Positions 1 through 64,000 of a DNA stretch of 64,000 nucleotides are shown here, piece after piece; positions within the stretch are counted from its first letter, which is position 1; the number at the start of each line of letters is the position of its first letter. The stretch is taken from assembly GCA_016169945.1 (NCBI GenBank), contig JADLSH010000061.1, positions 1,178,001-1,242,000 on the forward strand. The letters run 5' to 3'. Source of the DNA: Trachythela sp. YZ-2020 (taxonomy: Eukaryota; Cnidaria; Anthozoa; Malacalcyonacea; Clavulariidae). The translations under genes were made by a program, and so were the position numbers. Under the pieces are notes generated by a model. It saw nothing but the letters and a program-made list of their open reading frames with translations, did not search any database and was not told the DNA's origin.

Positions 1-466
1 CTTTCTTTTGGTACCTGTGCCCTCAGAATCAGCTGACTCAGATCTCTTGCGAGTTTCACCAAATGATTCAAGGGACTGCTGTCTCATTTCAACTGCTTGA
101 TTGGCTTCCTCCTCAAGTTTTTTCTTCTTCTCTGCTGCAACTCTTTCATGCTCTATGTCAGCTTCATAAAACAATGAGACAATTTCATCCATGCCAAGAT
201 CTACTTCATTCTCCTCGCAGGATATTTCACTTGCAAGAGTTTCTTCCCGGACTTTCTTCTTGTATTTCTTTTCAAGCAAGGCATATCGGTCACGCACAGA
301 CCTCTGGGTTACACGAAAAATTGGAGATTGCAAAGAATTCAATGAAGTAGCTATCCTCAACCACGCTTCTCTTTCAGGAGATGCTTTTCTGCTGGTCCAT
401 TGTTGCATCAACAAAATTTCTCGTACAAACAGCTGATCATGCAGCTCGGTCCATTTCATAGGTGCA
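1..466 (-). CDS. myb/SANT-like DNA-binding protein exon, open at window edge
   Basis: On the minus strand 153 codons run without a stop from a methionine at 457-459 to the window edge. The start reads MKWTELHDQLFVREIL, a tryptophan-rich opening like myb/SANT-like or MADF-like DNA-binding domains in invertebrate transposon-accessory and transcription-factor-like proteins. A basic helix follows (RSVRDRYALLEKKYKKK), then an acidic stretch, then a Lys/Glu-rich coiled-coil-like region. Just upstream a pyrimidine-rich tract ends in cag (about 467-469), so this is probably an internal exon and the true start may lie further right. The family is inferred from the pattern only. It could be a host gene or the accessory protein of a Harbinger-type element. 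Confidence 0.7.
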
Positions 467-469
467 CTG

Positions 470-1185
470 AATAAATAGAAAAATATAATAACTTAACAAA
501 ATAGAGTAACCTTGACATGTACAGCACCTGGATTTTAATTTTATGCTTAAAGGATATTTTAAAATTATTTTAAATACAAATGCAAAATAGTGATATTAAT
601 TTCTTATTTTATTTTCATCTTGTTATGACTGAGATAGACTGATAGAGAAGGAATATATAGAGGAATTTGTCTCAATTCCTAGTTCAGTATAAGCTTTAAT
701 AAATTATTTATATTTTAAAACGCTAATATCACACTGCAGCACATAAAATAAGAAAGAGTGTGGAGGGCATTTAGGGTCCAAGCTTTGACATAATTTGTAA
801 ACAAGCTTTTCATAATATATAAAATACAATTTAACAATGATATTTTAATGCCTTAATACTTTGAGAAATATACAAAATATTCAACCTATATTATCAAAAC
901 AAATTTACCTTGATGTTGTTCTTTCTGAAGACACCGAATACAACGAGGAATACAAGTATACCATTATCGAGATAAATGCCGTTCTGACACAACGTCAAAT
1001 CAAAGAAATGGCGTCGGGCCCGCTCAGCAAGAACGTCAACATTTCCATCCGCGCATGCGCAATTTAACTTTCGCGCAAGTCGCCGTTGCCGTTTGCACTG
1101 GCGTCTACCGAACGTAAGGTCTCTAATAATGTGACACATACATGCAGTGATCAACTCGAAAGCATTTTGCTACTTTGATCACTGT
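470..1185. other. AT-rich stretch without a recognised gene
   Basis: Short open frames occur on both strands around 860-1150 but show no domain pattern, no splice context and ordinary AT-rich composition. I see nothing functional here. Confidence 0.5.
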
Positions 1186-1302
1186 ACACGTTCGTTTATT
1201 ATAGTAATTTTAATTAGTGGTTTTGTTTTGTAACTGTACTTATTTTGTTGAATGTTATCTTTTTTTTAATACGTGTGAAATAAATGATTCTGATTCTGAT
1301 TC
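1186..1302 (+). mobile_element. 3' tail of a non-LTR retrotransposon
   Basis: An AT-rich 3'UTR-like stretch ends with an AATAAA-type signal followed by short tandem GATTCT repeats. This is the usual 3' end of CR1/L2-type LINEs, which end in short microsatellite tails rather than poly(A). No coding part is attached, so it is a heavily 5'-truncated copy. Confidence 0.5.
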
Positions 1303-2234
1303 TTCAGTATTGAGGTAAGCTGTTTTGAATTGTAGAGTATTATACACAGTCTCACATTTTCAGTAAAGTATAAAATACAGGATCTTGTTTCGAATTTATC
1401 AGTTTACTTTAAATTACAAATATATGATCGAAATGTTCGTTGATATCAGATACTGTATGTTGCAGCATGCATATATTATTTGCATTATTTGCTATAAAAA
1501 TTGGTAAAATTTGACGAGATTGCAACGTAATTTATTGTATTTTATCAAGGCCTCGATCAAGGCTATAAATCTCGTTTATTTTTTAAGCTTCGATGACAAT
1601 TAAATTATACAATTAGTCAGACCATTTCATCAATACTTTTCTGATTTATATCCTATAAAGGAAATTAATTAAAGTAATTTTACATTTATTTCATCAATTT
1701 CTGAATTTAATATATCCTAGAAAGGAAATAAATTGAAATGGTTTTAATGTATAAATGTGCATTTTAAAAACAAAACATGCCATTGACTTTAACTTTAAGG
1801 GTTGCAGGAGGTGGCTATCTATAAAGCTTGACAAATATTAATTATGGTTATTTATAACATCTGACAAATTTTCTGACAAATCGCCTCACTTTCTTTATAA
1901 AGCTGACATATCCAATATCATTAATAATTCATGAGGAAATTAGCAAAACATTACTTTGCTCACATGACAATGCTGGATTACCCTGCTTACTAGAGTGAGC
2001 AATATGAACATTTTTAAATTATATATTATAACAACTTCCCAGGACTGATTGACGGGTCAGATTTGCTATGAAATTATAGTATTCGCTAACTAAAGTATTT
2101 AGAAACTGTAGTTTTGTGTGATATATAATAGACTGTCTTTATTCTAATAAGATGGTCATTTCATACATTTTAACTGCATTAAGCGTCTTTCTTTGTTTCT
2201 GACTCAGTAGACGCCATGTACGCTACAGCGTACC
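1303..2234. other. AT-rich stretch without a recognised gene
   Basis: No coding pattern, terminal repeat pair or array was found. A short string near 1920 (attaataattcatgagg) resembles the start of the hairpin-ended repeat seen at 25.5, 25.8 and 39.1 kb, but the rest of that repeat is absent. Confidence 0.4.
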
Positions 2235-2902
2235 TATTTTTATACTTTAACATCATCGACATGGACTATGGCTATAATGAAAATTAGGTACAACACGCTG
2301 TCAGAAAAATTTAAACGTGGCCCTTATGGCATATAATTAATAGCACTTTAACAAATTAAACTGGATGTAAACTGAACACATAAACGAACAGAATATTTAA
2401 TGATAGTAAATAAGTCGATAAACGTAACGCATGGCGCGACTCCCTACGACGCTTAATTTATCGAAAAATACTGATTTAAAAAGAACCGTGAGAAAATAAA
2501 AATTTTATAATCGCAAACAGTCAATCACTAGTTCTAGCTACTTACATATGGCAAAGTCCATAATATATTTTCAAAAGCATACAATTTATTATTTTCAAAT
2601 AAATCGTTTTCTTGGAAGATATTTACCATGAAATGAATTTTTATTATCTGATGCATGATTGCTTACTTATGTGCATGCGAACATTCGAGAACATGCATGG
2701 ATAGCAATTAGCTGGCAACATATGTCATTTGCTTCAAACTCTTTCCCTATGTTAAGTTCAACATTTGCTCGAACGAAAACAAACAGCTCAGAAATACCAT
2801 GATAACATTTACTAACAATTTAGTATTATATTACTTGCTTATGTCGCGATTTTAAGAAGGAATAATCGTCAAAAAGATTATTTTTGCTCGCGCAGTTGTC
2901 GC
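2235..2902 (-). repeat. ~670-bp dispersed repeat, inverted copy
   Basis: This block is the reverse complement of 6675-7347 and 16883-17549 over nearly its whole length, with scattered substitutions. Both edges are sharp: at the right after cgcagttgtcgc, at the left near atttttatacttta. With the 6.7-kb copy it forms a ~670-bp inverted pair around the first satellite unit. No coding capacity or terminal repeats were recognised. Confidence 0.85.
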
Positions 2903-2999
2903 CAATGGCACGACTGAGTGAATTAATGAGGTAAATAATGCCAAAATAGAGTAAAAAGTTCCAAAATGCTTAAGATATAGACCCACCAGTCCATTTACG

Positions 3000-3772
3000 A
3001 AAGCGCAGCAATCCTACCAGTTTAATTGAGAGGCTGCATGTACCAGAAAATTGTATTAACATTACTTTGGCCAATACAAACCCAAGAATACCTGATCCAA
3101 AAACGGGTAATACCTATAATTCCAAATGTTTTTCAATGTGGGAACCAGTCACTGCCGGAGTCCCACAAGGGACAAAGCTTGGTCCATGGTTGTTCCTCGT
3201 AATGATTAATGACCTTTCGATCTCAGATGACCAATTTATGGGCGACATGATTAAATATGCTGATGACACTAATATTTATGAATACATCTCCTATCAAGTT
3301 AGTGCTAGTTCCATTCAAGAAGAGACATACTCTATTGTGGATTGGTCCCTACGTAACAAGTTTGAACTTAACCCATCGAAATGCAAGGAAATGGCCGGTG
3401 ATCAACTTTCAACGGAGCCGGCCTGATTTCGCCCCATTATGATACAAGGACAAACCACTGCTCGGGTAGAAAAGGCAACAAAAGGCAACAATCCTTGGTT
3501 TGTTAATAACTCAAGATCTGAAATGGAATGACCTGTCAAAACAACTCAAGAAATCTTGTCTTGACAGTAATGACTTAAAATGTTTTTATACTGTTTCAAT
3601 AAGGTCTATCCTAGAATATGCTTGCCAGGTTTTCCATTACAGTTTTCCAAAATATTTATCGGACATAGTAGAAAGGATCCAAAAAAGAGCGATGCGTATT
3701 ATTTACCCCGAGCTATCATATGAAGATGCTTTGACTACTCTAGATATGAAAACACGTTCTAAAACTAAGTGA
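3000..3772 (+). pseudogene. LINE (CR1/jockey-like) reverse transcriptase remnant
   Basis: The frame at 3067-3426 has the non-LTR reverse transcriptase palm motifs: GVPQGTKLGPWLFL, then KYADDTNIYE with the catalytic YADD. A second frame (3500-3772) carries the C-terminal thumb region, with SILEYACQVFHYSFP and a downstream IQKRAMRIIYP. A frameshift or small deletion near 3430-3500 breaks the gene, and the N-terminal endonuclease is missing. The last ~95 bp (3659-3753) recur almost unchanged at 5776-5868, where the same element continues to its 3' end. Confidence 0.85.
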
Positions 3773-3949
3773 AATAATCTATTTAGACAAAATCCTGCGA
3801 AATTTTACTATTATCTCAAATATTGACAACAAATCCTGAAAATTGATTTTTATTATGCTATTGAGGCAATATTAATCAGTTTCTTGCAACGAAAAATTAG
3901 ATGTTGCGATATTCTACCAAAAAACGATTGTTTCGTAAGTGCTTATATT

Positions 3950-5037
3950 GGCTCTGCAATTGCAGTGATAAACTCCAGTCTTGTCTCTGCAATTGCAGTG
4001 CCAAACTCCAATCTTGGCTCTGCAATTGCAGTGATAAACTCCAGTTTTGTCTCCGCAATTCCAGTGCCAAACTCCAATCTTGGCTCTGCAATTGCAGTGA
4101 TAAACTCCAGTCTTGTCCCTGCAATTGCAGCGCCAAACTCCAATCTTGGCTCTCCAATTGCAGCGCCAAACTCCAATCTTGGCTCTGCAATTGCAGCGCC
4201 AAACTCTAATCTTGGCTCTGCAATTGCAGCGTCAAACTCCAATCTTGGCTCTGCAATTGCAGCGCCAAACTCTAATCTTGGCTCTGCAATTGCAGCGCGA
4301 AACTCCAATCTTGGGTCTGCAATTCCAGCGCCAAACTCCAATCTTGGCTCTGCAATTGCAGCGCCAAACTCTAATCTTGGCTCTGCAATTGCAGCGCCAA
4401 ACTCCAATCTTGGCTCTGCAATTGCAGCGCCAAACTCCAATCTTGGCTCTGCAATTGCAGCGCCAAACTCCAATCTTGGCTCTGCAATTGCAGCGCCAAA
4501 CTCTAATCTTGGCTCTGCAATTGCAGCGCCAAACTCCAATCTTGGCTCTGCAATTGCAGCGCCAAACTCCAATCTTGGCTCTGCAATTGCAGCGCCAAAC
4601 TCAATCTTGGCTCTGCAATTGCAGCGCCAAACTCCAATCTTGGCTCTGCAATTGCAGCGCCAAACTTAATCTTGGCTCTGCAATTGCAGCGCCAAACTCC
4701 AATCTTGGCTCTGCAATTGCAGCGCCAAACTCCAAATCTTGGCTCTGCAATTGCAGCGCCAAACTCTAATCTTGGCTCTGCAATTGCAGCGCCAAACTCC
4801 AATCTTGGCTCTGCAATTGCAGCGCCAAACTCCAATCTTGGCTCTGCAATTGCAGCGCCAAACTCTAATCTTGGCTCTGCAATTGCAGCGCCAAACTCCA
4901 ATCTTGGCTCTGCAATTGCAACGCCAAACTCTAATCTAGGCTCTGCAATTGCAGCGCCAAACTCTAATCTTGGCTCTGCAATTGCAGCGCCAAACTCCAA
5001 GTCTTGACTCTGCAATTGCAGTGCCAAGATTGGAGTT
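3950..5037 (+). repeat. 33-bp satellite array A (about 33 monomers)
   Basis: Tandem 33-bp monomers begin with ggctctgcaattgcagcg and end with caaactccaatctt. Each carries the perfect 12-bp palindrome CTGCAATTGCAG. Because 33 is divisible by three and the unit has no stop in several frames, long repetitive open frames arise on both strands (plus-strand unit GSAIAAPNSNL); I read these as by-products. The first monomers are divergent (gtgataaac instead of gcgccaaac). The array ends with a reversed half monomer, closing as a near-perfect ~46-bp palindrome. Confidence 0.97.
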
Positions 5038-5653
5038 TTTAAATCATACCCATATGAGTTCAAATCTGATAAAATATAATATAAATTATTACAACGAACC
5101 GGAACAGAATCAATTTGAATACGTCATTTCTTCTGAAGTGTCACACAGGCGGCCCAATTTCAGGGTGAATGATCAGGAGTTGCGGGTTTTTAACGGCTTT
5201 TTATAAACAAATTTTATACTCCACCAAAACTATTCTAAAAACATTATTAAATTAGTCAAATAACTACACTTTAACAATAAAATATAGTTGACATGATAGT
5301 ATAATGCCTTTGCATTCTTTTAATTACGCCATGGGCTCATTTAGAGCGGTTTATGCAACCTTTTCTGTGGCCTATATGTTGTATCAAATTGTGTGTTGCT
5401 CCTCATATGTATATAAAAGGTAAATGCTCATTACTCGCGGCCCGACCGCATCGCCTTCAAAGTCAAATATCTCCGCTCAAACTTGTCGTACGGCAAAAAA
5501 AATTCGATCAAATCTTTTCACAAAGGTTTCTCTTTCTAACGAACATGGTTTGATCATAACTCGGGCAAATTTAGCGACGAACGGAGCCACAATCTCTCTC
5601 AATTTCAGCTATGTTCATAATACTTCGATCTGTTCGGGCATGATCGTGGACGT
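5038..5653. other. satellite-flanking unique part of the duplicated unit
   Basis: This stretch is nearly identical to 15246-15859. It has no recognised domain. The short frames starting near 5353 and 5424 recur in the other copy only because the DNA is duplicated. Confidence 0.5.
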
Positions 5654-5776
5654 GACGTGCACAACTGGTGAACAATACCGCCTTACGCGGGACAGCAGCC
5701 AAATTCGTCGCTACTCGCCAATTTGACTGCTGTCCCACCCCGCGTAAGGCGGTATTGTTTACCAGTTGTTTACGTC
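5654..5776. repeat. strong ~123-bp fold-back (MITE-like)
   Basis: Inverted arms of about 50 bp begin with gacgt and run through acaactggtgaacaatacc and gccttacgcgggacagcag. They surround a short centre around cgtcgctactcgcc. The right arm has a 4-nt insertion (gtgg). The fold-back abuts the 5'-truncated LINE fragment that starts at 5776. The other copy is at 15860-15986. Confidence 0.85.
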
Positions 5777-6302
5777 GGACATAATAGAAAGGATCCAAAA
5801 AAGAGCGATGCGTATTATTTACCCCGAGCTATCATATGAAGATGCTTTGACTACTCTAGATATGAAGAACTTGTGGTCGAGAAGAGAGGATTTGTCTACT
5901 AAACTTTTTAAATTAATTGTTGACGATGAGAACCACAAACTTCACCATCTCTTATCTATGAAATTTCCAGATACTTATAATTTAAGAAGATCAAAACAGT
6001 TTCATATTCCTAACTATCGTACACTGATAGATTTAAGGAAACTTTTATAATATCAAGCCTTTTAAATGGAGAATAGTTCTCCAATGATTGCATTAATAGT
6101 AGATCATATAGATATATTTTTATTGTCATATTGTATATTTATATATTTTAGGTAACTTTGTTTCTTATAACAACTTGAACAGTAGTTTAAAATTATTAGT
6201 AGTCTGATTTTTAAAAATGTATAAAATTTATCGATTGTAATGATCATGTAATTCAGCCAAAGGCTGCCATATGATTCTAATAAACGGTTTATCTATCTAT
6301 CT
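5776..6302 (+). pseudogene. LINE 3' end: RT C-terminus, 3'UTR and (ATCT)n tail
   Basis: The frame at 5766-6050 encodes the last ~90 residues of the same LINE as at 3.0-3.8 kb (IIERIQKRAMRIIYP, then LWSRREDLSTKLFKLIVDD). The 3'UTR follows, with ccaaaggctgccatatg, an aataaa signal, and a tatctatctatctatg tail typical of CR1-like elements. It is 5'-truncated at the fold-back. The 15.99-16.51 kb copy carries extra small deletions that shift the frame. Confidence 0.85.
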
Positions 6303-6674
6303 ATGTATGAAATTTATATCAAAATGCGCGCCAAAACAAGTAGATTTCAATTCCGAATCTAAGTGAAAGTCATATGCCAAACTGGAAGCGCTAGAACCTG
6401 TTTTCCCGCAACTTCCGCTCTACACGGCGATTTTGGAGCAATATTCTTATATAGCGCGCAACATTCAACCCCCCGAGTCCGACTCCAGAATGCGACGAAT
6501 CTTTATCAAAATCATTGAAGACATAAATCTAAATTGGAATTAATTTTCTCCAAAATAACTTTGCTTATTTTTCCGGATTCGCTTTTAGCGGGATTAATTA
6601 ATCGGCATTTTGGATTGTTTTCGAAATTTTCTGTGAACACAAAGAAAATTTCGAAAACAATCAATGGAGGAACT
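6303..6674. other. non-coding part of the duplicated unit with a short hairpin
   Basis: No gene was recognised. A perfect inverted repeat with 20-bp arms (gattgttttcgaaattttct and its complement) lies at 6613-6662 around a 10-nt loop. It is conserved at 16821-16870 and sits just outside the ~670-bp repeat. Confidence 0.6.
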
Positions 6675-7347
6675 GCGACAACTGCGCGAGCAAAAATAAT
6701 CTTTTTGACGATTATTCCTTCTTAAAATCGCGACATAAGCAAGTAATATAATACTAAATTGTTAGTAAATGTTATCATGGTATTTCTGAGCTGTTTGTTT
6801 TCGTTCGAGCAAATGTTCAACTTAATAGGGAAAGAGTTTGAAGCAAATGACATATGTTGCCAGCTAATTGCTATCCATGCATGTTCTCGAATGTTCGCAT
6901 GCACATAAGTAAGCAATCATGCATAAGATAATAACAATTCATTTCTTGGTAAATATTTTCTAAGAAAACGATTTATTTGAAAATAATAAATTGTATGGTT
7001 CTGAAAATATATTATGCACTTTGCCATATGTAAGTTGCATTGACTGTTTGCGATGATAACATTTTTATTTTTCTCACGGTTCTTTTTAAATCAGTATTGT
7101 TCGATAAATTAAGCGTCGTAGGGAGTCGCGCCATACGTTACGTTTATCGACTTATTTACTAGCTTATTATTAAATATTCTGTTCGTTTATGTGTTCAATT
7201 TACATCCAGTTTAACTTGTTATTAAAATGCTATTAATTATATGCCATAAGGGCCACGCTTAAATTCGCTCTGGCAGACTTGGATTTGTGTTGCACCTAAT
7301 TTTTATTATAGCCGTAGTCCATGTCGATGATGTTAAAGTATAAAAAT
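6675..7347 (+). repeat. ~670-bp dispersed repeat, copy in unit A
   Basis: Direct partner of 16883-17549 and inverted partner of 2235-2902. A more divergent relative is at about 23405-23745. The sequence is AT-rich with a conserved core around ttcgttcgagcaaatgttc and acgtttatcgacttattta. No open frame is shared by all copies, so it looks non-coding. Confidence 0.85.
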
Positions 7348-8074
7348 GTTCAAATGTAAGATATAAAAGTGAATAGAAATTTAGTATTTAAAACGCACAA
7401 GAAACTATAATATTTTCTATCTAAGAAAGATACAAATTACCTACAACTAAAATCACAACTATACAGCTGAACTTCGTCAAACGCTTTCTTATGAGTATCA
7501 TGCATTGAGAAGATGTCTGTTCGTATATTGTTCACATCAAGCAAGTTTAAAATGATCGATGTCAATGTTGTTTCCACAGTTGAGCAATGAGCATTGTTGA
7601 AAATGAATTTTTGTACATTAGAGTCCCTGAATTTAATGTATTATGATTGCCATCAAATTTAGGTTGCTATACCCACGCCTTCAGACTCATCGCCGTCGGA
7701 TAATACCTACAGGTACTTTGGATAATACCTACAGGTACTTGACCGCACTTTGTGAATGATACCCGACCCAAGGTAACATATTTGTTGTTTGTTTCATTGA
7801 GTGTCAATTATCTCTCTAATCATTCAAAGCGACTTTGAAGAGCAACCCAAGAAGCAAGTGTACGTACTGTACATATATATTTCCTTTGTCAGCAGAGTAA
7901 CATTTCGCATAATTATGCACCACGTCTCTCTTGCACTTTAATTGACGGTGATTTACATATGAGCATTTACACAAGAAATTATACCTCTTAATCAATTCAA
8001 AATAAGTAGAACTGTAGACCTACTGCGTTGCCTCCCGTTGGTCTTAGCAATTGTGAAAGTGCTCGGAAGCGTGA
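7348..8074. other. non-coding part of duplicated unit A
   Basis: No gene was recognised. A short direct duplication of ggataatacctacaggtact lies near 7700-7740. The segment is duplicated at 17550-18273. Confidence 0.5.
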
Positions 8075-8082
8075 AGTTATGC

Positions 8083-9287
8083 TAGTGCTGTGCATCGGAG
8101 TACCGGAGGCCGGTGTTCGGCCGGAGGTCCGGCGTTTTTTGTCTGCCGGAGCCGGAGCCGGAGCCGGAGTTTGCTGTGCTTTCTCTCAGCTCCGGCTGGA
8201 GAGTCAGAATGACTTTGATTCTTTGAATTTGTTGAAAGTGCATTAAATCTGAAGTCGTATCTGTTGTCCCAAACGGCAACATTGCAACAAGTCATTATTA
8301 CGTCTGTGATCTTATCACAGGAAAGTTGTAATACAATCGCAAGCTTGTATGTCTTGTATAAATTATGAAATATCTATTTTTAAACGAATCAGTATCAACT
8401 TTTTGATACTGACAGATTGCGCTGTTGAGAACATTGGCATTCAGGCATTGCACACTGCCAAATTCATTCATTAAAATCAAGGCTGGTTTTCATAGTGGCA
8501 TAGATATTTTTTGCTTGGTGCCTTGGTTGTTGTGTTTTCACTGTTTTGCTTCCTGATACATAACGTCTGATCATTATCTTAGCCTAGTAAAATAGATAAG
8601 CTGTTTGTTTGTGTAAGCCTTTTCAAAACATTTAGCTACATCTTTATTTTAAACGCAAGACGCCAGACAACAATACGCCAAACTGGCAAAAGTCAACAAA
8701 TATTTTGTTCGATATAGTTCGATATCGTAGAAAACTTACATCACAGATACATTATCGTGCTAGAACTTATTTGTGCTGCAAACTACTGTCGAATATCGGC
8801 GAAAAAACCTGTCCAGATCCATCGACGAAAAATTAAATACTCGCAGTGATAAGTGTGTAGGCTTGCCACAAACATAAAATATAGTATTCAATGTCGCATG
8901 AAGCACGGTATTGGTTGCACAAGACAAGAAGCAGTCGCTTAAACCCACAAACGCAAAGTCAATGTGAAAAACTTTTTATAATTAAAATTGTTGACAATTG
9001 CAAACGTAGCGTCGTAGCTTCTGATAAAATTGTCAGGCTGTCAATCATAAATTAGAACGCGCTCTCGCGCCATGCAGACGACAGCCTCTGGACGACAGCT
9101 ATGACGACAGTCATAAGTGTTAAAATCAGAAACAAAGATAGTGCTTCCACTTTGAAATTGGAAATTTCCATTAAATTTCGAATTTTCACGAATTTGCCGC
9201 AGCTGGAAATTTTCTGCCGGTGCCAGAGTTATTTTTTCCGGAGCCGGAGTAGCCGGAGGTGAAAAACCCGGAGTTTGCACAGCACTA
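8083..9287. mobile_element. non-autonomous hAT element, 1205 bp, TSD AGTTATGC
   Basis: The ends are exact inverted repeats, TAGTGCTGTGCA and TGCACAGCACTA, followed inward by CCGGAG-rich subterminal repeats. The element is flanked by a perfect 8-bp duplication AGTTATGC (8075-8082 and 9288-9295). TIR form and 8-bp TSD are hallmarks of the hAT superfamily. No transposase is encoded. The other copy (18282-19126) is shorter because of an internal deletion of about 350 bp and two fewer GGAGCC units. Confidence 0.92.
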
Positions 9288-9295
9288 AGTTATGC

Positions 9296-10021
9296 TTAAT
9301 ATGTAACAAGAAGGATTAAATATCGTCTAAAGTAAGCTACAAGATGTACGATACTGAAGTTTACATTGTAAATTTGAAATATTTTTCTACATATATGTAC
9401 AATATAGCAGTAGTTAAAAAAACTGTGCACAAAAATACCTTTAACAGAATATAGGTCATGGAAGAGATAGGTACCAATTGGTGAGCTCACATTTCACGTT
9501 CAGAAGTTAATAATCTGCACATAACAACAGATTGAATAATACACTGTATGTTCACTACGATACTTATAGCTTCCATTTGAAACATAATAGAACCCAGAGA
9601 GGAGGCATTTTTGAGCGTGCTTGGACCGGCGACGATTTGTAAAAAAAATGTTGTCAGATTCGCAGTTAACGTTTCTTGTGTAGTACAGAAAGTGTGTATG
9701 CGCAATTGTATAATAGACTGTATTTACTGATTACATTTTACGACGTTATTGAACGCATGCGGATACACTTTTGTTGTAATAAATATTCCTCAGACATTTG
9801 AATACGACACATATTACAGACAATAAACTATTCTGTGATACTAGATCAAATAGTCTGGCAGCAAACGAGTTAAACAGCAAACGAGAGTAAATTATATTAC
9901 AAATAACCAAATAACTAACATATATTATATATTAATACTTTCTCACAGATTTATATGACGGAGTCTCTTTTGAAGTCATTGTAGTTTCATTGAGCCAAAA
10001 TCTGGTTGAATATACATTAAA
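9296..10021. other. end of duplicated unit A and unique spacer
   Basis: Homology to the second unit stops at about 9837, after caataaactattctgtg. From there to 10021 the sequence is unique. No gene or repeat was recognised. Confidence 0.5.
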
Positions 10022-10440
10022 CAGGGGTTAAAAAATAGGCGTACGAACGTACGATTGTACGCCGAAAAATGCTTGGCGTACGTCCAGTATCTAAGGAAAC
10101 ATACGATAACGTACACTTACTACAGCTCCTTTGTATTTGCCTACAATTACTTCAGACAGCGAGCATTCTCTGGTCCGAGTTAGCGTCGCCAATTTTCCAT
10201 CTCGCTATCTGCAGCGTTTTTTAGTCTTACCAAAAATTTCACGTTGTTTAGCGGTTAACTCGCGAGTAACAACGTTTTGAAAATGTTCTATTTCTAATAA
10301 ACAGGAAATAATATACAACAGAGAACATGGGTAAAACTATAGTTCAGAAAATCGTACGTCGACATCGATAAACCGTACGCCAACTTAGTTATAGAGCGTA
10401 CGACCTCGTACGGCATTTCTCAAGCATTTTTTAACCCCTG
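10022..10440. mobile_element. 419-bp MITE, TIR CAGGGGTTAAAAAAT, 6-bp TSD ATTAAA
   Basis: 15-bp terminal inverted repeats CAGGGGTTAAAAAAT are flanked by ATTAAA on both sides (10016-10021 and 10441-10446). The interior is rich in cgtacg-containing words arranged in inverted pairs. The TIR form is hAT-like; a 6-bp rather than 8-bp duplication suggests a hAT subgroup with short TSDs, or a Dada-type element. No coding capacity. Confidence 0.85.
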
Positions 10441-10746
10441 ATTAAAGCTTCGCCCCACGCTGATTATGCACCAGGCAGTACTTGAAAGCGAACGGGTTAT
10501 TTTAGTAATAAATATACTTTAAAACAACATCAATATAATGTCGTCCAAAAAGAACCCTTGGAAATGCCGCTGGATTCCCATTAAAGAGAAAATGCAAATA
10601 TAGACTTGATATCTTAAATATTTTCCATTATGACATAAACTGCATTGACTGGATGCTCTTTGACAACAGATGCGTATATACTCTTAATTCAAAGTGCGTT
10701 TCTTAAAGTCAATTATCTAGTTGAAGATGGATAATACAGTATTTAC

Positions 10747-10908
10747 CTTTCCCGGACACCAAGTGAGTTTTCCCCGAGATTTGTCTATTTCTTCAATCAC
10801 TTTTTGCTTCATTTTATCCAGAGTGTCACAATTTTTATCGGATATTCCTAAACGCGTCATGATCTCTGCCATCTTTGTTATTGAATCGATCTTTGAAATA
10901 GCATCCAT
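10747..10908 (-). CDS. first coding exon of an unidentified host-like gene
   Basis: The 54 codons from an ATG at 10906-10908 end in phase 0 at a good splice donor (aag followed by gtaaat at 10741-10746). The peptide has mixed, non-repetitive composition, with an amphipathic segment around MAEIMTRLGISDKNCDTL and a C-terminal KLTWCPGK. It looks like genuine coding sequence and not transposon debris. I do not recognise the family. The next exons should lie at lower coordinates, but none is visible, so the gene may be broken by the neighbouring duplication. Confidence 0.55.
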
Positions 10909-11398
10909 GTTCACTAATGATCTGTCTGTTCATTTAAGGGTTTATGAATAATCAACTATTCCATTAACGAAGCGACATACTTATCAGTATATTTTCATGT
11001 CTGTCTAGTATGATGGGTGATTCAAATGAATTTGATATATCGAGATTGACTGGTATCAATAGCGTTGTCTCGAGTTGACGTCACGAATGCCGACTCCCCG
11101 CCAAGACTCAGACAAACATTGGCAACTCTTAATATAAATTATATTATGATTGAGAGCTTGCTGTGAGCTTGCTTGTTAAAGTTTATTTGGGCGGAATCAT
11201 ACACACGTTGTACTTTTTGCTTTAGTCGAAGTGCCAGTGTCGATATTTTTGCTTTGGTAGTTGTAATACAGGCTATTTCGTCGCTTTAGTATGGACTTTT
11301 CTTTCGCAGCTATAAATAGGTCTACTACCCTATATAGTCTATGTTAATATATTACAAATTGAGGGTTGCTTCACGTGTGCCTAAAAGATATAAACAAA

Positions 11399-11437
11399 AT
11401 CTCGACGTTTCGAGCTAAAGCCCTTCGTCAGGAGAAA
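11399..11437 (-). ncRNA. hammerhead-ribozyme-like motif (Penelope-type)
   Basis: Read on the minus strand, a 4-bp helix (TCTC with GAGA) encloses CTGACGA (11425-11431), a short hairpin (gggct, tt loop, agctc), GAAAC (11407-11411) and GTC (11404-11406). This is the conserved hammerhead order CUGANGA, stem II, GAAA, short stem III, UH. Minimal hammerheads of this kind occur in Penelope-like retroelement terminal repeats. The ~40 bp 3' of the motif recur in 40412-40455, which supports a dispersed element. Self-cleavage is not shown; the extra A before stem II is a weakness. Confidence 0.5.
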
Positions 11438-11621
11438 TTAGTAGACAGATAAACACATTACATGAACAAAATATTAACCAATGAAAATAAAGTAGTCATA
11501 ACAATCATAACAAAATAGAATTAATATGTAAAGATATAGACTGCGTCTATATCTGAGGAATCACTGAGGAATCTTCCGTTGATAAGTAAATCAATTTTTG
11601 CTTTTCGTAAGTGCTTATATT

Positions 11622-14600
11622 GGCTCTTCAATTGTAGTGATAAACTGCAGTCTTGTCTCTGCAATTGCAGTGCCAAACTCCAATCTTGGCTCCGCAATTG
11701 CAGTGATAAACTCCAGTTTTATCTCTGCAATTGCAGTGCCAAACTCCAATCTTGCCTCTGCAATTGCAGTGATAAACTCCAGTCTTGTCCCTGCAATTGC
11801 AGCGCCAAACTCCAATCTTGGCTCTGCAATTGCAGCGCCAAACTCCAATATTGGCTCTGCCATTGCAGCGCCAAACTCCAATCTTGGCTCTGCAATTGCA
11901 GCGCCAAACTCTAATCTTGGCTCTGCAATTGCAGCGCCAAACTCCAGTCTTGTCCCTGCAATTGCAGCGCCAAACTCCAATCTTGGCTCTGCAATTGCAG
12001 CGCCAAACTCCAATCTTGGCTCTGCAATTGCAGCGCCAAACTCCAATCTTGGCTCTGCAATTGCAGCGCCAAACTCTAATCTTGGCTCTGCAATTGCAGC
12101 GTCAAACTCCAATCTTGGCTCTGCAATTGCAGCGCCAAACTCCAATCTTGGCTCTGCAATTGCAGCGCCAAACTCTAATCTTGGCTCTGCAATTGCAGCG
12201 CCAAACTCCAATCTTGGCTCTGCAATTGCAGCGCCAAACTCCAATCTTGGGTCTGCAATTGCAGCGCCAAACTCCAATCTTGGCTCTGCAATTGCAGCGC
12301 CAAACTCAAATCTTGGCTCTGCAATTGCAGCGCCAAACTCCAATCTTGGGTCTGCAATTGCAGCGCCAAACTCCAGTCTTGTCCCTGCAATTGCAGTGCC
12401 AAACTCCAATATTGGCTCTGCAATTGCAGCGCCAAACTCCAATCTTGGGTCTGTAATTGCAGCGCCAAACTCCAATCTTGGCTCTGCAATTGCAGCGCCA
12501 AACTCTAATCTTGGGTCTGCAATTGCAGCGCCAAACTCCAATCTTGGCTCTGCAATTGTAGCGCCAAACTCCAATCTTGCCTCTGCAATTGCAGTGATAA
12601 ACTCCAGTCTTGTCCCTGAAATTGCAGCGCCAAACTCCAATCTTGGCTCTGCAATTGCAGCGCCAAACTCCAATATTGGCTCTGCCATTGCAGCGCCAAA
12701 CTCCAATCTTGGCTCTGCAATTGCAGCGCCAAACTCTAATCTTGGCTCTGCAATTGCAGCGCCAAACTCCAGTCTTGTCCCTGCAATTGCAGCGCCAAAC
12801 TCCAATCTTGGCTCTGCAATTGCAGTGCCAAACTCCAATCTTGCCTCTGCAATTGCAGTGATAAACTCCAGTCTTGTCCCTGCAATTGCAGCGCCAAACA
12901 CCAATCTTGGCTCTGCAATTGCAGCGCCAAACTCCAATATTGGCTCTGCCATTGCAGCGCCAAACTCCAATCTTGGCTCTGCAATTGCAGCGCCAAACTC
13001 TAATCTTGGCTCTGCAATTGCAGCGCCAAACTCCAGTCTTGTCCCTGCAATTGCAGCGCCAAACTCAATCTTGGCTCTGCAATTGCAGCGCCAACTCAAT
13101 CTTGGCTCTGCAATTGCAGCGCCAAACTCTAATCTTGGCTCTGCAATTGCAGCGCCAAACTCCAATCTTGGCTCTGCAATTGCAGCGCCAAACTCTAATC
13201 TTGGCTCTGCAATTGCAGCGTCAAACTCCAATCTTGGCTCTGCAATTGCAGCGCCAAACTCTAATCTTGGCTCTGCAATTGCAGCGCCAAACTCCTATCT
13301 TGGCTCTGCAATTGCAGCGCCAAACTCCAATCTTGGGTCTGCAATTGCAGCGCCAAACTCCAATCTTGGCTCTGCAATTGCAGCGCCAAACTCTAATCTT
13401 GGCTCTGCAATTGCAGCGCCAAACTCCAATCTTGGGTCTGCAATTGCAGCGCCAAACTCCAGTCTTGTCCCTGCAATTGCAGTGCCAAACTCCAATATTG
13501 GCTCTGCAATTGCAGCGCCAAACTCCAATCTTGGGTCTGTAATTGCAGCGCCAAACTCCAATCTTGGCTCTGCAATTGCAGCGCCAAACTCTAATCTTGG
13601 CTCTGCAATTGCAGCGTCAAACTCCAATCTTGGCTCTGCAATTGCAGCGCCAAACTCCAATCTTGGCTCTGCAATTGCAGCGCCAAACTCTAATCTTGGC
13701 TCTGCAATTGCAGCGCCAAACTCCAATCTTGGCTCTGCAATTGCAGCGCCAAACTCCAATCTTGGCTCTGCAATTGCAGCGCCAAACTCTAATCTTGGCT
13801 CTGCAATTGCAGCGCCAAACTCCAATCTTGGGTCTGCAATTGCAGCGCCAAACTCCAGTCTTGTCCCTGCAATTGCAGTGCCAAACTCCAATATTGGCTC
13901 TGCAATTGCAGCGCCAAACTCCAATCTTGGGTCTGTAATTGCAGCGCCAAACTCCAATCTTGGCTCTGCAATTGCAGCGCCAAACTCTAATCTTGGGTCT
14001 GCAATTGCAGCGCCAAACTCCAATCTTGGCTCTGCAATTGTAGCGCCAAACTCCAATCTTGCCTCTGCTATTGCAGTGATAAACTCCAGTCTTGTCCCTG
14101 CAATTGCAGCGCCAAACTCCAATCTTGGCTCTGCAATTGCAGCGCCAAACTCCAATATTGGCTCTGCCATTGCAGCGCCAAACTCCAATCTTGGCTCTGC
14201 AATTGCAGCGCCAAACTCTAATCTTGGCTCTGCAATTGCAGCGCCAAACTCCAGTCTTGTCCCTGCAATTGCAGCGCCAAACTCCAATCTTGGCTCTGCA
14301 ATTGCAGTGCCAAACTCCAATCTTGGGTCTGTAATTGCAGCGCCAAACTCCAATCTTGGCTCTGCAATTGCAGCGCCAAACTCTAATCTTGGCTCTGCAA
14401 TTGCAGCGTCAAACTCCAATATTGGCTCTGCAATTGCAGCGCCAAACTCCAATCTTGGCTCTGCAATTGCAGCGCCAAACTCTAATCTTGGCTCTGCAAT
14501 TGCAGCGCCAAACTCCAGTCTTGTCCCTGCAATTGCAGCGCCAAACTCCAATCTTGGCTCTGCAATTGCAGCGCCAAACTCAATCTTGGCTCTGCAATTG

Positions 14601-15245
14601 CAGCGCCAAACTTAATCTTGTCTCTGCAATTGCAGCGCCAAACTCCAATCTTGGCTCTGCAATTGCAGCGCCAAACTCCAATATTGGCTCTGCCATTGCA
14701 GCGCCAAACTCCAATCTTGGCTCTGCAATTGCAGCGCCAAACTCTAATCTTGGCTCTGCAATTGCAGCGCCAAACTCCTATCTTGGCTCTGCAATTGCAG
14801 CGCCAAACTCCAATCTTGGGTCTGCAATTGCAGCGCAACTCCAATCTTGGCTCTGCAATTGCAGCGCCAAACTCAAATCTTGGCTCTGCAATTGCAGCGC
14901 CAAACTCCAATCTTGGGTCTGCAATTGCAGCGCCAAACTCCAGTCTTGTCCCTGCAATTGCAGTGCCAAACTCCAATCTTGGCTCTGCAATTGCAGCGCC
15001 AAACTCTAATCTTGGCTCTGCAATTGCAGCGCCAAACTCCAATCTTGGCTCTGCAATTGCAGCGCCAAACTCTAATCTTGGCTCTGCAATTGCAGCGCCA
15101 AACTCCAATCTTGGCTCTGCAATTGCAACGCCAAACTCTAATCTTGGCTCTGCAATTGCAGCGCCAAACTCCAATCTTGGCTCTACAATTGCAGCGCCAA
15201 ACTCCAAACTTGGCTCTGCAATTGCAGTGCCAAGATTGGAGTTTT
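11622..15245 (+). repeat. 33-bp satellite array B (about 110 monomers, higher-order structure)
   Basis: This is the same 33-bp monomer as array A, but 3.3 times longer. Diagnostic variants (monomers with ccagtcttgtccc, gtgataaac, ccaatattgg or gtctgtaattg) recur in the same order in blocks near 12.37-12.85, 13.45-13.55 and 13.85-14.33 kb. This shows higher-order amplification of multi-monomer segments. A plus-strand frame of over 1000 codons and minus-strand frames of 538 and 418 codons are open simply because the unit is 11 stop-free codons. Three small deletions (near 13065, 13090 and 14835) change frame. The array ends in a reversed half monomer, as in array A. Confidence 0.97.
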
Positions 15246-15859
15246 TAAATCATACCCATATGAGTTCAAATCTGATAAAATATAATATAAATTATTACAA
15301 CGAACCGGAACAGAATCAATTTGAATACGTCATTTTTTCTGAAGTGTCACACAGGCGGCCCAATTTCAGGGTGAATGATCAGGAGTTGCGGGTTTTTAAC
15401 GGCTTTTTATAAACAAATTTTATACTCCACCAAAACTATTCTAAAAACATTCTTAAATTAGTCAAATAACTACACTTTAACAATAAAATATAGTTGACAT
15501 GATAGTATAATGCCTTTGCATTCTTTTAATTACGCCATGGGCTCATTTAGAGCGGTTTATGCAACCTTTTCTGTGGCCTATATGTTGTATCAAATTGTGT
15601 GTTGCTCCTCATATGTATATAAAAGGTAAATGCTCATTACTCGCGGCCCGACCGCATCGCCTTCAAAGTCAAATATCTCCGCTCAAACTTGTCGTACGGC
15701 AAAAAAAATTCGATCAAATCTTTTCACAAAGGTTTCTCTTTCTAACGAACATGGTTTGATCATAACTCGGGCAAATTTAGCGACGAACGGAGCCACAATC
15801 TCTCTCAATTTCGGCTATGTTCATAATACTTCGATCTGTTCGGGCATGATCGTGGACGT

Positions 15860-15986
15860 GACGTAAACAACTGGTGAACAATACCGCCTTACGCGGGACA
15901 GCAGTCAAATTCGTCGCTACTCGCCAATTTGACTGCTGTCCCACCCCGCGTAAGGCGGTATTGTTTACCATGCAGTTGTTTACGTC
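15860..15986. repeat. fold-back, copy in unit B
   Basis: Inverted arms start with gacgtaaacaactg on both sides. This copy preserves the outermost base pairs better than the 5.65-kb copy and carries a 3-nt insertion (cat) in the right arm. Confidence 0.85.
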
Positions 15987-16511
15987 GGACATAATAGAAA
16001 GGATCCAAAAAAGAGCGATGCGTATTATTTACCCCGAGCTATCATATGAAGATGCTTTGACTACTCTAGATATGAAGAACTTGTGGTCGAGGAGAGAGGA
16101 TTTGTCTACTAAACTTTTAAATTAATTGTTGACGATGAGAACCACAAACTTCACCATCTCTTATCTATGAAATTTCCAGAGACTTATAATTTAAGAGATC
16201 AAAACAGTTTCATATTCCTAACTATCGTACACTGATAGATTTAAGGACACTTTTATAATATCAAGCCTTTTAAATGGAGAATAGTTCTCCAATGATTGCA
16301 TTAATAGTAGATCATATAGATATATTTTTATTGTCATTTTGTATATTTATTTATTTTAGGTAACTTTGTTTCTTATAACAACTTGAACAGTAGTTTAAAA
16401 TTATTAGTAGTCTGATTTTTAAAAATGTATAAAATTTATCGATTGTAATGATCATGTAATTCAGCCAAAGGCTGCCATATGATTCTAATAAACGGTTTAT
16501 CTATCTATCTA
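15986..16511 (+). pseudogene. LINE 3' end, copy in unit B
   Basis: The same RT C-terminus, 3'UTR and ATCT-type tail as at 5776-6302. One- and two-base deletions near 16120 and 16195 break the frame, so decay continued after duplication. Confidence 0.85.
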
Positions 16512-18281
16512 TGTATGAAATTTATATCAAAATGCGCGCCAAAACAAGTAGATTTCAATTCCGAATCTAAGTGAAAGTCATATGCCAAACTGGAAGCGCT
16601 AGAACCTGTTTTCCCGCAACTTCCGCTCTACACGGCGATTTTGGAGCAATATTCTTATATAGCGCGCAACATTCAACCCCCCGAGTCCGACTCCAGATTG
16701 CGACGAATCTTTATCAAAATCATTGAAGACATAAATCTAAATTGGAATTAATTTTCTCCAAAATAACTTTGCTTATTTTTCCGGATTCGCTTTTAGCGGG
16801 ATTAATTAATCGGCATTTTGGATTGTTTTCGAAATTTTCTTTGAACACAAAGAAAATTTCGAAAACAATCAATGGAGGAACTGCGACAACTGCGCGAGCA
16901 AAAATAATCTTTTTGACGATTATTCCTTCTTAAAATCGCGACATAAGCAAGTAATATAATACTAAATTGTTAGTAAATGTTATCATGGTATTTCTGAGCT
17001 GTTTGTTTTCGTTCGAGCAAATGTTCAACTTAATAGGGAAAGAGTTTGAAGCAAATGACATATGTTGCCAGCTAATTGCTATCCATGCATGTTCTCGAAT
17101 GTTCGCATGCACATAAGTAAGCAATCATGCATAAGATAATAACAATTCATTTCTTGGTAAATATTTTCTAAGAAAACGATTTATTTGAAAATAATAAATT
17201 GTATGGTTCTGAAAATATATTATGCACTTTGCCATATGTAAGTTGCATTGACTGTTTGCGATGATAACATTTTTATTTTTCTCACGGTTCTTTTTAAATC
17301 AGTATTGTTCGATAAAGGAGTAGGGAGTCGCGTCATACGTTACGTTTATCGACTTATTTACTAGCTTATTATTAAATATTCTGTTCGTTTATGTGTTCAG
17401 TTTACATCCAGTTTAACTTGTTATTAAAGTGCTATTAATTATATGCCATAAGGGCCACGCTTAAATTCGCTCTGGCAGACTTGGATTTGTGTTGTACCTA
17501 ATTTTTATTATAGCCGTAGTCCATGTCGATGATGTTAAAGTATAAAAATGTTCAAATGTAAGATATAAAAGTGAATAGAAATTTAGTATTTAAAACGCAC
17601 AAGAAACTATAATATTTTCTATCTAAGAAAGATACAAATTACCTACAACTAAAATCACAACTATACAGCTGAACTTCGTCAAACGCTTTCTTATGAGTAT
17701 CATGCATTGAGAAGATGTCTGTTCGTATATTGTTCACATCAAGCAAGTTTAAAATAATCGATGTCAATGTTGTTTCCACAGTTGAGCAATGAGCATTGTT
17801 GAAAATGAATTTTGTACATTAGAGTCCCTGAATTTAATGTATTATGATTGCCATCAAATTTAGGTTGCTACCCACGCCTTCAGACTCATCGCCGTCGGAT
17901 AATACCTACAGGGACTTTGGATAATACCTACAGGTACTTGACCGTACTTCGTGAATGATACCCGACACAAGGTAACATATTTGTTGTTTGTTTCATTGAG
18001 TGTCAATTATCTCTCTAATCATTCAAAGCGACTTTGAAGAGCAACCCAAGAAGCAAGTGTACGTACTGTACATATATATTTCCTTTGTCAGCAGAGTAAC
18101 ATTTCGCATAATTATGCACCACGTCTCTCTTGCACTTTAATTGACGGTGATTTACATATGAGCATTTACACAAGAAATTATACCTCTTAATCAATTCAAA
18201 ATAAGTAGAACTGTAGACCTACTGCGTTGCCTCCCGTTGGTCTTAGCAATTGTGAAAGTGCTCGGAAGCGTGAAGTTATGC

Positions 18282-19126
18282 TAGTGCTGTGCATCGGAGT
18301 ACAGGAGGCCGGAGTTCGGCCGGAGGTCCGGCGTTTTTTGTCTGCCGGAGCCGGAGTTTGCTGTGCTTTCTCTCAGCTCCGGCTGGAGAGTCAGAATGAC
18401 TTTGATTCTTTGAATTTGTTGAAAGTGCATTAAATCTGAAGTCGTATCTGTTGTCCCAAACGGCAACATTGCAACAAGTCATTATTACGTCTGTGATCTT
18501 ATCACAGGAAAGTTGTAATACAATCGCAAGCTTGTATGTCTTGTATAAATTATGAAATATCTATTTTTAAACGAATCAGTATCAACTTTTTGATACTGAC
18601 AGATTGCTCTGTTGAGAACATTGGCATTCAGGCATTGCACACTGCCAAAATCATTCATTAAAATCAAGGCTGGTTTTCATAGTGGCATAGATATTTTTTT
18701 GCCACAAACATAAAATATAGTATTCAATGTCGCATGAAGCACGGTATTGGTTGCACAAGACAAGAAGCAGTCGCTTAAACCCACAAACGCAAAGTCAATG
18801 TGAAAAACTTTTTATAATTAAAATTGTTGACAATTGCAAACGTAGCGACGTAGCGTCTGATAAAATTCTCAATCTGCTGTCAATCATAAATTAGAACGCG
18901 CTCTCGCGCCATGCAGACGACAGCCTCTGGACGACAGCTATGACGACAGTCATAGGTGTTAAAATCAGAAACAAAGATAGTGCTTCCACTTTGAAATTGG
19001 AAATTTCCATTAAATTTCGAATTTTCACGAATTTGCCGCAGCTGGAAATTTTCTGCCGGACCCAGAGTTTTTTTTTCCGGAGCCGGAGAAGCCGGAGGTG
19101 AAAAACCCGGAGTTTGCACAGCACTA
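18282..19126. mobile_element. hAT element, deleted copy (845 bp), TSD AGTTATGC
   Basis: Same TIRs and same flanking AGTTATGC (18274-18281 and 19127-19134) as the 8.08-kb copy. About 350 bp of the interior are missing at a short ttgc microhomology (matching 8512-8866 of the longer copy). Confidence 0.9.
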
Positions 19127-19730
19127 AGTTATGCTTAATATGTAACAAGAAGGATTAAATATCGTCTAAAGTAAGCTACAAGATGTACGATACTGAAGTT
19201 TACATGGTAAATTTGAAATATTTTTCTACATATATGTACAATATAGCAGTAGTTAAAAAAACTGTGCACAAAAATACCTTTAACAGAATATAGGTCATGG
19301 AAGAGATAGGTACCAATTGGTGAACTCACATTTCACGTTCAGAAGTTAATAATCTGCACATAACAACAGATTGAATAACACACTGTATGTTCACTACGAT
19401 ACTTATAGCTTCCATTTGAAACATAATAGAACCCAGAGAGGAGGCATTTTTGAGCGTGCTTGGACCGGCGACGATTTGTAAAAAAAATGTTGTCAGATTC
19501 GCAGTTAACGTTTCTTGTGTAGTACAGAAAGTGTGTATGCGCAATTGTATAATAGACTGTATTTACTGATTACATTTTACGACGTTATTGAACGCATGCG
19601 GATACACTTTTGTTGTAATAAATATTCCTCAGACATTTGAATACGACACATATTACAGACAATAAACTATTCTGTGGTTAAAATGTAGAGGCTTGAAGCA
19701 AAGTGGTATTAAAGCCCGAAGGCCCTTTAC

Positions 19731-19921
19731 CACGTTGGCCCTTTATCCGTGGGCCCTTTCTCGCCTGGCCAATGAACTGCACAAATATATGTGTTCCTAA
19801 TTATCATTGATATATCAAAGTTTTTCCGCGAACATGCTGAAACCCAGCAACGAGACTTTTCAATTCCTTGCGACGGTTTTGGAAAAGGTATAAATACCTT
19901 TTGCCCAGAAGCTCTCATATC
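19731..19921 (-). CDS. THAP-like zinc-finger exon
   Basis: The minus-strand exon lies between an acceptor (cttcag at 19922-19927) and a donor (gtg followed by gtaaag at 19725-19730). It contains FIPFPKPSQG, then CWVSACSRKNFD, then NTYICAVHWPGEKGPT. The C-x2-H pair (ICAVHW), with an upstream F-P-x(n)-W segment and a downstream G-x-GPT, matches the second half of THAP-like C2CH DNA-binding domains. The first cysteine pair would be in an upstream exon that I cannot place. It may be a host gene exon or part of a THAP-bearing transposase; it lies just past the end of the duplicated unit. Confidence 0.6.
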
Positions 19922-19939
19922 CTGAAGCGATTTCGGCAA

Positions 19940-21095
19940 TTTTTCAGACTTTTATAAAGCCAGCTTTTAGTTCAAATTAGCCTGTAATAGTTGTTTTCCT
20001 CAAAATTTTAGAGTAACACTGGCCAAATATAGTTTACTCCAAGTTGCTTTATGGATTTTATATGGCAAATGAAATACATAGCCTTGAATTATGTGCGTTT
20101 CTTAATATATAATCGCACGAAGTTTACGGCAAAATATATCAGTTGTGTATATTTTCTATTAGCTGTAAATCGTGAATTAGATTGTATTTATTAATCTAGA
20201 CAACTACGAACACTCAAATATCCTATAAACGCAAGTACTAGACAAGTAGAATCTAACTAAATATTAAGGTCAGAAGCAGTACGACGAATTTTGGCACAAG
20301 AATAAAATAAATTTGACACACAAGGGCCAAATCAGTGTCACTGAACAAAGTACAATGTGTTTACGGAATATATATGGCTTTAACACGAAAAATCTTACCT
20401 AAATATCGCTGAAATAGTAAGATTTTGCAAGTTTCTTCCTCGGTCTTCTCAGTTTGTTTACGTTGTGAATACAAAAACTGGAAATGCACACGCGTTTACG
20501 TTCGCTCATTGGTCGACTAATTAGGCGAGCGTTATTGATGACCAATCAGAATAAAGAAACTTGTAGCATAGCAACGTAATTTTCGGTCATCGTTTGAAGT
20601 TTAGTTGCCGCGACGTTGCGGGAAGGCGGCCTAAAAACTCTCGATTTTTCTCTTAAAAATTTATTTTTCGGCTTGGCAACAACTCAAACCTTTTTTCTAC
20701 ATCTATCTGAGTATGAATATGTTTGTTGCCAGCTTCTAACACGAAGTTGCCATCAAACGTTTTTTGTTGAGAGCTTGCCTCCCGTATTCCCAACTCAAAT
20801 CACTAATAGGAAAATAATTATTTATTCGATATATTAATCACAATCCCACAAACACGCCATTCTTTATTGCTCAAAACGTAAACATTCACCGGTATAAACC
20901 GTAGCTGTCCGATTTGTTCGCGAAGTTGGGACTCGCGTGTCCCGCGCGATAACAAACAGCTATAATCTAAATGTAGTAACTATACTAATAGTTTCCGACA
21001 TTTTAGAGGCGCTTTTTGATATCTTGGCCGGCCGACTAATACCCAAAGTACTTACCTAAAACTTTAATGAAAATCCCTGGATAGATATAGATAAC
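19940..21095. other. spacer without a recognised gene
   Basis: No convincing coding or repeat structure was seen. A minus-strand stretch near 20390-20460 is basic and ends in a possible donor (taggtaag), so it could hide another short exon of the THAP-like gene. This is weak. Confidence 0.35.
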
Positions 21096-21211
21096 GGGGA
21101 AAATATACCAGTTTATAAATCATGTATTTATATACCAACTGTTTTGCGTATCTTTATACGCAAAACAGTTGGTATATAAATACATGATTTATAAACTGGT
21201 ATATTTTCCCC
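21096..21211. repeat. perfect fold-back, 55-bp arms and 6-nt loop
   Basis: Perfect inverted arms run from ggggaaaatatacc to gcgta on the left, mirrored on the right, around the loop tcttta. It lies immediately 5' of a tyrosine-recombinase fragment. Perfection over 55 bp implies recent origin or gene-conversion maintenance. Confidence 0.93.
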
Positions 21212-21230
21212 CTTATTATCCCCCAACCGA

Positions 21231-21747
21231 CAACAACACTCGGTACAAGGCTCAACCGATGGGAAAAAATCGCATCAACGAAATGATGATACGAATTGTC
21301 CGCGGTACACAACTTGAGCATCAACAAAATAAATTGGCGAACCCCAGCGCGCGTAAGACTGTTGTCAATAAATTAAGGAAAAACAACGTCGATCGTTCCT
21401 CGATTGTGAAGGTTACTTGTCACCGCAACTTGCAGTCGCTCGATTATTATGATGAAGGCAACGAAGAAGAGCAGCAAATATCTTCCAACAAATCCTGGGG
21501 AAATAATCTTCTACAACGTCGCGATGGGGCATCCACTTCGAGTTCAATCAGACACCAGTATGCAACTTCGACAGCCATGGAAATGCAACAACAGCAAGCC
21601 TTTCTTCCAGATTTTCAACGGCAAGGTCAGCTAAGCGTGAGCAGTGGCAATTCCTTTCCAAGCACCTGCCCTAACCAACTGAATCAAGCAACGGTGAGAC
21701 AAGAAAGTAAACATCATATGCTCAATTCCAACAATTTCAGCAAGTAA
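21231..21747 (+). pseudogene. tyrosine recombinase C-terminal fragment (Crypton/DUF3504-like)
   Basis: The frame carries YKAQPMGKNRINEMM, then SARKTVVNKLRKNNV, then VKVTCHRNLQSLDYY, then a Ser/Gln-rich tail. This order is the C-terminal catalytic half of tyrosine recombinases: an Arg in SARKT, a His-Arg box (normally TGHRN; here the Gly is a Cys), and a nucleophile-type Tyr in SLDYY. The core-binding and N-terminal part is missing. Homology starts just after the fold-back, so the open frame's earlier methionines are probably not used. A second fold-back follows at 22058-22211. Confidence 0.7.
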
Positions 21748-22057
21748 CGTTCTCAGTTGGTTCAACGATGACTTCACAAATTCTGTCTCAGCATGCTTCA
21801 AAACCAAGGCGACGTCGGGCTTACATGATTGAAATTGACTCCTATTGACTGTTTTGTTTTCAACTGTTGAAAATATTTCATATTTGAACTTTTGTTTGCT
21901 TTCTTGAGCTTTTAATTTACACGGACACGAACGAGCATGTGCTTTGTTTAACTACAGTTCCGTTGTGCAATTTATGCATTTTGACGTACATAAAGGACAA
22001 GTTTAAATTTCATATAGTCTCGAATATTTTAATGTATATTATTAATACTTGAGTAAT

Positions 22058-22211
22058 AGTATGGTTTCTCGTGAAATTTGGATGTAACATACACTCGTGG
22101 GTTTTTCAAAGACCTCAAATAGCACTCGTCCTTCGGACTCGTGCTATTTTGAGGTCTTTGAAAAACTCACACGTGAATGTTATATCCAAATTGCACTCGA
22201 AGCCATACTAT
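22058..22211. repeat. fold-back, ~73-bp imperfect arms
   Basis: Arms run from agtatggtttctcgtg inward to caaatagcactcg, mirrored with a few mismatches around a short cttcgg-containing centre. It lies ~300 bp downstream of the recombinase fragment. Confidence 0.88.
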
Positions 22212-23404
22212 AACCTATGCTAAACACTTCAGTTCAAAACGAGCTGTTATCAACGTGTGTCTTGTCCGATCAACAATAGAATATAAAACTTATATATATA
22301 CTATGATAAAAATGTAAAAATATACTATAATTGAAACTTTAAAAACATGTATAATTGCAACATTAAAAACAATACATTTCTTGGAGAACATCTTCCAGTT
22401 AATTTCATAATCGTACAATTGTATCAGGCTTTGCTTAACGTAACGGTGAAACAATGCCGTAGCTATTGCAACTTTTTCCCCATGACGAAAGCAAGCTTTC
22501 TGGTTTCCAGTGCCATGTTTATCACCTTTTTCCACAGGGTGAGTTTAAATTATGCATCTATGTAAAGTAGCTTATTAAAATTATATTGAAATGTTACAGT
22601 ATGCTTACGATAGCCAATCTGTATTATTAACAATGCTTCGTTATTAATTGTGTATAAAAATAGCTACGTGACCTAGATTTGCCTAATGCACAAGCCTAAG
22701 CGATAAAATACTAGATACATGCTAACTATGTCCCATGCTTCAATTTACCGCCTTGCTTTTCCTGCTAGTTTTTCTTACGGCTATATTTAAATCAAGCGTT
22801 TATGTAAAACATGAGAGCAATGTATATAACAGGCTTACCTCAAAATCTTGACTTTTGCCTGTTACATCCTAAACTGGATCTTCAGGTGATCCTAATCAGT
22901 CAATTGGCGTTAGTGACCAGTTTGAGGTTAGCAAACCAATACTCTTTGTCGGTTTTATGATATCCAGAGTACTGTTTAACATTTTGTGAATCAACGCAAA
23001 CCACACTACACTCCCAGCTATTGGGTACAAATGATAACTCTTTACAAATTGTTGTGTTCCTGATTGCTATGTAAATGTTTTATAACATGAATGTATACCA
23101 ATTTTCTTATACGACTAAAAATATTGCCATGCAGTTGCTCTGTCTTGTAAGTGGTCGAGGTTTGCATGTACCATGGTTAAAACAGCCATGCATATACCAA
23201 GCATTATTCAGAACACTTCTCAGCAGATAACACAGAGGACAGGCGTCCCTGTTCAATCAAAGAGTTTAGGGAAACTCTGTAACGTCATTCTTTCAATGTG
23301 ATACAGCATGCTTGTCCGTAGCATTCAAATGTAGCATTAGGTATAAAGTGTTTTCGGGTATCAGAGAAAAACGAATACTAAAACAATTGCTATATATAGC
23401 AATG
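22212..23404. other. spacer without a recognised gene
   Basis: Short open frames around 22290-22565 overlap on both strands and lack any domain pattern. Nothing else was recognised. Confidence 0.4.
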
Positions 23405-23745
23405 TCCTGGAATGTTAAACATGCCATAATAGTTCACAGAAACATGCCAATTCATTTTTTGGAGATATTTAGTTTTAAATATATTGGAGATTTTACCTTT
23501 TTTTGGATTTAGTGATATAGTACAGCGGAGGAGGGTTCTGCAAACATTAGCTGTTTGCAATAGCAAAATAAATTTATTTTTCTCTCGGTGTTGTTTTTTA
23601 ATACTGCTTCTCGATAAATTGAACGAATTCAACGCAATCAATCTTGCGCAGTGTTGGCCTACGTTTATCGATATATTTAACAAACTGATTATTTAAGTTT
23701 CTGTTTCTTTATGTGTCAATTGTCCTTATTTGAACTGGTTAAAAG
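23405..23745 (+). repeat. divergent relative of the ~670-bp repeat
   Basis: Patches match 6950-7250: ccaattcattt, gactgtttgc-like, tttatttttctc, cgataaattga, acgtttatcgata and ttatgtgt-caatt, in the same order and spacing. The substitution load is much higher than between the other three copies, so this is an old copy. Confidence 0.55.
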
Positions 23746-24334
23746 CACACCCCCGACTCCATTGATCCAGAAAAGATTTCTGGAAAAACATATTCAACTT
23801 TATAAACAAGCTGTTTGGAAGTTTAATTTGAAGATTTTAGTTAACCTGTGGTTAGGCTAACAGGCTTTTGAACAACCGACACTTCAGTGTATTTCTAAGT
23901 CATTAAAAACGGAATTAATCAATGTTTTATACAATCAAAATAGACGGTTTCCGATTTATATCCGTATTTTTCGTCAACTACAGTACGTGTGTATATAATT
24001 TGTGGAAAAGTGAGAATTTTACTCGAAAACAACATCAGTGAACTTGATCTTTACATTAAAACGTCATTGTTGCTCTAGCAACGAGTTATTCATATTATTC
24101 TTAAGTATATTTGGATACTGTTTCATAAAAGTGAGAATGATGTAGTATTCATTTCTGAACAAATATTAATTGTCCAAAAATTATTTAGAAAGTCGTATAT
24201 ATTACATTTCTTCCACATGCATGGCTACATTCGTTGCTTCACTATTAAACGGGAGGGTGGATCCGAGGACACTAATATAATCAAGTTTGCTATATGAAGG
24301 TTAGAGCACGAGGGAGAGGTTTTTATTTAAGAAT
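23746..24334. other. spacer without a recognised gene
   Basis: AT-rich; I see no coding or repeat signal. Confidence 0.4.
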
Positions 24335-24464
24335 TAAAAAACGAGTTGCGTGCCGTTATGGTGTAATAATGCACGAGGGAGGAATGTTGGGAGAATACGA
24401 GAGTATTCTCCCAACATACCCTCGAGTGCATTATTACACCATAACAGCACAAGACGAGTTTTTT
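24335..24464. repeat. fold-back, ~65-bp arms
   Basis: The core arms gttatggtgtaataatgcac and gagaatact are mirrored nearly perfectly around 24400. Outer parts (acgagttgcgtgcc against its counterpart) match less well. Confidence 0.88.
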
Positions 24465-25465
24465 TCATTCTTTTATATTACAAGTGGTAGATAAGCACAG
24501 TAAACAATTTTGTTCAAAGATCAATATTGATATTCTCCTAACATGTAATCACTGACGTCATTCGCAAGCTTTTCAATGTTTTCATTGCTTGGCAACAACT
24601 ACGCCTGAATTCTGGCCGGCGAAGGAGCGAAAAACTTGCAACTCAATAAAAATTAGGGAATAAAAAGGCACAAAAACTGTTGAAAATTTTTCAAATATGG
24701 TGCACAATGATAGACAGATGATTGGTTTTTCGTTGTTCTGATTCACTTTTGTCCTGGATTCGGTATAAAAGCGAAGGGTTTTTGTCAAGCTGCTTTGACG
24801 ACATTGGCTGTCAAGTTGATTTTTCATCTTGAACCAAATATATCGGGCAGTTTTTGTTTGAAGGTACTGTTTGAATATATTTTGTGTTTTTTGCTAATTC
24901 AGTGGTTGGTGGTTAAAAATTTTCTCAGACAAACTGTCAAGAAATGCATAAACATGTCGTATTTGTGTAGGTTTTTGTCGTTGCATCTTGACAGCTTAAA
25001 AACTGTACACATAGTGTTATCTAAGTCAATGCCAAAGTGGTTAATTTTAATTTTTTGCACCTAGAACTGTGTTTGGTTTGTGTTTAAATACAGTTTTTGT
25101 ACCTTTAAATGTCAAAATAGCACATATTTTCGCGTTTCTTGTCGCTGTTGAATGCGAACTTTCAAGCAAAAAAGTATATTTCAAACTCAGAAACAGCTAC
25201 AAATCTTTATTCGCCGTTTATGGATCCCTTTGTTATTTGTTGGCTGGCTTTTTCCATCTCGTTTAGGTCTACTTTTTCTTGCTTTCTGACAGACTTTGGA
25301 TTTAAAACTATTATAATTTTGTTCATATTGTATTGACAATTCCGAGGAAAATTTAACAAGCGGGGACAAAGGGAGAAAAATTAAAACGGTGGCCGTGCTT
25401 TATTGCGTCATAAAGCACGCGAATTAGCCAATCAAATTGCTCGTTAGATACTACTTATAATATAA
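24465..25465. other. spacer with one short hairpin
   Basis: Several 60-90-codon frames lack domain patterns. A small hairpin cgtgctttat-tgcgtc-ataaagcacg lies at about 25395-25421; it shares words with the fold-backs that follow. Confidence 0.4.
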
Positions 25466-25756
25466 TTAACTTTAAAAAACTCATTAACTATTCATGAGGA
25501 AAAGACAAAGGAAATCACTACCGTGTCGGTGGTTTTATATGTGGTAAAAAATCATGTTAATTTACATAAACTTTAGCTTTAATTTTCTCGGCTTAGACAA
25601 TGTTTATTTTTAAAATTACTTCGCCAATGAACTCATAAGATGGGTCGTTTTTAAGCCATTTAAAACACTCGCAGTTCGTGCTTTATCAGATATAAAACAC
25701 TCGTGCTGCGCACTCGTGTTTTATATCTGATAAAGCACTCCTGCTCGTGTTTTAAA
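25466..25756 (+). repeat. hairpin-ended repeat R1
   Basis: A ~290-bp repeat starts with aaaaactcattaactattc and passes through a conserved atgggtcgtttttaagcc. It ends in a ~98-bp fold-back (25659-25756) built from ttaaaacactcg and gtgctttatcagatat. It is followed at once by R2 in direct orientation; a third copy is at 39.1 kb. Confidence 0.85.
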
Positions 25757-25799
25757 TAGTACGTGAAGACTGAGCGCGACGCGATAAGTCTTTACAGTG

Positions 25800-26078
25800 A
25801 ATTCAAAAACTCATTAATAATTCATGAAGAAAACACAAAAGAAATTAATGTTTAATCAGTGTCTTTATATGTGATAAAGACCCGCTCGTTTTTCTCGTCG
25901 AAATTTCTCGGCTTTCAAGACAACAATTTTCAAAATTCGTTTTTATATGAGCTAATAAGATGGGTCGTTTTTCAAGCCATTTAAAACACTCGCAGTTCGT
26001 GCTTTATCAGATACAAAACACTCGGCTTCGCTTCGCGTTTTATATTCTGATAAAGCAGGAGTGCTCGTGTTTTAAATA
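25800..26078 (+). repeat. hairpin-ended repeat R2
   Basis: Same organisation as R1, with the terminal fold-back at 25980-26078 and a different centre (ggcttcgcttcgc). Its end lies 17 bp before the left inverted repeat of the tyrosine-recombinase element. Confidence 0.85.
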
Positions 26079-26309
26079 GTACATAAAAACCATACTTGCC
26101 ACACCCTATTCTTTCGTTTTTCGTCGGTTTCTACATTAGAAATTCAAGATAATACATAGTTTGTTTTTGAAAAAGAGCAATTAGGGATTTGAAAATTCAA
26201 TTGTGTTATTACGATTTTTAAATCAATTATTTTTAAATGTTGTGTGCATGAATGAATTTAAACAAATTGCTTTGCATCAAAACAAATTGCTTTGCATCAT
26301 TTTGCATTC

Positions 26310-27306
26310 GCAAATTGCTTTAAAGTACGATGATCAGGGCAAGAAATATCTTGAATACGGCGAGAATGTTAGTAAAACCAACTCCGGTGGGCTTAAAGAA
26401 AGAAAAAACTAAACCGAAAGTTATTCGGGCATATGAAAATACTGATTCGACGAGATGCATAGTGCGTTTATACGAAAAATATTGTAGCCTTTGTTAAGAG
26501 CTTGTTTTGTTTGATTGTACTATAGAGTTTTTTCTCGTTTTGATGTAATTAGCACCGCCTGTCAATATGCAATGTATGAATTTTCTCGCTATCGTCCAAA
26601 AGAAAGAAATAACGACGCGTCCTACCTCACCCCGTTGCAAAAACCCAAGCCTGACTGTTGGTATTGTGGTGTTCCGTTGGGCCATAATAAGTTATCAAGT
26701 ATGGCAAAGCGACTTTGTGACGCTGGAGGAATTACTGGTTTTAAAACAAACTACAGTTTACGGGCTACAGCGGCAACAAGATTATACGACGGAAAAGTTG
26801 ACGAACAACTAATATGTGAAAAAAAACAAGTTAGTCAGTTTTGACGAATCATTCGTATGCTGATTAATATTTTGGAAATTTTTAAGACTTATACTTCGTC
26901 TTTTATTGAAGGACATGACCAGTGGCGTAGCCAGCGGTCGATTTGGTCCCGCTATGCAAATTTCAAATTATTCATTTCTTTAGAAATTAATTGTTTTCAC
27001 CGTCAATGAACACGAACAAATTTGCATAGGAGGACTAAATCGGCGGGCTGGCTACGCTACTAAGGACATCGAAGTTTGGCTGTACGAGCATACAAAAGAA
27101 CAAGCAAGGAACTAGAGGAGAGCGTTTCGTCCGTATTGTACGGACATTCAACACCGTCAAAAAAGAGGGCAGTTCAAGTAAAGGAGACCAAACCTGAAAA
27201 AGCTGTTAAAGAGGAGGAAACAAAGTTAAATGAAGATATGAGCACCAAAAAAACAGATAAGAAAACAACTCCTCATAATATTACTATTAACTTTACCCTC
27301 TCATGA
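26310..27306 (+). pseudogene. tyrosine recombinase, frameshifted and split by a MITE
   Basis: Homology begins with KYDDQGKKYLEYGENVSKTN. It continues after a frameshift near 26408 (KPKVIRAYENTDSTRCIVRL), then in a third segment with YLTPLQKPKPDCWY, VPLGHNKLSSMAKRLCDAGG and NYSLRATAATRLYDGKVDEQ. The catalytic EGHRS box and VRAYKRTSKELEESVSSVLY follow after the MITE (26917-27061), which sits inside the GHRS codons. The Arg (SLRAT), His-Arg (GHRS) and Tyr (RAYKR) residues are thus all recognisable. A Lys-rich C-terminal tail ends at 27306. The segment at 26844-26908 does not align and may be an intron or insertion. Confidence 0.8.
26917..27061. mobile_element. 145-bp hAT-type MITE inside the recombinase GHRS motif
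   Basis: The terminal repeats (agtggcgtagccagc and its inverted partner) extend about 44 bp with mismatches. Both sides carry the 8-bp duplication AAGGACAT (26909-26916 and 27062-27069). Removing one copy restores the Glu-Gly-His-Arg-Ser codons of the recombinase. Confidence 0.85.
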
Positions 27307-27904
27307 CAAACTTGATTTTTACTTTGTGTGTAGAATAGTTGTATTTATTTGGTTGAAGTTTTGTGTGTGCTTGTGCGGGTGATTTTGTTTGAGATACTTA
27401 ATTTAAAGCGTTTTGTTAATTATGCTAATTTTTAATGTAAAGTTATCCCAGTTTATTATTTTGCCGTAATAACCTGGTACTAGGTTATTATTTTTCCGTA
27501 ATAACCTTCAACGCCGCATTTCTTCCGGAGAAATCAAATACCACCTCATGCTTTTAAATTGGAGGTTGTTACTGAGAAGTTAAAAACCGACGAAAAACAA
27601 AACAATAGGGCGTGGCAATTTGTAAACCTAAATATATCAATAAATCTAAAATTCCCAGCTACGCTTTTCCATATGAGTGTTACACTATGAGTAGGTTAAC
27701 CGGCCTAACCAGGGTCGGAAGTAATTAGTATTCAAAATGGCGTCGCGTGCGCACGGTAGTAATTAGTATGCAAGGCGCCATATTGGAAAGTGACGTATCT
27801 TCTGAGGTTGTGTAACCTAGAGGTTGCGCAACCTGGAGGTGACATTTGAACCGAGTATTAGTATTCACGCGTCACGCCTGGAAGTAAGAATAATAATGAG
27901 GTGA
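27307..27904. other. non-coding spacer with a short palindrome
   Basis: A palindrome aataacct-ggtact-aggttatt lies near 27468-27489, inside the right part of the recombinase element. From 27690 to 27860 the sequence is rich in ttagtat words and paired gttgcgcaacc motifs. No gene. Confidence 0.4.
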
Positions 27905-28023
27905 CGTAATATAAAGCGTTGCGTAACATAAAGCGTTGCGTAACATAAAACGTTGCGCAACGTTTAAATACTAATAGCGTTGCGTAACATAAAGCGTTGC
28001 GTAACATGAAGCGTTGCGTAACA
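27905..28023 (+). repeat. 17-bp minisatellite (ataaagcgttgcgtaac), two blocks
   Basis: Three tandem units near 27907-27962 and three near 27976-28023 are separated by an unrelated 14-bp insert with ttaaatactaata. Minor variants (aaacgttgcgcaac) occur. Confidence 0.85.
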
Positions 28024-28107
28024 TCCATACCGAGAGTATCCGGCAGAACTCCGAAAAATTCCATCGTGTAGTTAACCTGGGGGTTCCCTCGGGGTTCCCT
28101 ATGCGAC

Positions 28108-28775
28108 TTCGCATTTTGCTCATGCGTCTTCGCATTTTGCTCATGCGTCTTCGCATTTTGCTCATGCGTCTTCGCATTTAGTTCGCATTTTCTCATGCCT
28201 CTTCGCATTAAGGCCCTTCGTGGTCCGATGGCCCGGAATATCTCAGCCTAGCTGTCACTTAGTCTTAAGTTCGCATTTTTCTCATGCGTCTTCGCATTAA
28301 GGCCTTTGTGGCCCTATGCGCCCTCGCATTTTGCTCATGCGTCTCGCATTTAATTCGCATTTTTCTCATGCTTCTTCGCATTTAGTTCGCATTTTTTTTA
28401 TGCGTCTTCGCATTAAGGCCCTTCGTGGCCCGATGGCTCGGAATATCTCAGTCTAGCTGGCACCTAGTCTTAAGTTCGCATTTTTCATGCGTCTTCGCAT
28501 TAAGGCCTTTGTGGCCCTATGCGCCCTCGCATTTTGCTCATGCGTCTCGCATTTAATTCGCATTTTTCTCATGCTTCTTCGCATTTAGTTCGCATTTTTT
28601 TTATGCGTCTTCACATTTAGGCCCTTTGTGGCCCGATGGCTCGGAATATCTCAGTCTAGCTGGCACTTAGTCTTAAGTTCGCATTCTGTTCATGCCTCTT
28701 CGCATTAAGACCTTTGTGGCCTCATGTGCCTTCGCATTTCTTCGCATTTTGCTTCGCATCCTTCGCATTAAGACC
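28108..28775 (+). repeat. nested TTCGCATTTTGC minisatellite with ~205-bp higher-order unit
   Basis: A 21-bp unit (ttcgcattttgctcatgcgtc) is tandemly repeated at 28108-28185. Larger units of about 205 bp each contain several such words plus ggcccttcgtggcccgatgg and ctcagtctagctggcac, and repeat about three times to 28775. The same words appear in inverted orientation at 29810-29925, on the far side of the C2H2 gene. Confidence 0.9.
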
Positions 28776-28939
28776 CGTTGGCCCGGAATAACTCATACAA
28801 GTGTACAGTACCAAAACTAATATAGATGCGAAAAAATGAGCAGAAATGAACACCTAATGTGCGCGAGAATTGAAAATTGCCCAGAGATGAAAGTCAAGAA
28901 CGTTTAAACCAGCTCGCTTGTATTGTCCCACAAGCCAAC

Positions 28940-28946
28940 TATATAA
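28940..28946 (+). promoter_or_regulatory. TATA box of the C2H2 gene
   Basis: The sequence tatataa lies 43 bp upstream of the ATG at 28989, a spacing that implies a very short 5' leader. Confidence 0.5.
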
Positions 28947-28988
28947 CTCTTGACTTTCTTTTCATTCCTTGGGAGCGTGTAGTAGACA

Positions 28989-29689
28989 ATGGGTTCTTAT
29001 CAGTGTGATCGGTGTCTACCACGGTTTTCATCTAATTATGATGTCAGGCGGCATAAAGCGAGCCATTGCACGTATGCCCATAGTTTTGACGAAGGCTCCG
29101 TGATGGAATACGAAGATAAGCCAGTATATGATAAAGTGATCACAGATGATGAAATTCCCGGAAAGAAATCCCGTTATATAGAATCGGATGAGGATGTATC
29201 AACCTCGTCACATGATGATGAAAGTAGTGAGAATGCCGAGACAGATGATGATGAAAACAGTGAGAATGCAGAGACGGGTGATGATGAAAACAGTGAGAGT
29301 TCCAAAGATGATGGTGAAATAAAGGAAGATATTGATCCTTGGGCAACCATGATTGACGATGCAAAAGTGACGGTTGGGCCAGAATATGATGAACTGTTGA
29401 AAACGTTGCAAATGGATGGGCAAGAAGAAAGTGTAGCTAAGCAGAAAGCCCTTGACCTGAACTTCAGAAAGAATTCGCTGGCGTTTACCTGGATAATTTA
29501 TGTTGGATAAAAGCACTTATAAAGGATCCTGTGCATAGAAAGATCATGGAAACGAAGGAGGCATTTGTGAACGAAGACCCGTCTGATCCTGATGAAGCTT
29601 TATCTGCAGCGGTTGACAAAATAAAGTTTCTGTTGAAACGGCTTTTAGAAGATCAAGGACGTTTTTCAGATAGTGATGATGATCAATAA
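28989..29689 (+). CDS. intronless C2H2 zinc-finger/acidic protein, one frameshift
   Basis: From ATG 28989 the protein opens with one C2H2 finger (YQCDRC, then RRHKASHC: C-x2-C and H-x3-H spacing). A long acidic Ser/Asp/Glu region follows with short internal repeats (ENAETDDDENS). A C-terminal domain contains VTVGPEYDELLKTL. The reading frame shifts by one base near 29450-29480; in the other frame the coding pattern continues (FAGVYLDNLCWIKALI, KRLLEDQGRFSDSDDDQ) to TAA at 29687-29689. A TATA box and an AATAAA (29711-29716) frame the gene. The function is unknown. It could be the cargo or accessory gene of an element whose ends are the inverted GCGAA minisatellites. Confidence 0.7.
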
Positions 29690-29710
29690 ATCGATGTAGT
29701 GGTTATGTGA

Positions 29711-29716
29711 AATAAA
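29711..29716 (+). terminator. polyadenylation signal of the C2H2 gene
   Basis: AATAAA lies 22 bp after the stop codon. Confidence 0.5.
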
Positions 29717-29809
29717 AATGTATCAAAATTGTATTGTGTATTGTTTCATCTTTTAAGCAATAATTAGTCCTTGTATAAATGTACACCAGAATTAAGCCGT
29801 ACCGTACCT

Positions 29810-29925
29810 TCTATCGGGCCTGATTGGGCCTTAATGCTTGCGAAGAATGCGAAGCAAAATGCGAAGAAATGCGAACTAAATGCGAAGCAAAATGCGAAGA
29901 ACGCGAAGCAAAATGCGAAGGCAGA
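29810..29925 (-). repeat. inverted GCGAA minisatellite block
   Basis: Five or more gcaaaatgcgaa words, preceded by a gggccttaatgc segment, are the reverse complement of the higher-order unit at 28.1-28.8 kb. The block therefore forms a degenerate inverted repeat around the C2H2 gene. Confidence 0.75.
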
Positions 29926-30765
29926 CAACAACATGAAATTGAACGTTACAGAAACTAAAGAATTCAACATATCACTTTCTAACGTTCCACACTCGTTCCC
30001 TGCTTATCCATAGACAATCAACATCTTGAAGTTGTCTACACTGTTAAACTTCTGGGAGTGTACTTGACTGCTGATCTATAGTGGACGACTCATATTAACC
30101 ATATATGCTCTAAAGCCAGCAAACGTCTATTTGCAATCCGAATATTGAAACGAAATGGCGTAGAACTGAGGGATCTTAGAAATGTATACTGCAGTTTCAT
30201 ACGACCTGTTCTAGAGTACGCATGCCCCGTGTGGCATTTTTCATTGCCTCTTTCCTTGTGCGATCAAATTGAACAAATTCAACGCCGGGCTCTGAAAATT
30301 ATCTATCCTGATTTATCGTATAAGGATGGTTTATACGAACTCAATATTTGCCTACACTTGTTGATCGGAGGGATTCCTTGTGTAAACGGTTTTACGAGAA
30401 CAATTTTGGTACTTCAAGTAAAACGTCTGATCTGTTACCTAGAATGAAATTCCACTCATATAATATAATTTTAGAAATGCTAGAAACATTCCACTTTATA
30501 AGACACGTACAAATACATTTTATGACAGTTTTTTACCAACCTGTGTGCGGAAATGGGATTTGCCTTGAACCTTTAGAATTTAATAACTTAACACAATAAT
30601 GCATTAACTTTTCTATATTTGTTATATTGTACATATACTTTTATATATTTTATTCCAAATTATTGTATTTAATGTTATCTTGTTACTTGAGTTTTTCAGT
30701 TTCTTTTTGTAAACTGCCATTCAAGTTTTAAAAAATTCAATTCAATTCAATTCAATTCAATTCTA
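29926..30765 (+). pseudogene. second LINE 3' end, (AATTC)n tail
   Basis: RT thumb and C-terminal motifs are visible: KLLGVYLTADL, RPVLEYACPVWHFSLP and IQRRALKIIYPDLSY, interrupted by stops (for example TAG near 30078). An AT-rich 3'UTR and tandem attca units (about 30735-30764) follow. It is related to but distinct from the LINE at 3.0 and 5.8 kb. Its 5' truncation point coincides with the end of the inverted minisatellite. Confidence 0.8.
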
Positions 30766-31671
30766 CAAACACTAAGTTCTCCCTAATAATCATTAACTGG
30801 TCTACATCCATTAACTGGGCCATTTTGTCCCGTACGATACTCTCCATTGTTGACGAGGGCTATGGAAAATAATATTGTAAGTGTCACACAACTACTCAAC
30901 TAGAATATGATTACACATCCAACATAGAATATGAGGTCCGACGTCAGAGCACTTAATGCACAACATTAAATGTTCCGCAGTAATTAAATGTCCCGCTTTA
31001 TTTTTCAGGTAGTTTTACACAACAGTCAATCGCCATAACCTTGAATTAGTTAACTACATACTGTATCAAATATTCGCACCGCATAAAAATACAAAAATTC
31101 TAATTGTTATTTTTGTAGGTCGCTATTGCGACCAAACGTTTTTCTCATCCAAGAGAGATAGCTTATGGCATTACCTGTACATAATATCTAAGCAGTCTCC
31201 TACTCTCCATTTAATTCCTCAAATTGTCAGGAGTTAGAAAGAGCATTGGTAAAGCAAGCCATGGAAACTGCTCTTGCTATTTCAAATAAGCATGCATTAA
31301 AATAGGCTAAAGACAGTGCATTTCTGAAGGTTTCAATAATTAAAGAATCAACAATTTGCATAGCACAACCAGTTGCTATGTCTAGCTTCATCACTGAGAC
31401 AGAGTATATAATCTACCTTGTTGTAAGACAACCCACTGAATAAAACAGCCTGGTTTAGAACAGGTCGCTGCATATTGATTGAAAAGCTGCCTGGTATTAG
31501 ACAGAGTATAAGAGCAAATTAAGGCACATTGCGGTTTAATAGGTTAACCATAAGTGAGGAGTTAATTAGAGTGAGAATACTATACTAATACTAATCTCTC
31601 ATAGTTTGTAGACACGAGATTGTGAAAAAACTGCAACCCTAAGTTTTGCAGAATCTGAATACCTTTTACAT
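30766..31671. other. spacer without a recognised gene
   Basis: AT-rich, without coding or repeat patterns that I can support. Confidence 0.4.
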
Positions 31672-32068
31672 TGTCACATTGGCCAATATCAAACACACAT
31701 AACTTGCTGCAGTTTATTAAATCCTTGTATCATTTGTTTTGTCTCTTCCAGTAATATATCATTGTTCTAATCTTTGAGTCCTGAGGACAAGGTGAACCAT
31801 ACAGAACTATACCTTGTTTCGCCAGCTCCAAATATACAATATCCGTCAGCTCAAGAGAAGTAAACATATATATTAGGACAACCTGACAGCTTGAAAAATG
31901 TAACACATATAATAGAGTACGTATTGAATGCCAATAGACAGGTCTCATAATTATGTCTATTTAAGCCATGCATATCCAACACTCTCCCCTTAACAAGTAA
32001 AATCGTCTAGCATTTAGACAGAGTAAAATAGGAATGTAGGGCCACTGGGGCGAAATGAGCAAATTGTC

Positions 32069-32659
32069 TTAATGGGTTAAAAGAGACATGGGCAAACGAG
32101 AAGGTAAGTCGGCAGGGTTTTGAAGACCGGGACAAAACCCCCATGATACTCTCGAAGTAAGTTGTCGTATTTCTTGGACTCTGCGTTCCACGTATTGATT
32201 CCAGGGTTTCTCATTTGTGATCCAACACAATACTGCTCTGGAGTCGGTCCAATTGAAAATTTCGATGTCTTCATTATTTGGAAGACAATTGTGTACAGTA
32301 TTAATCAAGCTAGCCAAAATGGTAGCTCCCAACAGTTCCAGACGTGGGATGGTTTGTGTTTTCAAAGGTGCTACCTTGGTTTTAGCCGCTACGACCTTTA
32401 CTTGAACATGCCTGTCCGCGTACACTGATCTCCAATAAACGACTGCTGCAAATGCTGTTTTTGAAGCGTCGCTGAATCCATGCAACTCTATCTTTGTCGG
32501 CTCTGTGTCAGGTGCATTGTAGTATCTCGGAATTCGTATATTGTCCAGCTTGTCTAACTCGTTCAGAATCTTATTCCACTTCGATAGAAGTCGATTGATC
32601 TTCCTCCATAATATATGGCTGTGTGGTTGTTGCATTCGCTTCGACTTTCTCTTCAACAT
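32069..32659 (-). pseudogene. BEL/Pao RNase H region
   Basis: Characteristic motifs are IELHGFSDASKTAFAAVVYW, TIPRLELLGATILASLI, and a closing NPADLPSRLP. The integrase domain that should follow is missing; the purine tract starts ~70 bp further. Confidence 0.85.
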
Positions 32660-32690
32660 TAGTTATGTTTTCCATAAGAGCATTCGAATT

Positions 32691-33827
32691 CTAGCTCCAT
32701 TTACGCAAGTTGAAACCTCCATCTAGCATAATTTTCTTCGCAGCCTCGTAGATGCTGAACGCCTTGTCGTCATTCTGAGCTCCAAAAACTAGGTCGTCAA
32801 CGTACAGCGAGTTCTTTAGAATGTCTACTATTTCTGGGTTTTGAGCTTCGTAGAAACGCAAATTATGATCAATCGTTGATCCCAAGATAGCAGGAGATAG
32901 TCTAAATCCAAAAACAAGTCTGCAAAATCGGTATTCCACTATCTCGGCCTTCGGGTCGTGAATGTTCTTAAACCACAGAAAGCGCAACATATCTCGGTCG
33001 ACTTTATCGATTCCCACCATCAAGAAAGCTTTCTCGATATCGGCTACTAGGGCGACTGGATTTAATCTGAATTTGACGAGAACATTGAAAAGATGAGGGA
33101 TATAGTTAGGGCCTGTGAGAAGACAATCATTGAGAGATCTTGGTCGTGAAGCCGTGCTAGCTGAACCGTTATATACCACACGCAATTTTGTAGTCGATTT
33201 GTCTTTCCTTACTACGCCGTGATGCGGAAGATAATGCACTTCGTCTTCGTTCTCTTTACTCTCTTCGCTAGGATGAGGCACTTGCTCAATTACTCCCGAT
33301 GATAACTGTTCTCGAATTCCCTTGTCGTATTCTCTAAGAAGCTCAGGTTGCTTTGTTAGCCTCTGCCGCAACGATCGTAACCGATTGTGACAAAGCTCGT
33401 AATCTGACTCTATCTCCGGACACTCCTTTTTCCAAGGAAGGCGAACTTCCTACCGTTCTCCTGTACATCGAATATCACGAATGAAGTTGACATATTCGTG
33501 GTTTTCTCGCTGATAATCGCTTATTCCCATAGACTCTGTTTCCTAAGAAGTGGAATTTCTTGAAGAGTCCAATGATTTGCCAGTTAAGATAAGATTTTAC
33601 ACAGGTGGATCTTTGGATTCAATAGACGTGGGTATTCGACCAGATAACAACCATCCAAGCTTGCTGTTGACTGCTGTTGGACCACTTTCACCCTTAACAA
33701 CATCGCCAATAACAATGTCCCAATAATAGTCTGCACCAATTAAGATGTCGATGGTGTTACCTTTGTTGTCATCCTCGCCATAATCTGCAAGCTCCAAATC
33801 TTCCAAATGAGCGTAATTAGTGTCCAC
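32691..33827 (-). pseudogene. BEL/Pao protease end and reverse transcriptase
   Basis: 33827-33597 holds the end of the protease domain (DILIGADYYWDIVIGD). It runs through a decayed linker (33596-33372) into RT: RQRLTKQPELLREYDKGIRE, KLRVVYNGSA, FLMVGIDKVDRDMLRFLWF and the catalytic YVDD near 32810. A stop replaces a residue after NLRKWS near 32690. Confidence 0.85.
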
Positions 33828-33835
33828 TTTCGAAT

Positions 33836-35006
33836 TTAGCGGAGAACATATAACAGGAAATTAATCGCTGTGAGTTCTACCTCTTCACTTCCGTTTTGAT
33901 TCTCGAGATTGAATTTGTAGATTTCGCAATTTTGGCGTTTATATTTGTTGTCCCCAAATGTGTTCAAAAGTAATGTTTCTTTCCTAATCGGTTTCTTTCC
34001 TAATTTTGCTCGAGTTGAATTCGTAATGTACGAGCGCTGGGTTCCGGTGTCAAACAATACGCGCACGGGACCTTTGCAGATTCTTGTGGCTGTCGTGGTA
34101 CCTTCTTCATTTTTGTGCTGTTCCTTTGGCTGAACATCTTCGACTTTCTGATTCCGTAGACATACCGATTGGTGGTGCTTGCCTTGGCAATGGCGGCACT
34201 TAGCTTTCTCGTGTTGACACACTTTCTAATATTATGTCCCTTTCGCAAACAGTTGAAACAACGTCCCGACTCACCCATAATTTTTTTCCGAGCTTCAACA
34301 GAAACAATATTTTCACACGATGCAGAACAATGATCACCACTACAATAAACGCATTGTATTTTGAAATTGTCTGGAGGTTTACAAGTTTTAACAAACAGAG
34401 CACCAGCAGTGGGCGTGACGCTATTCTTGGTGTTGTTGCCCTGATATTTAGAGCTTTGTTGACTATTTTCACTCGACTTTGTGCTTTCGCTTATTTCTCT
34501 AGCTTCGACTTCGAATTTTATCGTGGTGAGTAAGTCGTCGATCTTCCAAGCTTCTTTGGTGCCATTACGTGCGATCTGTAGGCGAATATCGGTGGTAGCT
34601 TTGACATAATAATCGGTATTACTAAGCTCCCATATTGCTCCGACGAAGAAACACCCAACGAAGCTAAACCACGAACGTGCACGCTAATTTTATCATAAAC
34701 GTTTCTTAGAGAAGATAGCCTGTCTCCAGTGCAAGCCTGGATCTTGAGTATTTCGTCCATATGGGCAGTAATGACTTGTTGCGGTCTTCCAAAGCGGTCC
34801 TGTAGTATTTCTACGGCGGCGTCATAGTTCGCATTGGTAAGATTAAGCCCTTGAATAGCGCGTAGTGAAGTTCCTTCCAGCAAATAATTGAAATAATTAA
34901 ACTTATCGACCTTCGTAATAGCATCGTTGTTGTGTATCGCTGATTCGTATGAGTCCCGGAACGTATTCCGCTTTGTAACTTCACCTTTAAATTTTGGCAA
35001 GGTTAG
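33836..35006 (-). pseudogene. BEL/Pao gag C-terminus, zinc knuckles and protease
   Basis: After the gypsy insertion the gag domain resumes with LPKFKGEVTKRNTFRDSYES and a DUF1759-like helical region to about 34518. A CFNCLRKGHNIRKC zinc knuckle and a second knuckle (CRHCQGKHHQSVC) come next. The protease active-site motif VLFDTGTQRSYIT (DUF1758-like aspartic protease) follows. Frameshifts separate the three segments. Confidence 0.8.
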
Positions 35007-35154
35007 TGTAGTGTCCGTGACGTAACGGTCACATGGGGGAAACACGAGGAGTGTGGGATGAGAGTGTATATAGAGAAAGCAAGATAATAAAGCGATTAAA
35101 GAAACACTATAACTGGCGACGAGGATAAAGTAAAAGCATCAGAATCTCATATCA

Positions 35155-35890
35155 AATGGCTAAGGTTCTTGATTTACCAGCTATCCCACCCTTTTCTGTT
35201 TCCGAAACGAGTTCGTTGGCGTAACGTTGGGAGAAATGGACGAAATCGCTAGATTGCTACATTCGTGCTTCAGGTATCTCAGATCAAAAGCAAAAGCGTG
35301 CTATCTTACTTAATTTAGCTGGTGCAAACGTACAAGAAATATTCGAAACGTTCCCTGACACGGATGACGACAACAAAACAGCACTCGAGAAATTGAACGA
35401 ACATTTTAACCCGTGCAAAAATGTAGCTTTCGAACGACATGTTTTCAGACAAGCAGCCCAAAGCGGCGACGAGTCCATGGACGCTTTTGTAACTCGCTTG
35501 AGAACTTTTGCTAAAACGTGTCAATTCAGTGCAGGTCTAGATGAAATGATCCGTGACCAAATCATTGAAAAGTGTGTTTCGAATGCTCTTCGCCGCCGTT
35601 TACTGCGAGAACAAGAACTAACATTGCAAATTTATTAGCTATCGCTCGTTCGTTCGAACTGGCAGACCGCCAGGCCTTAGAAATCGAACAAAAGTTTGAT
35701 TCTTCGACTCACCTTAATTCCACTGAGCAAAAGAGAGATTTTCAACAACCACGGCGTAATTCTGCGAATGGCAGAAACAAAAGAAACTGGCCCCTATTTT
35801 TCCGTTAAAAATGAACTGACAGCTATAGGATCCTTACTTCTTCGCGGGTCGCGAACCATCATTCCAGCAAGCCTACAATATCAACCACAC
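35155..35890 (+). pseudogene. gypsy gag remnant
   Basis: From ATG 35155 (MAKVLDLPAIPPF) a gag matrix/capsid-like region continues with a stop near 35223. It resumes with NLAGANVQEIFETFPDTDDD and ESMDAFVTRLRTFAKTCQF, a retrotransposon gag pattern. The frame shifts near 35637, and the zinc knuckle is lost at the deletion junction near 35800. Confidence 0.8.
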
Positions 35891-36966
35891 TACAATTAGC
35901 ACACGAAGGCCACCAAGGGATTTTTCGAACGAAACAGCTGTTGCGGGAAAAGGTTTGGTGGCCTGGCATCGACAAAGCTGTTGAACATTTGATTCGTTCC
36001 TGTATTTCCTGTCAGGCCCAGTCCTCCATGTCATATCCACAGCCACTTAACATGACTGAAATGCCCTCACGTCCCTGGACCGTCTTACATGCTGATCTAT
36101 GTGGTCCTTTTCCTAGCGGTGAGTCAGTTCTGGTTCTCGTGGATTCATGTTCTCGATGGCCAGAAGTTTTCATTCTAAAGAGCACAACTGCCGCAGTCAT
36201 CATGAAACGCATGAAGTCGTGTTTTGCAGTGCATGGTCTCCCTGAAGAAATCGTTACAGACAATGGACCCCAGTTTGTGGCTGAAGAGTTTGATTCGTAC
36301 CTTAGCGACCATGACATCAACCACCGTCGAGCAACACCTTATTGGCCTCAAGCCAATTCCGAAGTCGAATGATTCAACCGCACACTCGAGAAAGCCATTC
36401 GAGCTGCAAACACTGAAGGGAAATATTGGAAAACTGAGATCAACACCTTTTTACTTAATTACCGAGCGACAGCCCATTCCACTACTGGTAAATCTCCCGC
36501 CCTTCTTCTGTTTGGACGAGATACGCACCAAACTCCCGTCGGTGAGCACCAGCAATTTGTTAGGTTCGGAGTCGAATGTTGTTGACCCCACCATTATCGA
36601 GCGTGATCGCAGTCAGAAAAAAAAGATGAAGAAGTACGTAGATTAGAAGAGACGTACCGCACTTCCAACATAAAGAAGGGTGACGAAGTTCTTCTTAAGC
36701 AAAAACGACGGAACAAGTTATCGACCAGATATGATCCAGACCACATACAGTGGTAGGAACAAAAGGCACAAGTTTACTTTTAAAGAGACGAGCCGAGATA
36801 ATGAGGAATTCGTCCGCAGTTCGCAAATTACCGCCGGATGATGAAAATGGAACAGGAGTTCATACACACGAAGCCGAAAAGGAACCAGGCCAAGTAGTCG
36901 AGACAACGGCAGAACCAAAGCCCCAACGTTTGCGTAAGCCCCCTGAATATCTTGGATTTGAAGATT
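35890..36966 (+). pseudogene. gypsy integrase remnant
   Basis: Zinc-binding part (LREKVWWPGIDKAVEHLIRS, with CISC), then the catalytic core: HADLCGPFPSGESVLVLVDS (Asp), VTDNGPQFVAEEFDSYL (Asp) and PYWPQANSEVE (Glu). A TGA follows the core near 36370. The rest of the C-terminal domain (for example EKAIRAANTEGKYWKTE) is frameshifted several times to about 36966. Confidence 0.88.
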
Positions 36967-37222
36967 GACATTCACACGGTCATGAATAGAGAAGCAGTAA
37001 GCGAATGAACAATTGCAAACTCTGACATTATTGATGTTTATTTTGATGTTTATTGACGTTTATACTTTAGTTTGTTGAGGTTTAGTTAAGCATTTTCACG
37101 TAAAAGAGGGATGTAGTGTCCATGACGTAACGGTCACATGGGGGAAACACGAGGAGTGTGGGATGAGAGTGTATATAGAGAAAGCAAGATAATAAAGCGA
37201 TTAAAGAAACACTATAGTTAGT

Positions 37223-37744
37223 TCGGAAATTTCGGTTTAACATTCGTTGTTGAACTTATCGCTGTCGTTTGAGACACGTCTGTGACTGTGGTTGCTTCGC
37301 TTTGACTTGTCGTATTTAATTGCTCGCCGCCATCGTTAATCGCATTGTTCGTCGAATTATTATTCCCGTGTTCTACTTCTTGATTCGGTGTTGACTGATT
37401 TGTTTGTTGGCTATTATTTTCGTTGATCGTTTTCGAAATTGTAGGCTTTAAAACGTTTCCGAGTTTTGTCTGAGCGTTTAATATTCGGGCGAGTACTTCC
37501 GCCGACTCTTCGATTTCTTGCTGTATTTCTTTTACGTCGCATATTCCCTAAATCTCTTCGTCAATTTCGCTTATAATCTTCAATTTCGTTTCGAGTAGAG
37601 ATCTGATAATTTCGCTTCGATCGACATCAACATCGCCGTCTGAATGTAGGATTTCGATTGCTTCTTTCTCTAATTTTGTACAGACACCGCGTTGTCCGCC
37701 TCGCTTCGCTCTTAATCGGTCTAATTTCTCTTTCGTTTCGCTCA
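37223..37744 (-). pseudogene. BEL/Pao gag, N-terminal part
   Basis: From the methionine at 37742-37744 the peptide starts MSETKEKLDRLRAKRGGQRG, with the charged RxKRGG segment usual at the start of Pao/BEL gag. A stop interrupts it near 37548. An Asn/Gln/Thr-rich linker follows, up to the gypsy insertion. Confidence 0.7.
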
Positions 37745-37801
37745 TAATTTTGCTTGGGTTAAACTTGACATGTTTTCAAGCGGCCCCGCGTTGGGCGCGA
37801 T

Positions 37802-39138
37802 GTAATATTGGTCGAATATCGCTCTTAGAATCCTACATACATACATAACACTCGCTTCGTGTAAACTATCAAAACATATATTTTTCTACCAGACTACAAG
37901 ACTAATTAGACTATACTAATTTACATAATAACTAGCCTCCTCCGCAGGCATCTCTTGGAGGGGAGGATTTTGAAATTCAAAATGGCGGATTGCATGGAGT
38001 GGAGAATTTATTTTATCTTTAAGTTCAGCTTTTTTGGACAATTTAGACATGTATAAAAGACTTGGTTGAGGTTTTAAAGGTTTTAGAATGTTTGTCGGTA
38101 ATTTTTCGTGTACAGTATGTGCATGCTATATATATTTGATGCTGTAAATCTTTCAAACCATTAAATTTTAAATTATAATTTTTTTATGAATCACATAATT
38201 ATATAGTTTGTGCCATATATATTAGAAACTCTACTCTGTCAGTCTGTCTACTCTGATTGCTTCATATACATAGAAACCAATTCAAACCACAAGGGGAATC
38301 AGTTTCTATTTTTCTTTCTTTCTATTTGCATGGCAGGCACAATTTCTTATAATATCATTTGCTATGTACAGTTTTTGGTTTCTAAGAAGATGGAAAGTGG
38401 GTTAATTCATTATTAAAATGAAAGTATCATAGTACAACTGTACAACTCAATATAATGTATGCCTGATTTAGCACTAGAGGACACTAGGACAGTTTCCAAA
38501 TGTAAGAAATGAGGACAAAATTGTGCTATCTAGCATGTCAATTTTAATAACAAGAAATCGATTCAAATAAAAATATGTTTTTGACAAAAAATAAGGCAAG
38601 AGCCATAATACCAGCAGAGAAAAACCTTGTCTGGTATTTGTTGCCAAATAGATAAATCAGGCAAGTAGTGAAGCAAGATCTTAGCCAACATGGCCATGAT
38701 GAAATAATCATGTATCCTTTATAGTTTATGGAATATTTTAGCAGTCATTATGTGTATGGCAAACTTGTTGCTGCCTGAACAGTTTCAATTTTCTGTTCAG
38801 CATATAGCCTGCACCATATTTTAACACATGGGCATGCAACCATTGAAATTGAAAACATTGATCTAGCTATTATAAACAGCCAGCTGGGTATAAAAGTTGT
38901 ATGGCCTACTTTACAACAGGTAGTACTAAGTTAATAGTAAGCTTTAATTGGGTCTTTAGGATTAAACTACCAATTTTGAGCCACTTATCTGGAAGTTAGT
39001 GAAATTCATCTAGAAGTTAGTAGTCACTAACTTCCATGCAAACAGCCTTCCCTTGCAATGTTGAATTTCTTGTTGCATTTTTCAGGTAGTTTGATCATAA
39101 ACACTTAATTGCACCACATGTTCAGAATTCAATAATAG
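37802..39138. other. possible degenerate BEL 5' LTR and spacer
   Basis: Next to the primer binding site the minus strand reads gatattcgaccaat-attaca. This resembles the end of the putative 3' LTR (gatattggccaat-gtgaca), so a diverged 5' LTR may extend rightward, but no full match was found. A tagcctcctccgcaggcat word at 37930 recurs inverted near 56560. No gene. Confidence 0.35.
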
Positions 39139-39414
39139 ACTTTAAAAACTCATTAATAATTCATGAAGAAAATTCAAAAGAAATGAATGTTTAATCAATG
39201 TTTGTAAATTGTCCTGATTTACATAAACTTCAGCTTTGATTTTCTCAGCTTATACAATGTTTCTTTTTAAAATTACTTCGCCAATGAACTCACAAGATGG
39301 GTCGTTTTTTAAGTTCAATAAAACATTCGCATCCGATCTTTATCTGATATACAGACACTTGCCTTCGGCTCGAGTTTCTATATCAGATAAAGATCGACTG
39401 CTCATGTTTTATCT
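39139..39414 (+). repeat. hairpin-ended repeat R3
   Basis: Third copy of the R1/R2 family. It starts with aaaactcattaataattc, has the atgggtcgtttttt core, and ends in a fold-back (39317-39414) with ttatctgatat arms around a cttcgg centre. It is 13 kb from the R1/R2 pair. Confidence 0.8.
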
Positions 39415-39425
39415 ATAACGTAGAA

Positions 39426-40411
39426 GACTATATTCTGAAAGTAGGCACATCCAGTCCAAACATGCATTTGATTATACATGCCATAGAATAATTTTGATTG
39501 TAATATTCTAATATATTACAATGGCTCTATTTATAATCATTGAACACTTCCCGATATTAGGCAAATTTTGTATCACAACACCACATGGTGGCAGAAGTTA
39601 GGGAGCCATGGAGTTGTCAACCTCCATACTCCATAGTCTATAAGGCGAACTCCAAATTGAAAATGTGCGCTTCAAAACTTAGGTGAATTATTAAGAATTC
39701 TGGAGTTACAAGCCAATTTGCAAAAAAAATTAGATTCACTTGCTAACAACTAGAATTTGAGCCAGGTTGAAGAGGAATCTGCCCTCTGAGCCGCACCCAT
39801 TCTCGTCCTCAGCCTCACAGCTGTGCCGGCATAAGCCTAGCTTCATTTGGAGATTGGCTACATATCTGCCGGCGTGCAGCACTGAGCACTCAAGCAGTAC
39901 ACAGTCATGCATAAAAGCATAGAAGCATACAGCATAAAAGCATAGCATAGTAAATTTTAAGTGTGTTCTTGGCTGAAATATCTATAACAAAATTGTAAAC
40001 AAACCAAACCAGTTACAAATTATCCTTTGTCTCATCAAGTAATCACCAGCATCAATTATATCTTGCACTTGAAACTTGTACCTTCTAGAGTACATTGTTT
40101 CAAAACAATTTATACTGTTCCAGTTCAACGCTATTTGTGTGTTAGCTATACTCATATATTAAGTTATATTTTCCATTCGAGCTCGGCGCTCACAACTCTT
40201 TATACAGTTTCTAAGTGGTTTGAACATGTTTACTCCGTCGAACTAAGACCATTAGGGAATCCATTTAATACACATTCTCCGTTTATTAAACAAGCAGCTT
40301 TAGCAGCATCAAACGAGTAGAAGCCAAGTCAGAAGTTTGTTTGTCTGTCGAAACTCGATTAAGGCCATTCGACTTCTATAGTTCTATTTTCATGACTTCG
40401 ATCCACATGCT
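39426..40411. other. spacer without a recognised gene
   Basis: A 97-codon frame near 40027 has no domain pattern. Nothing else was supported. Confidence 0.4.
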
Positions 40412-40455
40412 TTATATCTTTTAGGCACACGCGAAGCAACCCTCAATTTGTTCTA
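40412..40455 (+). repeat. fragment of the hammerhead-associated repeat
   Basis: tttatatcttttaggcacac and the following gcgaagcaaccctcaattt match the reverse complement of 11346-11394, which lies just 3' of the hammerhead-like motif. The ribozyme core itself is absent here. Confidence 0.7.
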
Positions 40456-40736
40456 TATGTCCGTGGCCGACGCTGAATTAAAGTCTGCTTTATCTTTAAA
40501 TATGTCCGCAACTATTCTGTAGCTTTTAAAGCGCATGATACTAAATACTTTTTTAATATTTGTAACATAAAATGTTACATTATTCTGGCGATATTGCAGT
40601 TGTTTTTATGAACAAATAATTATCCCGTGAGAGTGAGGGTAACACAGCTTTTGGCATTTCTCTTTAGATTTAATATATGAACAAAATATCCCGTGGGGGT
40701 GGGGGTAACATGACCGGTCCATAAGGGTAACATGAC

Positions 40737-41056
40737 TATGGCGTTCCGTTGCGGACAAAAATACGAGTTAAAATATTCAATTCGAAGTCGAATATTTTGG
40801 GATCGAAGTCGGGAATACGATAATCGAAGTCCAAAATACGATATTCGAAGTCCAAAATACGATAATCGAAGTCCAAAATACGATATTCGAAGTCCAAAAT
40901 ACGATAGTCGAAGTCCAAAATACGATAATCGAAGTCGACTTTTTTTCATCGAAGTCGAGAGGAAGTGAAAAAATAATATTCGAGAGGATACGGAAGTTGT
41001 CAGGATGAAACCGGAAATAGGGATTTATTGCCTGGGGACAAAGTTCCGTAGGTATA
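40737..41056 (+). repeat. left terminal inverted repeat with 21-bp minisatellite
   Basis: This is the reverse complement of 56236-56469 apart from repeat number. Six units of cgaagtccaaaatacgat-type 21-mers lie at 40801-40940, against two in the right repeat. Inside them come a cgactttttttcatcgaagtc palindrome-like segment and a conserved ggaaatagggatttattgcc. Confidence 0.95.
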
Positions 41057-41061
41057 TAAAA
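41051..41061 (+). promoter_or_regulatory. TATA box of the transposase gene
   Basis: tatataaaaag overlaps the inner edge of the left terminal repeat, 53 bp before the ATG at 41114. On the right side the matching position reads gtagtaaaaaa, so the two genes do not share this element exactly. Confidence 0.5.
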
Positions 41062-41113
41062 AGGCTTGCATTTATGCCTATTCGCGGGTTATTTTTAAAA
41101 TACGTACGCAAAA

Positions 41114-43079
41114 ATGGCGCAGCGATGGCTTCCAAATTTTGAAGAATTTTTTTACTCTTTGGGACGACTTATTGAAAATGCAGAGAGGCAGTTGCACTCT
41201 CAAACTTGCTCGGAATACCTTATACGCCGTCTGGACGAGTACGAACGAACTGTATCGACTTTGCTATCAAGGCTAAACGAAACTTATCAAAATATGCCTG
41301 ATGTACTTCGTTCTTTTCAAGACATCGAGTTTCTTCGAAATCGCTTGGGGGCACTGCGTCAAGAATTTGAAGGTCGATCCAACAATATGCAAGATGACAA
41401 CTGTGAAGAGGAATACAACTTGCGCAGTCGCCTAGAAAATACAAATGAAGGACGAGGACGGCCTAGGGTTGAGATTGCACAATCGCAGCTTGAAGCATTA
41501 CACAATGCAGGAGGCTTTCGTTGGAATGATGTTGCGCGTATGTTACAAGTTTCAAGCAGAACATTGCGCCGACGAAGACACGAATTGGGCATGAGGGTTG
41601 AAGGAAGAGAGTTCTCTGATATAAGTGATATCCAACTTGACAATGTTGTTCGAGAAGTGCTGCAGTCTACCCCGTCTGCAGGATTAAGGCTTGTTCAAGG
41701 ATCACTTAGACAGCAAAGCCTTGTTGTTCAAAGATTAAGGGTACTTCAATCGTTAAGGAGAGTAGATCCAGTCGCTTCTACTTTACGAAATGCAAGGCAA
41801 ATAATCCGAAGAAAGTATAACGTCAAAGCTCCAAATTCTTTGTGGCAAGTATAATTTCTTTATTTATACTTTTACTGTAATAGTTGGTTAGAGCTTTTGT
41901 TTGGGATTGCAAATATATATGGTTCCATCCCCCCCCCCCCACCATCTAAGAAATTTTATTTTTCAAATATCTGACAGGATCAGCCTGTTGACATATACTG
42001 TACAGTAGGACGCTGTATTTAGTGATGGTTCACCATGTTGCAATTATAAGTAAGCAATTACTATTGTCATGAAAGAAACTGTTTTATGTTACTCTCGATT
42101 TCAATTTGCTTTTCAAAACTGACTTCCAATGTTTACTTGTAAATTCGAAATGTTCGTTGTAAAGTTCCAAAGTTTGTTTCGAAGTTCGTTCCGATGATTT
42201 ACGAGTAAATGTGGGTACCCCAAAACTTTGTTACACACTCAAGCAACAGCAAAGTTTTGATACAGTGTCTGCACAAGAACTTAAGCTAAAAATGTTGGAT
42301 TTTTTATTCTAGGCACATAGATGGAAACCACAAACTAATTCAACCATACAGAATAGTTATCCATGGTGGTATTGATGGCTATTCACGTTTAGTTGTTTTC
42401 TTGCAAGCATCGACCAACAACGCCGCTGCGACTGTGTTGAATCTATTTCATTCAGCAGTTGAGAGGTACAACCTACCATCTCGGGTTCGTTCCGATCTTG
42501 GTTTGGAAAACATTGAAGTGGGAAGATATATGCTTGAGCGAAGGGGGATTAATCGTGGAAGTATCATTACAGGCACATCTGTTCATAACCAACGCATTGA
42601 GCGACTTTGGCGTGACGTCAATAGAGTTATTGTTTCTCGGTTTCTGAATATTTTTATACCTCGAGGGGAATAATATGCTAGATCCATCCAATGAAATGCA
42701 CTTGTTTGTCCTTCAATTTGTGTATCTAGACTTAATTAACAATGCATTGGATCAATTTTGTTCACAGTGGAACAATCATCCAGTGTCAACTGAATGCAAT
42801 TTTTCACCACAGCAGTTGTGGATCAGGGGTATGATAACTCAGAGCAGTTCATCATCTACCGCAGTACAAGATGTAGTGCATCCTTCAATTTCAGGCATTG
42901 ATGAAGAAGGTCCTGTCCCAGAACAACAACAAAACTACCAAGTTGTGGTTCCTCAGTATTCAGTTAACATTACAGATGAGCAATTACATCATATTAGAAG
43001 AGAAATTCAGGCAGTGAGCGACAATAATGGAATCACGCAATACATTACAGCTCTTAACATAGTAAGCTCTATTCTTTAA
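41114..43079 (+). CDS. rve-type DDE transposase, one GC-AG intron, one frameshift
   Basis: Exon 1 (41114-41844) encodes an N-terminal coiled-coil-like region and a helix-turn-helix ([20 protein letters not shown]). The intron 41845-42312 has a consensus GC donor (gcaagt) and an ag acceptor; joining restores an uninterrupted catalytic domain. Exon 2 (42313-43079) contains [32 protein letters not shown] and [12 protein letters not shown]. This gives a D-x57-D-x34-E triad typical of integrase-core (rve) enzymes. Near 42655 one base shifts the frame: it stops at 42671-42673 in one frame and continues as [20 protein letters not shown] to TAA at 43079. An acidic/Gln-rich tail follows. This copy is probably inactive because of the frameshift. 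It would cut and join the element's ends. Confidence 0.88.
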
Positions 43080-43468
43080 TTAAAGCTGATACCAGTCATT
43101 CCAGGCATTAAAATAAGTTTTATAAACCATACTTTTGAAAGATCTCACTAAAGTAAACTCCAGTGGCATATAAGCCGGGTCATGTTTTTTGAGGGGCGAA
43201 CGCCCTTCGGCGTGAGATACTCTGCCCCCCCCCTCCAGGTAAGACTTTGTTCAATTTTGAAAACATTCAAGAAAGACATATTTAATGATCTCAAATATGG
43301 TCAATAGATCATACATGTAAACATTTTCCTCACTTCTTTCTCATCCACAAGGACACTTATTTTGATTTACAAGGACACACTTTTGGTTCACAATGACACA
43401 AAGTGTGCAAAAAACACACTTATTAAAAATGCCTGGATTGAGCGATTACGAAAATATGCCAATAAGAC
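43080..43468. other. transposase 3' flank
   Basis: Holds a cattaaaataag polyadenylation-like string near 43107, a G/C-run stretch near 43190-43245, and the 4-bp target site AGAC (43465-43468) of the nested gypsy element. Confidence 0.5.
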
Positions 43469-43634
43469 TGTTACCATAGGATATATAATGTTAGATATGT
43501 ATTGTAATGTATATGTAGGGGTAATGGAGGACACGAAGACAAGATGGCGGACATCACTATAAAAGCTAGTAATCTTGTACTTTTAGTTATTCTTTAATAA
43601 ATCCTATCCTGTTAACTTGGAGTCAGGAGTCAGT

Positions 43635-45092
43635 ATGTCAAAAACTAAACCCCCAAAGTTAGATTTGGGTGCCTTTGAAGACAAGAGAGAATCAGTTGAG
43701 TTGTGGCTAGATCAATTTAACGACTGGTGTGTATTGCAAGGATTCAGAGACACAGCAAAACCTACAACCGATCCAGCTCATTGGAAAAGTGCACATCATG
43801 CCTCGGAGATAAGTGCGTTCAGACTGGCGTTACCTCTCGATGTTTTGAGAATGGTTAAATCGACTATTGTACCGACTATGGCCACAACGAGTGACGAAAA
43901 TAATAGAGATACGTTCATTGGTAATCCATGGGTATGGCAAAGAAAGTTGCTTTTTCATTATGCGGGTCAAGACACGGTACTCGCTGAGAGAATGAATTTT
44001 ATCGAGACTTGCAAGCAAAAACCTCATTAGTCTGTTGCTGAATTTGAAGCACGGTGCAAATATCATGGGTCTAAATGTGAATACAACAAAATGGCGAATC
44101 CTGAACAAGAACTTATTCGAGACAGATTTGTGACTGGAATTTACAACGATAAACTGAGAGCAGAACTTTTGCGGCATAGAAAAGATGATGGCTCAATAGC
44201 AACCCTTGCTGAAGTGGTTAACAAAGCGAAAGCTTGGGAGGCAGCTAACAATATTAACACTAAAGTTATGGAGGCACAACATACTGATGAGCAAGTGAAT
44301 TATACATTCAGAAAACAACGACAAAATTCTACTGATGAACAGACATTTAAGAAAGGAAAAAAGTGTGGGTATTGTGGCCGAAATGAAACTCATAATAGGC
44401 GAACATGTTCAGCTGGTAAACCCGGAGTTTACTGCAGAAACTGTTATGGAGCCAATCATTTTGCAATTGTTTGTCGAAGCCCTAAAGATCATTTTAAAAG
44501 ACAATGGATGGCTAAAAGGAAAGACAGTCAGGTAAATAGCCAAATTAATGTTTTGGATAATTCGTCTGATACTGATGAAGGGGAACAGTCAAATTATTAT
44601 GCAATGTCTTTAGACAGTCAATGTGAATCAATTCATGATGTTTCAGGAAAGAAATCACCAAAAAAACTGTTCACATCCTTATCATTATCTAGTAAAGGTA
44701 ATAAGTTCAAAAGAGTTCCTTTTCAAGTTGACACTGCGGCGACTTGTAATACAATGCCACTAGACATGTATCGAAAATTTGGGGGTGTCAGTAGTTTAAG
44801 GCCAACAAAGTCAACATTATTCTCATATTGTGGCCATTCAATAAAGCCGTTAGGAACTATCACCTTGCTATGTGAAGCACCAAAGAAGTTTGAATTTATA
44901 ACTTTTCAAGTTGTCGATGATAAGGACATACAAGGTAAGCCAGCCTTGCTTGGGGTTTCCGACTCTATTAAATTGGGACTTATCAAGTATGACAAAGCAA
45001 GAGTACGCATGGGAAGTGATAAGAAATCCACAGTAATAACTGATAGAGCAGAACATTTAATTAAGAATAATGACTGTGTTATTATCCTGTAA
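43635..45092 (+). CDS. gypsy gag-protease with one in-frame UAG
   Basis: From ATG 43635 (MSKTKPPKLDLGAFEDKRE) the frame runs to 45092, with a single in-frame TAG at 44028-44030. The pattern continues across it (WLDQFNDWCVLQGF before; RDRFVTGIYNDKLRAELL after), so this is a point nonsense mutation or a leaky stop. CCHC-like fingers (CGYCGRNETHNRRTC, YCRNCYGANHFAIVC) lie around residues 240-275. A retropepsin motif FQVDTAATCNTMP is near residue 365. The end overlaps pol by 23 bp in the +1 frame. Confidence 0.9.
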
Positions 45093-48015
45093 TGTAAGGG
45101 ATGGTCTCACAGAAGATCAATTCTTAAAGAGATATTCTGAAGCCTTTACTGGTCCCCAAAACCTGGGTAAGCCTGTCTCATTTGTGCTTGATCCTAAAGT
45201 CCAGCCTGTGCATGCCCCCATACACAGAATCCCTGTTGCGAAGCGAGAGGGAGTGAAAAAGAAGTTAGATGAAATGGTTGCATCAAACAAACTTTTAAAG
45301 GTTGAAGAACCCACTGATTGGTGCTCTAATATGACTGTTGTTGAGAAAGTAAAAGAAAGTGGTGAAGTCAAAACCAGGATTTGTTTGGATCCAAGTCAAA
45401 CAGTGAATAAAGCCATTATGAGGCCTAAGTATGCAATTCCAACTTTACAGGAACTTTTACCTGAACTAAGCTTAAAAACGTATAAGTGTTTTACTATAGT
45501 TGATGCATTAGATGGCTTTACCCAAGTAAAGTTGGATGAAGAGTCGAGTTTTACCACCACCATGCAAACCCCCTGGGGGCGTTATAGGTGGCTTCGCCTG
45601 CCTTATGGTATGTCCTCTGCGCCAGAGGAATTTCAACGACGAATACATGAAGCGTTAGATGGTTTACCCGGTGTTTTCAGCTTTGGCGATGATATGTTGA
45701 TATATGACCTTGGTAATTCTCCAGAGGAGGCTGAAATTTCTCATGATAAACATTTGAATCTCTTTATGCAACGGGTTCTTGAAAGAAATTTGAGATTAAA
45801 TCCTACTAAGGTCCAGTTTAAAATGAGAAGAATCGGATTTATGGGCCATATTATTACAGAAGATGGTATTTTACCTGACCCAAACAAGGTAAAATCTATA
45901 GTTGAGATGCCTACTCCTGATGACAAGCGTTCAGTTCAGAGATTTCTTGGCATGGTCAACTATTTACATTCATTTTGTCCATCACTTTCTGATGTGGTCA
46001 ATCCTCTGCGAAATTTGACAAGAACTGATGTTCAGTTTGTGTGGTCAGGAGCACATGAAGAGGCATTTCAAAAAGCTAAGGCACTGATTGTAGATGCACC
46101 CTGTTTGGCATATTTTGACTACAAAAAACCTATTGTACTTCAAGTTGATGCATCAGAAACCGGTCTGGGTGGGGCAATGCTCCAGCCCGCAGGTCTTGGT
46201 AAGCTCCAGCCTGTTGCTTACACCTCATCCACTATGCGTCCAAATCAAGTGTTATGGGCACAAGTTGAGAAAGAAACTTTGGCCATTTGTGCGGCATGTG
46301 AAAAATGGGATCTTTGGTTGTATGGTAAACAAATAACAATACATACAGATCATCAGCCTCTTGAAACCATCTTTAAAAAGCCTCTTGCTAAGGCACCTAG
46401 GAGGCTGCAACGGTTGTTGATGAGGTTGCAAAGATATGACATCAACGTTGTTTATAAGAAGGGTTCCAGTTTAGTTTTGGCGGATACTTTATCAAGAGCG
46501 CCCCTATCTACTACAGATGCTAGAAAGCAGAATAACTTTGATGTGTTTAGGTTGGAAGTTGAGCGACTTGACACCTTGCCTAACCCACAGCTTTTACCAA
46601 AGACATCCACAGATTTACAAGCTGCAACAACGAAAGACCCTGATTTGGTTCAGTTGGCGAAAGCAATTTCATCTGGATGGCCAGACGAAAAGTCTCAGCT
46701 TCCAGGTTGCATAAAGCCATACTGGTGTTTCCGAGATGAAATGTCTGTCCATAATGGTATAATATATCGTGGAAAACAAGCTGTTATTCCAACGTCCATG
46801 TACAAAGAAATGCTGGCAAAGATCCACGCATCACATGCAGGTGCAGAAAGTAACATTCGAATGGTAAAGGATATTATTTACTGGCCTGGAATGCAGACTG
46901 CAATTAAGGATATGTGTCAGAATTATGGACGATGTGCCCAATTTGGAAGAGAGAATTCTAAAGAACCCATGAAGTCACAGCCTGTTCCACAGTATCCTTG
47001 GCAGTTTGTAAGTCAGGATTTAATGGAGTTCGAGTCAAGTAACTACCTGGTCACAGTTGATCATTATTCTGATTTTATTGAACTTGATGAGTTAGACAAC
47101 ACGCTGTCATCGACGATTATTAAACATTCCAAATCACATTTTTCTCGTCATGGTATTCCAGAAATACTTCTTTCAGATAATGGACCCCAGTATATCAGCA
47201 CTGAATTTGCTGCGTTCTGTGACCTGTATGGTATAACCCATATCACTTCTTCCCCATATTGGCCAAAGGGTAATGGAAAAGCGGAGTCAGCCGTGAAGAT
47301 AGTCAAAGCATTTATGAAAAAGTGTACTGATATTCAACTAGCCTTGCTGCTCTATAGAAATACGCCACAAGAGGGACATACGCTAAGTTCAGCACAGAGG
47401 AGTATGGGTCGAAGGACAAGACTTAATATTCCAGTAACCTCAGAGTTGCTTGTCCCTGATAAAGGCATATCAAAGTTGGTGCAGTTAGAAATCAATCTCA
47501 AGAAACAAAAGGCAAAGAAGTTTTATGATAGAACGGCGTCGGATGAACATCCAGATGTTCCAATTGGAAATTATGTTTACAGTAAACCAATCCCTCGTAA
47601 CAAATCGAGTCCGTGGCAGTTTGGTAAAGTTACAAGTACGCCTACCGTAAGGTCTTATGTAATAAGTACTGCAAAGGGTACTGTACGGAGAAATCGAGCT
47701 CAAGTTCGCCCTACCGCCCCACCTCCACCTCAAGAGAAGAAAAGTGATTTTCCAAGTTTTCAAAATTTTCCTGCACCCGAGGCTGAAAAGATAGAAAGAC
47801 GAAGTTATTCACAGATTTTAGATAAACAGTGCGGAGTACCCACAGTGTTAAGACAAGCGCAGGTAATCCCTGACAATGTGACTTCTCCAAATACTGAGTT
47901 GAGTTTGTCAAGTACTGAACCTAATCCTTCCACTCTTGAATCTGGTGAGACTATGTACAAAACAAGATATGGTCGAGTAGTTAAACCGCCCAAGATTTTT
48001 GATCCTTCTGGGTGA
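45070..48015 (+). CDS. gypsy pol: RT, RNase H, integrase
   Basis: An intact 981-codon frame starts at ATG 45070. RT motifs include RICLDPSQTVNKAIMRPKYA, FTIVDALDGF and a catalytic FGDD (near residue 204) where most elements have YxDD. RNase H starts around residue 355 (LQVDASETGLGGAML; TIHTDHQPLETIF). Integrase has an HHCC-type zinc region (about residues 580-625) and a DDE core with VSQDLMEF, LLSDNGPQYIST and GNGKAESAVKIV. There is no stop or frameshift, so pol may still be functional. Expression probably needs a +1 shift or reinitiation from the gag frame. The host transposon's two genes lie on either side. Confidence 0.95.
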   Translation: MTVLLSCNVRDGLTEDQFLKRYSEAFTGPQNLGKPVSFVLDPKVQPVHAPIHRIPVAKREGVKKKLDEMVASNKLLKVEEPTDWCSNMTVVEKVKESGEVKTRICLDPSQTVNKAIMRPKYAIPTLQELLPELSLKTYKCFTIVDALDGFTQVKLDEESSFTTTMQTPWGRYRWLRLPYGMSSAPEEFQRRIHEALDGLPGVFSFGDDMLIYDLGNSPEEAEISHDKHLNLFMQRVLERNLRLNPTKVQFKMRRIGFMGHIITEDGILPDPNKVKSIVEMPTPDDKRSVQRFLGMVNYLHSFCPSLSDVVNPLRNLTRTDVQFVWSGAHEEAFQKAKALIVDAPCLAYFDYKKPIVLQVDASETGLGGAMLQPAGLGKLQPVAYTSSTMRPNQVLWAQVEKETLAICAACEKWDLWLYGKQITIHTDHQPLETIFKKPLAKAPRRLQRLLMRLQRYDINVVYKKGSSLVLADTLSRAPLSTTDARKQNNFDVFRLEVERLDTLPNPQLLPKTSTDLQAATTKDPDLVQLAKAISSGWPDEKSQLPGCIKPYWCFRDEMSVHNGIIYRGKQAVIPTSMYKEMLAKIHASHAGAESNIRMVKDIIYWPGMQTAIKDMCQNYGRCAQFGRENSKEPMKSQPVPQYPWQFVSQDLMEFESSNYLVTVDHYSDFIELDELDNTLSSTIIKHSKSHFSRHGIPEILLSDNGPQYISTEFAAFCDLYGITHITSSPYWPKGNGKAESAVKIVKAFMKKCTDIQLALLLYRNTPQEGHTLSSAQRSMGRRTRLNIPVTSELLVPDKGISKLVQLEINLKKQKAKKFYDRTASDEHPDVPIGNYVYSKPIPRNKSSPWQFGKVTSTPTVRSYVISTAKGTVRRNRAQVRPTAPPPPQEKKSDFPSFQNFPAPEAEKIERRSYSQILDKQCGVPTVLRQAQVIPDNVTSPNTELSLSSTEPNPSTLESGETMYKTRYGRVVKPPKIFDPSG

Positions 48016-48311
48016 GTCTTCGATAGAACAATATAGAGTACTGTAGTTTGGTTGTTTAACCATTTTCTTTGTTGAACTTTAGTTAGATTTAAAACATTTT
48101 CAAAAAAAAAAAATAAACGAACATTTTTTTTTCAATGAACAGGGGGGGATGTTACCATAGGATATATAATGTTAGATATGTATTGTAATGTATATGTAGG
48201 GGTAATGGAGGACACGAAGACAAGATGGCGGACATCACTATAAAAGCTAGTAATCTTGTACTTTTAGTTATTCTTTAATAAATCCTATCCTGTTAACTAG
48301 ACCATCTCTAA

Positions 48312-48441
48312 TGCCGGTTTTCCACTTGCGAATTTTTTCGTGCGAAGCGAATTTTTCATTTGTCTTTCGTCTCTCAACTGGAACCATGTGGAACTAATTG
48401 GATAAAGACAAAAGAAAAAAAATCGCAAGTGGAAAACCGCC
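48312..48441. mobile_element. 130-bp MITE, TIR GGCGGTTTTCCACTTGCG, TTAA-like flanks
   Basis: Inverted ends (gccggttttccacttgcg on the left, cgcaagtggaaaaccgcc on the right) are flanked by ctaa and ttaa. This suggests a degenerate TTAA target site, as in piggyBac or Kolobok elements. Confidence 0.7.
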
Positions 48442-48467
48442 TTAACACTTGACATGAGCAAACAATA

Positions 48468-49017
48468 CAGGGATGGATCCACCGGGGGGGTGCAAATTTG
48501 AACAATTTCCCGATCAAATGCAAGGCTATTGTCATTGTTCGAACAAAAATTATATTATGAGACAAAATAAGAGACAGTAATTTGAGACTTTGAGTAATAA
48601 CTAATAACATGGTGATAAGTGAATAACAATTCAAAATATAGTCAATCACGACTAGCAACTTCCTGCAGTCACTACAGTGCAATTCGACGTGGCTTTTCAT
48701 TAAAAATCATTAAAAATCATTAAAAATCCCAATATTTTGTGTAGATTCAAACGTAGTGAGTAGTCAGACCACAGAATAGAGACTAACCAGAAGTCCAACT
48801 CTGTTGTTCAAATATCAGAAATCCGTCGCCCAGATTGCAGGAAATGCCATTTCCGAGGTTCTAGAATTCAAAAATGATGGGCTTCAAAAATGGGGGTGAT
48901 GCCGCCGTACCCCCCTAGCAAGGACGCGCCAAAGGCGCGTGTCGCGACTTCGGCGCGAAACACCTAACTAAATCACCCCTGGCACCCCCCTATCAAATCA
49001 TGCTGGATCCATCCCTG
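48468..49017. mobile_element. 550-bp hAT MITE, TIR CAGGGATGGATCCA, TSD AAACAATA
   Basis: 14-bp inverted ends are flanked by a perfect 8-bp duplication AAACAATA (48460-48467 and 49018-49025). The interior has G/C runs and a cgcgacttcggcgcg-type segment but no gene. It lies downstream of the HECT gene inside the 15.7-kb transposon. Confidence 0.93.
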
Positions 49018-49089
49018 AAACAATATAGAATGTAATAATTTAAAACACAACGTGCTTATAGACATAGTGGTCTTTCCCTGCCAACAAAA

Positions 49090-49436
49090 CTATAACAATA
49101 AAAAGCAATTATAAACTCTATGACTGCATGTGACAATTGATTGGAAATAGATTGCACATTTGCACCCAAGTGATTGTATAAATAACATGTTGCATCTGGA
49201 TTCAAGAAAGAGGGTTACGAAAATCAGCATGAATTCTTTTCCTTCTTGCCGAATTGCTGCAGACATGCTTGAGTTAAATGACTCTTGGTCAAGAGTCCCT
49301 AGCATCGCAGGCAGACATAGCTTCATTAAGCATGTAGAGGCAAATATCGATGTCGACGTCGAATTGACCTCCAAAACAACACGTGTAAATGGCACTGAGC
49401 TGATGCCAGTAATGAATTTTAACAAGCTTTCCAATT
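49090..49436 (-). CDS. HECT gene last exon with catalytic cysteine
   Basis: Follows acceptor tttttag. Joining to the previous exon gives QQ-E-LESLLKFITG in phase. The Cys in ASTCLMKL matches the thioester cysteine region of HECT enzymes. The frame runs ~45 residues past the usual end of the domain, so the exact 3' end is uncertain. Confidence 0.75.
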
Positions 49437-52400
49437 CTAAAAAGATATAAAATTATATTAAAATGCGGCTGACTCTTCTGCCTCTTCGGAACTGTAAAAA
49501 CTTGCATTAATGGGACCAATCCCCTATTAAACTAAATTTTGAACTGGGACTAGGAAAATTCATTAATTCAGTAACGGCTGTATACAGGCTATTTAATAGG
49601 GGATTGGTCCATTAACTCATAGTTAGTATTAAATCAACTACAGTATGATTAAAGTACCAACGTCTTAGTTAATATTAGAAACATTTAGTAGTATATTAGG
49701 CACCCTGGAAATATTTTTAGAGGAACATAGTAGGGTGCACCTAGCACCTTGTCTCATTATCACCTAAGTCATACGTAATGCAAACTGCAGTTAAATACCC
49801 TGTTGACTAGCATCATTTATAAAACTTGCTAGCATTGCGTACATTGTGGCATCTTCCGGCTTGAAGACAATACTTTGCAACACAGCAGATGCGCTCACAG
49901 CATTCTCATTGTGTAGGAAAACTTCCTCAAACTGGCTAGGGTTTTTCCTAATTTCTTCAAGGATTCCTAGCGTCTGGAGACCCTTTGCAAAATTGTCTAG
50001 CATGACAGCTCTCTTCACAAGCACATGATAGGACACCATGGCTTCAGCAATGGCAATGCTGTTGTCAACCTATAGGTGAGAAAGCAAATGTTTAATTTGT
50101 AATTACAAAATATTACAGACTGTTAGGCTTGAAAGTTCAGTGACACAGTAAGGCATGTCACAAGCGAGGATACAATGCAATTATGGGAGTGGTCACAATT
50201 AAGGGAGCGGTCATTATATGTACTATTTATTTCCATCAAAGGGGGGTTGGAAAATTTACCTCCAATGTTCAAGGGGGGGTTGAAAATGTTTTTATCAGCA
50301 TTTTCCCATTTGCCGACACCCATGCACCCCCCCCCATAAATGATGACCACTCCCTAAACAAAATGGATTTTTCAGAGTGCATATGCTGCAGTAGGCATTT
50401 GGCAGTATGGGGTAGATACTAGAACTGTACATACATTCGGTAAGGTTACCAATCCACTATCTTGGAGAACATTTAGGAATGGTTCAGATGAATTCAATTC
50501 TTGGAGTTCATCATTTTCCTTAGCTGATATCAACTATATATATAACAAATTATATAACAATTACTGAGTACTGTAGTCCGTGTTTAGGGTGATGCTATGC
50601 AGTTGCAGATAGAAGGTACTGTAAATAAAATCAGGGCCGCCAGTAAATTTGTCGTGCCCTAGGTTAAGAAAATACTCGGATTAATATCAACTCCTACATT
50701 TTGACAGGCTCTGCCTAATTTTAAGCGTTGGTAATTTGCCTTCCCCCACCACCCATCAGTGGCCCTGAAAACAATAACCAACCTTCAAACTATTATTTGG
50801 ACCATTGAGTTCAGATTATACATTGTCATATTGTTAATAGAACATTGAATTACATTGCGTGAACCGTGCATGTCGAAGGGGCTGTATTAAGAATTATATT
50901 GAAACACAGGAGAGTGCTAACAAATTCCATATGCCACCCGTTATTGGCACACAAGCATCGGTAATGTACATGACTATTGACTACACAGACTGTCAACTTC
51001 CAAACAATTTTGTCAACTTCCAACGTGTTATCGCAGTAATTTATAAATCTAATAGACAACATGCTGTACTGTACCTTGTCCAGCATGTCACGTTTTTCTG
51101 TGTCGTACACATCGTATATGGAAGCATAAGCTGATGCTCTCTGTATGTCCGTAGTTGCTATGTAATAGTAATGCGAAGGCGCCAAATATGGGAATCCACC
51201 GCAACCATGTACGAGACTTTGTGCCACCAATTTTCCTAAAATCTCTGGAATTCCAGCTGCCAGACAAGATTGATCATACCTGAACAACAATCTGCTATGC
51301 GGACCTTCAAAAATACTAAATAGTTCTGCAGCACAGAACTTTTCTTTCACAGCGGAAAAAAACACACGTAGAACTCCTCCTGTGTCAATGGCTGGTTGAC
51401 CACAAAATGAAACACGAAGAGGCCTTGTGGGGTCAAATGATGGGTTTTTATAGAATGCCACAGCATCACTTAGGATATCATCCTGATCGACAGTCAACTT
51501 ACATAGCTGACCTGTGACATTAACAGATTTTAATCTGTTCATTTTCTGAACAACACTCATTTTCCTACAGGTGTCTGTATCTAAGAGTGGGCTATCTTCA
51601 TCTATACTGTCCTCATCGCCACTCTGGTTCTCATACACATCACTACTTGTCTCAATTACAACTAAAATAAATAATTAAATTAAAATCAATGAACCACAAG
51701 TAATAGTTTTCAAAATAATGTTCTTTAAGTTCTTTCAGAAATTATAAAAACATTATAGCACACATAGAAATATGCGGGGGGGGTGTATTGAAAAGTGTAC
51801 TCTCAATGTCTTCAAAATAACATTCCAGAAATATGTCTAAAAAATGGCACTTCAGAGGGTCTAAAATCACTCTAAATATCAACATTTTCTGGGCATGTCC
51901 TATGACCCCTCCCCCTAGGTAGAAAGGTGACACTCACAGCATTACATGGATTATAATTCCTTAAGGTTTGCTGTACACATAAAAGCTAGCCACATGCTTT
52001 AACAACATTAACTACAGTAAAGTACAGTACAGTACAAAGACTGTACAGTGGAAAAGTACTGCCAGGTAACGAATTAATTGAAACACAAAAAACTACAGTA
52101 CCTTCATCCGTGTCTGAATTTCCAGCAAGCATGGCATCAACTGCTTCATCAAGGCTTTTACTTCTAGTCGCTGCCAACTCATTAGCATTTTCGCTGATGT
52201 CTGGAAAAATTATACGAAGCCTACTCTTTGTTTCAGATTCATATCTGGTTCTCTTTTAATTTAGTGGCTAAACAATTTAAAATTAGAATTAATGAAATAC
52301 TGCAAACTGTACATGTCATATCACACCAAAAGTTGCCAAGAATTAATGACTGTGTACATGTGACAAAAGCATGGGGAACCGTCGCCTACAATGACAGTAC

Positions 52401-55400
52401 TGTACCACTGATTGCTGACAAAACTAATCCTATTCATTCAGCGAAGTGGATCTGCAGTAAAAGTGCAGTTAGTTAATCTTAAGGTTTTCACCCAAAACAC
52501 TTATGTCATAACTGCTGCAATAACAATAAATGGTTTTCCTACCTTTAAAAGCTTATCGGTACTTTTATTTAAAAAAAAACACCCTGAAATTTGTCTTATA
52601 CGTACTAACCCCAATTTACTAACCAACTCCACTGCACATTAGTATTCTCCCTGAGGCAACAACGCAATGCGCTCATTGCGCTGTTCCGGAGCAGTAATAA
52701 TAATTTTGCTTGGGTATTTACACTTGGTTGTAGGAAATATTTTGTAACAAATACAAAATTTGTTTTTATACTCGATCTTTTTGTAAGTTATGCTTGTGTG
52801 TGTTGTATGTGTTGAAACCGAGAGAAGGTTTAGTCAGTGGTAAGGTACTGTCTTATAATAACATGTGTTAAGATGTTCAAAGAACTTCAAATACCTGCTC
52901 TGTTTCACTTCCTTCTGAATCCGAGGCACACTGTGACTGATGTCTTGCAAAAGCTGGTTATTGATGTCGGTAACAATTCCTCATCAAGGTCATCATCTTT
53001 GCCAATATCAACCTTTATCCCAATTAAATAATGATACTGTAGACACAAGCAACCGTCGAAGATGCAAGTCTCCTAGGGGGGGTCCAGGAAATTTTCTGAA
53101 TTCTAGGGCCTCTGAGACTGCATTTTTTCGCATTCTGAGACGTCTTTTAAAAATATCTTAAAAGCCATAAATGGCAACGTTTTGTTGTTTCCAAACCAAA
53201 AGAAAGTAGGGTGCATGTCAAAATATATTAATAATTATTTATGATTTGCCTAACTAAGGCCGACTTGGCCGCCATATTCGAAGTCGCTCATGATCGCTGC
53301 TGTCAGTGCTATGTGTGCAAATTCAACCACCACAGGCATTTTTTACTTAGGAGTTGGGATTCTAGATTGGGAATACCACACAATCACACATCGTATGGGC
53401 TCTGTACCCCCTCCCCTTCCTGCCCGGATTTTAACTTTTCACAAGGGCAGTCCTTCTGTTGATTGGGGGGCTCCCCCCCCCCATGCACCTCCCCCCCTCC
53501 CTTCGCTACGCCACTGATAGTGAGAGAGGTGGCGCAATGTACTGTGTGATCAAGACATTTTACTTACTATACCTACATATCACCATATCAATATGTCAAG
53601 TATTTTGTCAAAGCATACTATGGACCCGCAGTAATTGGCTCACGCTGTTGCGGTGCTCCTGCCAAATTTAGACGTCATTTGTTGTAATTCCTGTTATGTT
53701 ATGTAATTTATATATAGTAATTTTGTATATTTTTGTTGGCGAAGCTAATAAAACTAAAACTAAAAACTACAGTCTTTCTAAGCACAGATACAATAGATTT
53801 TGGCAAGGTATTTTCACTGCTTTAATAAATATTGTAATGGTACCTTTGAAACTCTTTGAAACTCTACGTTATTGTGTAATTGCAATAAATGTTTTATCTT
53901 ACAAGTGATATGTGACTGCTTAGTTGAATATCTCATCCTATAATCTCACCTGCTAAGGGGAATGTAAACCCATCCAGTACGCCCGAAAATGTAAATTTTG
54001 GAGCACCCTCTCAAAAACTAAACCTTAATGTAGCCTAATTAATGCTGTTTTACATTACATTATTGTACCTTTTCATGTAAGCAGGCCAGGTCTTTAAGTG
54101 CTCTAATATATATAGAGCCATTTCCAGTTATGTGTTTTATTACACGACCAGAGATTTCTTGTCCCTCCTGAAGTGTGATTGAAACAGCATCAGTTCCAAC
54201 ACTTCTCACAAATTCAGAGCTGAAAAATACATACAAATTAATTTAAATAATTGAATTATTAGTGTTTCTGATTTTCTAAGCTTTGTACGAGTTAGAAAAG
54301 TTCTTACCCCAAATTATGAAATATAAATTTACTTGTACATCAGACATACCAGTCTGTCCTATTACCCTGAAGGCACATGCACTTATATCCGAATATATTG
54401 GCTGTGCAACTCCAGTTTTTCAGCTCTGGCTGGTCACTATGGGGTGCCATATCTGCCACAATTACATAATTATAAAATTAGTCAGCATTTTTCTTATTAT
54501 CATTTCTCTTATTATTCAACAGCATTAATTATATATATTATTCAACAGCATTAATGTCTCGATCAATTCCATGGTTGCCCAACTCCCCCCCCCCCCTCCG
54601 GGCGTTTGTTGGGCATTCTCAACTGTACTTGTTCTCAGGGTCGGGCATTTGCTTTCTGCAGGTTAGCCCCGGGGTGGGGAATTTGTTTGAGGCTAAAAAG
54701 TTGAATATTTATCGCTTGTTTCGCCATTTATCCGTACTTTAGTACGCATGTTTACACCCCATGTTTACACGTGCGTGCGTATTGCAAATTAATCATGGCG
54801 AACATACACACAACATTTAATTATAGTTGAATGACACACAAAGACTTTTTTCTTGTCCATCCTGTTGATACATTGACTTACTTCCGCAATTTGATATTGC
54901 TATATAAAGTTTTGAGACTTCAATATTTTAACTAAAAACGTTTTGAAACGAAATGGCTACAGAATCGATTTTAAATACAGATATATTGATACGTGATAGG
55001 GCTTGCATTCGATTTTTTGGATCAGAAATCCTCAGAAAATGTAAGTCCCCAAGGGTGGGGATTTTGTTGCATTATTTGGACCCCATAGTGGGGCATTTGC
55101 AAAGTTTTTTCGCCAAAATGACAAAAACCCGACAAATGCCAGGGGGAGGGGTTTATATTATTCAGCACTTGTTGCACTATTATTAGCCAGCTATGTTATC
55201 ATAATCCAGCTCTGATTTATATCATATATTATTTGGTTTGACTTTGGATTGGTCAGTGGGCCAAGGGGAGCGGGGGGGGAATGAAAACCGAGATGTTCAA
55301 ATGAATTTTATGTCACCCCCCCCCCCCCTTCAAAATTTACATACAATATTTGCTAATGCCTCGTACAGTAATTCGTGTAACTCGTAATCCATTTAAAAAA

Positions 55401-56170
55401 TTTATAATTACAAATGGAGTAAATACAAGTTGCACAAATTTTTTTGGCCTCCCATATTTCCTTGCATGATTTATCTGACCTCCTCCCTGTATCTATTAAC
55501 TTACCCAACTTCATTTCCATGATTGTCGACAAGACGCTCGTGAAATAGAGAGCTTATCGCCGCCCTGAGCTGAGTTTCCTGGTATGTCTTGTGAAAAGAC
55601 CAGGCATCAATATATAAGCCTTTCTCAATAAGATTGGCTTTCGCCTTAAGTCTGGGTACAGTTCCCCAACTTGGCGAAGGCAACAGGCAAACATCTTTGA
55701 ATGTCGGCTCGCACTGTCTTCCTTGCTTGCCCACACGAACCAGCACCTTTTTCAAACCGGCCTGTTGATGTCGAACGAGCTGCTTGCTTCCCCTTCCTTA
55801 TTTTGCCTTTTCCTTGACTGTAATTCCGCAAATGCGAATAATTTGTCGACAAGGGTATTGGACGAGAAGTTGAAGGAAATGAAGCACATTGAAAGCTACT
55901 GCTACCTGCAACAGATGTATTTTGGCTTGACGAAGAAGCCTCATTGCCGTCAACGCCATTTGCAACAGTCGCCGGACTTGCCGCATCTCTTGGTATAGAA
56001 AATGCATTTCGTATTTCTTCTTCTCTTGATCCAAACCGGTTGGACGAATTCCCACTACTCGAACTGGCCTCCGATAAGCTGGGGACACTATGCAAATTGC
56101 TTATTACAGCTGCTACTATTCGCTGAATGTTCCTTTCTTCTTGTCGTTCCGCCATGCTGAACAGTGCCAT
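49090..56170 (-). CDS. HECT-type E3 ubiquitin ligase gene, at least seven exons
   Basis: Exons in gene order: 56170-55505, 54219-54069, 52936-52895 (tentative), 52200-52102, 51661-51075, 50518-50450, 50069-49799 and 49436-49090. Phases agree at most junctions. Exon 1 is Ser-rich and then carries KDVCLLPSPSWGTVPR; one frameshift near 55760-55790 divides it. Acidic linkers precede the HECT part: LRVSFCGQPAIDTGGVLRVF, LVAQSLVHGCGG, ENDELQELNSSEPFLNV, and the final exon with LLKFITGISSVPF and the cysteine box FASTCLMKLCLP. The layout resembles the G2E3-like HECT family expanded in fish and invertebrates, which would transfer ubiquitin to a target. The start lies 66 bp inside the right terminal repeat, so I infer it is transposon-encoded and not host. 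Confidence 0.8.
49507..49615. mobile_element. 109-bp MITE between TTAA sites
   Basis: Inverted ends (TGGGACCAATCCCCTATTAA-like on the left, the TGGACC variant inverted on the right) are bounded by TTAA at 49507-49510 and 49612-49615. This is a piggyBac/Kolobok-type target. It sits in the intron between the last two HECT exons. Confidence 0.85.
49799..50069 (-). CDS. HECT gene exon 7
   Basis: Between acceptor cacctatag and a gtattt donor. The helical segment starts VDNSIAIAEAMVSYHVLVKR and ends SFINDASQQ. Reading through the donor gives an immediate stop, which supports splicing. Confidence 0.75.
50203..50354. mobile_element. 152-bp Harbinger-like MITE, TSD TAA
   Basis: Inverted ends GGGAGYGGTCATYAT are flanked by TAA on both sides (50200-50202 and 50355-50357). 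The interior has G and C runs. It lies in a HECT intron between exons 50450-50518 and 49799-50069. Confidence 0.75.
50450..50518 (-). CDS. HECT gene exon 6 (23 codons)
   Basis: Acceptor gctaag and donor gtaacc bound a phase 0-0 exon with the peptide ENDELQELNSSEPFLNVLQD and three more residues. It links the DMLDK end of the previous exon to the VDNSIAI start of the next. Confidence 0.7.
51075..51661 (-). CDS. HECT gene exon 5 (start of HECT domain)
   Basis: Acceptor ttttag and donor gtacag. An acidic Ser/Asp region (SGDEDSIDEDSPLLD) precedes the HECT N-lobe: LRVSFCGQPAIDTGGVLRVF, RLLFRYDQSCLAAGIPEIL, KLVAQSLVHGCGGFPYLAPS. Confidence 0.85.
51662..52101. other. HECT intron with G-run stretch
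   Basis: Contains cggggggggtgtatt near 51774 and acccctccccctaggt near 51906. These may be the ends of a short MITE, but I could not define terminal repeats or a target duplication. Confidence 0.4.
52102..52200 (-). CDS. HECT gene exon 4
   Basis: Acceptor ttccag and donor gtactg. The phase fits exon 5 exactly. The peptide is DISENANELAATRSKSLDEA followed by VDAMLAGNSDTDE, an acidic linker. Confidence 0.65.
52895..52936 (-). CDS. HECT gene exon 3 (tentative, 14 codons)
   Basis: Encodes SQCASDSEGSETEQ between a possible acceptor (acatcag) and donor gtattt, in phase with exon 2. Its end phase does not fit exon 4 by one base, so an exon is missing, a base is lost, or this call is wrong. Confidence 0.4.
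52940..54068. other. HECT intron; partial hAT-like end
   Basis: cttcgctacgccactg at 53501-53516 has the form of a hAT-type right end (inverted CAGTGGCGTAGCG), but no left partner or 8-bp duplication was found. G/C runs near 53405-53500 accompany it. Confidence 0.4.
54069..54219 (-). CDS. HECT gene exon 2
   Basis: Acceptor tttttcag and donor gtacaa. The peptide contains SEFVRSVGTDAVSITLQEGQ and VIKHITGNGSIYIRALKDLA, the conserved segment that precedes the HECT domain in this family. The phase joins exon 1 (EVG-SEF). Confidence 0.75.
54220..55504. other. first HECT intron, with C-rich MITE-like segments
   Basis: Holds C-run stretches at about 54583-54600 and 55313-55328. A short plus-strand reading from ATG 54953 ends in a possible donor (gtaagt near 55040). 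The frame is too short to call a gene, and no element boundaries were defined. Confidence 0.35.
55505..56170 (-). CDS. HECT gene exon 1, with a frameshift
   Basis: Starts at the ATG at 56168-56170 (MALFSMAERQEERNIQRIVA); a second ATG at 56155 is in frame, within a tandem 15-bp duplication. The Ser-rich region runs to GKIRKGKQAARSTSTG. The pattern then moves to another frame at VRVGKQGRQCEPTFKDVCLL and ends at donor gtaagt (55499-55504). Confidence 0.75.
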
Positions 56171-56235
56171 GCTGAACAGTGAACACGTTTCTCAAGCTAG
56201 CGCGGGAAATTTTGGGGGTTCGCCTGTTTTTTTAC

Positions 56236-56469
56236 TACCTACGGAACTTTGTCCCCAGGCAATAAATCCCTATTTCCGGTTTCATCCTGACAACTTCCGT
56301 ATCCTCTCGAATATTATTTTTTCACTTCCTCTCGACTTCGATGAAAAAAAGTCGACTTCGATTATCGTATTTTGGACTTCGATTATCGTATTTCCGACTT
56401 CGATCCCAAAATATTCGACTTCGAATTGAATATTTTAACTCGTATTTTTGTCCGCAACGGAACGCCATA
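56236..56469 (-). repeat. right terminal inverted repeat of the 15.7-kb transposon
   Basis: Inverted copy of 40737-41056 with two instead of six 21-bp units. The inner edge (ctacctacggaac) matches the left inner edge (gttccgtaggta). Confidence 0.95.
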
Positions 56470-56475
56470 CATGAC

Positions 56476-56645
56476 CGGTCCAAAGTCTTCGGGTTTTGGC
56501 AGGCATCGACACTAATTTTTTTTTTTCAGCAAATAATTTCTGCCCGCCAATTTTAAGGCGATGCCTGCGGAGGAGGCTACATAATAACAATAACAGTGAT
56601 GATCATGATCACGCCACTCCTTGATTGACAGCTACCGGAAGTGCC
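56476..56645. other. short spacer with an element-like end
   Basis: ggcgatgcctgcggaggaggc near 56560 is close to the reverse complement of a word at 37930. This suggests the end of a dispersed repeat that was not resolved further. Confidence 0.35.
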
Positions 56646-56649
56646 TTAA

Positions 56650-58186
56650 GGTGGCTCCCTACAGTTATTATAAAAACAAGGGGTGAAAATGTGCTTTCCC
56701 TATTGCAACACATATCTTCATGTTTGTGAAATATATAGTTGCTTTTTGGGTAATAACTATTAATATAACTGTTATGTGTCCAACCTGTGGGTTCTAAATA
56801 TACCACAGTCGCGTTGCTATGGTAACAACAGCGTATGAACTATAGTAGTCATATCCTATAAATTGGACAAAAAATAAAATTACTTGAATTTCCTTCGGTG
56901 AATTTTTTTTTAAATTTTCAAGTAAATTTGGAATACTAAGGGACTTGTCAGAAATTACCAGGGGGGGAGGGGGGGTGGAGACTTGAAAACATAAGTTGAA
57001 AAACTGTGACCCCCCAGCAAGGACGAGCATGAAATATCGTGACCCTCCCCTTGCCGTGGGCAAAAAAATTCATGACCCCTCCCCCTTCCTGCTGCGCAAA
57101 ATCCTCCCTTATGAAAATTATGACACCCCCTTTTCAATGGTTCAGTTTTTGATGACCCACCCTTTTGAAGGGCTGAAAATATTAAGACCCTCCCCCTTTC
57201 TCCACCCCCCCTCCCCCCCTGGTAATTTCTGACAAGTCCCTAAGCGGAACATGATATAAAAAAATTAAGGTAGGTTTTAGGATAAGTTTTTTAGACATTT
57301 GCACATTTTTGTTCTGAGAAAACTTATCTGTAAATTTTTCCAAAATTTGGATATATTAAAAAAGGTGACTTGTAACTTGACTATACAAAAATTTAAAAAT
57401 TTTCACCGAAGGAAATTAAAACTAAAGCCATTAAGCCACGCACAAAACTTACGCGGGCAAACAGAATTTCAATTCGACAAGAACGGCATCTGCGCATGTC
57501 CTTGTCTTTCGCGTGACTCGCTGGCTGTAAAACAGGCTGGTTTTTTTCCGAAATGGTGTACAATTGCGAGCAAAATTCTCTTCGTTTTCGTTACCCTTGG
57601 CTTGTTGGACCCAAGATTGTTTGTTGGTGGTTTTTTTCTGGTCTGGTTTGTCAGTGATTTACCCATTGAATTAATCCAACGTCTCTTAATATTGTTGAAA
57701 TCGGTATGAAAACTTTTCAAAATATTCAAACAATTCCAAATTTTCGTAAGACAACTCGTAAGTCGTAACTGTCTGTACTGTAGTTGTATGCAGTAGTTTT
57801 TAAACTTTTGATTGTTTTAAAGAATTACATTACTCTGACAGTTTCTAGACTGCCTTGAGCAGAGTATAAAATATCATTTTAGAATTTTTAGACTGCAACA
57901 AGTCGAAGATTTTGAACATTATAAAGATAATACTGAACGTAAATACGTAAAAACATACTAAACGAGAGCTTAGAATCTGGTTAACAACATACACACTGTT
58001 TGAATCTCAAAGACTTACGATTATAATGAAAAATTTGTGGTTGCTTCGCAGAACATTCTCGAAAATAATTTCCCGCGGCTTGTTTCAAAATTTTACCGGA
58101 TCACGAAGATTCCACGCGTGAGACGCGAGGATGACATCTGATCAATATAGATCGTGTTTCAAACTGTACTAACTGTAGGAGCCACC
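56650..58186. mobile_element. 1.5-kb element between TTAA sites, TIR GGTGGCTCCCTACAGTTA
   Basis: Inverted ends GGTGGCTCC(C)TACAGTTA are bounded by TTAA (56646-56649 and 58187-58190), as in piggyBac or Kolobok transposons. Internal inverted segments (ccttcggtgaattttt at about 56893 and its complement near 57400) add a fold-back character. Open frames at 57299-57729 on both strands have no transposase motifs, so I read it as non-autonomous. A Harbinger-like MITE is nested inside. Confidence 0.85.
56940..57240. mobile_element. 301-bp Harbinger-like MITE, TSD TAA
   Basis: The long inverted ends read GGGACTTGTCAGAAATTACC followed by a G run, without mismatch over about 28 bp. They are flanked by TAA (56937-56939 and 57241-57243). 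The interior has runs of tgacccccc-type words in loose tandem order. Confidence 0.9.
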
Positions 58187-58190
58187 TTAA

Positions 58191-59081
58191 AATTTCAACG
58201 ATAATCAATATAAATAGAAGTTAATAATTAATATATAACAAGTTTAAGCTATTGAATTTCCAACACACACTCAACTAAGTCAAATTTCGTTTGTTTACTC
58301 GCAGAATATGATACTAAATTGCCAAATATGGCCTCGCACGACATTTACAGATAGAAAATTACTATATTCACCTACCAACAATGATATTTTGGCCGTTTAA
58401 TACATTTTTCTTGCATTTAAACGTACTCTTTAATCCATATTTCGTCAGTATGTGCTATAAAATGCCGACCTCTCTCGCTCGACAATGCTCGACGACATAC
58501 CAAGGCTCATGTTCAAATTCAATTTTGAGGTCGTTTTGTATGTTTCACCCTCAATTTTGTATTCTGCGCAATCGTAGGAACATTTTTCGGCACTGGAAAA
58601 CGATTTTAAGCTAGACAAACGTACTTCTCCTTCAAATATTCGCATTTTAGTAAGTAACAGAAGCAAAATGTAATATAATTTATAGTGTTTGTTTACAGTT
58701 GCGTTCCTGAGTCCCGATTCCCCAAGCAACACGACAATTTTTCCGAAAAGGCCAAAATTGCCATGTTTGGCGGTCTATATCTCAGAAACTTTTGAACTAA
58801 ATAAAAAAGGTCGAAGAACTTATTAACTAACTTTTTATGCTCTTTCCAAATCCTTAAAGATCCACAAGTGAAATAGGCACTTTAAATACACACATACACT
58901 GATGGAGAATGATTATTTACTCTTGTGCTAGACTAGATGGGGCACTGCATTTCAGTACTGCGTCTGGTATTAGCTTCTTTTTATGAAAAAAACTTCAAAC
59001 GCAAAGTTAAAATTTGGCGTGCCAAAAGTTAAAATCCCTGGACTTTCTGAAATTTTAGCTGCATCAAATTAGGTTTGTAAT
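58191..59081. other. spacer without a recognised gene
   Basis: Short frames overlap on both strands at 58381-58732. No domain or repeat pattern was supported. Confidence 0.4.
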
Positions 59082-59690
59082 TAGTCTAGGACCTGTAAAG
59101 GAGTTTGTATGCATTTCATTTAGGACAGATTATCTCAACTGTTTTAGGGTAAAATGACCATGGCGGTCAACATGGCATATGTGCCAAAACCCGAATCCGG
59201 GGCGAAAGTCCTGAAAATGACCATGCCCAGAAACGACACTGTCGACATAGCTCTAAATCCTGAACCGCCAAAGGTACAGCCTTTCTGAATTGCTTATAGT
59301 GTTTAGAATGGTTGCTTTTAGTGGCCACTGGAGGTGAAATTTGTCTAGGTATCATATTTTACAAGAAAATGAAGTCAACTGCTAAAATCAACTGCTAATT
59401 ATGCATCAAATTACTCATTCACCGGGCAAAGTCGATGATTTCTTAATTCCGCAATATTTTAATTTGTCATAGGATGACATGCTGAATATGCTTATTTTAA
59501 TATAATAATTATAAATTTCATAAGGTATGATATTGTTTTGTTGAGATATAACACATTTCATTTCACTTACCCCCCGCCAGAACACGATTTCAGCCATATT
59601 TTGCCGATTTGTTTGCTTTTTACCGCCGAGCCTCGCAAGTATCATCCAAATGTTGTACTTTAACACAATGCTAGTTGACTAAAGAATAAT

Positions 59691-59831
59691 TCAACCAAGT
59701 TTCGTCGGGTTTTGGAGTAGTGCCATGTATTTTATCTTCGATTTTGTGTCCTTCGACATTTCCTCAATTATGTCGCTATTGCAATGTCTCGCTTCTTCTC
59801 TGCCCGAAGAATGCCACTTCTTCGTCCACAT
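59691..59831 (-). CDS. 46-codon frame in left palindrome arm
   Basis: A minus-strand frame starts MWTKKWHSSGREEARHCNSD and ends ALLQNPTKLG. The right arm encodes the same peptide with only a few substitutions (60871-61011). Equal length and stop position in both arms could reflect selection or arm-to-arm conversion. No known family. Confidence 0.3.
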   Translation of the reverse strand: MWTKKWHSSGREEARHCNSDIIEEMSKDTKSKIKYMALLQNPTKLG

Positions 59832-60870
59832 CTGTATTTATATTACAGTATCCAAAAATAATTGATTGTAGAATAGTCCCAATCGAAAAATTGAAGCTTA
59901 GTCCCACTTGGGAGTGAAAAACCTCCCTCGTTGATCAAGAATGAGAATCAAAAACAAAAGGTCCAAAATAATTTGAAAGTCTCGCGCAATTTTCACGAAA
60001 ACTCCTCGTGGACAACATTAGAGGGGGGGTGACCATTTTCACGAATACATTTGTTCGCGACCACAGACACCCAAGTAAGGTTCGTGTGTTTAACTGTTTA
60101 TATGTTTATGACAAAATAAACAAATATTCGCGTAATTTTGTATTTTTCTGGTTTCCTTTAGCTAAAAAAAAGAAACCAGAGACTTACGCAATCTTTTTGC
60201 ACCATAATTTTAAGGCTATTCTGTGTAGACGCCTGTACGTTTCAGCCCTCAGACCTCAGTTTTATTTACTCTAAATTCCACATTACACGTGATCCCGGCA
60301 AAACAGCCTTTAGGAGGCCGACTGGTCTTAAGGCACGGGAAACCCGTCGGTCACACCTTAGCAAGCAAAAATGCAAAAAGTAAAATAGTATTTTTACATC
60401 TGTCAAGTGCCGATAGATTATGTTTTACTTTAATTAAAAGAGTAAATAAAACAGGTCTGAGGGCTGAAACGTACAGGCGTCTACACAGAATAGCCTTAAA
60501 ATTATGGTGCAAAAAGATTGCGTAAGTCTCTGGTTTCTTTTGTATAGCTAAACGAAACCAGAAAAATACAAAATTATGCGAATATTTGTTTATTTTGTCA
60601 TAAACATATAAACGAACTTTACTTGGGTTCTGTGGTCGCGAACAAACGTATTCGTGAAAATGTTCACCCGCCCTGTAATGTTGCCCACGAGGAGTTTTCG
60701 TGAAGATTGCGCGAGACTTTCAAATTAAATTATTTTGAACTTTTGTTTTTGATTCTCATTCTTGATCAACGAGGGGAGGTTTTTCACTCCCAAGTGGGAC
60801 TAAGCTTTCAATTTTTCGATTGGGACTATTCTACAATCAATTATTTTTGGATACTGTAATATAAATACAG

Positions 60871-61011
60871 ATGTGGACGAAGAAGTGGCATTTATCGGGC
60901 AGAGAAGCGGCGAGACATTGCAATAGCGACATAATTGAGGAAATGTCGAAGGACACAAAATCGAAGATAAAATACATGGCACTACTCCAAAACCCGACGA
61001 AACTTGGTTGA
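60871..61011 (+). CDS. 46-codon frame in right palindrome arm
   Basis: Mirror of the left-arm frame: MWTKKWHLSGREAARHCNSD at the start and TKLG at the end. The third copy near 63346 starts alike but is disrupted after RHCN. Basic and small; it could be an exon of a longer gene, since gtgagt follows in a later exon-like stretch (ending FWRG, near 61130). Confidence 0.3.
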   Translation: MWTKKWHLSGREAARHCNSDIIEEMSKDTKSKIKYMALLQNPTKLG

Positions 61012-61633
61012 ATTATTCTTTAGTCAACTAGCATTGTGTTAAAGTACAACATTTGGATGATACTTGCGAGGCTCGGCGATAAAAAGCAAACAAATCGGCA
61101 AAATATGGCTGAAATCGTGTTCTGGCGGGGGGTGAGTGAAATGAAATGTGTTATATCTCAACAAAACAATATCATTCCTTATGAAATTTATAATAATTAT
61201 ATTAAAATAAGCATATTTTTTCATGCTATGATAAAAAATTTTAGGAAATAAGAAAACATAGACTTTGCCAGGTGAATGAGTAATTTGATGCATAATTAGC
61301 AGTTGACCTGGGATGGTGCATAGTCATTTTCTTGTAAAATATGATTTGGCCTCCAGTGGCCACCCCTAAAACACTGGCCTCCAGTGGCCACCCCTAAAAG
61401 CAACCATTCTAAACACTATAAGCAATTCAGAAAGGCTGTAGCTTTGGCGGTTCAGGATTTAGAGCTATGTCGACAGTGCCGTTTCTGGGCGTGGTCATTT
61501 TCAGGACTTTCGCCCCGGATTCGGGTTTTGGCACATATGCCATGTTGACCGCCATGGTCATTTTACCCTAAAACAGTTGAGATAATCTGTCCTAAATGAA
61601 ATGCATACAAACTCCTTTACAGGTCCTAGACTA

Positions 61634-62171
61634 AATTGAAATGTCGTAAACTGTCAAACTAATTACTAATGCAGACCGGAACTGACCCATTTAGCTACTA
61701 ACCAATAGGTAAACGTTATTTCCATGTGGCCTCGCGGGGGGTTTTCTGTTGTTGTTTTATCGAGCTTCGAGGGTTCGGGGGATTCTGAGACTGAGAGAAT
61801 ACGAACTGAGATTGAGAGAATACAAACTGCGATTGGAGTAATTGTTAGCTATAAAGTGAGCGATAATAAAATAAAGTTTAATATTTGTATTTGTTGACGT
61901 TGTACATTTCATCTGGCAATATATTAATACGGGGGCAAACGAGAAAATTTTCTACAGAAAGTTGAGTTTATGGCCCACTCTTCTCATTCGCACATCTCCA
62001 ACAAAACGCCATTGAACAAAATAATATGTGATGGTAGGTGATTTATCATTAATTTACCGGAAATCTATAATCGGAATCGGCAGCAATAAACTTAGCTTTC
62101 CCCAGCTACTACCGTAATTTCCCGCATGGTAAAATTTCAGAAATTCCACACCAAATTTGAACTTTCAGCAA
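61634..62171. other. spacer between the two palindromic element copies
   Basis: Contains short direct repeats (gattctgagactgagag and gagattgagagaatac near 61780-61830). No gene was recognised. Confidence 0.4.
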
Positions 62172-62194
62172 TAGTCTAGGACCTGTATAGGAGT

Positions 62195-62939
62195 CAGGGA
62201 TGCCGGAACCACGGGTGCAGCGGGTGCAAGTGCACCCCTTGCCTTTTGTATTCACAACTTTCCGGGTGCAATGCGGGTGCAGACTATGGGTGGAACGGGT
62301 GCGCAGAAGATTTAACACGAACAGATTTAACACGAACAGATTACTTACGTAAACCCTTAATTAAATTTATCGCAAATCGTAAGGTTTATCAAGTACGATC
62401 TTGTACACCATAATTACTGCAGTATTCTTTTGAAGCTAACCTGCGACACACATTGTCTGCGGTCAGGCGTTATTTTAGTGCGGTTTGAAGAAATTTGGCG
62501 CGGTTACCCAGTGGCGCCGTGGCCGGGGGGGCCAGGGTGGGCCATGCCCCCCCCTATCGTTGAGACCCGTCCGAAAATTGGGAATTTGTTATGTTGTCGG
62601 AATATTCATGGTGAAGCATATGCATATACGAATGCGAAAACATGTTGATGAAATATCGGAATTAGAGTCAGTTAACGTTTTTCGAATATACGTTCATACT
62701 ATTTTGTCTCTATTACTACTAGAGTCGGAAAATATTTTTTTTAATGTTTCGCCCCCCCCCCGAATGTTGTCGGGAAATGTTGCGCTTGGCCCCCCCTAAA
62801 ACATGTGACCCACGGCGCCACTGCGGTTACCAACTAAGCAGAAGTACCCTTTGATTTTTGTTTGTGCCCTTTTGTTAAAAAATATGCCCTTTTGATCGCA
62901 AATCGCACCCCTTGCCTTTAGCAACTTCCGGCATCCCTG
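62195..62939. mobile_element. 745-bp hAT element, TIR CAGGGATGCCGGAA, TSD ATAGGAGT
   Basis: 14-bp inverted ends are flanked by a perfect 8-bp duplication ATAGGAGT (62187-62194 and 62940-62947). Subterminal parts repeat gggtgca words. It carries another MITE inside and no transposase. Confidence 0.93.
62509..62823. mobile_element. 315-bp hAT MITE nested in the hAT element, TSD CGGTTACC
   Basis: Inverted ends CAGTGGCGCCGTGG, extending into gggggcc runs, are flanked by CGGTTACC (62501-62508 and 62824-62831). This is the youngest layer of a three-level nest. Confidence 0.93.
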
Positions 62940-64000
62940 ATAGGAGTTTGTATGCGTTTCATTTACCACAGGCAATCTCAACTGTTTTAGGGTAAAATGA
63001 CCATGGCGGTCATTATACGTCATGGCGGTCAATAAATATTTACGTATTTTCTATTGTTTTTTTCATAAATCATAAAAATACAATAAATATAATATATTTA
63101 CTGGGTTCTGTGGTGGCGAACCAGCGTTTCGTGAAAATATTTGCCCCCCCTGTCAAGTAGCCCACGAGGAGTTTTCGCGAAGATTGCGCGTGACTTTCAA
63201 ATTATTTTTAAACTTGTGTCTTTGATTCTGATCCTAAATTTGTTATGGGAGGTTTTTTCCTTTCAAGTGGGACTATACTACTCTAGTTTTTCGATTGGGA
63301 CTATTCTACAATGAAGTACTCTTGGATACTGTAATCTAAATACATATGAAGACGAAGAAGTGGCATTTATCGGGAAGAGAAGCGGCGAGGCATTGCAATG
63401 GCCGCTATTTGACGAAATATCGAAGGACACAATATCGAAGATAAAATACACTGCACTGCTTCAAAACTTGACGAAACTTGGTTGCCATCTTCTTTAGCCA
63501 TCTATCATTATGTAAAAGTACAACAATTGGATGATACTTGCGAGACTCGGCGATAAAAAGCAAACAAGATGGCAAAATATGGCTGAAATCGTGTTTTGGT
63601 GGGGGGTAAGTGGAATAAAATGTATTATATTTAAACAAAACAATGTCAATCCTTATGAAATCTACAATAATTATATTAAATTAAGCATAGTTTTTCATCC
63701 CATGCTAAAAATTGTTAGGAAATAAGAAAATTTAATCTCTGCCAGGTATATTAGTTATTTCATGGATAATTAGCAGTTGACCTGGGGTGGTGCATGGTCA
63801 TTTTCTTGTAAAATATTATACTTAGACAAATTTTTCCTTCCAATAACTACCCCTAAAAGCAACCTTCTAAACACTATAAGCACTTCAGAAAGGCTGTCGC
63901 TTCTGCTTTTCGGAAGTTAGAGCTATGTCGGCACTGCCGTTTCAGGGCGGGGTCATTTTCAGGACTTTCGTCCCGGATTCAGGTTTTGGCACATATGCCA

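Follow-up and report, generated by a model that had tools for sequence, protein, structure and literature searches.

Structure of the element

The window, a stretch of 64,000 nucleotides from the octocoral Trachythela sp. YZ-2020, holds at positions 40737–56469 a DNA transposon whose ends read TATGG..CCATA and whose inverted repeats are long, 326 bp on the left and 242 bp on the right. The left terminal inverted repeat (40737–41062, + strand), which starts TATGGCGTTCCG, and the right one (56228–56469, - strand) are near-identical over their aligned parts, and their difference in length, 84 bp, corresponds to four 21-bp tandem units: the left repeat contains an array of 6.4 such units (40802–40936, + strand), which are candidate transposase binding sites, and the right repeat contains two. 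The element is flanked on both sides by a perfect 6-bp target site duplication, CATGAC (40731–40736 and 56470–56475), as the preliminary description of this DNA had reported. That description had also taken the inverted repeats to fix the ends, which holds, although the lengths it gave (320 and 234 bp) differ from those measured here. The transposon itself is real, but not its claimed size of 15.7 kb, since a nested retrotransposon takes up 4.83 kb and the transposon's own unit thus amounts to about 10.9 kb.

This insertion, previously unmentioned, is a Ty3/Gypsy LTR retrotransposon lying between the two transposon genes (43469–48298, + strand) and outside the transposon's own gene set. It has identical 149-bp LTRs (43469–43617 and 48150–48298), a pol open reading frame (45070–48015) and a target duplication of its own, AGAC (43465–43468 and 48299–48302), and it is missing from another copy of the element (C182). 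The idea that the rve signal comes from the Gypsy integrase was rejected, since the transposase (41114–43076) lies outside the retrotransposon and its match to rva_4 is far better than that to rve. The Integrase_H2C2 domain, which is the HHCC zinc finger, was matched on the Gypsy integrase and was not found in the Pfam search of the window transposase pieces.

The transposase is read from the + strand in two exons. Exon 1 (41114–41844; its end inferred from a GC-AG intron) encodes an N-terminal part with a weak helix-turn-helix match, and exon 2 (42313–43076), whose frame is broken near 42650 in the window copy, encodes an rva_4 integrase core with the D, D and E residues. With Pfam matches to rva_4 (PF24764) of 2.1e-47 and 5.2e-20 for two pieces, the assignment to an rve-type DDE transposase stands; a search of solved structures with a transposase piece matched one chain, which was unrelated.

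The second gene, a spliced HECT ubiquitin ligase gene, runs on the - strand and converges with the transposase, as had been noted. Exon 1 with the start codon (55505–56170) is followed by exon 2, from the N-terminal region (54069–54219), exon 3, a Ser/acidic linker (52102–52200), exon 4, the N-lobe (51075–51661), exon 5 (50435–50533), exon 6, placed by splice sites and phase (49799–50069), and exon 7, the C-lobe (49093–49436), whose true end is probably near 49220; at least one further exon is likely between 54069 and 52200. Exon 1 is broken once in frame in the window copy and open in copies C138 and C279:744031. Both genes start just inside the repeats, as the preliminary description had it, at distances that agree only in part with the 57–80 bp claimed: the transposase ATG (41114) lies 51 bp from the left repeat, and the HECT ATG (56170, with a second in-frame ATG at 56155) 57 (or 72) bp from the right one.

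Joined, HECT exons 4–7 match Pfam HECT (PF00632) at 1.2e-9 and 38.6 bits, over the curated cut-off of 23.9, and exon 7 carries a candidate catalytic Cys in ASTCLMKLCLP, so that the earlier identification of a HECT ligase gene is upheld. The motif [AS][NS]TC.[MC].[LC].[LI]P near the C-terminus, which we take to mark the HECT catalytic Cys, occurs in 7 of the 17 sources scanned, the window being one of the seven, and these come from 5 families. It was not found in the other 10, some of which do not cover the C-lobe, and at C82:6228676 the place reads ASTPRRAHLP, with no Cys. Among solved structures, exon 4 gives weak matches to E6AP and RSP5, and a search with the HECT protein of a copy from a second family (C385), which aligns to positions 13–305 of the 306 of the Pfam profile with 45 bits, returned no match.

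Copies, insertion sites and a second family

Copies bounded by the same terminal inverted repeats (TIRs), with ends TATGGCG..CGCCATA, carry both genes at independent sites of this genome, with the duplications CATGAC (window), CCCTTG (C111) and CATTAC (C108). The joined flanks of C111 align over their whole length, at 96–97%, to three places of a repeat, and a base-by-base check of one of these empty sites showed CCCTTG only once, so that the 6-bp duplications and the empty site anticipated earlier were both found. The element is more than a chance arrangement, since further copies between such TIRs have target duplications of their own. The pair of genes recurs in a second family, in which both genes lie between TATGG repeats of their own (ends TATGGGG, TATGGGGTGCC TIRs, arrays with a period of 19–21 bp) and the HECT protein is about 30% identical to that of the window. 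One member (C389) measures 6634 bp with the duplication AAAATC, the other (C385) 6880 bp with CATATG; an open HECT frame of 348 aa is present in one copy and an open rva_4 frame of 494 aa in the other. In all, five independent insertions of the two families show five different perfect 6-mers.

The assembly shows the window locus at three places, which share their flanks and the CATGAC duplication. Three separate insertions were considered and rejected, since shared flanks mean one insertion event, duplicated or haplotypic. Such repeated presence would also be in keeping with a domesticated locus, at which the window element supplies a HECT gene to the host; this is highly improbable, as each gene of the window copy has a frame break, and haplotypes or a segmental duplication may account for the threefold presence. 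Indeed, with both genes broken and a Gypsy element inserted, the window copy is probably dead, and among the copies examined none was seen with both genes intact.

TIR copies lacking the HECT gene were also sought, as the preliminary description had proposed. Nine TIR loci were examined, C182 among them; at the other eight (C354, C204, C82, C191, C135, C239, C193 and C390) tblastn found neither HECT nor transposase within the sequence retrieved, which at some loci stops short of a second end, so that 8 of 8 HECT-less loci were without the transposase as well. The TIR pattern was not found in viral contigs. Likewise, a search for the same HECT gene outside the element gave, among the matches listed, 17 with at least 84% identity, all inside six assembled copies, the next match having 50% identity. 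Thus neither of the two observations that the preliminary description had named as counting against its reading was made.

Pairing and selection across the genome

A first look gave 452 HECT and 1659 rva_4 candidates genome-wide. Among the matches listed, 39 of the 180 HECT loci have one of the 150 rva_4 matches no more than 10 kb away, 34 of the 39 in convergent orientation; 141 HECT loci have no listed rva_4 match within that distance and 111 rva_4 matches have no listed HECT nearby. At the 15 highest-scoring Pfam HECT loci, no listed rva_4 match occurs within 10 kb. Since both families are large, their members might adjoin by chance or through crowding in TE-rich regions, and shifted controls (0–4, mean 2.6) do exceed the 0.9 expected under uniform placement. 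Nevertheless, against 39 observed pairs, 34 of them in one fixed orientation, and with both genes enclosed by matching TIRs and target duplications in two families, a chance neighbourhood is hardly credible.

Moreover, the partner gene was found at all of 13 further loci read on their far side, convergent in 12. Nine of these had been chosen by HECT, and their 3' side held a convergent transposase in 9 of 9; the other four had been chosen by an rva_4 transposase with no listed HECT, and a HECT-like gene lay downstream in each, convergent in three and on the same strand at C219. The HECT proteins of paired families are 27–50% identical to that of the window. Twelve HECT pairs were compared, and in all 6 of those between families pS was 0.71–0.85 vs a pN of 0.30–0.42. 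Between families, the HECT gene is under purifying selection. Within the window family, constraint is not clear for HECT (dN/dS 0.63–0.75 on 3–7 silent changes) and little stronger for the transposase (0.29–0.60 on 1–5 silent changes).

These data bear on a one-off capture, in which a single transposon lineage acquired a G2E3-like HECT gene from the host and has since carried it with no function. The near lack of constraint on the window-family HECT, several copies of which are broken, agrees with such an event; it is nevertheless very unlikely, given that the pair recurs in families with HECT proteins 27–50% identical and under purifying selection, and that the matches listed include none between 50% and 84% and none of at least 84% outside copies of the element. 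The HECT gene is instead cargo native to a transposon with an rve-type DDE enzyme, as first proposed, and its spread exceeds that proposal, for it recurs in independent insertions, in a very different second family and beside many other rva_4 transposases.

The trees of the two genes agree only in part: the Mantel r of 0.77 (p 0.0001) obtained with 21 pairs drops to 0.23 (p 0.08) once these are dereplicated to 13 families. The window transposase groups with C379/C82a/C24/C82b (99/99) and the window HECT does not, a borderline result for the HECT grouping (AU p 0.055) with groups named after the trees had been seen. Partners may have been exchanged between families rather than strictly co-inherited.

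Relation to known transposons and possible role of the ligase

Elements of the IS3EU/GingerRoot superfamily have TA..TA ends, usually 6-bp duplications and a DDD/E integrase-like transposase with no HHCC zinc finger (PMC10045372), all features shared with the window element. The earlier statement that no named family has this layout is thus to be divided: ends, duplication length and transposase type fit this superfamily, whereas HECT does not occur in that paper, nor was a paper describing the combination found in the literature search. Fungal IS3EU elements carrying a TET gene have TAYGG..CCRTA ends, TIRs of more than 30 bp and 6-bp duplications, and the transposase and an alpha-kinase gene stand in opposite orientations with a TET/JBP gene between them (PMC12730594). 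Ends, repeats, duplications and an opposed second enzyme are thus shared, the fungal cargo being alpha-kinase and TET/JBP instead of HECT, which suggests that members of this superfamily are prone to take on another enzyme gene, oriented against the transposase.

In our reading the window element is a cut-and-paste transposon of IS3EU/GingerRoot type with two genes, present here as a broken copy, and its HECT E3 partner is kept by selection; we put the probability of this reading at roughly 0.87. The DDE transposase would recognise the 21-bp arrays within the inverted repeats, cleave the element at its TATGG ends and join it to the target with a stagger of 6 bp, and the convergent second gene has been retained by selection as a regular partner of these transposases in this genome. 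A further step, towards which we lean slightly, is that throughout an animal lineage of IS3EU-like transposons HECT is the usual second protein, swapped between families and needed to overcome host control or to finish transposition, in parallel to the fungal elements with their kinase and TET enzymes.

As a rule, transposons bring hardly more than the means of their own movement. The ligase is presumably active and of help to the element. Ranked first among its roles, at somewhat less than even odds, is the ubiquitination of a host factor that limits transposition, through silencing, genome surveillance or repair. In second place, and rather unlikely, comes a co-factor that acts on the transposase itself, on its turnover, its level or its release from the transposase-DNA or strand-transfer complex. 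Host unfoldases and proteases act on the transposase in some other systems, and the strong association with one transposase type in a mostly convergent layout speaks for this role; a tight protein-protein fit would nevertheless hinder the partner swaps that the tree comparison suggests. The remaining probability falls to a benefit for the host or some other role. If selection has kept it beside the transposase in a whole lineage, the ubiquitin ligase would be a transposon effector, whose substrate would point directly to a host factor controlling transposition in animals or to regulation of the transposase. Enzymes of the ubiquitin/SUMO type are also found as cargo of KDZ/Zisupton, Mutator-like and other transposons, in the form of SUMO-protease-like proteins rather than ligases and with transposases of other superfamilies.

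Two coral homologues of the HECT protein (P0001 and P0007) are named G2/M phase-specific E3 ubiquitin ligase-like. The C-terminal HECT domain is shared with G2E3-like proteins, whereas here it is encoded inside TIR-bounded transposons, which would suggest that some coral genes so named belong to transposons and not to the host. Weak CUE matches below the cut-off were seen on P0006 and P0007 and one above it on P0165, and the HECT gene beside the C219 transposase gave a weak match to a UBZ finger.

Structure of the element

In the 578 Mb assembly (396 contigs) that holds the window as C279:1178001-1242000, the transposon occupies window positions 40737-56469, starting with TATGGCGTTCCG, finishing with CGGAACGCCATA and flanked on each side by CATGAC. 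The inverted repeats at both ends and the perfect CATGAC duplication of the preliminary description were borne out. The terminal inverted repeats (TIRs) measure 326 and 242 bp and are nearly the same in sequence where they align; the 84 bp by which they differ correspond to four 21-bp units present in the left TIR only. The same description had proposed a 15.7-kb transposon, of which the ends stood and the unit size did not, since a Ty3/Gypsy element (43469-48298; two identical 149-bp LTRs, an AGAC duplication, and RT, RNase H, H2C2 and rve matches) is nested between the two transposon genes. In the copy on contig C182 the Gypsy is absent and the transposon sequence runs continuously across the site, window positions 43467 and 48304 lying there two bases apart. 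Without the Gypsy and its duplication the transposon amounts to 10.9 kb, and the copy on C111 measures 10,582 bp.

The transposase gene joins exon 1 (41114-41844) to exon 2 (from 42313) over a putative GC-AG intron, its core residues D, D and E are spaced by 58 and 34 residues, and its Pfam assignment is rva_4, which scores far over rve. On the minus strand, the HECT gene comprises seven or more exons, whose splice signals are consistent; phases agree across exons 1-2 and 3-7, and one or more further exons probably lie between exons 2 and 3. Once joined, exons 4-7 match the Pfam HECT domain and contain ASTCLMKLCLP, which we take to be a HECT active-site-like motif. In the window copy both genes carry frame breaks; HECT exon 1 is open in the C138 and C279:744031 copies, and transposase exon 2 in C108 and C138. 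Two Paramuricea clavata proteins, P0001 and P0024, are 97% identical to a HECT piece and 90% to a transposase piece, respectively, which makes an octocoral host at or close to Paramuricea probable.

Copies of the family

The TIR search of the genome gave 41 matches, and both genes were found in six assembled copies (window, C138, C279:744031, C111, C108 and C182). The first three have flanks and the CATGAC duplication in common, and therefore represent a single insertion occurring three times in the assembly, through either segmental duplication or unmerged haplotypes. Its positions are C279:1218737, C138:35184 and C279:744031, two of them on one contig, and in the C138 copy the 5' part of HECT is internally duplicated. 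Only one end was found for C182. Loci of the kind named in the preliminary description, with TIRs, both genes and 6-bp duplications, do occur: C111 (CCCTTG) and C108 (CATTAC) are independent insertions with unrelated flanks. The C111 site lies inside a repeat: when its two flanks are merged with one copy of the duplication between them, the resulting sequence aligns over its full length at three other places (96-97%), one of which, compared base by base, has a single CCCTTG. Cut-and-paste transposition with a 6-bp stagger would account for the DDE core, the TIRs, the target duplications and this empty site taken together.

As for the HECT gene being native to the transposon, no closely similar gene turned up outside these copies among the matches listed: all 17 that were at least 84% identical to the window's lie in the six copies, the next being 50% identical. 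Within the stretches fetched, eight of the nine TIR-bearing loci opened held no transposase and no HECT. On C204 (L021/L022) and C354 (L018/L019), a TIR end 77% similar occurs without either gene, together with a 671-aa frame.

A second family, represented by copies on C389 (6,634 bp, AAAATC) and C385 (6,880 bp, CATATG), has TIRs starting with TATGGGGTGCCATATCCGCC at each end and the gene pair arranged as in the window element. The C385 HECT frame is uninterrupted across profile positions 13-305 of 306 and the C389 transposase frame over 494 aa; departures between the two copies lie in the HECT frame of C389 and in the end of the transposase frame of C385. Compared with the window's proteins, those of C389 are 31% (HECT) and 54% (transposase) identical. 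The TIR arrays of this family repeat every 19-21 bp, with a sequence unlike that of the window's array, and a common period without a common sequence would fit binding sites that line up along a single side of the helix.

Genome-wide association of the two genes

Searches with the window protein (at least 107 matches) and with the Pfam profile (at least 135) were merged into at least 180 HECT loci, and the rva_4 search gave at least 150 matches; the candidates scored were 106 of 524, 129 of 452 and 150 of 1659, respectively. Among the matches listed, 39 of the 180 HECT loci had an rva_4 match within 10 kb, and 39 of the 150 rva_4 matches a HECT, compared with 0.9 pairings expected under uniform placement; seven shifted controls gave 0, 3, 2, 3, 2, 4 and 4. 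In 34 of these 39 the transposase lies 3' of the HECT gene on the opposite strand, the other five being otherwise arranged. The 15 Pfam HECT loci that score above 58 bits, the clearest host-type genes among them, all lacked a listed rva_4 match within 10 kb.

When the far side of nine HECT loci (27-50% identical to the window's) was read by tblastn, all nine showed a convergent rva_4-type transposase, that of C53 being of a divergent type and that of C388 fragmentary. At the C53 locus (L033, C53:68100-73749; HECT 30% identical) the partner is a divergent integrase-like gene whose start resembles a zinc ribbon and which carries an IENWW motif; it may belong to a further transposase lineage that also has a HECT partner. 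Conversely, of six rva_4 loci that had at first seemed unpaired, the four that were read all had a HECT-like gene downstream; the remaining two, C101 and C297:2653820, have rva_4 stretches identical or nearly identical to C389's. This gene is convergent with the transposase on C30, C370 and C376, the latter two above the Pfam cut-off of 23.9 and C30 slightly under it (23.6). On C219 a HECT N-lobe (tblastn, 4.5e-11) is cut off where the fetched sequence stops; since it is on the strand of the transposase, it may reflect a different layout or a neighbour's gene. There (L083, C219:176000-179945), the HECT gene, which itself contains a weak match to a ubiquitin-binding zinc finger, follows a frame that weakly matches a zinc ribbon. 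The C30, C370 and C376 genes (L084, L085, L086) form a divergent HECT subfamily, with GRG.GV.RE replacing the usual D.GG..RE plus an HTC motif, and adjoin a separate group of rva_4 transposases.

Gene history and possible function

Twelve HECT pairs were compared, six between families and six of near-identical copies (0-3% silent change). In all six between-family pairs silent sites were saturated (pS 0.71-0.85) and pN was 0.30-0.42, and in the three with a matched transposase the latter's pN was lower still (0.17-0.38); HECT is therefore constrained, yet faster-evolving than the transposase. Inside the window family, change counts were too small to read constraint. The two gene trees are concordant in shallow groups. 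In the transposase tree, the window's transposase groups with the C379, C82a, C24 and C82b rows (99/99), a group outside which the window HECT falls. AU tests, on groups chosen after the trees had been inspected, gave p 0.055 for holding the window HECT in that group and 1e-5 when the transposase was made to join the 14-row group of the HECT tree, and the Mantel correlation of the dereplicated set was r 0.23 (p 0.08). These comparisons suggest that partners may have been exchanged between families.

The HECT cysteine motif is present in five families and absent at C82:6228676; together with the constraint, it points to a ligase that would be active. We favour a host factor as its putative target, given that the ligase changes more quickly than the transposase and was possibly exchanged, and that fungal IS3EU relatives carry TET/JBP genes. 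The main rival is that the ligase would instead regulate the transposase. As to a host-directed role, PMC12730594 regards the fungal TET/JBP genes as an aid in escaping methylation silencing, and in the fungal TET-carrying elements the transposase and alpha-kinase genes have opposite orientations, parallel to the layout found here. IS3EU ends and 6-bp duplications are described in PMC10045372 and PMC12730594. No report pairing a HECT ligase with IS3EU or a DDE/TIR transposon was found in the open-licence PMC literature, and earlier annotation of the pairing outside it is possible.

Other repeats in the window

A satellite with the same 33-bp unit forms two arrays, at 3948-5027 (33 copies) and 11620-15233 (110 copies), both with strong GC skew, and tandem repeats whose units range from 17 to 203 bp are clustered at 27905-28739.
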